From Fragilaria crotonensis (lineage: Eukaryota > Bacillariophyta > Fragilariophyceae > Fragilariales > Fragilariaceae), in NCBI GenBank assembly GCA_022925895.1, contig JAKSYS010000554.1, positions 1-42,190 on the forward strand: a stretch of DNA of 42,190 nucleotides. Reading direction: 5' to 3'. Made by a program: the position numbers and the translations under genes. This document shows positions 1 through 42,190 of the stretch, piece by piece (within the stretch, counting starts at the first letter, position 1; each line of letters starts with the position of its first letter). Below the pieces are notes generated by a model, which had not been told where the DNA came from, searched no databases, and saw only the letters and a list, made by a program, of their open reading frames with translations.

Positions 1-2
1 GT

Positions 3-242
3 GATGTTGTAGGTGACGGTATGCAGTGTGCGTTGGGTCGAGAAGGTGGTGCGCCTGATTGGGAGCCTCGTGAACACGGTCGACACTGGGAGCATCGTCG
101 AGGAGGAGACATCGTTGACACTCGTCGTGATTGTTGGTTTAGCACTCCCAAACGCGAGTCACACCGGCAAGAGGTCATGGGAGCAACCAGGGGCACCGGG
201 GACGCGACAGACTGGGGGTACCCCGTGGAGATAACGAACTAA
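3..242 (+). CDS. Unrecognised partial ORF at the left edge
   Basis: This frame is open from the first complete codon of the window to a TAA at 240-242, so the start lies outside. The 79 residues are rich in Arg, Gly, His and Trp and end in PVEITN. I do not recognise a domain. A copia linker between integrase and reverse transcriptase is conceivable, because a copia fragment flanks the other side of the nest at 9896, but nothing in the residues proves it. The two other + frames and one minus frame are also open here, so coding status is uncertain. Confidence 0.25.
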   Translation, partial: DVVGDGMQCALGREGGAPDWEPREHGRHWEHRRGGDIVDTRRDCWFSTPKRESHRQEVMGATRGTGDATDWGYPVEITN

Positions 243-495
243 AGCAATACCGCTTTCCATAGAGTGCTTTTTCAAATGATCACGGATGCACCTTTCATCC
301 ATTCGAATTGGAGTATTTATTTTGCATTCTTGACAGCCAAGTCCGAATGGAGAAAAGGTGAACAGTTCTTGAATTGGACCAAAATCCAGCTGTCTCTTTT
401 GGGTTGTGGACATGTCCATAGTTACTAGTGGATGCTTTGTTGTTCTGTGTGGTTGGCGATGTTGTTGCATGAGATGCATCGTACTTCTGCAACAC
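243..495 (-). pseudogene. Element A: 5' fragment of zinc-finger/helicase gene
   Basis: Reading minus from an ATG at 419, the peptide contains FSPFGLGCQECK, then IRDHLKKHSMES. This is a C-x2-C-x15-H-x3-H zinc finger closely matching the ones at about 3930-4030 and 9250-9340 (FSPFGLGCRMCK ... IHLKKH). Homology to those copies stops at about 243, where unrelated sequence of the left flank begins, so only the N-terminal finger survives. In this copy the residues after the finger (HSMESGI) stay in frame, whereas elements B and B' are frameshifted at the same place. Its upstream side leads directly into the iteron terminus at 545-700, as in the other copies. Confidence 0.6.
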
Positions 496-544
496 CTGGG
501 CGCGCCAATTGAGATGGTACGGGATCTACGGGAACGCGGCGTAG

Positions 545-700
545 CACCCGACGTACACGTCTCTAAATAAAAAGTGACACACGACGTACAAAAAGTGACA
601 CCCACCGTACAAATCCTCAGTTAAAAATGACACCCGCCGTATCAAGTAAAAGTATCTATATCTGTGGATATTTTATCTATTTTTAGGCCCGCCCCCTTAG
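545..700 (+). repeat. Terminus T1 of element A: four iterons and C-rich core
   Basis: Four 12-mers related to CACCCGACGTAC start at 545, 578, 599 and 631 (spacings 33, 21, 32). They are followed by a TATC-AAGTAAAA-type AT-rich block and the core CGCCCCCTTAG at 690-700. The G of the core lies 60 bp after the start of the last iteron. Copies at 4296-4451, 9625-9779 and 9787-9896 have the same plan. I infer that this is the right end of a mobile element and the likely binding site of its recombination protein. Being upstream of the element's own gene, it could also act as promoter or operator. Confidence 0.75.
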
Positions 701-3700
701 GGACAGGCTCCACATTTTTCGGTTGTTTCTCTTCCAAACATGGTTGACAAAATTTGCACTGCACAACCGCACAGTCCTTGGGAAGCATTTGAAAGCCAAT
801 CTCGAACACCCGATGATGTCATGACAGCTGTGAAGTTGACGTGATCTTGTGCCAATATGAATCCTTCGTTCAGGAGCCTTGTATACCTGAGATTGTCATT
901 GATGATGCGGTGAGGAGAAAGGTTGTCAGGTACGGCAAATAGCACTTGTCCAAAGTTCATTCGCATGCTGTTCCGAAAGCGACCTAAGAACTGGACGATT
1001 TGCATGGAGTCGTACAGATAGCCAACACAAACCAAATGTCTGCAGGAAGGATTTTCATTGCCGACCAATCCAATTGTGGTTGATATGAGGACATCCAACT
1101 GTCCTTTGCTCCATTCTGCGGCAATTTGATTGACTTCTTCTTGTGAGGAGTCCGAGGAAACAAATTTGCAGTTGAACCTAGGGAATAATTGATCCAATAG
1201 GAAAGTCCCATCCTTCTTTTCTGCAACAATAACGTGAACAGCAGCAAGTCCACTTCCAGATTCCAATTTTGTTTTGACAAAGTGAGCAGCGACATATTTA
1301 TATCGCGAAGTAATTGACACTTTGATTTCGAACCCCTGTGGGAACCCACCGACAACATGACTCCCGAGGATAAGTTTGACATCACTGAGGTCGTGGGTTC
1401 TCGATAATCCAAGTTGCTTAGCAAATCTTTTAACGGCAAAAATTGGAAGCGAGCCACTCATGACAACAATGGGAATACCCAGACTTGGGAGTTCTGAATA
1501 AACCCTATATTTGTCGCAGCTCATTTCAGAAAGTATGGTGTGGACTTCGTCGATTACAATTTTATCAACGACATCCACCCAAGACTTGAATACCGGAGAT
1601 ACTTGAACAAATTGTTAACGGCATCAGGTTCAAGAAAAGTAAGCTTGGAAGGCTATCTTTCTCCCGAAGCTCTTCTGGTAGTGCACCATCAGAGGTGATG
1701 TCCCGACCAGAAAAAACACAGATGGTGGAATGTAGGGAAAGCATCTCGAACGCCGCGGATGCCATTGCAAACTGATACCCAGCCAAGAATCGAAATGGTG
1801 AAATGTGGATGATTGTCTTTGATTTATGGTTGGCGAGGTTGCGAGCGATAATTGGAATTATATAGGACTCCGACTTTCCCTCGCCTGGAGCGAGTAGAGC
1901 TATGCAATGCTGTGGCTTGTTGTTGAACTCGGCACTGTACCCAAACTCAACCAACTCTTTTTGCTGCACAGACAAATAGTGGTCGTGACCATTACTCGGA
2001 CTTACCAAATTTGGAAACCGAAGTCGCACTGCATTGCGAAGGTCTGCCAAGGAAAGTCTCACCAAGAATTTGGATATTTGATATGACGTGTCACCAATCG
2101 CAAAATGATAGGCGTTGAAGTGTGCCTCCTCCGAACCGACTTGCTGGCTGGAATAGGCAGTGGAATGAGTCAATGCAGAATGACCCATTTTTGAGGCTCC
2201 CATGGAGTTCGACGACAGAAAATTGTGAAGTTGGTGGTGGCCACCGGTCACAAAGTTTGAAACACCAGCCCAAAAGTGCCGAACCTGTATCATGTTTGGA
2301 ATTGCAGATAAGGAAAAGAGATCTCTGATGATGTGTGATGGTTGAATTGCTGAACGATTGATCCTTGTAGGGAAAATGAGATTCCGAGTGTTGTCGCTGT
2401 CGTGGCTGGTGAACAAACTTGCGTTCGATTGGATCAGAGATCGGAACAACAAGAAATATCTGGAGATAACAGGAGGTAGCTTGCGCTCGATTTCCTTGCT
2501 GGTTCGACGTGATGTGCTGTTGAACCCTTTCAGGGTAGAAAGTGTGTAATAGACTGTATTGTTGGTGAAGAGACAATTAAACATTGTTGGATCGCGAAGC
2601 TCGTTCAACCTGGCCGAACCCCCGCCGAAACCGTGAAAAGACATTTCTAAAAGTGCTGTCAAATGGTCGAAATGCTACCGACTCCCACCAAATTCCATTG
2701 GCCAAGTTTGACATTGCGAGCTTCATCAAGAGCACAGTCTTAGGAACAATTTGTGACCAGGTGTCAAATGGAAAGGAGAATTGATCGACAACAATGTTTC
2801 CGATTTCATCAAGAGTGGTCTTCCTTCGTTTTGGGAGTCGACGATGCATTTCACGAATTTGCCGGAGCATCGGTGACAGAGAATGGAGAACGTGGGATCT
2901 TCGTACAGCAGTTAAAAAGTGCTGGACCATGTGTTGAGAATGCATCTTCTGTATAGGAACAAATAACAGAACAAATGGCAGCTTTCAATATTGATGACAC
3001 CTTGGCAAAGATGGAAGATATGGTGTCGCACGAGATCATTTTGATTTTTGAACCATTTTTTTCAATGCGAAATCCTGACATCAAACAGAACTCAACTGCA
3101 AGGGGATGATGTTCCACTGATGCCGGGATCTCAAGCATCAGATTGGCCAAAAAGTACGCAATTGCAAATCCGTCGTTGGTGTGAAATGGCTTGCGAGAAA
3201 AGACACCTCGTCGGTATGCAAATGATAGAAGCTTCTTGAGTTCAATGAGGAGAGTTGTTGGATCATGTTGCATGGTATAAATGGTGCGTTGCGAGATATC
3301 ATCCACTTCACCGCCTTCAAATGTTTGCAATGCGGCACGAAGATTTCCGGGAACCATTAAAATATTCTTCTGGGCATACTTCAGAAGCCAGATTTCTGCT
3401 TCTTTATGGATGGGTAGCAAAAGTGGCTCTTGAGTTGGATTTGGTAGAGTATGGATGGCGGCAAAATCTTCTTCAATTTTCTCAACGAATTGTGCAGCAC
3501 CCCCCACATTGAGATATGAGAGGGGTAAACATATGTGTGTAGGTGTGGTCGTCTTTTTCACGGTTTGGTAGGAACGAGATGAGTGCCGCTCTTGCCTCAA
3601 CGTAATCAAATTGTTTCGTAATGTGAGGTGGCATGCTGAAAAGGGGTTCGATTTGACTCGAAGACACGTATGAACCGCAACACAGCTTAGTGAGATTGAC

Positions 3701-4155
3701 TTGCTGTAGCTTTGTTGGGTCACAGCCACCCTTCTGACAATGCCGAATGGCACTATCCTTCCTTAATTGAAAAACTTTCCCGCAAGTACATGATACACCC
3801 TTGTATGTGACATCATCAACACGATATGGTTCAATTGAGCGATAACGCTTGACTTCCTCAATTTGTGTTTTGAAGCTTTCCAAATGGGATTTTGCAGTAG
3901 AAATCCCGCGCTTTCCATTCCATGTTTTTTGAGATGGATTTGAATGCTTCTCAGATTCAATTGAATCGTTACCGATTTCTTGCACATTCGACACCCCAGA
4001 CCAAATGGCGAGAAGTTGAATGGTCCACAACTGAACGCAAGAGGAGAAACTACTGGAGCAACACGATCCTGCCATGGGGAAATCTCTGTTGCTGCTTGTC
4101 TTTTTTTTGGTGTGGGAGTGATTGGGAACATGGTCGCAGCATCAAAAGCAAACAA
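697..4155 (-). pseudogene. Element B: zinc-finger RecQ-like helicase, frameshifted
   Basis: Minus-strand coding runs through overlapping frames 3763-4155, 3482-4075, 2851-3753, 2577-2945, 1565-2662 and 697-1578, implying about five frameshifts. The N-terminus has a C2H2 finger (GCRMCKK...IHLKKH) and a second Cys/His cluster (SCTCGKVF...IRHCQKGGC). After about 500 unassigned residues come SF2 helicase motifs in order: Walker A-like APGEGKSESYIIP, IIHISPFRFLAGYQ, DEVH box (VIDEVHTIL), SGSLP as motif III, LDVLISTTIGL as V and QFLGRFRNS as VI. This order is that of RecQ-type helicases. Fungal proteins with an OrsD-like zinc-finger region fused to a RecQ-like helicase are the closest architecture I know, but that link is inference. 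The stop codon (TAA on minus, 697-699) is made by the core of terminus T1, so the 3' end is truncated or ends exactly at the junction. Overlapping frames favour small indels over introns. Confidence 0.7.
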
Positions 4156-4295
4156 ATGTGATGATTCATGCAGTACTGTGTGTGTGAAGTACCGACGGAT
4201 TGGAGGTCCGCGCCATATTTTTGTGGCTGATCCGCGCCTGCCATGCTGATGATGTGATGACGACGATTATGGAGCCCTACAGCGGAGCTCTGTAC

Positions 4296-4451
4296 CACCC
4301 GATGAAGAGGTTGCGTATCTAATGGTACCACCCAATGCTGAAAAAGACACACCCGATGCAAGTTTTCCCATATTAAATTCCCACCCGATGTATCAAGTAA
4401 AAAAATACATCCCTGAAGTAATTTTATATAGAAATCGGACCGCCCCCTTAG
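4296..4451 (+). repeat. Terminus T2 of element B: four iterons and core
   Basis: Iterons of form CACCCGATG start at 4296, 4329, 4350 and 4382 (spacings 33, 21, 32, identical to T1). The core CGCCCCCTTAG is at 4441-4451, its G 60 bp after the last iteron start. The iteron consensus differs from T1 (GATG in place of GACGTAC), so the fixed spacing is not explained by recent duplication. The next base begins LINE coding sequence (codons GAG CCA CCT), making 4451/4452 a sharp junction. Confidence 0.75.
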
Positions 4452-4683
4452 GAGCCACCTCGGAATGAACAAGAATGTATACAACAACTTCGACGGTCAG
4501 AGCAAGAAGTTCGGAAGATCGTCAATGGAAGTTTCGAACGGCGAGTGCAGGAGAGACTCCGTCGGATTCAGGAACTTCAGACATCGGGATCAGCGTCCGA
4601 TCGAAATCAAGCCAGAGTCTTGCGTCAAATTCATAGTGCTGAAGCCAAAAATAGAGTGTATGCGAAGTTGAGATCTCTCCCGA

Positions 4684-7600
4684 ATGGTTAATGAACGAAC
4701 AGGAGTTTCACGCATAGAAATACCACTGCATCCAGATCAAGATCCAAAGACATGTTCAGAATGGCAACAAATTGACGTTCCAACGGTGGTGCTTGAACAG
4801 CTAAGAAGTCGAAATCAAAAGCATTTTGGACAGGCAGCTGGGACTCCATTTACAGTTCCACCGCTTAGCCACCAATTGGGTTATCGAGGTGATGGAGAGT
4901 TCGCAGATCAAATTCTTACGGGAAATTATCAATACCCAGCGGGATTAACAGACAATGTTCGCAAATTTCTTTATCATTTAAGAATCACTGACGAACTGGC
5001 ACAACTGCAAGTATTCCCAACCATCGACGAAAAAGATTATGTAGGGAAACTAAAGGCCTGGCGCGAATCGACAGTGACATCTCCTTCGCGGATGCACCTG
5101 GGACATTATAAAGCAATGATATCGAAACATTTGTACTCCCAGATTCCTGAAGTTGAGAGCGACGAGCATAAGGCATTTCGAGAGGAGTTGGACTTTAAAC
5201 AGAGTGAAATCTTGCGAGTACATTTACTATTGATGAACTATGCTTTGGAGCGCGGTTATTCTTACCAACGGTGGCAAACAGTTGCAAATTCAGTATTATT
5301 TAAAGAGCCGGGAAATATTCGAATCCACAGGACAAGGATCATTCACATTTATGAGGCTGATTATAATTTGATGTTGGGATTAAAGTGGCGTTCGGCATTA
5401 CTTCAGGCGGAAGCACTTGCGCAATTAAACAGTGGTCAGTTCGGTTCACGTCCAAAGCATAATGCGACGGACCCTGTATTTGTTGAAGAACTTCAACTCG
5501 AGTTATCGCGGATTACCAGGAAGACGCTCGCACTCACCAATTATGATGCTACGGCATGTTACGATCGAATCATCCCAAACTTTGCGATGACAGCAAGTCG
5601 GAAATTTGGAGTGTCGGCAACGGTTTCACATTCGAATGCACGTACGCTCGAACAGACGGATTATCGGATTCGCACCGATGTGGGTCTGGCTACCGAGGGA
5701 TATCAACACTCAGAGGATTACCCCATATACGGCACGGGACAAGGAAGCGGCAATTCCCCAGTCATTTGGTGTTTTATATCCAGCATTTTGTACGATTGTT
5801 ACGAAGAACTTGCAAGCACAGCTCAGTATCGCACTCCGGATAACCAAAGAAAAATGGAATTGGGAATGATTGGTTATGTCGATGATTCAAATGGACAAAC
5901 AAACTGTTTTGATGACATCGAGACGACTGCGACTGCATTGGAAGTTCTGCATAAGATGCAGAAAAATGCAAATATATGGTCACAGCTGTTAAGTGTGTCG
6001 GGTGGAGCGTTGGAGCTGACGAAATGCTCTTATCACATTGTTCATTGGAAATTTGCCACATCTGGGGCTCCGGTACTGTGTAACGATCGGGAACAGTTCG
6101 GCGGTGTGGCAGTGTCCGATGTGATAACAGGGGAATCGTACGAATTGCAGTATCTGGCTCCATACGAGGCTCACAAAACTCTGGATCATTATAAAGAGCC
6201 GTCAGGAATCCAAACCACTCAGTATCGGAAATTGTGGGAAAAGAGCAACGCATTAACCTCGTTTCTCTGGAGTAATCATATTACGCGAGAAGAGGCATGG
6301 ATATTTTACTTCTCGACGTACCTCCCAAGTGTTTCTTATCCTTTGGCAAATTCACATTTTACCGAATCTCAGTTGACAAAATTACAAAAGCGAGCAATGA
6401 ATATTCTGTTTGCGAAGTGTGGTTTTAACAGAAATACAAAACGCGAAGTACTTTTTGGGCCTCTTGACTTGGGGGGCGCAGACTTCAGGCGGCTGTATGA
6501 CCAACAAGGCATCGGTCAGATCATAACTTACTTACGTCATTGGAGAACACGAACACTTGTGGGGGATCTGTTACGAATGGTCCTCGAATGGTGTAATTAT
6601 GTTGCGGTTCTATCGGTCTCAATCCTCGAGAATACTTCTTGTAAACTTCCACATCTGGAATCCAAATGGATCGCTTCGCTGAGAGATTATTTGCACAGCG
6701 TTGGAGCATCGATTCAGGTTGACGCGGACGGGATTCCTCCTCTGGAACAAGAAAATGATGATTATGTTATGGAAAGAGTAGTGCGGTCTCGACAATTCAA
6801 GGCATCAGAAATTCGGAAAATAAACTATTGCCGATTGTATCTCCAAGCGGTTATGCTGTCGGATCTGGCTACCGTCACAGGAGACGTTCTTGACGATACT
6901 AAGTTGAGCGGTAATCCTTCACTCCAGAGTAGTCGATCTAGATGGAATGGGGTACATCAAGAGAAGCCGTCTCCACTTGAATGGAGATTGTGGCGGAAAG
7001 CGAATCGTTTGTGGTCACAGCCCTCGGGGAGGTTGGATGTCCCACTGGGTCGGTGGTTGAGAAAACACAGAGATCGCAGAATCGAACTCTTTGCGTACCA
7101 ATATCGCAACCGATTGGCGGTACGAGTAGCAGATGGCTTTGTGGTACGTCGCCAATCACAACAGTCATATACCCGATATGAGGAAACAAGTCGAGTGATA
7201 AGATATCTCAACATCCCTAACGAGGCGGTCCCTACGACTGTGGTACATAATGATGACTTGAGCTGGGAGGTTATACGCAGAGGTATGGTACTTTGCTCGA
7301 ATGTTGCACAATCAGATATGTCTACTTTTTCTTCGTTCATCGAATCGCTGGCACCATGGGAGATAGATATTCTCCGTCATACGACGCTAAGCGTTGATCC
7401 TCGAATGGCGGTTTGGGAATTACAGGAACATTTTCAGGCGGGAACGGACGGTTCTTCTAAGCATCATGGGACGCAAGGGGCGTTTGGTTGGATAGTAACT
7501 ACGTCTTCAGGTGAGCGGATAGCTTCAGGGAATGGTCCCTCACGGGGAGCAAAGATTGATTCATATCGAGCAGAATGCAGCGGGATGCTTACATTCCTCC

Positions 7601-8022
7601 GATTCTTGATTCGCCTAGCAGAGTATACGGACATGTTTGGTACATGGGTTGGTCGAGTAGGAACGGATAGTCAGAGTATGTTGGATCGGTTATTCGGTAA
7701 ACAGAACACTGGCTCTTCGGAAGTCCACCGATACAACGCTAGTAACTTGAAGGAATTGGATGTGTTCGTTTCCGAGTGGGACTTGTTGCACGAGATCCAA
7801 ATCGCACTGCGATTACTACCAGACGTCACGTTGGAATATGTCAAAGGACATCAGGACGATCATGTGGATTTTTCCTCCCTTTCTCTTATGGCCCAACTGA
7901 ACGTAGAGGCAGACGGGTTAGCTACGAGGTATCAACAACAATTTGGAAGGACTTGCCCGCATGTGTTGATGTCCGAGCACGCTGGGGCGTATCTAGTGGT
8001 GGAAGATGGGAGTGACTCATAA
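4684..8022 (+). CDS. Reverse transcriptase-RNase H ORF of LINE copy I
   Basis: An open frame of 1112 codons. It starts with a segment shared with copy III (GVSRIEIPLHP...KHFGQAAGTPFT), then shows RT signatures: SRMHLGHYKAM at about 137-147, motif A YDATACYDRI near 287, motif B GTGQGSGNSP near 347, and motif C YVDD near 397. RNase H follows with its acidic residues: GTDGSS near 919, YRAECSG near 961, GTDSQSM near 992, and KGHQDD with NVEADGLA near 1052-1080. The enzyme would reverse-transcribe the element RNA at the nicked target and remove the RNA strand. The ATG at 4684 is probably not a natural start, because the upstream linker is in another frame. All catalytic residues that I can check are present, so the loss of function comes from the missing endonuclease and the 3' frameshifts. 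Confidence 0.85.
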   Translation: MVNERTGVSRIEIPLHPDQDPKTCSEWQQIDVPTVVLEQLRSRNQKHFGQAAGTPFTVPPLSHQLGYRGDGEFADQILTGNYQYPAGLTDNVRKFLYHLRITDELAQLQVFPTIDEKDYVGKLKAWRESTVTSPSRMHLGHYKAMISKHLYSQIPEVESDEHKAFREELDFKQSEILRVHLLLMNYALERGYSYQRWQTVANSVLFKEPGNIRIHRTRIIHIYEADYNLMLGLKWRSALLQAEALAQLNSGQFGSRPKHNATDPVFVEELQLELSRITRKTLALTNYDATACYDRIIPNFAMTASRKFGVSATVSHSNARTLEQTDYRIRTDVGLATEGYQHSEDYPIYGTGQGSGNSPVIWCFISSILYDCYEELASTAQYRTPDNQRKMELGMIGYVDDSNGQTNCFDDIETTATALEVLHKMQKNANIWSQLLSVSGGALELTKCSYHIVHWKFATSGAPVLCNDREQFGGVAVSDVITGESYELQYLAPYEAHKTLDHYKEPSGIQTTQYRKLWEKSNALTSFLWSNHITREEAWIFYFSTYLPSVSYPLANSHFTESQLTKLQKRAMNILFAKCGFNRNTKREVLFGPLDLGGADFRRLYDQQGIGQIITYLRHWRTRTLVGDLLRMVLEWCNYVAVLSVSILENTSCKLPHLESKWIASLRDYLHSVGASIQVDADGIPPLEQENDDYVMERVVRSRQFKASEIRKINYCRLYLQAVMLSDLATVTGDVLDDTKLSGNPSLQSSRSRWNGVHQEKPSPLEWRLWRKANRLWSQPSGRLDVPLGRWLRKHRDRRIELFAYQYRNRLAVRVADGFVVRRQSQQSYTRYEETSRVIRYLNIPNEAVPTTVVHNDDLSWEVIRRGMVLCSNVAQSDMSTFSSFIESLAPWEIDILRHTTLSVDPRMAVWELQEHFQAGTDGSSKHHGTQGAFGWIVTTSSGERIASGNGPSRGAKIDSYRAECSGMLTFLRFLIRLAEYTDMFGTWVGRVGTDSQSMLDRLFGKQNTGSSEVHRYNASNLKELDVFVSEWDLLHEIQIALRLLPDVTLEYVKGHQDDHVDFSSLSLMAQLNVEADGLATRYQQQFGRTCPHVLMSEHAGAYLVVEDGSDS

Positions 8023-8912
8023 AGTGCCTCAAATTGTACGTCGATTGGCTACTGGCCCTCCCCTTCGGGAGTATATCAGAAATAAGAATGGATGGAATGA
8101 GAACATTATGCACACTATTAACTGGCAAGCACATGCTCGATTTATGAAACACAACATCGAGCGGCGAGTGCATTTTTCGAAAATGGTTCACGAATGCTTG
8201 CCGACAAACAGTCTGCGCAATCGGATGGATTCCGGGCGGAGAACGTGCCCAGTATGTCCGAGCGAACACGAAACGAGGGATCATATATTGCGATGTTCAA
8301 GCAGTTCTCGGGTGGTTTGGAGAACTGCTTTTGCATCGTCTTGAGGAGTTTCATGGTCAAGAAGACACATGCCCATTTATTCGATTCTTGCTGAGAGAGG
8401 CATTATCCCAATGGTTTCGCGAAGAGGAAAATGACATCACGGTATCCCCCTTGTTTTTCCCCCGTGACGTCCGAGACATTATCCTTCAGCAAAATGCGAT
8501 AGGATGGCGACAAATTTTCAACGCCCGATTTGGAAGTGAATGGAGTCGCGTCCAACAAGAGTATTATTGTAAAGCATCAACAGGTACCAGTGGTAATAAG
8601 CAGCGCACAGGCGAACGGTGGCAGGTCAAACTTGCAAAATTGATCGGAGAGAATTGGTTGGAACTCTGGAAAGTGCGGAATGCAGAGGTTCACGGTCATG
8701 ATCATCGCACTCAAGCAGAAGCTTTGCGCCGAGATGTTTCCCGACAGTTGGATGGGATATATCAACAGCGAGCTCATTACGAACCGCAAGTCCAACGGCT
8801 CCTGTTCCCAGACGTCAACGAGCATCTCAATCGTCCAATGTGGGTGACCCGTAATTGGTTGGCAATCAACGCACCGATTTTTCGTGAAAGTATGCGGCGT
8901 GCAAAAAGATAG
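8006..8912 (+). pseudogene. C-terminal zinc-binding region of LINE copy I, two frameshifts
   Basis: The protein continues one base out of phase from about 8008 (VTHKVPQIVRRL...) to 8344 and again from about 8335 to the stop at 8910-8912. The first part carries a zf-RVT-like cluster, TCPVCPSEHETRDHILRC, placed after the RNase H as in copies II and III. The last part ends in a region shared with copy III (LELWKVRNAEVHGH, later HYEPQVQRLLFPD and WLAINAPIFRES). The first shift occurs at TGGGAG and is a +1 shift. I see no polyA or polyT tail between the stop and the next element at 8932. Confidence 0.7.
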
Positions 8913-8931
8913 GGCTATACAAGGAGTACGA

Positions 8932-9627
8932 TCATTGCATTCCTATTTTCCGTCCATGTCTTAGGCTTGATGGCTTAAGAGAGAGTGCTACTTGACAGTA
9001 TTCGCACAGGATACTGTTGAGTCGTGTGAGTCGGTTCTTCTTGTCTGTGAGGATTGCGGCAGCACGTAAAAAGATTTTAGGTTTTTTTTTGAATTGAAAA
9101 ACTTTCCCACAAGTACACAATACACCCTTGTATGTGACATCATCAACACGATATGGTTCAATTGAGCGATAATGCTTGACTTCCTCAATTTGTGTTTTGA
9201 AGCTTTCCAAAAGGGATTTTGTAGTAGAAATCCCGCTCTCCATTCCATGCTTTTTAGATGGATTTGAATGCTTCTCAGATTCAATTGAATTGTTACCGAT
9301 TTCTTGCACATTCGACACCCCAGACCAAATGGCGAGAAGTTGAATGGTCCACAACTGAACGCAAGAGGAGAAACTACTGGAACAACACAATCCTGCCACG
9401 GGGAAATCTCTGTTGTTGCTTGTCTTTTTTTTTGGTGTGGGAGTGATTGGGAACATGATCGCAGCATCAAAAGCAAGTGAATGTGATGTTTCATGCAATA
9501 TCGTGCTGTTGTGATATACTGACGGTGATTGGAGGTCCGCGCCATATTTTTGTGGCTGATCCGGGCCTGCCATGCTGATGATGTGATGACGACAAATAGG
9601 GACCCCTACAGCGGAGCTCTGTACCAC
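8932..9627 (-). pseudogene. Element B': internally deleted copy of the zinc-finger gene
   Basis: From about 9091 to 9627 this is nearly the same DNA as 3765-4300 in element B, including the finger FSPFGLGCRMCK (in the frame 8988-9545) and the CTCGKVFQ cluster. At 9090, next to a run of nine T, homology stops. The frame continues into a different 50-residue tail containing LCEYCQ and ending at 8932, only 20 bp from the LINE I stop. The whole helicase is absent. One A is missing in the A-run of the finger (HLKS instead of HLKKH), so finger and tail are in different frames. I infer an internally deleted, non-autonomous derivative. The origin of the tail is unknown. Confidence 0.6.
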
Positions 9628-9779
9628 CCGATGAAAAGGTTACGTATCTAATGGTACCACCCAATGCTGAAAAAGACACACCCGATGCAAGTTTTCCCAT
9701 ATTAAATTCCACCCAATGTATCAAGTAAAAAAATACATCCCTGAAGTAATTTTATATAGAAATCGGACCGCCCCCTTAG
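9625..9779 (+). repeat. Terminus T3 of element B': four iterons and core
   Basis: Iterons start at 9625, 9658, 9679 and 9710 (spacings 33, 21, 31) and the core CGCCCCCTTAG lies at 9769-9779, its G 60 bp after the last iteron. The sequence is nearly identical to T2 except for one missing C before the fourth iteron. The terminus is followed directly by the iterons of T4, so one element sits end-to-end on another. Confidence 0.75.
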
Positions 9780-9786
9780 GGGATCC

Positions 9787-9896
9787 CTCTCGACGTACAA
9801 AAATGTCCCTCCCGACGTACAAAAATCACTCACGACGTGTCGAATAAAAGTATCCATACCTTATGATATTTTATTGACATAAAAGCCCGCCCCCTT
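9787..9896 (+). repeat. Terminus T4 of element C: three iterons and core
   Basis: Three iterons (CTCTCGACGTAC, CTCCCGACGTAC, CTCACGACGTGT) start at 9787, 9809 and 9829. The core CGCCCCCTT is at 9888-9896 with its G again exactly 60 bp after the last iteron. The iteron type is that of T1 (GACGTAC), not T2/T3. No gene of element C remains: the insertion bearing T3 starts just upstream. On the right, the copia reverse transcriptase begins at once (ATA TCG TAT GTC GAT GAT), giving the clearest outside boundary of the family. Confidence 0.75.
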
Positions 9897-10998
9897 CATA
9901 TCGTATGTCGATGATTTGGTTTTCCAAGGGATTGACCCGAAAGGTTTTATGGACTCACTTGGAAAGCGGTTCACTTTGAAGGCTGGGAGCGTGAAGGAAC
10001 CTGACACCTACCTCGGAGCGAACGTCAAGAAATTTCGAATTCAAGAAAGTGACGATCCTGACAAGGTTAGATGGGCCTTCGAATCCACCTCATACGTGAC
10101 TAAGGCTATTACAGATGTCGAACGCGAACTCGCGGAGGCAGATATGAGATTGTTGTCGAACGCGAAGACTCCACTAGCAAGTGGCTATCGTCCAGAGCTC
10201 GACATGTCTGCAGAACTGGGAAGCAGACAACTAAATTACTACCAAGGTTTGATTGGTATTTTGCGCTGGATATGCGAATTGGGAAGGCTCGATATTTTGA
10301 TGCCCGTCGTGTCTATCATGTTGCGATACCTTGTATCTGCAAGAGAGGGCCATCTCGAGCAGGTATTCCACATATTTGCGTATTTAAAAGGGCATAGAAG
10401 ATCGACGATGGTATTTGACGATACGGTCCCGGTCTACGAGAGTAAAAGATTCGTGAAGTGCGATTGGACGGAGTTTTATCCTGAGGCAAGTGAAGCGATT
10501 CCTACAAACATGCCGGAACCGCGAGGCAAAGAGGTTATGATGTTATGTTTTGTCGATGCTGACCACGCCGGATGCAGGGAGACGCGTAGATCGCATTCAG
10601 GAATCATTATATTCGTTAATCGGGCGCCGATATTGTGGTTTTCAAAGAGACAGAATACTGTCGAAGCCTCGACCTAAGGATCTGAATTGCTTGCGATGCG
10701 GATAGCGATCGAAATGATCGAGGGTCTACGATACAAGTTGCGCATGATGGGCGTACCAATTGTTGAAGAATGTGCAGTTTTCTGTGATAATTCGGCAGTG
10801 GTTACCAATGCGCGACCAGAATCAACCTTGAAGAAGAAGCATGCAGCAATAAATTTCCATCGGGTCCGAGAAGCCATAGCTGCGGGGACAATCAAAGTTG
10901 CAAAAGAAGATACGAGCACCAATCTTGCCGACATATTGACAAAGTTAATGCCAGGTCCGAAGATGAAGGAGTTACTTGAGAGCCTGTTATGGTGATGT
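9896..10998 (+). pseudogene. Ty1/copia-type Pol fragment (RT from YVDD, RNase H)
   Basis: The frame opens at the junction with T4 inside the reverse transcriptase at SYVDDLVFQG, the catalytic motif of copia-type RT. It continues through YLGANVKKF, YYQGLIGILRW, FVDADHAGCRETRRS and WFSKRQNTVEAST, which are typical RT-RNase H landmarks of copia elements. A single in-frame TAA at 10675-10677 interrupts the RNase H where most relatives have an aromatic residue before GSE. Beyond it the same frame continues (LLAMRIAIEMIEG, FCDNSAVV, NLADILTKLMPGP) to the stop at 10996-10998. The part of Pol before YVDD is not found in the window. Confidence 0.85.
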
Positions 10999-11380
10999 AT
11001 CAAACCGGGGACATGCGGCACGGGGACATTGCCTAGGGGACGCATTGGAGACTGTCCAGAACCAGTAGATCTTTACCAGATTTTCAGTTAAAGTACAAGA
11101 TCGAGGCCTCTGTTACGGTATCCGATTGAGTTTCATCTGAGTGTGGAGTTACGACTTCGACTAACATAAGTCAGATCGGAGTCGCGGGGACTGTTTATAT
11201 TACGTGATCGTGATATATCATACATGAGATATACCATACGGTATGAGTATGTGACAGTACGGTCAGAGACTCTACTGACGGACTCACTTTTTTGTGTGAT
11301 CTATTTGATTAACTCATAGGCTACCATTACACGCTTTACAATGAGTGATGATCACATAGATTAAATACTTAGCATTAGAA
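10999..11380. other. Non-coding stretch after copia; possible LTR
   Basis: No convincing ORF. A purine-rich stretch (GGAGTCGCGGGGA, 11178-11190) followed by TG at 11192 could be a polypurine tract and LTR start, with a possible end at an ACA near 11450. A second LTR copy is not in the window, so this cannot be confirmed. The candidate end would overlap the possible terminal exon of the next gene. Confidence 0.25.
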
Positions 11381-11582
11381 CTAATCACTAGTAGTAACAG
11401 CTAACAACTTGATCAATTCTAAAAAGAGTGAGTCTACGAATCTAGGAACACTTCTGACACCGCCTGGAGGGCTTATGCGGTCATTGCGATCCCTAACATG
11501 ACCGGCATAAATCCCTAGCTCGTCCGCTTTGTCCGGGTGTCCGAATAACCCGAACTCATGATAGAATTCATTCAGTACTTAC
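11381..11582 (-). other. Possible second intron and terminal exon of the secreted protein gene
   Basis: The long exon of the secreted protein ends in a truncated repeat, ..KTGC then KY and a stop. The DNA there is GCT followed by GTAAGT (11582-11577), a perfect 5' splice site. A phase-compatible acceptor CTCCAG ends at 11464. Splicing out 119 bp (11464-11582) recreates the expected TGC cysteine codon and reads on for 26 residues (GVRSVPRFVDSLFLELIKLL...) to a TAG at 11381-11383. The alternative is that the protein simply ends at GCKY. The evidence is splice signal and phase only. Confidence 0.4.
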
Positions 11583-13826
11583 AGCCTGTTTTCAAGGCAT
11601 TGGCAATTTGGCCGGCAGGGCAAGGCTGGCACTTTCCATATTGGGCATACTCGAAGACGCCTGGGCAAAGAGATGTGCCACTTGCGTTAAGACAGGGTGA
11701 ATCAGGCACCCCCGTACTATCGCCGCGCACAAATCCGTCAGGACACCATGCACAGCCTGTTTTCAAGTCGTTGGCATTTTGGCCGGCGGGGCAATTCTGG
11801 CACTTTCCATATTGGGCGTATAGCCAGGCCTTGTCACACAGACCTGCGCCACGCGCGTCAACACAGGCTGAAAGCATCGTCCCCGTAGCATTGCCGCGCA
11901 CTGTTCCATCAGAACACCAGCGACAGCCGATATTACCTGGGTTGCCAACTTGGCCGATGGGGCAATCGTGGCATGCTCCATACTGGGCTTGCTGCCATTG
12001 TTTGCAAACACCCATGCACTCGCCTTCAGGTAGTCCTGTGGAATTGCCACGAATGGTTCCGTCAGGACACCATGCACAGCCTGTTTTCAAGTCGTTGGCA
12101 TTTTGGCCGGCGGGGCAAGTCTGGCACTTTCCATATTGGGCATACAGCCAGGCCTTGTCACAAAGACCTGGGACACGTGCGTCAAGACAGGGTGAAAGCA
12201 TCTCCCCCGTAGCATCGCCGCGCACAAATCCGTCAGCACACCATTCACAGCCTGTTTTCAAGGCGTTGGCATTTTGGCCGGCGGGGCAAGTCTGGCACTT
12301 TCCATATTGGGCATACAGCCAGGCCTTGTCACAAAGAGCTGTGCCACTTGCGTTAAGACAGGGTGAAAGCATCTCCCCCGTAGCATCGCCGCGCACAAAT
12401 CCGTCAGCACACCATTCACAGCCTGTTTTCAAGGCGTTGGCATTTTGGCCAGCGGGGCAAGTCTGGCACTTTCCATATTGGGCATACAGCCAGGCTCCGT
12501 CGCAAAGAGCTGTGCCACTTGCGTTAAGACAGGGTGAAAGCATCTCCCCCGTAGCTTCGCCGCGCACAAATCCGTCAGCACACCATTCACAGCCTGTTTT
12601 CAAGGCGTTGGCATTTTGGCCTGCGGGGCAAGTCTGGCACTTTCCATATTGGGCATACAGCCAGGCTCCGTCGCAAAGAGCTGTGCCACTTGCGTTAAGA
12701 CAGGGTGAAAGCATCTCCCCCGTAGCTTCGCCGCGCACAAATCCGTCAGGACACCATTCACAGCCTGTTTTCAAGGCGTTGGCACTTTGGCCGGCGGGGC
12801 AAGTCTGGCACTTTCCATATTGGCCATAAAGCCAGTTACTTTCGCAAGGAGCACCATTGCCACCTGCGTCAACACAGACAGTTGTGGCGTTTCCGTATGC
12901 GCCGCGCACTGTTCCGTCCGGACACCATTCACAGCCTGTTCCAGCTGCGTTCTTACGTTGGCCGGCGGGACAGGGCAGGCAGCTTGTCCCAGAAACATAC
13001 TCCCAGTCTTGAGGAGTGCAGGTCTCGCTTGGTTTACCAGTTGGAGCCCGTGTTGGAGCCCGTGTTGGAGCCCTTGTTGGAGCCCGTGTTGGAGCCTCAG
13101 TTGCTGGAGCCCTTGTTGGCGCCCTTGTTGGCGCCCGTGTTGGAGCGCGTGTGGGAGAGCGAGTTGGAGCCCCAGTTGGTGCCATTGTTGGAGCTCCGGT
13201 GGGAGCCGCAGTTGGGGCATCAGTTGGAGCATGAGTTGGAGCATCAGTTGGAGCATCAGTTGGAGCACCAGTTGGAGCACCAGTTGGAGCACCAGTTGGA
13301 GCACCGGTCGGAAGACCAGTTGGAGCCTGTGTTGGAGCCCGTGTTGGAGCCCTTGTTGGAGCCCGTGTTGGAGCGAGTGTTGGAGCCCGTGTTGGAGCGA
13401 GTGTTGGAGCGCGTGTTGGAGCGCGTGTTGGAGAGGGTGTTGGAACGCGTGTTGGCGCTCGTGTCGGAGCGCGGGTGGGAGCGCGAGTTGGAGCCCCAGT
13501 TGGTGCCGGAGTCGGTGCAATAGTTGGAGCCTCAGTTGGAGCAGCAGTTGGAAGACCAGTTTGGGCCCGAGTTGGAGCTGGAGTTAGAGCTCGAGTCGGA
13601 GCACGAGTTGGTTCTCCAGTTGGAGCACCAGTTGGAGCACCAGTTGGAGCACCAGTTGGAGCACCAGTTGGAGTCCAAGTGGTATTCTGATAGCGACGAG
13701 ACAGGAGTGGATTTGAGTTGCTGGAGCGTTGTGGAATAACATTCACGAAAGTTTGCTTACACCATGAATCTCAGCAACAACAGTTACAAAAGTCAGGAGG
13801 AGAAGGAGGAAGCTGCAGGTTTTCAT
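11572..13826 (-). CDS. Secreted Pro/Thr-repeat and Cys-repeat protein (two exons)
   Basis: The start is ATG at 13826-13824. Exon 1 (13761-13826) encodes 22 residues, MKTCSFLLLLLTFVTVVAE then IHG, a textbook signal peptide. A 74-bp intron (13687-13760, GTAAGC...TATCAG) joins it in phase to exon 2 (11572-13686). Mature residues from about 25 to 240 are Pro-Thr repeats (APTGAPT, APTRAPT), expected to be extended and O-glycosylated. Residues from about 245 to 726 are nine Cys-rich modules (YGKCQTCPAGQNANALKTGC, then EWCADGFVRG) with six Cys and often an NAS or NST sequon per module. This resembles EGF/GCC2-GCC3-like extracellular repeats. The likely role is cell-surface, mucilage or adhesive matrix, which I infer from design only. 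No TM segment or catalytic site is visible in this frame. A start inside exon 2 would lose the signal peptide. The 3' end may continue through a further intron. Confidence 0.8.
11590..12990 (-). repeat. 171-bp tandem Cys-module repeats
   Basis: Corresponding points in successive modules (the CTGGCACTTTCC word on the + strand) fall at 11626, 11797, 12121, 12292, 12463, 12634 and 12805. The step is 171 bp (57 codons), apart from one 51-codon module between 11968 and 12121. The units at 12121-12805 are almost identical at the DNA level, while the outer ones have diverged. This indicates recent unit duplication or gene conversion in the middle of the array. Confidence 0.85.
13036..13670 (-). repeat. 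Pro-Thr-Xaa-Ala minisatellite (12-bp unit)
   Basis: About 50 tandem units of 12 bp encode A-P-T-x (x mostly Gly, Arg, Asp, Leu). On the + strand the array appears as repeats of GTTGGAGC. It forms a long unstructured linker between signal peptide and Cys modules. The opposite-strand ORFs here are by-products of the repeat. Confidence 0.85.
13687..13760 (-). other. Predicted 74-bp intron separating signal peptide and repeat exons
   Basis: Donor GTAAGC and acceptor TATCAG flank a pyrimidine-rich 3' half on the minus strand. Splicing joins GGT (end of the signal peptide frame) to AAT ACC ACT TGG in phase 0. Unspliced, the signal-peptide frame hits a TGA 21 bp after the donor begins, and the repeat frame has no ATG, which is why splicing is preferred. 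Confidence 0.7.
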
Positions 13827-14676
13827 GGTTATACAAGGAATGAAGAATGCGAGGACGGACTGCGTATCGTTTGTTCATTTGATCGTGGCTTGCGTGGTTT
13901 TATGATGGATGTTCATACGCGCCAGTCATTAAGTGTAGAAGTACGCAGACGTTGTACCGTAGAGTAGTATAATAAGAAACTTGAAGTGACATCCGGAATG
14001 CAGGGTTAACCCGAACATTTTCGACGTTTTTGGGGATATGCATACGAGTCATTGTTGTGAGGATGACAGAAGTTGTATAAGGCGGGATGCGTACGCTTTC
14101 CCGCCTCAGCGGCTGCTCGACGTTAGGGTCGCCGGCTGGCTCGCGTTCGCCTGATCGGTACACCTGGAGGTTCCGGAATCCCTTCTTATCACTGTGGACA
14201 TGACCAACAACAGGATTCAGAATAAAACCGTCATTTCGAACTTCCTAAGGAATTTTTCTTCGACAAAAATAGTATACTACTAGCATCGTAATGTCTTCTG
14301 GGACACATTTCGAGTCAGGCGAATGTTCCGCAACATACGAAGGTACATAACGTACGTCGGGTAATCGTCCAGGGTGCATTATACGAACGACATACATTCT
14401 TCACGGATTGCTTTTAAGGTTATTCTTAAGATACTCCGAAGTATCCTGATGGAATCTTGATGTTGGAATCTTAAATTTTTTGAAATTTTCATGGGCTTTC
14501 TCATTTAATCTGATATTTTCTTAATCTTTCTTAAGAAACTTTAAGAAACGTGAAGTTGCTTAAAGGATCTGAAAAAATCTTGTCGCTCGTCTCATCTGTG
14601 ACGCACTGAGCGCACTACATACAGACTGCATTACAAGGCATGTTGTCTCTGGGTCATTCGGTCATAGTCAAACATA

Positions 14677-14900
14677 AAAAATAGTTTCCTTCGTTCCCTC
14701 CTTTACCACATTTTCCTATGTAATTCTTACTTAGGCATTTCTTTCCAAGTAAAAAAAATACTTACAAATTGTAATGCTATGTAAAATAGTTTCTTTCGCT
14801 CCCATTGAAACCATTGTTCCGCATTGTAAGGAACATGGTCCAAGTTACTTAGGAGATTATGGCTTAAATAAATAGTTTCCTTCTCTCCCATGGAAAACCA
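14677..14900 (+). repeat. Three diverged copies of an AATAGTTTCCTTC repeat
   Basis: AAAATAGTTTCCTTCGTTCCC (one base over three windows differs) recurs at about 14678, 14784 and 14870, followed by CCCAT-GAAACC in two of the copies and by a TTACTTAGG word further on. Spacings are about 106 and 86 bp. This looks like a decayed tandem or a composite of small dispersed repeats. Confidence 0.45.
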
Positions 14901-15101
14901 ATGGACCTATATGATGGGCTATTGAAAAAAACCTCGCCTCTAATTAAAATTAACTTATTTTATAGATAGTACAAATAATGAATTACATACGAAGAAAATT
15001 CTAAATGATTTCCATTGTATTGCCTGAATCACAATTTATAATTAGCTACACAAGAGCTACAAAATTATTCAACTGAACCGGTCATGTGACTTGGAATGAA
15101 A

Positions 15102-15212
15102 CATGACCATGACCATGACCATGACCATGATCATGACCATGACCATGACCATGACCATGACCATGACCATGACCATGACCATGACCATGACCTTGACCCT
15201 GACCATGACCAT
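15102..15212 (+). repeat. (CATGAC)n microsatellite
   Basis: About 18 tandem hexamers of ATGACC with one early interruption (ATGATC) and decay at the right end (CTTGACCCTGACC). The Val-Met repeat ORF on the minus strand is a by-product. Confidence 0.9.
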
Positions 15213-16013
15213 TGTCTTGTCCAGAGTACCAAATAATGTATCATACGACAAGTACTTGTATGACTAATGACATTGTCCAAGTATAACTCATGTGATGACT
15301 GAGTACAGTACTGTACAGGTTAGAGTACTAGTGCTTGGAGTATAGCATTGGTTTATTCATACAAGTGTACTTGTACTACAAATACCGAGTGATGACGAGA
15401 TAGCATTGAAAGCGCTTGTTGAGAATCGACAAGCCACGGAGTACGTGACTGAGTTGGTAAGTTGAGCGTCGTTACGAACTCTGGGAGTGTAGAGCTAATG
15501 GCTATTCTGGTGATGAAGATGGTCGGAGCTGATCATTCCGCTTTCGGTGGGGAATGACATGCCGGTTCTGGTGTCACCACGGCTTGATGATAAGCTCGTG
15601 TTTTAAGAAGAAATGGATTTCTCTTGCTGGTGGACTTGAAGCTCAAACGAAGGAGGGCCAGGCAAGCAACAACCAGCGTATCAGTGCCACCTTCTAGGGA
15701 GCAAGTGGCAAATATGGAAATCACCAAAAAGCACCAATTTGGCACCTGCCAGAGCGATGCTGATTATAAGTCCGCACCAGCATTGCGACAAAATGTTAAC
15801 TAGCTATGTCGTACAAGCTACTAGTCACGGACGATGTACAAACACCGACGTTACTGACCACTATACTACTAGTACTAAATGTATTGTTTCACAACTCATC
15901 ATGAGCTGTTGCCGTAACTCTAGGACTGCAATACTGCTGCAGCCCACTAGCGTTGATTTTGATGGGGCGTGTTTTTGACCTCACTGTGTGTCCGTGCATC
16001 ATTCCATATGATA

Positions 16014-16030
16014 TTGCTACAGTACGGTAC
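16014..16030 (+). repeat. Left target-site duplication of LINE copy II
   Basis: TTGCTACAGTACGGTAC is repeated exactly at 21461-21477. The left copy is followed directly by endonuclease coding sequence, and the right copy is preceded by the AT-rich 3' end of the element. Confidence 0.85.
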
Positions 16031-17118
16031 GTTTTCACCGTCAGTCAAAAATCATCTTCGGTTCGGCGTCTCCCGCAATTGACCCATGTTTACAACATGA
16101 AAGCTTCCAATCAGGAGGAACTGTTACGGCAGTATTCGATGATATTTCCTCTCGTGTAACAGGTCCAAGCATTATCGACCCTACGGGTCTTGGACGATGG
16201 AGCGGCGTTACAATTGAAGGCACCCGAGCAAGGAAATTATCTATCATCACGGCTTATCGAGTTTGTAAAGGATCCCCACAAAGCGCACCTCTTGGGAGTT
16301 CGTTTCTTCGGGAGTACGAATTCTTTAGAGAACGGTCCGGAAAGTCGGTTAATCCTCGTCGACAGTTCTTATGTGACCTTCAGAAATCGGTCCTGGCACT
16401 GCAAGAGTCAGGAAACTGTGTCATCATTATGCTAGACGCCAATTCCACTATCGATGACAAGGAATTAGCAACTTTTGTTGCTTCATGTGGTCTACATGAC
16501 TGCCACTCCCTTGCACCTTCGCCCTCGACATACATTGGGTCATCTGATCGACGAATTGATTTTATTTTTGGGTGCGACGAGGCTTTGCAGTTGGTTATTC
16601 GAAGCGGTATCCTCGCCTATACGGAAGGTCCGCAGTCCGATCATAGAGGATTATACGTGGATATTTCCCATGAATTTATAACACGGACTCCATGGTCGAC
16701 GTCTATACCCTCTGCTGCACGCCATCTCCACACAGGAAATCCGGAGTTAGTGGAAAAATACAATCTAGCTATGTTAGACTATTATGGCAAACATCGCATG
16801 GTTGAACGCATCGAGGACTTGTATCAACGCCATCAACAGATGCCCCGCGAGGATCTACGAGCAGCTCTCATTAGCTGGGATAATGACCAAGGTCGCTCTA
16901 TGGAGTCCAGCGAACGGCTACTGAAGCGACCGCCTCAAAGTGCCAATGGTCTCCGGCGCTTGAAACAGTGCAATTCTGCGAAGATATTGGATGCTCCGCC
17001 TACGCGAGCTCCTTCACGGCAAAAATTTTCAGTCTACTTTCATTCGTTGGCAAACGCAGGTTCAGCAAAGCGATCCCCAGTTTCTTCTACCTTCCCTGGG
17101 GACTCGGTTATCTGTTGA
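16031..17118 (+). pseudogene. LINE II endonuclease domain, N-terminally truncated
   Basis: The frame is open from the TSD and reads KIIFGSAS...GGTVTAVFDDISSR...GLGRWSGVTIEG. It continues through VIIMLDANST (equivalent of the GDFN motif), RRIDFIFGC and SDHRGLYVD, the last three catalytic signatures of the exonuclease-endonuclease-phosphatase fold. The first two motifs (Asn and Glu) are lost to 5' truncation. In LINEs this domain nicks the target DNA. The frame breaks at about 16960, where a linker continues in other frames (RLRELLHGKNFQS, then RLQCYEDLLDTYLEDKNPA). Confidence 0.8.
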
Positions 17119-17389
17119 CCAGATTCGACATGAACTCACGCAGGCTAATAATCGTTTCCGTCGACTTCAAAGATATCTATCCCCTTCGCCTTCAGTGTTA
17201 TGAGGATCTCTTGGACACATATCTTGAGGATAAAAACCCAGCAACGCAAGCATCATCACGGCGTAAGGCGAAGATTGTGCTGAACACAATTCGGGAGAAA
17301 CGACTCGCACGACCTTTGGACATATCCGACGGATCACAAAACCATCGGAGCGGTCTAGCCTCTCTAAAGTTCTTGTCCCACCTTCCTCA

Positions 17390-19475
17390 ATGGCACATGA
17401 ATCTGGTTATTCGGCCTACCACATTACCCAAGAGCATACTGATATACCATGGGAAACCGTATTTACTCGAGAGGAGCTGGAACAACACATTTTGGATTAT
17501 AACAAAGAGTCTTTTCGTGCAGCGTCCGAGTCTCCCTGTGGTCACGGTATAATCCATGACGCACTGACCTTCACCAGCTTGTCTCCACAGTCCGAAGATC
17601 TCTTGTCAGGAATCGTACCTGAGGAGTGGCATGGCTCCGACAACTATCTTCGTGAATTTCTGGCCTCATTTGTCATTCCCATGCACGTACGCACCCACGG
17701 AGATATCCCTACTGGAATATCATCGGACGATGTCATTCGAGGGTTCAAAGGATGGAAAGAGCAGACATCAACTTCACCAAGTGGTCGTCACCTTGGGCAC
17801 TATCGAGCTTTGATACAGGATCCGATCTTATTGAAGTGTTTTGTCTATTTTATGAACATTGTTGTTACTCGCGGGATTGCAATTCCAAGATGGTGCCGAG
17901 CCACAAACGTCATGATTGAAAAAGACGCCGGGAAACCTTGTATTCATCGATTAAGAATTGTCCACTTGTTCGAGGCGGATTACAACTTCTTTTTAAAACT
18001 TCAGTGGGGCCATCGATTGGTCCGTCACGCATGTGCACTGGACCTTCTGCACGACTCCCAACACGGTTCCATTCCCCGTCGGACTGCCATCGATCCTATA
18101 ATGCTAACGCAGCTCACAACCGATTTATGTCGTGTCTTACGTCACGATATGGCTCGTTTTGACAACGACGCCTCAGCGTGCTATGACAGAATCATCGTTG
18201 CGCTTGGTATGTTGGCTGCGCGCAGGTGTGGCATGCCCAAGAATGCAGTTCGTCTTCATGCAGAGGCTCTTCAATTCATGCGGTATACGGTAAAGACAGC
18301 ATACGGTGTCTCGGAATCGAATTACTCAGGAACCCCTTTTGCTCCTTTATTTGGCACTGGCCAAGGTAGCGGCGCATCACCGGCAGTCTGGTTATCACTC
18401 GTTGTTCTCCTCCTACATGCATTCGACCGCATTGTTCCCCATCGCATGCATTTTGATCCCATCGCTGGTGGTAGACCCCATTCACGGTCATCGGACGCGT
18501 TCGTGGACGATACGTCGGTGGGCTTTACGTCAAATGATGGCGACTCATACAGCGATCTTATCGCTCGTCTAGAGTTTGTCGCACAGTCTTGGAAAAACTA
18601 CTATACATGTCGGGAGGCAAACTAAATTTGAAGAAATGCTCCTTTTTTGTTCTTCAATGGGAATGGCAGCACGGCCGCCCAATCTTAAGAAGGATGATAC
18701 CGAATGCTCCGTCGATATCCCTGACTCAAGGCAAATCACCAACTCGCCATGCTATAAAGCAAACATCACCGACCGATTCAATTCGAATGCTGGGAGTCCT
18801 TTTAAACCCGATGGGGATTTCACTGACCATCTTGCTGCTCTGAAAGAAAAAGCGGACACTTTTGCGCGACGTTTACGATCTCCACGTCTGACTGAAATGG
18901 ATGTTGCGATTTTCCATCGTTCGATTTATATTCCATCGATGCGATATAGCCTGGCAGCCCTCGCCACAAACGAAGAGGAATTATCCAAGGTCCAGTCACA
19001 AATCAGTAGAGTCATCCTTCAACGCCTGCATATTCGCAGCACCATCCCAACAGCCTTACGATATGGACCTCTTGAACTCGGTGGTCTCGGACTGTATGAT
19101 TTGCGGACCGAAATGGGTATCGAGACCCTTAAGTTTCTTCGAAACGCCCTGTACAGTGACTCGGAGGCTGGAAATTTAATCCGACTGAACCTCGATTACT
19201 CGCAGCGGGAGGCAGGAGTTGACTTCCATCTCTTGGAGCATCCCAACCGGCATGTTTCTTATTTAACACCGTCTTGGATACTGTCGGTGCGTCAGTTTCT
19301 TGGCAATAACAACATGCACCTACAGATTTCGGATCTTCATCTTGACCCACTTCGTGGCCCGAAGGATGAATACATCATGCAGTTGGACCATTTGAGAGTA
19401 CACACCTGCGCAACAACAGGACTTAAATCTCGTCCGCCTGTGGCTCCAAGTTGCTACTTTAGCCGACATGTGTGA
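17390..19475 (+). pseudogene. LINE II reverse transcriptase, frameshifted
   Basis: Frame 17390-18625 carries SPSGRHLGHYRAL, motif A NDASACYDRI, motif B GTGQGSGASP and motif C FVDD. It breaks at about 18590, where SGGKLNLKKC continues in the frame 18589-18843. The frame 18576-19475 then takes over (HLAALKEKADTFARRLRS, GPLELGGLGLYDL), matching the thumb region of the other two copies (GPLDLGGADF in copy I). The RT core residues are intact, so the inactivating lesions are indels. Confidence 0.8.
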
Positions 19476-21293
19476 TCCCGATCGCCCGAACCGTATTCTG
19501 CTGTGTTATCTTGATGGCAGCCGTCCATCTGACTTTGAGCCATCGTCCAAGTGGCCTCGACAGGATAAACCCTCAAAATCTCAACAGCGCCTATGGAAGA
19601 GGTTCATTCGTTCATCCTATCTCCGTTACCCACCTATTGGAAAGTCCCCAGGACAAATGTCTTCCTCCTTCAGCAACTACAGTGCCGTCGCAGTCTTTCC
19701 TGATCTTCCTTCGTATATCACATCCCTTTCATCGAGGACAGAGCGACGTCTTTTAGATGGGCTTCAACAAAAAGCCTCCGATCTGCAAGTGTGGCGTGCG
19801 TTTCGATCCAAGTCTCGACTGCACCTCGCCTCCGATGGGGGACTCAGTAAAAATTCAGCTACTCATGGATGGATTCTTAGCACTGGTAAACAAGTTCTGT
19901 TCACATGCTCAGGCCCAGTGGATGGTTCCAACGACACTCACTCATCTACTCGCAGTGAACTTGGCGGATGTGCATCCGCCCTGCTGCTGTTGTCCTCATT
20001 GTCGGTATTCTGGGGATTGAAGCATCGGTGCTCCTTCAATTGGTACACTGACAGTCGTTCAGCCATCAGCCGTTTCCATACATTTTGCGGTCGTCGTCGA
20101 TCTATTCGCATGCCCTCGGATGCTGACCTTCTATCCATTATCTCGTCGTCACTTCGGGTACTCAAACGCTCCTTCCGACCAATATGGGTTAAAGCCCATC
20201 AGGATGTCGCGATATCTTATGACCGACTCCCAGTTTCTGCTCGGTTGAATATTGACGCGGATTTTCTCGCTACCAGATATCGAGAACATGGACGACTCCG
20301 ATCTCGATCATCGGTGGATCACCGGCAGGACAATGGGAGTACTTTGTACATTAATGGTTCACCGGTCACCGGACATTACGATGATTGTATTCGGTTCCAT
20401 GTAAATGGATACCACCAGCGTGCTGAGATACAAAAAACAGAACAATGGAACGACGCGGCCTGGGATCTTGTCGATTTTCAAACTTTTGGAAACCATTTTC
20501 GCAAACTCCGCCCAACGCTTCGAACACAACACTTCAAGTTCATTCACGAGGTACTACCTCTTGGAATACAACGTTTTCGCGAGGCGCCCATCAAGGACGA
20601 TAGTCTAAAGCTCTGCCCATGCTGTCAGGTGGCCGACGAAACTCCTCATCATTTTCTTCGATGTACGGCAAATCCCGCATTCGCTTCAAGTCGATCTACC
20701 CTTCGCTCGGATATCCTAACAAACGACTCCCACCCTATCCGGTATCTGATCGTTGAGGGCATCTGTCATGTGATTTCTTCTGATTCAGCGTTTGCACCAG
20801 ATATCCACCAGTACCCTTCCCATTTCCACCCTGGGATTACCTCCGCTCTATCGTCGCAGCAACAAATTGGATGGAACTCGGCTGTCAAAGGTTTCCTTGC
20901 TCGGAATGGTCGGAACTGGCTCTACTCGACATGCATACTCCTCGTTGCGATCCGCGTGCTGGAAACAATCGTATGCAACGAATCATCTCTGCTTTATGTC
21001 AACATACTCGTCGACTTTGGATTGCTCGGAACGGTTGTCTCCACGACTCTACGTCAAGTAACCATCTATCCTCCACGGCTGAAGCAATTGAGATCGAGTA
21101 CTACCACTCACGTCCGCATCTCCTTCGTATAGGCGACCAACACTACTGCCAACGTTCTCTTTCTAAGCTCTTAGAAGGTCCATCAGCAACGCGTAGGCGC
21201 TGGCTCCGAAAAGTTAAACAATCGTCTTCTGAGTTAACAAAAGACGGAACGTCGCGCCAGTCACTGATTACATCTTTTTTCAGTCCCGTTTGA
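19468..21293 (+). pseudogene. LINE II RNase H and zinc-binding C-terminus
   Basis: Frame 19468-21132 carries RNase H signatures: SDGGLSKN, STRSELGG, YTDSRSAI, VKAHQDVA and NIDADFLATRY. A zinc cluster CPCCQVADETPHHFLRC follows. Near 20900 the true frame shifts to 20871-21293, ending LWIARNGCLHD...RRRWLRKVKQSS...TSFFSPV, which matches the C-terminal plan of copies I and III (LWKVRNAEVHG, LLWECRNHALHG). The downstream part of frame 19468 is therefore a shadow. Confidence 0.75.
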
Positions 21294-21336
21294 TCCATGC
21301 GTCAGTCACGGATCACGTCTTCTTTCAGTCCCGTTT
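21258..21336 (+). repeat. 34-bp near-tandem repeat at LINE II stop codon
   Basis: CAGTCACTGATTACATC...CAGTCCCGTTT (21258-21291) recurs as CAGTCACGGATCACGTC...CAGTCCCGTTT (21303-21336). The first copy encodes the last residues (ITSFFSPV, stop) and the second lies in the 3' UTR. Confidence 0.75.
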
Positions 21337-21402
21337 CGGTTTTTCTTTGTCTAGATAATAGCAGTCCTCGCGGTTTCGACCGCCGGGACGGGGTACACGG
21401 TA

Positions 21403-21418
21403 TCAGCCTACCGGCTGA
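21403..21418 (+). other. Hairpin near the LINE II 3' end
   Basis: TCAGCC-TACC-GGCTGA forms a perfect 6-bp stem with a tetraloop 42 bp before the 3' end. In several LINE families such a terminal hairpin is recognised by the element's RT. That role is inferred here. Confidence 0.5.
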
Positions 21419-21460
21419 AACACGGTGACAACCCTATAATTAGTTCAATTTTTATTTTAT

Positions 21461-21477
21461 TTGCTACAGTACGGTAC
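21461..21477 (+). repeat. Right target-site duplication of LINE copy II
   Basis: Exact copy of TTGCTACAGTACGGTAC at 16014-16030. It is preceded by TTTATTTTAT, the AT-rich tail of the LINE. Confidence 0.85.
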
Positions 21478-21593
21478 ATTATATCGTAATCACCGGTACA
21501 CTGTATCTATATGGTACTGTCGCATATCCTGACCGGACTACGGTAGTCTAAAAAGGAGTGGACCCTTCCACTCCGGTCACAACTTCTATCTTA

Positions 21594-21676
21594 GGGCCTC
21601 CCTTATCGGAGTGAAAAGTTGCGACGAAAAACTGACCCCCCAACTTTTTTTTTGGGCTTCTCCCGGCCTTATCGAT
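21594..21676 (+). repeat. Left TIR of the Harbinger-like element
   Basis: Begins GGGCCTCCCTTATCGG. It contains two direct CCTTATCG words at 21601 and 21667, mirrored at 22698 and 22625 in the right TIR. Confidence 0.85.
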
Positions 21677-22624
21677 TAAAAGTTGCTCGAAAAACTGAGT
21701 TGGACCAATCTCAACTTTTAATGAAAAGTTGCTGTGAAAAGTTGGGGCTCAACTTTTAACATCAACTTTTCGATGAAAAGTTGAGATCCTTGGAGTCGAA
21801 GGAATCATCTCGCCAATACTCACTGTTGTCGCACGAGAAGGACCAAGAGAACAAAAGCATCAATCACACCCCATTCAAGTAGACGTTTGACAGTGGTGTC
21901 AAGTCAGCCAAGCGTTATAGTATTGCCGGCGACGATCACATAGCAACGAAGACAACGAGCGACGAAGTCAATCACGATGCTGCGACGAGCGATGAACAAG
22001 ACGAGTGATGAAGACCACGCCACGACGACGCTGCGACGGCGACATAGCAACAACGAGCACGACGACGCTGCGATGAAGAAGACAAAAAGACGACGAGCGA
22101 CGGCAACATAGCAACGAAGACCAGAACGACACAGGGACAAGACAACGAATAAGAGGACAAGCGACGGTAACATCATAACAACGAAGATGCAAGCGACGGC
22201 GATGCGAAGACAACGGCGACATAATGACGAAGACGATGAGAAACGGCAACATAATGACGAAGGCGACGAGAAACGGCGACGCGAAAGACAACGCCGCGAC
22301 AAGCAACGACAACGGCGAATAACTTAATACTACATCTACTAGTAAAATCTTTGCCACCAACTTGTTGTTCTCCAAAATAAATACCACTCCTAGTATGAAT
22401 CCTAACCTAACATTTATTGTCATGAATCAGCGACACTTCTTCTCATCCTCCACAAAGTGACTCTTCTTGGAATGAGGGAGAACAAATGGTGGATGAGGCT
22501 GAACAATATATTCCCAGCGTGAGATTTATGAATGTACAGTCGGCAAGAAAGTACTGGAGTACGGCATGAATTTGCGACACTAAAGACAAAAAACACCCGG
22601 AAAACACAGCTTTTTCTGTCTTCA

Positions 22625-22712
22625 CGATAAGGCCGGGTATGTAACATTTTCGAAGATAAAAGTTGGGGGGTCAGTTTTTCATCTCAACTTTTCGTTCCGA
22701 TAAGGCAGGCCC
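22625..22712 (-). repeat. Right TIR of the Harbinger-like element
   Basis: Reverse complement begins GGGCCTGCCTTATCGG and matches the left TIR for about 85 bp with a small number of mismatches and one poorly matched stretch of about 15 bp. Confidence 0.85.
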
Positions 22713-22715
22713 TTA

Positions 22716-23119
22716 GCCGACTATTACCTCATTAGCATCTTTGCCGGTCCACTTGATCGTAAGGGTGAAGAGGTCCAGTCACAGCTCTGATATTGACAAG
22801 CATCCAATCTTCCTTACTGTCTTCACTTGTTTCGCCCGTGTGTTTGCACCTGTTTTCAGCCGGACTCATTCGTATTCGCATTCTCATTGTCTCGGCACCG
22901 AATTGGTTCGCTTGAGGTGCAAACCCTTCAGGCGAGCACTTGCCGACGCGTGGCCTTGGAAGGTTTGGTTTCACAGGTTATGAGCCCAAATATTGCAAGT
23001 ACTTTCTACGTAAACTTCGGCTGACGCACACGACCACGTCAGCAAGGTGTCAACTTCACACGTGGACCCATATTGAACGTGTGGCGTAGACTCTACCATC
23101 CTCCAAATCGTTCGTCACC
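22716..23119. other. Leader region before the gag ORF
   Basis: About 400 bp with no supported gene. It would be the 5' LTR/leader of the element carrying the gag ORF, but I could not define LTR ends or a primer binding site. Confidence 0.3.
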
Positions 23120-25969
23120 ATGGCGGACGCTGAGGAGATCGACCGCAGCAATGACTGCATCGTGATTACCATTGACATCGAGGATTGTCCGATTGCCGAA
23201 CTACCGCTCGCCGACCTTTTCAATGTGGACACGATGACACTGCGCGACAACTACCACGATCTCGTTCGTGAATCAGTTGCCCAGCAACTAGAGGACACTA
23301 CATGGCTTCCTGCCGACTCCATGTCTCTCCTCACTGATGCTGGCTTCGGAATGTACCATGCCCGAGACCGTCATACAATCATTTCGCTACGCAAGCCGGC
23401 GTTTGAACGCCTTATTGTCAAACGTGGTCTCGGAGATCGCCCCCGCCCATCTTCTGCGGTGTACGTTCCCATCTTGATCCGTTTTCTGCTCGCAGACAAC
23501 GCGATCCCCACGCCTCGACGCTCTTCGACCACTGCAAGTTCGGCTAGAAGTGAGAGAGGAAGCCGGCGCTCCCGGGTACCATCTGAAGTCGATACGATTG
23601 GTTCATCGATTGCCCCTGCCATCGATGTCCCGCTTCGCGCATCAGCGCGTCCTGCTGATGGCATTCCCGCTCATGATCCAGTGGCAACGGATGATAACAA
23701 CCCGGCAGGCGATACACAACCTCGCTCAGCGCCGGAGGCAGCAACGCAGGTCCCACAGGCCAATTTTCGTGGACACAATATCGATACCAGTGCTGTAGGT
23801 GAGAACGGTGGTCCTCCCTTTAGCCGTTTTCGGACACCTACCGATCAGTATGCCGGCGTGACCCCTCCACTCCGTCCTGTTTTCGAGTCCGCGACGACGA
23901 CCCGTACGAATGCATTAGTTAGAACACCGACTCGTAATCATCCGTTTTCTACAGAAGTTACTTTTGGTGCAGAAACGTTCGAAGAATACATGACACAGTT
24001 CATGTATGCGGAGGTTAAGTTCAAAGACTTCCGGAAGGCCGTTATCCCAAAGTTTGATGCTGGAAGGCGAGACTCGTTTGTTCATTGGTACAAATTGTTC
24101 TGTTCCACTTGTCTCCAATGGGGTATCTGGTGTCCTCCTACGAATCTGCGAAAGAAGACGAAGTCCACGGTGCATGGTGGTGTTTACTCCCGAGTCAGTC
24201 CGTCAAGCCGATCGTTTCATGGCAGGCCTGATCTACTCAGTCCTGATCCTCGAGTCTACCTTCCCGGTTGGTTCAAAGGAACAGAACGCCGTGGAAGGAT
24301 GCCCCCCAACGCCGGATATCATGCCCTCTACGCGTTGTTCCGTCTTCATCATCCTTTGCTCCATTCGGTCCTGTCCACTGCCAACGAAATCCCTCGACAA
24401 TATCGCAACGAACCGTTCAGTCTATATATCCGTCGACTCCAGGATTTCATGGCTCGTGAACGATTGGCTACCCGCACGTACACCGAGTCCGAAGCGCTTG
24501 ATCTAGCAGTCCGCAACTTACTCCCTGATTGGCGCGCGGACTATCGGCGTTTGGTGGAGCGCGATAAACGAACGGGCCCGTCCGGAACATTGCCATTCAA
24601 GTTGTCCATGCCGCAACTTGCAACTACTTTCGTGGAGTACGCTGCCGAGACCGGTCGAGATGCACCAACCTCCTCCCACTCGGCACACCGCTCCTCGGCA
24701 CCTTCTACCGGAGGTGTCATTCGCCGTATTGAGACCGCTCCCTTCTCTCGTGACTCTGGTGACAGCGCGGCTGACAGCCTTGCTGATGACGAAATCGAAC
24801 TCCTCGTCCGTTCAATGACCCAAAATCAGAGTGCGTCGGCGACATGCCTCGGATGTCAACAACCTGGGCACACTCTGGCGGATTGTAATCGTTTTGTCGA
24901 TTACATTGTTGCAGAGAGCCTTGCGCAACGTCACCCTCAACTTAAAGCTCAGGTCGCCGCATCGCATCGTCAATTTCGCAGTCGCCTCGCCATTGCTGGT
25001 GCGCGCTCCCGTTCCGGTCCATCCACAAATGTCTCGGCTCAAATGTCTCGTACTGTTCGCAGCATCCACGCCGATCAACCCACTGTCGGAACAACCATCT
25101 CCTCCCTCGAGAGCCCTGCAATTCTCCCTGACGAACCATTTGATGATGATTGTGGACCTACCGGATATCAACAACATTCAATCACCACGAATGTTGACGA
25201 TCATGACAACAGCGATTTTGAAGAGTGTTTTGCGGCTGCAACCATGCGTTCAGTCACGATCGATGTGGCCACCGCATCTTTTGCGTTACCCACTTCGGAC
25301 ACGGTTGTGACCTCAGAAACTCTCGGCCCCGCAGAACCGCTGCTCCTTCGTCGTTTGGCCGCCACATATGATCCGGATTCTGATTTGTCTTTCGCTCATG
25401 CGGACAACGGCTCAATGGCATGCACTACGAACGAGGCCTCCTTGCTTTTTGCGTATCGCCCTCTCCGACAAACAAACGTTCGTCTATTCGACGCCGGACA
25501 ACACGCCCACCACCCAACCGGTGTTGGTTTTCTCTGTGTCCCAGTCGATAATCGCGGACGTTCCGGCACTCCTGCACACGTTTTCGTACGCACGTACCAC
25601 ACGCCAACGATTCCGGGTATAATCATCTCCCACTCCGCCATATCCAAACAACTGGGCACGACAGGTTACCACATGTCCAGTTTTGCCGACAGTCCAGGTT
25701 TTATTCACTTTCCTCACCGGCTTCGTCGTTCGCAGGACGTATACATTCGTTTGCAACCCATGAATTTGCGAGGTGGTTTAACGTTCACTGAGGCCCTGAT
25801 TGTTCCCAGCGCCGACGCTCATTTGAAACCCTTGCCCAGAGAGTTATCCGTACGCCGATTGTGTACTGACCATGACCCCGTTCCAACAACCCCGTTTTCG
25901 CTTCTTGATCCAACAGACGGTATGCATTGTAAACCATGTCATGTCCCACCGGAGCCGGATTTTCTCTAG
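23120..25969 (+). CDS. Gag-protease-like polyprotein of an LTR-type retroelement
   Basis: An intact ORF of 949 codons starting in good context (ACCATGG). Residues from about 290 to 520 are a helical gag core with Trp/Tyr-rich blocks (TFEEYMTQFMYAEVKF, RRDSFVHWYKLF, YHALYALFRLHHPLL, IPRQYRNEPFSLYIRRLQDF). A CCHC zinc knuckle, CLGCQQPGHTLADC, lies near 576-589. From about 760 comes a segment laid out like a copia protease (HADNGSMACTT, LFDAGQHAHHPTGVGFLCVP, YHTPTIPGIIISHSAI), with D-N-G where D-S/T-G is expected. Gag would package RNA and the protease would mature it. No integrase or RT follows: LINE III begins within 75 bp of the stop. The region is GC-richer than the LINE. The PR-like reading is inference. 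I cannot tell whether this is a separate gag ORF or a Pol truncated by the LINE. Confidence 0.7.
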   Translation: MADAEEIDRSNDCIVITIDIEDCPIAELPLADLFNVDTMTLRDNYHDLVRESVAQQLEDTTWLPADSMSLLTDAGFGMYHARDRHTIISLRKPAFERLIVKRGLGDRPRPSSAVYVPILIRFLLADNAIPTPRRSSTTASSARSERGSRRSRVPSEVDTIGSSIAPAIDVPLRASARPADGIPAHDPVATDDNNPAGDTQPRSAPEAATQVPQANFRGHNIDTSAVGENGGPPFSRFRTPTDQYAGVTPPLRPVFESATTTRTNALVRTPTRNHPFSTEVTFGAETFEEYMTQFMYAEVKFKDFRKAVIPKFDAGRRDSFVHWYKLFCSTCLQWGIWCPPTNLRKKTKSTVHGGVYSRVSPSSRSFHGRPDLLSPDPRVYLPGWFKGTERRGRMPPNAGYHALYALFRLHHPLLHSVLSTANEIPRQYRNEPFSLYIRRLQDFMARERLATRTYTESEALDLAVRNLLPDWRADYRRLVERDKRTGPSGTLPFKLSMPQLATTFVEYAAETGRDAPTSSHSAHRSSAPSTGGVIRRIETAPFSRDSGDSAADSLADDEIELLVRSMTQNQSASATCLGCQQPGHTLADCNRFVDYIVAESLAQRHPQLKAQVAASHRQFRSRLAIAGARSRSGPSTNVSAQMSRTVRSIHADQPTVGTTISSLESPAILPDEPFDDDCGPTGYQQHSITTNVDDHDNSDFEECFAAATMRSVTIDVATASFALPTSDTVVTSETLGPAEPLLLRRLAATYDPDSDLSFAHADNGSMACTTNEASLLFAYRPLRQTNVRLFDAGQHAHHPTGVGFLCVPVDNRGRSGTPAHVFVRTYHTPTIPGIIISHSAISKQLGTTGYHMSSFADSPGFIHFPHRLRRSQDVYIRLQPMNLRGGLTFTEALIVPSADAHLKPLPRELSVRRLCTDHDPVPTTPFSLLDPTDGMHCKPCHVPPEPDFL

Positions 25970-26007
25970 GCCTGTTGTCTGCCCTGCCCAGCGACAACAC
26001 AAGGCCT
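25968..26007 (+). other. Strong hairpin overlapping the gag stop codon
   Basis: AGGCCTGTTGTC (25968-25979) pairs with GACAAC and AGGCCT (25993-25998, 26002-26007) around a 13-nt loop, leaving a 3-nt bulge. The TAG stop of gag is at 25967-25969. It could be a terminator, a readthrough-type structure or an element end; the sequence does not decide. Confidence 0.4.
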
Positions 26008-26041
26008 CAAGAACTACATGGGTGCGGGATGATCGCTGCTG

Positions 26042-26584
26042 ATGGAGAGACAATTTACAAGATTCGATGATTTAGATCACAGGTTCGACGTGATGCAAGG
26101 GAACCTAATGAATGTTATGGAAACACAAGCCGGAGTTTGGGGCACAGTGAACAAACTCAGCGATAAGATATCGGCACTCATGGACATGATAGCCCAGACA
26201 CACATACAGAATGGTCAGACGCATGGCAGCCACCCCATGACAATTAGAAGGGATAGCGCAGAGGATGACGATGACATGCAACATTCCACCTCTCCTGAAC
26301 CTCCAAATTGTCAGCTGGACAGGGTTACGTTTTCGTCACCCATTAAAAAGAAATATCGGACCGGTTGCAAAGAAAAAGATCCAGAGGAGGACCATGCCGC
26401 GGCATCACAGCATCAAGAACCGGATAATTTGGCCCCTTTATCTCAGGCAGTTAATACACCATTACCTGTCGATGACACCACAGATCTCCCGCAACACGCA
26501 ACAACAAAGTTGGACGATATTGCCACCGACCTCGAGAGTCGATACAATGAAAAAAGCTCTCAAGGCGGGGAGTCAGCATCATGA
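26042..26584 (+). CDS. LINE III ORF1
   Basis: 180 codons starting at ATG 26042, with an upstream in-frame TGA 12 bp before it. Residues 1-60 have a heptad-like pattern (RFDDLDHRFDVMQGNLMNVM, later VNKLSDKISALMDMI), suggesting a coiled coil that could trimerise as in other LINE ORF1 proteins. The rest is acidic and polar, without a zinc knuckle. A basic patch, PIKKKYR, sits near residue 101. The stop overlaps the ORF2 start as ATGA, so I assign it as ORF1 of the same RNA. A role as RNA-binding chaperone is inferred from position. Confidence 0.65.
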   Translation: MERQFTRFDDLDHRFDVMQGNLMNVMETQAGVWGTVNKLSDKISALMDMIAQTHIQNGQTHGSHPMTIRRDSAEDDDDMQHSTSPEPPNCQLDRVTFSSPIKKKYRTGCKEKDPEEDHAAASQHQEPDNLAPLSQAVNTPLPVDDTTDLPQHATTKLDDIATDLESRYNEKSSQGGESAS

Positions 26585-29500
26585 GTTCACTTTCGGACGA
26601 AGTACAGCCACAGGCGGTACCTGCGTCTTCCTCCCCAACAACGTTATTGGAAGACGCAAAACTAAAATGGCGACAATTGTTTTCAGGATCAGAACCAAGA
26701 GACCCAATAGGTATTCACCGTCAATCCAGTCCGACACTCAAAAATCTCAGAACCAATTTACCATGGGGCGATCCAATGGGTCCCAAAGATCCAACAATTA
26801 CTCGGTTGTACTCGATAAATGTCAACGGCATTTCTCTCGACCGACGAGGCGGGACATTTGAGGATATTTGTCGATCGATAAAAGAAATACAAGCCGATAT
26901 TTTTTGCGCTCAAGAACACAATCTCGACACATCTCAGTTCAAAATTCGAAGTTCGATATTCGATACGGCCCGTCAGCATTGGGAACGCCATCGCATTACA
27001 ATGGGAACTACACCAATCACTGTCGAAACATCATACAAACCAGGAGGAACAATGATTATGACAGTTGGTAGTTTAATGGGACGAGTAGTAAAACAATCAC
27101 GCGACAAATGGGGACGATGGGTCATTCAAGAGTTCACTGGACAAGGCGATCGACGCGTTGTTATCTTCTCAGTGTACCAACCAATCGATAAGTCTTCGCA
27201 ACAGGGAAAGATCACGGTCGCAGCTCAGCAAACGAGTTTGTTATGTCTCGCACAAGTTACAGTAACGAATCCTCGGACAGCTTTTCGGCGCGATTTACTA
27301 GCGGCACTTCAATCATACAATCAAGAAGGAATTCTTTTGATAGTGGTTGGCGATTTTAATGAGCATCTTGGTACAGATCCCGAGGGAATGGTAAAGATTG
27401 CGGGTACATTAGGACTGATCGACCTTATGGCAAGCCGTCATTCATCCTCTCCTCCGGCGACTTATGCAAGAGGATCCAAGCGTTTGGATTACGCGTTAGC
27501 AAACCCTCTCGCAAGCGACGCGTTAATTTCGGCCGGATACGAAGAATTTAATGCCCACTTCATCTCCGACCATCGTGGATATTTTTTCGATTTCGACACC
27601 GACATGTTGTTTGGCTCCGGGACACAACAACTTGCAACGCGCGCAAAGCGAGGTCTGCTCTCCAACAATGTTCATCAAGTCACCGAGTATATTCGAGAGA
27701 AGCACAGAATTTTATTTGACCATCACAACGCTTCTCGTCGTGTTCTTCAGCTATCATTTCCGGGCAATAGACATGAATACGCGGAGCGATTGGATTCCGA
27801 TGTGTTATCAGCAAGTCTAGCAGCAGAAGCAAAGACACGTCGCGTAGGGGAACCGGCCTGGTCAGTGGAACTCGCACAAGCCCGTAAAGTGGTCTCGATC
27901 CTGAAAAAGCATCTCTCTAGCCTCAAAACAGGGTACGACAATTCGGATAAGTTGACAAGAGCAATCGCCGAATTAGATGTCCCGTTTGAATTACCACCTT
28001 CAAAAGTCACGTGTTCGAGAGCCCTCAGAGCAGCCGAAACAAGAGTAAAAGAGATAGTTGCAGACAGTTATCAACAAAGGGATCAGGAGCGGCGCAAGAA
28101 AATTGAAGACTTAGAAGCCTCCCAAGACAAGGCTGATAAGACGAAAGCAAAGATCCTTCGACGTTTAAAGAAAGCAGAGGATTTAAAGGAGTTGTTTCGG
28201 AAATTGAAACACGTCCAAGGGCAAAAGACTCGACAAGGAGTAACACGGATTGAGATCCCATTACATCCGCTTGACGATCCGAAAACGTGCACGGAGTGGA
28301 CACAAGTGGAAGTTCCTACAGACATATTGCGTCTTCTCCAAGAACGGAATCGGAAACATTTCGGACAAGCTCATGGAACACCGTTTACAATTCCACCCCT
28401 GGCAGAAGAACTTGGTTTCAAAGGTGACGGCAAAATAGGCGACGATATTCTCCACGGAACATATTCCCCTTCCCATGTCTTAGATGACAATGTGCAACTG
28501 TTATTGCGACATCTTCATCATGTACATGACATTGCGGAGACCCCGTCGTTTCCTACTATCTCAGACGACGAGTTTTGCGCGAAACTTCGGGTGTGGGCAG
28601 AATCAACAACAACGTCACCGTCGGGTATGCATCTAGGCCACTATAAAGCCCTGATCGCACGTCACTCTTATTCTTCCGATGCATTGGATGAAGAGCTTTC
28701 CCAAGAATTCAGAGACAACCGAGATGAGTTGAATCGAATGCAAAACGAACTGCGGGCCGTGCATCTGGCCTTGTTAAATTATGCACTGGAGAGAGGATAC
28801 TCATATCGGCGATGGCAAACTATCGCCAACACTATTCTTTTCAAAGACGAGGACAATGTGCGCTTGCATCGGACACGAGTCATACATATATATGAGGCTG
28901 ATTTTAACCTCGCTCTAGGGATCAAGTGGCGAATAGCGATGTACCAAGCAGAGGCCCTGGCCGTTTTGAACGAAGGACAATTTGGGTCGCGCCCACGACG
29001 CAATGCGACAGACCCGGTTTTTATGGAAGAATTACAGTGTGAGATATCTCGAGCAACAAGGAAACCTGTCGTTTTAACGAACTATGACGCAACGGCATGT
29101 TACGATCGGATCATCCCAAGCATTGGTATGTTAGTTAGCCGCAAATTTGGCGTACCTTTCCAAGTTACTCAAACAAACGCTGAGACTTTGGAGAAAGCGG
29201 AGTACAGAATTCGAACCGAGTTGGGCCTGGCGCCGACAGGATACTCTCATTCTGATGATATGCCAATTTATGGTACGGGCCAAGGAAGCGCAAACTCCCC
29301 GGCAATTTGGTGCTTTTTATCAAGCTGCCTCTTCGATAGTTATGACGAGATTGCCCAACCTGCAACATATGTTTCACCAGATAACTCAACGTCAGTTTCC
29401 ATCGGCATGGTGGGTTTTGTCGACGATTGTAACGGACAAACGAACACGTTTCTTTCAGATGGATCCGAAGCGACGTTGTCTGTTGTTCTACAACATGCAC

Positions 29501-29934
29501 AGACGAATGCACAGCAATGGAGTAATCTCCTCCACGTCAGTGGTGGCGCCCTAGAACTCTCGAAGTGCTCATGCCATGTTTTGCAGTGGTTATTCTCCAT
29601 GCAGGGAGCCCCGGTTCTTGCACCGAAGACGGATGTCCACCAGCAGTTCTTGAAAGTACACGATCCAGCAACCGGGATATTACACGATCTTCAGTTACTC
29701 TCGCCATATCAAGCACACAAGACATTGGGACACTATAAGGATCCAGCAGGAACGCAGACGGAACAGTACAAGCGACTGAAATCAAAAAGCGACGACCTCA
29801 CAACCTTTCTTTGGAAGTGCCCGTTGACAAAGCTCGAAACGTGGACATTCTACTATGCTTGTTACGTCCCGAGTGTGACCTATCCACTCTCATGCTCTTC
29901 CATTTCTCGGCAGCGGTTAGAAAGCGTCCAGTAA
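26581..29934 (+). CDS. LINE III ORF2: endonuclease and reverse transcriptase
   Basis: 1117 codons in one frame. The exonuclease-endonuclease-phosphatase domain is complete: SINVNGI (78-84), CAQEHN with the catalytic Glu (109-114), GDFNEH (257-262), RLDYALAN (301-308) and SDHRGY (329-334). A basic, Lys/Glu-rich helical linker (about 480-550) leads to the RT: SPSGMHLGHYKAL, motif A YDATACYDRI near 838, motif B GTGQGSANSP near 898 and FVDD near 945. It would nick the target and prime cDNA synthesis. The frame ends early after RLESVQ, where copies I and II carry about 13 more residues before a conserved block, so a deletion of about 40 bp has shifted the frame at 29931. Translation probably begins by re-initiation at ATGA 26581. 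Confidence 0.9.
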   Translation: MSSLSDEVQPQAVPASSSPTTLLEDAKLKWRQLFSGSEPRDPIGIHRQSSPTLKNLRTNLPWGDPMGPKDPTITRLYSINVNGISLDRRGGTFEDICRSIKEIQADIFCAQEHNLDTSQFKIRSSIFDTARQHWERHRITMGTTPITVETSYKPGGTMIMTVGSLMGRVVKQSRDKWGRWVIQEFTGQGDRRVVIFSVYQPIDKSSQQGKITVAAQQTSLLCLAQVTVTNPRTAFRRDLLAALQSYNQEGILLIVVGDFNEHLGTDPEGMVKIAGTLGLIDLMASRHSSSPPATYARGSKRLDYALANPLASDALISAGYEEFNAHFISDHRGYFFDFDTDMLFGSGTQQLATRAKRGLLSNNVHQVTEYIREKHRILFDHHNASRRVLQLSFPGNRHEYAERLDSDVLSASLAAEAKTRRVGEPAWSVELAQARKVVSILKKHLSSLKTGYDNSDKLTRAIAELDVPFELPPSKVTCSRALRAAETRVKEIVADSYQQRDQERRKKIEDLEASQDKADKTKAKILRRLKKAEDLKELFRKLKHVQGQKTRQGVTRIEIPLHPLDDPKTCTEWTQVEVPTDILRLLQERNRKHFGQAHGTPFTIPPLAEELGFKGDGKIGDDILHGTYSPSHVLDDNVQLLLRHLHHVHDIAETPSFPTISDDEFCAKLRVWAESTTTSPSGMHLGHYKALIARHSYSSDALDEELSQEFRDNRDELNRMQNELRAVHLALLNYALERGYSYRRWQTIANTILFKDEDNVRLHRTRVIHIYEADFNLALGIKWRIAMYQAEALAVLNEGQFGSRPRRNATDPVFMEELQCEISRATRKPVVLTNYDATACYDRIIPSIGMLVSRKFGVPFQVTQTNAETLEKAEYRIRTELGLAPTGYSHSDDMPIYGTGQGSANSPAIWCFLSSCLFDSYDEIAQPATYVSPDNSTSVSIGMVGFVDDCNGQTNTFLSDGSEATLSVVLQHAQTNAQQWSNLLHVSGGALELSKCSCHVLQWLFSMQGAPVLAPKTDVHQQFLKVHDPATGILHDLQLLSPYQAHKTLGHYKDPAGTQTEQYKRLKSKSDDLTTFLWKCPLTKLETWTFYYACYVPSVTYPLSCSSISRQRLESVQ

Positions 29935-30064
29935 TCGAAATACCAAACGCGAAATCCTATATGGTCCACTCGAATTGGGGGGAGCTAACTTTCGGCATCT
30001 CTATGTGGAACAAGGAGTCGGACAGATTGGTCTTTTCATTCAAAATTGGCGACATCAGAAGGCC
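29935..30064 (+). pseudogene. LINE III thumb fragment before the transposon insertion
   Basis: Out of phase with ORF2, this stretch reads NRNTKREILYGPLELGG and RHLYVEQGVGQ, matching NRNTKREVLFGPLDLGGADF in copy I. It continues to WRHQ at the insertion point. It shows that the LINE coding region continues past the ORF2 stop and is then cut at the palindrome CATCAGAA-GGCC. Confidence 0.75.
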
Positions 30065-30079
30065 GCTTTTGTTAACTAT
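30065..30079 (+). repeat. Left TIR of the 9.7-kb transposon
   Basis: GCTTTTGTTAACTAT. With the palindromic target half CATCAGAAGGCC in front, the inverted match to the right end extends to about 27 bp. Confidence 0.7.
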
Positions 30080-30555
30080 GTCAAAAAATGGTTACTTTTT
30101 GGTCGTAAGTCATTAATATATTGCCTAATGTTAACATATAATAATCAAAAGTAAGTATAGTCTTATGATAACTGAATATTATAATTTATGTTTCTACAAT
30201 GTTTGTTTCTTTCCATTGACGGTAAATAATAAGCAGTGAACATCTTCAATTTCCGATGAACATCGTTTTTTTTGTCATGGTAACTTAGACCATACTTCAA
30301 ACAGATATAGTAACATATCTCAAGGCGTCAAACCATACATAACATATTTCAATAAAATATATTGATATTCAAACATTTCTTTTACCATTCCATTATGTAC
30401 GACTTCGTCATGCTGATTGTTGGTATGTCGTTTGACAAGGGAATTATATTCTCACCACCATATCTGGCAGTTCTTAAAATATTACATCGCCTGATCAAAG
30501 AATTGTGCTCGTATTGCAACACTCTTCACTCGTTGTCTATCTTTAATCTACTACT
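30080..30555. other. AT-rich left subterminal region of the transposon
   Basis: No gene. It contains AAAAAATGGTTAC at 30085 (right-end counterpart AAAAAAATGGTAAC at 39744) and an exact ATGGTAAC at 30277. It presumably holds transposase binding sites and the transposase promoter. Confidence 0.5.
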
Positions 30556-33500
30556 ATGTCGACATCACTTTCTGAGGATTGTGCTGTTTGTGGGAAAAGT
30601 TTCAAGAGGCTTGGTGCACCTTGTGCGTAGTTTGGCATGTGGTTCTTATTACATGCCACGCCGCGCTGACACAGATGAGTGTCGTGAAAGTGAAGGCGCT
30701 GATCATGGCACCCGTCCGAATTTGAGATCCTCTTCGTATAGCACTCTCTTTCGTGCACAACGTGCAACTGTAAGAGGAGAGGCGGATGACGAGCCGCCAA
30801 TCATCAATGTGAATGGAGTTGACGACGAAGACTTTTTGTGATGGATGACGATGATGGTTTTCCGAATGACAATGTTGATGAGGAGGATGTCCCCAGTGAT
30901 GCAAGTGAAGGCGAGGAAGGTCCGATGCCGGTGTTTTGGACTTGTATCTGAAACTTTTCCAGCTGCGAGATAACCCGCTAGGTCTTGCGCGTTTTTCTCG
31001 GGAAGAGGAGGTCTTAATTGAGTTATTGCAGCTCCTAAAGGAGCTCCATTGTCCACTCAAAGCGTTTGAGATCATACTCAAGTGGGCTGCAAAATCAAAT
31101 GGTAGTGGTCATACTTTCCGCGAGGGTTGTCAACCCAGTCGCAGCAAGGTAATCGCTAACTTGTACGAAAGGTACAACATGAACGGATTGATCCCGAAGG
31201 AGAAGAAATTGTACCTGCCTTACACCCAGAGAACAGTGTCCATGATTTACTTTGATGCCCGCGAAGTGTTTGCGTCACTTCTCTCATGTCCCACACTTAA
31301 TCAAGACGAAAATTTTTTTGACGACGCAAAGGATCCATTCATCGCACCACAAGCATCGTCTGATGTTGGCGACATCCACACTGGTCGTTGCTACAGAAAG
31401 ACATACGAGGCTCTAATAAAGAAGTTTGGCGTTGATATGCTGTTACCTTGCGTCATAGCAATGGATAAGACACATATCGATATGGCAGGACGGCTCCAAA
31501 TGGAGCCCATAACAATCTCACACGGTCTATTGAATCACACTATGCGCCGCCTCCCAAGTGCCATGCGCATCCTTGATACATCAATCACAGCACCCCCGCA
31601 CCTCCCAACTAGCGCAGATGTTGATTCCGATTTCAATTCTCCAGAAGATCTGGCGGATGATGTTGTGCGAATCAAGAACCCAATTCATCCGCCAACGGTG
31701 ATCTTAGTTGGGCAACGTTACTCCTCAATGAAACACACATGCAGATTCAGTTTATACTCGAAGAGTCTGGATTTTTGATTCTACAGAACAGTGGCTTCAA
31801 ATGGAATTTGCATTACAACAACACCATTCACAAAGTGGTGTTCCACCCCTATGTACCTTTCATCGTCGGCGATACAGAGGGTCACGACCGTCTCTGTGGT
31901 CATTACACAGCAAGATTCATGGAGGTCAAACAGCTTTGCCGAATCTGTGAATGCCCCAGTTACTTGACGGGGTATTCGAAGTCAAAGTTCCCCCACCGTC
32001 TCCCAAAAAAAGTTGATTCCTTAGTGCAGAGGGGCTTGACTGCTGAGCTCCAATCAATGTCTCAGAACTATCTCAAGAACGGGTTTGAAGGCGTCCGATT
32101 TGGCATGCACAATAAGCGCGGAATTTTTGGTGCGTGCCCAGGCGAAATGCTGCACTTGATCTCGCTTGGTTGGTTTAAGTACTGCCTCCAGGCTTTCTCG
32201 GCTCAGGCCGGTCCCAAGTCCCAGGCATTGAAGGATTACGATGCACTGTGCGCAAGTTGGGCTGCACCCTATCAAGGCAGAGTGACCGTGATGTTCCACG
32301 AACAAATTTCTCTCGAGGTTTTTCCTCTGGCTCCAATCTCATGGGACACGAGATGGCGGGATGCCTTTTGGTGAAACTATTCGCATTGCACACGACGTGT
32401 TTCCGCTCCATCTTCAATGTTGGCAAGAAGGTCACCCCAAAAGAAGGGGTCAACGATCAAAGGTTATGTTACAGCAATCATATCGAAGATTGGATAGTTG
32501 TCGTATCCTCCCTCCTGGTCTGGCACCAATGGATGAAGCAGCCAACAATCCCGAAAAAAATGGTGAGGCGCTCCCATGTTGCTGTGCAGTGGTTGATGCG
32601 GTTTGTCGCTGAAGTAGCACCTCGTCCTTCAGGCATGGGAAATAACACCATCAAAACGCACTTGGTCCTGCATCTGTGCGAGGACATTCTGGACCATGGG
32701 GTTCCAGAGAACGTGAACAGTTCGTACGCTGAATCAGCCCACATTCCCTTGCGAAGATAACAACAAGAAACTCGCAGAAACGAGCTGTTTCTTTCACAAA
32801 ACAAGCAGCCCATCGGTACGTTGAGAATCTCGCTGTATCACTTGCTTGGGCAGATGTTGAGAGCGACAAAAGGCAGTGCCATACCAACATCAGGGAAGAA
32901 GAACCAGAGAGAGGAACCAGCAACCATCAATTCGACCCTGGACGTGAATTCCACCTTGTGTGGAAAACTGGTGATGAATTCTCGTGTCGTTGGACACATG
33001 TGCGTAGCGGTCAGAACGCAGAGCCAGTCGTGAAACTTCCACCTTTGGTGTCAAAGTTTCTTGAAACTTCTGCCTGCCCCAAATGCCACAACAGTCTCTT
33101 CGGTGCTTTACCCGTACACAGATGAAAGGGGTAACATGTACCGAGCACATCCATGTTATGACGGTAAACCTTGGAATGATTGCGCAATGATCGACTGGAA
33201 AGGGAGAAGCATGACCTTCCAGCATTCATCCATACATTCGTTGATCTGCGCCAGCTTCCGAGCTCAATCAGAAGAATTGAAGTGAATGGGCAGACAAGTG
33301 TGCAACCTGGATTGTACGCCGTTGCCCACACCTTGACCCAGTTAACCCCACTGACTTCAACACGCCCAATGTCCTCATAGGGCGTTACAAACCCCATTTT
33401 TATTCTCCGACCACAGACAACCAACATTGTTCCTTGTGGATGTCAAGGCGATATCCGCCGCTACTTGGCACAGAAGACATCCCACCATTTGGAGAAAAGA

Positions 33501-33830
33501 AAGCGTCAAGGTGGGATCGGCATTACCTTTTCCTCATCAGAAGGAAAGTGGAATGGTCCCTTGCATGGGACGCAATAATTGAGCGGGAGCATAGTGATCT
33601 GGAAAACAATGTTGAAGATGACACCTGGTTCGAAGAGGATTACGAGACAAAGATGTTGACCACCATGTCTTGCCCGGTAGAGTCGTCTTCGGCGTGAAGA
33701 CACCCGAAGACAACGCCAAGGAGGTGGCAGCAAAGAAAGCAGAAAAGCTTGCCACCAAAAAGAAGAAGGAAGACGAAGCAGCGGCCAAGAAACGCAAACG
33801 AGCTGCGGGAAGGAGAACGTTCGCAAGTAG
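30556..33830 (+). pseudogene. Transposase gene of the 9.7-kb element, heavily frameshifted
   Basis: Coding starts at ATG 30556 with a zinc-finger-like CAVCGKSFKRLG. It continues in another frame (LACGSYYMPRRADTDE) into an acidic stretch. The core, in frames 30936-31778, 31739-32374 and 32248-32760, reads MLLPCVIAMDKTHIDMAGRL, TEGHDRLCGHY, CRICECPSYL, ACPGEMLHLISLGWFKY and HLCEDILDHG. After 32735 it reads RNSQKRAVSFTKQAAHRYVE. Further segments include YRAHPCYDGKPWND and VEDDTWFEEDYETK, and the tail is Lys-rich (KKAEKLATKKKKEDEAAAKK). The Asp in MDKTHIDM and the later Asp and Glu blocks are candidates for a DDE triad. At least six frame changes make it a pseudogene unless some are introns. The layout suggests a large CACTA/Plavaka-like transposase. 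Classification is inference. Confidence 0.6.
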
Positions 33831-33919
33831 TAGACTTATTTTTCACGTTCTTCGTTTTTCAATAGTAACGTGCAGGTCTTCTTGCCCCGCACTTCGTCCT
33901 CCTGGTAACAACGAAGCGG

Positions 33920-36397
33920 TTAAGTCAACCGCCGCAGTAGCCCCTGCACATCACCAGCTCTTTTTTTTCTTGGTACCGTGTATGCGCCACCAATTGCCAG
34001 GTCAGCTGCTGTAGGCTGTCTAGGTACGGCCTTTCGTTCGCCATCAACACCACCCCCATTCGCAGAGGTCCCCATTCCTGGCTCCACTTGCGGTTTCCTC
34101 TTTCTCCCAACAAGGGAAAGCTGTCGAGACACCGCAACAACGTGCTTCGGCAAGCGCACACTGATGGGCTCGACAGCAGCTGCTTCAAGGGTGGCTGCCG
34201 TTGCGATCACCTCGTCTTCAATTGGGTTTTGGGCAACCGTCAATTCATCCCGGTGTTTCCGGCGGCGCCGACGTTTTCGGTTCAAGCGCTTCTTACTGGG
34301 CACCCTTTCCCTCCAAGGATCGGGTCGGAGAACAGGCCGATAATTCGCAGCACACCCAGCACGTCCAGCCTGAACGATCTTTCTTGGCGCAGGTGAACAC
34401 CCCGTAGAGGGTGTTCACGAAGGATGTAGAATCCTTTGCAACACCAACGTAACCGCTGTCCAAGCCATCAGGACATGAAACAGACGTGCAGTGCCTTACA
34501 ATCCTGCCATCCCAGCTGATCGCGATTCCGTGGCCAAGTTTTATGGCCAAACCAGTGAACTTGGTTCCATTCGGTCGCTTGCCTTCAACATTGGGCATGA
34601 TGAAGTACCAGTTCTCCCCAGCCAAGCATCTCCTCTGTCCAACAACTGTACCCTGCGAGGCATCGTTAACGTCAAAGTGAGACGAGTTACCCAGGTTATA
34701 ACTCAGGTCGATAGTGTACGCAACCCGTCGCCGACGCTCCAACACCGCAAGCAGCCCCTGATTTTCCTGCTTAGGAAATCCAGGCGGCGGCGTTGGCGGT
34801 ATTGGCCTGCGTCTTCTTGGCCTGGGCATCGGCCAACAAACGAGCAGTGATGAAGAGATCATCATCAACAACGCCACAGTTGTAGTTGCCGCCGTCATCC
34901 CCATCATCGTCATCGTCATCGCCATCGTCCGCCGTCGTCGTCGTCGTCATCGCTGTCGGAGTCGTCCCAACCAAAGGCAACGCCATCCATTGGTGCCACC
35001 GCCTGCCAGAATTCACCTCCGTGTCTCTTATCACAGAGTACACCTGGGGAAGCAACAGCTCCGACATCCGCCAAGTCCACCACAAGCCCGCGGACGACAT
35101 CCTCCCCAACAATCGAGTTTGCAGCGTACGGAACCTTGTCGTGGACAGCGGGACAATCGACAGAATCGCCCTTCTTCACAGTGATCCTGGTCCCAATTGC
35201 AATCATCCCCCCAACATCAGAAGACTTCGCCCTCGCAGTGCCCTTCCCACCGGCAAGTTTAATTGCACTGCACCTCTCCGTAAGCTCATCCAATAACTGC
35301 TGTCGATCATCACGGGGGTCCATTTTCCCAACGTTCCTCACCATGACAACCGACACCCGATCCGGGATCTCGTCGATGGCGATGTGCACGTCAACGAAAT
35401 GATGCACGTTGGGGTCAATAATCCAGCAAGACTCCGGAAGGTCAGTGTGACGGGCCCCGTCCACGTAGTGCCGACAACCCTCCCTTGCACTGGAGGAAGC
35501 CTTCAGCCGGTCAAGGTATTCGTGGCGCGGTAGTCGGAAGGAACATCCGATAGTCCATGCCGCCGATGAAGTCTGGGGGAGCAGGGCAACTCTCCATCCC
35601 TCCTGGCTTGCCCGGTATACCAACCGTACCTGCTGACCGGGAGCACTCGCCCAGTCGAGCCTCCACGCTGACACTTGACGGGTACCACAAGGCAATGTGG
35701 TATCAGAATAAAACCGCTGCACATAGCTGTCATCACCAAAGGTGTACGATGGCAAACAGTGCTCCGATTCAGTCCTGACCAAGCGAAGCCAGCTCATGTC
35801 GTAAGCCCTCAATGTGCCCTGCAGTCCAGCATCACCAGCGTGGCGATCACGACTGCAGTAGAAGACCCCACACTGGGGTAGGAAGAGGATCACCGCCCTG
35901 AACTGGTAATCCCCATCCGGTGCCCCATCGTCAGGGATGTACGACTGGGCGTGACAAACCGCATGGCCGCCGCCCGATGCAGCAGTCAAAGGAGCCGACC
36001 GGCGGTTCACGATAACGTCCATAACGTAGAATTCGTTCAAAAAATTGGACTGCATCCCCGATTCGGGGAACATGTCCGCAATTGAACGCAGTCGGAACGG
36101 CTCCCACCCAAATGCAGTTGCAACCACACGGATCGGCGTCCGACCACCCAAGAACCCACCGACCAGCCCGCACTCCCCCGGCGCACTCGCCTTCTTCGCA
36201 CGTCGGAACCGTCGCCGGAACGCACGCCTTTCTTCCGGTACGACAGCCATGGACAACAGCGACATAACCGACGAGGGAGTCGGAAGACTCTCTGTCCCAC
36301 GCCTGAGGGGAGGCGATTCCGCCCCGTCCACGATTGCCTGCGACCCCAAAACACGGGGCGACTGCCCTAGATTCCGAACGGACATCGCAGTCGGCAT
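33920..36397 (-). pseudogene. Unrecognised second gene of the transposon, convergent to the transposase
   Basis: The longest frame (34916-36397, 493 codons) starts MPTAMSVRNLGQSPRV. It contains an Arg-rich patch (RRAFRRRFRRAKK), aromatic/Cys-containing blocks (FLPQCGVFYCSRDRH, GCSFRLPRHEYLDRL, CWIIDPNVHHFVDVHIAIDE) and an acidic Asp/Ser tail. It passes, through frame changes in the Asp-codon repeat near 34930 and again near 34770, into AYTIDLSYNLGNSSHF, FTGLAIKLGHGIAISWDGR and LYGVFTCAKK. It ends in a basic segment, KKRLNRKRRRRRKHRDEL, in the frame 33920-34303. I recognise no family. The acidic and basic stretches suggest a nucleic-acid or protein-binding accessory protein, which is a guess from composition. 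The true N-terminus may lie further up (to about 36870). Confidence 0.45.
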
Positions 36398-36597
36398 CGT
36401 CCGGTTCCCGCGGCACCCTTCTCTTCGACAACGTCGAATCTACCCTTCCCGCGACCGCCAACCCCGTCGACTGGATGACATTGTTCGGCCTTCTCCTGCT
36501 GCCTGGCAGGTAAGGTCCGCGCGACGCCACTTCGTTCGACAAGAATGGGATGGTGATCACGCACCACGACGAGGAGACAACCCAACACCAGACCAAT

Positions 36598-36871
36598 GGC
36601 AACAGTCGCGAGCGCGTCCTCCTCCGTACTCTTCGTCCACAAAACGACAATCAACCCGCTGCCTGGCGAGGACTGTGCAGTTGTTGCAGAAGAAACGCAC
36701 GCGGCAAGAAAGGATCGACAACAACGCAAGACCACTGACAACAATTGCGAGCGCGTCCTCCTCCCCGTACTCTTCGTCCACAAAACGACAATCAACCCGC
36801 TGCCTGGCGAGGACTGTGCAGTTGTTGCAGAAGAAACGCACGCAGCAAGAAAGGATCAACAACAACGCAAT
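36598..36871 (+). repeat. Tandem duplication of about 140 bp
   Basis: The segment beginning GCGAGCGCGTCCTCCTCC at 36608 recurs at 36747 (offset 139, becoming 141 after a 2-bp insertion). The copies are nearly identical over the whole unit (CTCTTCGTCCACAAAACGAC, CTGTGCAGTTGTTGCAGAAG). It lies upstream of, or at the extreme 5' end of, the minus-strand gene. Confidence 0.85.
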
Positions 36872-36899
36872 GATCGGGCGAGAGGCTTCATTGAATGTT

Positions 36900-37811
36900 C
36901 TGATTCAATGGAGGTAATGGTGCAATTCTGGTGTCAGAAATTGCATACCAGGCGCATACGACATGGTACACACAACTCTAAGGGACTCCACACCTGGGAC
37001 TTTATTGCAAGCCCTCTAAATAAATTCGATTTTTATCTAACAAATAGACGCTATATTTATTTATGATACGGATATGTGGATTCGATATTAAGTCAATAGT
37101 ACTTCAATGCAAATACACCAAAACCATTGAACAACACAGAACACCAATATTTCAATAAGTGTTGACTTTATTATGCATGTATAATATATTACTTTCCCAG
37201 GACCGTAGTATGCACTGTAACAGCGCTACAATACTACACTGTACATTGTGTAAAATTGCGCACATTTAGGAATCTTGTATCCAAAAGTCATCATGTCATG
37301 TATCATGCTGCCCTAAGTACAACAAGTCACATGTATAGAATTTTTTGGCTATGTATAGCATTTATAAAAGTATATGAATGGAATGTATTTTTAGTCGCCA
37401 ATAACAAGATTTATTGACGTGATTGAAACGCAGGACACTGCAACTTATACCATTACGTGTACAACGATGTACACAGTACCTAGTATGATGCATGACACCG
37501 AGCGAGTACAGTCCATGTGTACCATATATGTATTTGAAAAGCAATACATATCCATATAAGATCATAGAGTAAAAACGGTGGATTATGTATTAAATGTGTA
37601 TGTACATTCAAACAAAATAAAAGCATACAGTGTTGTAGTAAATTGACATGTTTGGAATAAAAAGATACGATATAGTGTAAAGTGAACTTCAAGCAAACAT
37701 AATATTGCAATAATTGATCCATCTCTCATTTTCAATTGATGCGATCTAAAATACAACTTGTTGCTTTCGCTAACACTTCGTCTTGTTGCTTGCTCTATTC
37801 CCTTTGTCAGC
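36900..37811. other. AT-rich region between divergent transposon genes
   Basis: About 900 bp without a supported ORF, lying between the minus gene (ending upstream near 36400-36870) and the + gene at 37812. It presumably contains both promoters. I see no clear repeat or structured element. Confidence 0.4.
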
Positions 37812-39456
37812 ATGTCAAATCCACAGAATCCTGCTCTAGCATCGCCATCTCAGAACCTTCGGAGTTCTTCGCGACGCATTCGCGAACCACCAGCTGACCA
37901 AACACCCGTTCGCGAAACACCGTTGGAGCGTGCCGCAAGGAGAGAGGCAGAGACGAAGAAGGCTGAAAGACGTGCAGCTAAAGCAGCTAAGGCAGCTAAG
38001 GCAGCTAAGGCAGCTAAGGCAGCTAAAGCAGCGGAAGCTGCTGCTGCAGCAGAGGCAGCGGAAGCTGCTGCAGCAGCGTCTACGCAACGGAAACGAGTTG
38101 TTGGCGCGGGGAACAAGAGGAAATATAGACAGAAAAAAACAAAGGAGTCCAAAAAAACGAAAACAACAAAAGTGCATAACACCTCGTCAGATTCTGGCGA
38201 CATTGAGTCGGCGGATGATGATTCTTGTTTTGAACCCACCGATGGCGCTGAAGACGAGGCTGATGATGACGACGACGACGACCAGGCTGATGACGACGAC
38301 AATAATGATGACGGGGCAGAAATTGATTCTTACGTTTCAGCAAACTCATACCTTGACGACGACCCATTGGCATCGCCGGAGGAAGGTAGAGCGGTGCCCG
38401 CGAAGCTACTGAAGAGTCGAGACGCAGTGCCCAGGCAGGCGCAGTGAATCCTCTGAGGACAAGCAACAGCGAGGAACACGGTACGCCACCTCCACCACCG
38501 GCGAGAGCTGATTCCAGGGAAATTGTTAGCAGGATGCCGTTGAAGCTCCAACAGCACAGAAGAATGTTGTACGGAGGATTGTTTTGTTTGTTAAAACACA
38601 CTCTTCCGTCAGATCAAATTCGTTACCAGTACCAAGTCATTTAACGAAGCTTTTCAAAAGGTGCTGGCGGAGGAAAGGCCACGGAATCCATACATATTTC
38701 AGTTGACGTACCAGAATTCGTTCAAGACGGCCTTGAATCAGAAGCGAAGTACGTGTGAGTTGTCTGGCAAAAGATTGTGGTCAAAGCTATCAATACAGTG
38801 TTCAAGAATCGTGAAGAGGAATTCTTCACTTTTGATGAATTCTGCAAGCTAAGACGAGCGACTACCGAAAGAGAGAGGAAAGCGTTTCTCTGGTTCTTCG
38901 ACAGTTTTTGGAGGTGTGTTTGCGGGCTACCGCATGGAATAATGCGAAAACAAAGCAGCTCGTTTCGGAGGCGAGAGACCCCAGTGGATCAAAAATTGTC
39001 AGTGTGAGTGATGAAGCATTTGCGTTGTTGTTAATTGACAATTACTTGGAAAAGTGGAAAACCAGGGCTGGTGAAGAAGTCGCAGCCCGCATCGACTCGG
39101 TAGCAGGTGCGCAGCTGCAATTGCGACTGAAGGTGAGGAGATCACGAGAAGGAAACAAACAAAGACAGCCGGTAAATACACTGGAAAAGCTCAAGGACAG
39201 TGTAAGTGGGGTGGCTGGAGTCCCGAAGGCATCAAACAGTTCAATTCTTCGCAAGTTAGTGAAAGCAGACAGGGAGGCTGACAAGAATTGTGACGACGAG
39301 CCGAAACGGATGGAAAAGTTGCTGATGGATTTCTGCCGGACAAAGGCCGGAATAAAGGACCCACAGGATAACGCAAACCTAGACGGTGCTCACAACAATG
39401 CAGCGGCACGGGCAATGGAGAATGTTGAGGCAGAATGGGACTCTGATGACGACTAG
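37812..39456 (+). pseudogene. Ala/Lys- and Asp-rich accessory gene of the transposon, frameshifted
   Basis: ATG 37812 (MSNPQNPALASPSQNLRSSS) is preferred over the more upstream ATG at 37758, which adds a hydrophobic stretch unrelated to the rest. Residues 50-100 are AAKAAKAAK repeats coded by GCAGCTAAG units, followed by a Lys-rich block and long Asp runs. After 38447 the coding moves through other frames: LAEERPRNPYIFQLTYQN (38661 frame), KAINTVFKNREEEFFTFDEF (38777 frame) and ATAWNNAKTKQLVSEARDPS to a C-terminal helical region with SVSDEAFALLLIDNYLEKW, ending EAEWDSDDD (38908-39456). I recognise no family. Low complexity in the first half and a structured second half suggest a DNA- or chromatin-associated accessory protein, by composition only. 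Confidence 0.45.
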
Positions 39457-39774
39457 GAGTTTGTTTTACTGCCATCCACTTTAAAATGCAATAGAATGAC
39501 TTTCGTATGAACAATATCTGTTGTATTAAGATGAATAACCTAATCAATTAATCAACATAAAATGTAACTATGACTTAACATGAATTGCATAATTACAATA
39601 TATATCGTTGACTTGAGTAAAAATAAATGGTAACTAAAGCGTGCTTTATTTTGAGATAAATTATCCAAACTTACAATATATAATAGAAGTAGTATTTTAT
39701 TGTTCAAGTTACCATTTCTGTTAATAAGTAAAATCTAACTGATAAAAAAATGGTAACACTTAACACCAAAGAAA
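39457..39774. other. AT-rich right subterminal region of the transposon
   Basis: No gene. ATGGTAAC occurs at 39627 and 39750 and inverted (GTTACCAT) at 39708, mirroring 30277 at the other end. Confidence 0.55.
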
Positions 39775-39789
39775 ATAGTTAACAAAAAC
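39775..39789 (-). repeat. Right TIR of the 9.7-kb transposon
   Basis: Reverse complement GTTTTTGTTAACTAT, one mismatch to the left TIR. Confidence 0.7.
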
Positions 39790-39793
39790 GGCC

Positions 39794-41411
39794 TTCTGAT
39801 GGACTTCATTCGATGGCAGGCAAATTATGACGCATCGCGGTCGGATGGTTCCAAGTTCAAGTGGGTACGTCCTTTTCGATCTTGGAGTGAGTTCATCTAC
39901 CACTACCACATCTCGAATCGAAGTGGCTCGCGTCGTTGCGAGACTTTTTGGCATCTATCGATGCATCTCTGCAGCTTGACAACCCAGGAATTCCTCCTCT
40001 TCAACGGTGTCATGATACATACATCATGGACGGAATACTATCGTCGGGGAAATTCACCGCTGCCGAGATTCGACGACTAAATTATTGCCGTCTATATCTC
40101 CAGGCGCAAACCCTCTCTGATCTTACGAATATAACCGGCGACGCCTTAGATCCCGCTAAACTGGCAGGGCAAATTTCTGCAGAGTGTAGCGTAACCCATG
40201 GCATCCATATCAATCAACAACGACCATCGGTTACAGAATGGAAACTCTGGCGCAAAGCAAACTTGTTATGGAGCGATGAAGGAGGTCGGTTACATCAACC
40301 CTTGGGTCCATGGATACAACCTATCAAGAAGCAACGACAACGACACCAAGCGTACCGTCTCCATCGAAGACTTTGGGTTCGCGTTCATGAACAATATATG
40401 CAATGTCGGTTGAGTGCGGATGGCGATGACGTTTACCACTATACCCACAACCTTTGTTCATGGCAAGATATAGCCGGTGAGAGCTTACCAGTTGATGTCC
40501 TTCCTGAATCCCCTACTACCTGGCGAGTATCCCGCGCTTCAAGCCTATTCATTCCCAAAGTGGTCCATCCTGCGACGTTTGATCACTACGTACAAACTCT
40601 GGCACCTTGGGAAGCAGAATTATTATCGCATATGGATTGTTCAACAGATGCCTTCACAATCAGCGAGGCACTCACTCACGGTCTACGCGGTGTGAGCGAT
40701 GGGTCTGTGTGGCTGAAACAGATGGGGGCATATGGATGGATCTTAAGCACTGACGTTGGCGAACGGGCTGCAGAAGGCATGGGTCCTGCACCAGGCGCAA
40801 CTCCCACATCATACAGGTCCGAAGCATATGGAATGCTCGCGATCCTATGTTTCCTAAAGCGATTGGCCGAGTTCACGTACCAGTACGAACCATGGCAGGG
40901 GATTTTGGCGACCGACAGTTTGAGTTTAATTGATACGATCCGTGGCGTGACACGACACGATATGGGGGAAGCAGTGGATGAAGCACACCTGGCGCACGAC
41001 CCGACGCTAGTCCCACTTGATCCTTTTATCCCTGATTGGGATTTACTAGTCAACATCCGAAGGCTCCTCAAGGAGATGCCAGGATTAAAACTGCAACACG
41101 TCCGCGGCCATCAGGATCGAAGAATTGCATACCGGCAGTTAAGTTTATTGGCTCAATTGAATGTCGATGCGGATAAACTGGCAAATACTTATCAGCGCGA
41201 TCATGGCGCGATCCGACCAATCGCACATTTAACAGAAGGAGCGGGCGTCCACCTCGTCACCGCGCAAGGCAGTATTACTTCCAATTATATAAAGGCGATT
41301 CGTCATCAAGCCACATACAAGCCATTATTGGGAGTATATTCAGTCACGACAGCGCTGGTCGGGCACCGAAATGCGGAACATAAACTGGACGGCACATGGT
41401 ACAAGCCTTAA
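39794..41411 (+). pseudogene. LINE III connection and RNase H domains
   Basis: After the transposon the LINE resumes with LLMDFIRWQANYDA (39799 frame) and shifts near 39890 into PLPHLESKWLASLRDFL (39936 frame), matching KLPHLESKWIASLRDYL in copy I. RNase H signatures follow: VSDGSVWLKQ near 40693, YRSEAYGM near 40817, ATDSLSLIDT near 40912, VRGHQDRR near 41101 and NVDADKLANTY near 41160. All four acidic or His positions are visible. The frame ends at 41411, but the true coding path leaves it at about 41331 by a +1 shift at TGGGAG. Confidence 0.8.
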
Positions 41412-42180
41412 AAAGCGGATGAAACAGTGCGACCACTATATCAAATTGGTCCACGGTATATTGCCCACCAATCATAAATTGCATCGGAATGACCCAAGTC
41501 AATGAGGATGCCCCAGCTGCAATCACCGCGATGAAGATTGGACACATATCCTTCGATGCCAAAACCCAAGCCGCGAAGCGTGGAGAACGTCTATGCTGGA
41601 AGCAATCAAGGATATGTGCGATAAATGGAATACCCGCCCACTTCTTCGCGATATACTTGTCGCAGGCATTCGCGGGTGGCTGGTGTGTCCAGATCCCGAC
41701 GATTACAATCTGGATCAATCGCCTTACGACGACGCACACCTCTGTCAAATGATACATCAACAAAATAAAATTGGGTGGAAGCATCTGTTTTTGGGCAGGT
41801 TTACTTGGGGATGGAGCGATGTCCAAGATGCCTACTACGTGTCTCATCCAGATTATAATCAGAAGAAATGTCGCACAGGATCGGCATGGCAAGTCGCAAT
41901 TATCAGTTGTCTTTGGGACCAATGGTACCTGTTATGGGAATGCCGAAATCATGCCCTCCATGGTGCCACTACGCAGCAAACAGCACTTATCGAGCGGCAG
42001 AACGCACAGCGAACATTGAGAGAGTTGTATGCGCTACGGAATCATTATGAACCTTCCGCACGGGACCTGTTGATGGCAGACATACGAGATCATGAGGTGA
42101 AGCCCACTTGGCATTTAAAAGCATGGTTAGCAATCCACGAGCCAGTGCTTCGCGCTAGTTACAACAGGGCACGGAATTAG
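41332..42180 (+). pseudogene. LINE III zinc-binding C-terminus
   Basis: The frame from 41332 reads EYIQSRQRWSGTEMRNINW, then a TGA at 41503-41505, then the zinc cluster CPSCNHRDEDWTHILRC and the conserved C-terminal region (WYLLWECRNHALHG, HYEPSARDLLMADI, WLAIHEPVLRASYN). It ends with TAG at 42178-42180. In copy I an Arg occupies the place of the stop, so a CGA to TGA change is likely. Only one shift and one stop separate this from an intact C-terminus. Confidence 0.8.
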
Positions 42181-42190
42181 CAATATCAGG

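Follow-up and report, generated by a model that had tools for sequence, protein, structure and literature searches.

A fixed terminus shared by helicase-encoding subtelomeric elements of Fragilaria crotonensis and its probable use in joining broken chromosome ends

The window analysed here, the whole 42,190-bp stretch of Fragilaria crotonensis contig JAKSYS010000554.1 (GCA_022925895.1), contains four blocks, designated T1 to T4, in which iteron 12-mers are followed by a CGCCCCC core. The question was what these blocks terminate and how they came to be joined to the sequence beyond them. The parts of the window were as follows (C plus a number designates contigs of the genome; q, positions in the helicase query).

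234..413, minus strand: fragment from the N-terminal part of the helicase gene of element A; T1 is the proximal end of this element (tblastn match to q3-60 of the intact C84 helicase at 55% identity)
545..642, plus strand: iterons of T1 (starts 545, 578, 599 and 631)
643..701, plus strand: conserved stretch of T1 and terminus CGCCCCCTTAGG (690-701), placed by conservation across copies
700..4020, minus strand: decayed helicase gene of element B, with DEAD (weak) and Helicase_C regions, cut by the T1 junction at q1160 of 1217
4296..4452, plus strand: T2, the proximal end of element B, with four iterons, conserved stretch and terminus (4441-4452)
4453..9091, plus strand: 5'-truncated non-LTR retrotransposon between elements B and C, with ORFs 4672-8022 and 8148-8912 and the 3' end ...GCAGCACGTAAAAAGATTTTAGG followed by nine T
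9092..9780, minus strand: element C, comprising an N-terminal helicase fragment (9097-9344) and, at its proximal end, T3 (iterons 9625-9721, terminus 9769-9780), placed by iteron positions and helicase search
9781..9899, plus strand: T4 (element D), of which the T3 junction left about 118 bp, with iterons at 9787/9809/9829 and core 9888-9896, then CAT
9897..10677, plus strand: sequence joined to T4 (ORF 9883-10677)

The retrotransposon was 57% identical over 569 aa to ORF 26551-29934, which has endonuclease and RT matches, and its 3' end was also present in C389, C588, C197 and C551. The sequence at 9897..10677 had no Pfam match; from its motifs it is presumably a fragment of a copia-type RT/RNase H. 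Blocks of the T1 type occurred elsewhere in the genome (C551, 100%; C783, 98%; C588, 98%). T2 shared 98.6% identity over 1.7 kb with C125, and the T3 block was 98% identical to a block in C125; in both cases the C125 flank differed.

All 15 iteron 12-mers and the four cores (starts 690, 4441, 9769 and 9888) were found where a preliminary description had placed them. The spacing was 33-21-32 in T1 (545/578/599/631) and T2 (4296/4329/4350/4382), 33-21-31 in T3 (9625/9658/9679/9710) and 22-20 in T4 (9787/9809/9829). The proposed offset of 60 bp from the start of the last iteron to the G of the core was exact at all four cores (59 bp to the first C). Genome-wide, 33-21-32 turned out to be one of at least two layouts rather than the general spacing of the family: many blocks had iteron-like matches near -145/-113/-92, the T1/T2 layout, and T4-like blocks had them near -155/-102/-80. 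The last offset was exact in 53 of 58 blocks (+2 in two, -1 in one, -6 in one, one unmeasured; C199, with 46 against the usual 52, is a doubtful member of the 58). The last offset is nearly universal and the upstream iteron spacing is not; the 33-21-32 spacing may reflect common descent. Forty distinct blocks, related by descent, contained 90 iteron-like 12-mers against 16.8 expected from mononucleotide shuffles.

The genome scan covered 62 Mb in 881 contigs. CCTAAGGGGGCGG occurred 60 times on 31 contigs, against 2 occurrences of the reversed control, and a strict pattern of core plus conserved motif gave 43 matches against 0 in the control. Together with the excess of iteron-like 12-mers, these counts showed that the terminus recurs beyond chance. 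Conservation was lost abruptly just past CGCCCCCTTAGG in the 58 copies examined, and the flanks beyond it fell into 54 groups, four pairs of copies having a common flank. The sharp stop and the number of flank groups indicate a real element end. The earlier proposal that the blocks are termini of a mobile element was borne out: many copies occur in the genome, the sequence to their left belonging to related elements and that to their right being unrelated; neither absence elsewhere nor a constant right flank was observed. The four blocks of the window are four copies of one end, not two ends of one element. No second fixed end was seen: similarity between subfamilies ended at the helicase stop codon and continued past it within a subfamily. 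A fixed end on the helicase 3' side was rejected because the apparent boundary was the stop codon.

Toward the telomere, CCTAAGGGGGCGG was followed by an AT-rich region containing a TATA-like motif and iterons and then, usually, by the helicase gene; opposite the terminus, the gene started within 460 bp in 32 of the 58 copies. The iterons thus lie between the terminus and the gene start and may be an operator or promoter of the helicase gene; their assignment to a recombination complex was not supported as it had been put forward. No conserved RNA fold emerged when 34 distinct blocks were compared over 78 columns (z = 0.31 and -1.03), and in window 1-12000 nothing matched Rfam above the gathering score. 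An RNA fold or ribozyme within the block was rejected, both analyses being empty.

The helicase matched only the Pfam families DEAD (2.5e-9) and Helicase_C (5e-5), with no RecQ-specific family among the matches. Forty-nine comparisons of helicase copies were made, 16 of which were saturated; dN/dS was 0.09-0.37 in 32 of the 33 that yielded a ratio. In the complete unit of C84, the helicase was the only frame of at least 150 aa after T, and no RT frame of that length was found. Helitrons combine an HUH Rep with a PIF1-type helicase, have a CTRR 3' end and insert between A and T. Here no Rep match was found beside the DEAD-type helicase, the end was CTTAGG/CCTAAGG and the target NGG, and a Helitron was rejected. 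Outside this genome, a single protein query, which reaches close relatives only, gave no relatives in viral contigs; in prokaryote genome contigs it gave one pattern match and no confirmed relative. The literature surveyed by title and start of abstract contained no matching element among the matches listed, and "helicase" occurred 0 times in the available part of PMC9266582.

The blocks of a contig had one orientation in 13 of 13 contigs with more than one block and in 17 of 17 with at least two exact-pattern copies. The helicase side faced the telomere in all nine contigs with a recognisable telomeric end. These ends were recognised by CCCTAA repeats (C23, C592, C754), by telomere-like repeats (C490) or by telomere-adjacent repeats (C84, C411, C413, C578 and, weakly, C776 with 68 bp at 79%), the last kind occurring also inside contigs C23 and C783 and on C44 and C427, both without T by the exact pattern. 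The helicase gene is repeated next to telomeres. Of the 58 blocks, only 41 faced the closer contig end; the other 17, on 10 contigs (including C273 with 155 kb), lay closer to the end they point away from, and the C197 block lay 59 kb from the end.

Older helicase copies were cut at the next T, at positions from q94 to q1160. Ten junctions, each lacking more than 400 aa, could be tested. In none of the 10, not even on C754, whose sequence extends into telomere repeats, was the lost part found telomere-ward; the search ran to the contig ends (telomere ends recognised, by telomere or near-identical telomere-adjacent sequence, in C754, C490 and C84 only), and the count rests on candidate scoring (38 of 188; for the protein's middle part, 84 of 84). 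The test left out C271_28657 and T1 of the window, with little missing or little sequence, and flanks that were not longer helicase copies. In a control, a LINE fragment inside the helicase of C389 kept both helicase halves and a 14-bp duplication. On the eight contigs of the 10 junctions, the outermost helicase reached the gene 3' end in seven (C84, C258, C411, C490, C551, C588 and C754); C269 was the exception, with matches stopping at q942.

These results bear on the possibility that a LINE-like or DNA transposon with a preference for AGG and subtelomeres inserted internally in the ordinary way, its second flank having been hidden by later rearrangement. A sharp terminus and a short target motif are also typical of a transposon end, and the 17 blocks nearer to the other contig end agree with it; however, polarity is strict, no second fixed end was seen, and the remainder was missing at all 10 helicase junctions, including one whose contig carries telomere repeats. 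Internal insertion was rejected on the missing remainder and is very improbable; it would be refuted for the 10 junctions unless every one lost its distal part later. Such loss of the distal helicase part could still explain the missing remainder. A cut-and-paste DNA transposon with TIRs was rejected, as window 1-12000 contained no inverted repeats of at least 20 bp and no second flank was found in 10 of 10 cases.

The uninterrupted target was NGG in 20 and AGG in 13 of 22 junctions, a set without the T2 and T4 junctions of the window; two of the 22 lacked GG. Where T1 joins element B, the uninterrupted C84 copy reads AAGG; at the T3 junction, the uninterrupted T4-type block in C389 reads TGGG. 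T4 was the sole block of 58 without AG after the core, its junction reading CTTCAT, with no AGG. Tails of 14 bp preceded the target at five T junctions (7 matches, no other exact copy in the genome). No telomere tract was seen between units; the junctions consisted of CTTAGG and unrelated sequence.

When a chromosome end loses its telomere, rescue is generally attributed to telomerase, to retrotransposons or to recombination of similar sequences. From the fixed boundary, polarity and target, T is probably the constant, centromere-proximal border of a family of subtelomeric elements that encode a helicase and extend outward on chromosome ends, broken ends joining T at NGG and copying the donor end outward. 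Such segments seem to have been attached to broken ends successively and in a single direction. A chromosome would break or erode; 2-3 bases at its broken 3' end, ...CC(T), would then pair with the AGG-3' terminus of T on a donor chromosome end. Synthesis from the paired primer would then copy T, the helicase gene and the distal sequence up to the telomere. As broken ends would be patched by copying T and beyond, the element would spread as a patch for broken ends. We think that the template is DNA, used in site-directed microhomology-based break-induced replication or in joining of a T-ended fragment. T might be an opened or nicked site, perhaps recognised via the iterons by the element's own zinc-finger-like helicase.

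A fixed boundary is unlike ordinary break-induced replication. It would need a cut, a nick or an RNA end at T, none of which was seen. The 14-bp tails recall slippage of an RNA-copying enzyme, which goes against a DNA template.

In an RNA-templated addition like that of HeT-A or Terminons, a long helicase-antisense RNA from near the telomere, ending ...CGCCCCCUUAGG-3', would be copied onto broken 3' ends by an RT acting in trans, 2-3 bases of pairing giving the NGG target. The fixed terminus, NGG pairing and truncation series agree with this, the tails could be slippage, RT-encoding LINEs are present in the arrays, and Terminons of rotifers set a precedent, base pairing between their 3' ends and telomere overhangs being described in PMC6431247. 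However, the complete C84 unit lacks an RT frame of at least 150 aa and its long gene would lie antisense to such an RNA, the LINE 3' ends differ (oligo-T) and one LINE was inserted internally with a target duplication, the 34 distinct blocks had no conserved fold and window 1-12000 no Rfam match above the gathering score, and common blocks of about 10 kb up to telomere repeats would require very long RNAs. We consider RNA-templated addition rather unlikely. Parasitism of LINEs at the 3' end was rejected because the LINE ends differ.

Comparison of chromosome ends bears on how far copying may extend. C490 and C754 were about 100% identical over 6 kb adjoining the helicase and 99.7% over 1.1 kb of the helicase, up to telomere repeats, and had different flanks at T despite the common block. 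Copying from junction to end could give this pattern; later homologous exchange between ends already carrying T would look alike and could be its source. C588 and C783 had 2.7 kb in common, a stretch that takes in a second T junction; at the first T their flanks differed. They also had one flank and tail in common with different T types. The distal unit of C783 was left out of the evidence, and C84 versus C592 was dropped as proof of transfer from T to telomere because the flanks at T were the same.

Alternatively, T could be nothing more than a conserved promoter belonging to a subtelomeric helicase gene, the arrays arising by unequal subtelomere exchange as for Y' elements. That a GC-rich element, a TATA-like motif and iterons precede the helicase start agrees with a promoter, and exchange between arrays is visible in the flank and tail that C588 and C783 share under different T types. 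However, unequal exchange should repeat the same junctions, and a non-homologous joining step is needed to explain 54 flank groups of which nearly all stop at one and the same T base. The promoter explanation is improbable.

The proposed growth of the elements outward from T by joining at NGG was compared with known systems. Saccharomyces Y' and fungal TLH are subtelomeric helicase-gene repeats that spread among chromosome ends by recombination, and Y' units have telomere-repeat tracts in between. The present elements resemble them as subtelomeric repeats with a helicase gene, but differ in that a single fixed, non-telomeric terminus links the units, at NGG, to sequences that are unrelated and truncated. 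Subtelomeric helicase repeats (Y'/TLH) are described in the available parts of PMC11042809 and PMC13177704, and TLH in that of PMC12857005. The telomeric non-LTR retrotransposons HeT-A/TART, MoTeR and FoTeR form one-way arrays with a fixed inner end and truncated copies at chromosome ends; the fixed inner end, variable outer end and single polarity toward the telomere were all found here. Those elements carry RT or gag in the sense of the copied RNA, whereas here neither was present among the C84 frames of at least 150 aa after T, and the helicase alone is antisense to such RNA. Terminons and endonuclease-deficient Penelope-like elements likewise form head-to-tail telomere arrays with extra genes and short pairing with the chromosome end (available part of PMC6431247); however, the RT of those elements and, at their attached end, the hammerhead ribozyme and the telomere repeats in reverse complement were not found here; in window 1-12000, Rfam gave no match to a hammerhead even at E values up to 5. 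In TAIR in Pyricularia, for which the available part of PMC8381367 proposes a microhomology-mediated form, a failing end invades another subterminal sequence and copies its distal part. The short junction homology expected of this process was found (NGG, 20 of 22), but the usual landing sites in Pyricularia are interstitial telomere repeats, whereas here the site is a 12-bp terminus with iterons upstream of a helicase gene.

A broader reading, tentative and somewhat less likely than the joining itself, is that these elements could form a class of selfish chromosome-end elements without reverse transcriptase or transposase. The CTTAGG terminus and the iterons, bound by the element's own zinc-finger-like helicase, would be a landing site for broken chromosomes, paired at NGG and copied with the telomere. 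As broken chromosomes would copy landing site and telomere together, end repair would be the element's transposition.

One genome holds dozens of junctions with an exact common donor terminus, a 2-3-base target and no RT in the element. They document naturally occurring terminal deletions, and how these were repaired, in a single eukaryote. If the proposal is true, the origin of helicase-bearing subtelomeres (Y', TLH) becomes testable, and the helicase could serve the joining step. The findings point to an unusual route of rebuilding chromosome tips.

Re-examination of the window sequence showed that the iteron and core coordinates and spacings in the preliminary description were all correct. 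The terminus block (T) consists of iterons, a conserved stretch, a CGCCCCC core and AGG, and the window has four copies (T1–T4). The iteron spacing was 33-21-32 in both T1 and T2, 33-21-31 in T3, and 22-20 in T4, and in every block the core G stood 60 bp beyond the start of the last iteron.

The window makes up all of contig C508 in the 62.1-Mb F. crotonensis genome. Across this genome, a strict pattern of the core plus the last conserved motif had 43 matches (21 forward and 22 reverse; control 0), and CCTAAGGGGGCGG had 60 matches on 31 contigs (control 2). From 212 kb of loci, 58 blocks, each with GCCCCCTT and a TAA motif, were analysed. Alignment on the core showed conservation from about -60 up to AGG, with background level reached no more than 2 bases later. 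The bases after the core were AGG in 55 of the 58 blocks, AGA in two and CAT in one (T4 of the window), and the flanks (the unrelated sequence across the junction) fell into 54 groups. The last offset was exact in 53 of 58 blocks, and upstream iterons were above chance (90 observed against 16.8 expected; 40 distinct blocks), in two layouts of about -145/-113/-92 and -155/-102/-80. The fixed iteron geometry described earlier is thus real but not universal, because the iterons exceed chance yet split into two layouts. Given a TATA-like motif, a more sober alternative to a role of the iterons in joining is that they may serve as promoter or operator.

On the element side, 32 of 58 blocks (hand count) had a helicase gene oriented away from the block, its N-terminus beginning 230–460 bp from the core; the remaining blocks were truncated before that point, led into other sequence, or lay at the edge of the examined DNA. 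The intact copy, on contig C84, had an open frame of 1260 aa with DEAD (2.5e-9) and Helicase_C (5e-5) domains and with Cys/His clusters that, read by eye, appear zinc-finger-like. Of 49 pairwise comparisons with this helicase, 33 gave a dN/dS ratio. All but one of these ratios were 0.09–0.37, the exception being C389 at 0.66; these values are rough, 16 of the 49 comparisons being saturated and dS exceeding 1 in many. The helicase gene nevertheless seems to have been maintained by selection, even though many copies were decayed, the window's among them. Besides the helicase, no frame of at least 150 aa stood out as a gene in the C84 unit. In one subfamily, the helicase was followed by a convergent, functionally uncharacterised gene and then further sequence; this gene lay beyond the helicase at 1992–3237 of locus L089. 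Its family was present beside many helicases, and contigs lacking T had members too. In another subfamily, the helicase was followed by an 801-aa family dispersed across the genome, which had at least 57 genome matches and adjoined the telomere in C754 and C490. In the telomere-proximal unit of C23 (L087, 660–1480), the helicase appeared by eye to be an internal-deletion form, with its N- and C-terminal ends joined.

Homologous uninterrupted sequence (identity at least 75%, alignment starting no more than 3 bases from the junction) was available for 22 junctions, including C273 and C578, which have one junction in common. The uninterrupted target had NGG at the junction in 20 of 22 and AGG in 13 of 22, against background rates of 0.048 and 0.012 in the examined DNA (binomial p about 8e-25 and 3e-20, respectively). 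At five junctions, one or two copies of a 14-bp repeat (GCCTTCTCCTTAGG) lay between T and the target; a 20-base pattern for these repeats had seven exact genome matches, all at those five junctions. The flank and double 14-bp tail of C588 near 12136 (T at 12129) were the same as those of locus L055 (T at 10430 of C783), while the T types differed, as though the block had been switched by exchange inside T.

By tblastn, the ends of inner helicase copies fell no more than a few bases from the next T (about 20 in C588_10913).

Helicase truncation points by tblastn (q, residue of the C84 helicase query)
C84: q647
C258: q782
C411: q183 and q315
C490: q796
C551: q607
C269: q94
C754: q184
C588: q209 and q321
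Window: q1160

At each of 10 testable junctions (8 contigs, the window's q1160 not among them), more than 400 aa of the helicase was missing. After internal insertion of the unit, the remainder would be expected farther out; at these 10 junctions, none was found there. In the control, C389, a LINE fragment lay within a helicase copy, with both halves retained and a 14-bp duplication. The outermost helicase was complete at its 3' end in seven of the eight contigs, and in C269 the matches stopped at q942.

We infer that the window stack grew from right to left. T4 would have joined a copia-like fragment; T3 would then have joined T4, which was cut at 118 bp; a LINE would have come to adjoin the T3 unit; T2 would have joined the truncated LINE; and T1 would have joined the helicase of the T2 unit. 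Elsewhere in the window, 26551–29934 held part of a LINE with endonuclease and RT (57% identity over 569 aa to the array's truncated LINE), and further LINE-like ORFs were seen by eye at 16012–21293 and 39891–42180. In Pfam, the ORF at 30909–31778 had a match to Plavaka, a family of transposases (E 2.7e-6). On the minus strand, an ORF at 11572–13770 contained Cys-rich 171-bp tandem repeats and a long low-complexity APT-rich stretch, and an ORF at 34919–36439 was a distant relative (23%, E 3e-12) of the 801-aa family.

On contigs with multiple copies, all copies pointed one way (13 of 13; 17 of 17 by exact pattern). Only C23, C592 and C754 had exact (CCCTAA)4 matches, each near its left end, and all three carry T; telomere-like repeats lay at the left end of C490, and telomere-adjacent repeats at ends of C84, C411, C413 and C578 and, weakly, C776. 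The helicase side faced the recognised telomeric end in 9 of 9 contigs. Speaking against this polarity, blocks were nearer the contig end they faced in only 41 of 58 cases and not in the other 17 (C273 facing 155 kb), a distance that is weak evidence either way because contigs are fragments. A further point against it is that telomere-adjacent or telomere-like repeats were present internally in C23 and C783 as well as on contigs that have no exact T. The telomere repeats at L087 (1–660) and L085 (1–430) were an irregular mix of CCCTAA, CCCCTAA and CTCCCTAA.

Comparison of contig pairs showed that shared blocks extend outward from T. C490:247-6221 and C754:430-6430 were about 100% identical (helicase stretch 99.7% over 1117 bp), with the same T cores and different flanks at T; C588 and C783 had 2.7 kb in common, including a second T junction, and differed in the flank of the first T; and C258 and C592 shared 3.4 kb past the helicase at 99%, with different T flanks. 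The outward sharing extends across a further unit in one pair, as far as the telomere repeats in one and up to a contig end in one. The common ends of C84 and C592 were dropped as proof of T-to-telomere transfer, the flank at T also being the same.

The fixed terminus, the NGG junction, the absent distal parts and the one-way stacking are read directly from the assembled contigs. In the proposed mechanism, the CTTAGG-3' strand would pair with the 3' end of a break finishing in CC(T), and this end would then prime copying of the donor end outward toward the telomere; the helicase and iterons, at a guess, may take part in joining. The template is rather more probably DNA: the shared blocks are long, the element has no reverse transcriptase, its helicase gene lies antisense, and the block showed no conserved fold. 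Copying from an RNA template onto broken ends, which is unlikely on those same four grounds, could account for the fixed boundary of T and the 14-bp tails.

Each element family compared had at least one tested feature without a counterpart in the T system. The layout of the T system matches that of Y'/TLH (telomere-linked helicase) repeats and telomeric retrotransposons, as described in PMC12857005 and PMC6431247. The T system would work in like manner to telomere attrition-induced replication (TAIR) and microhomology break-induced replication (BIR), as outlined in PMC8381367.
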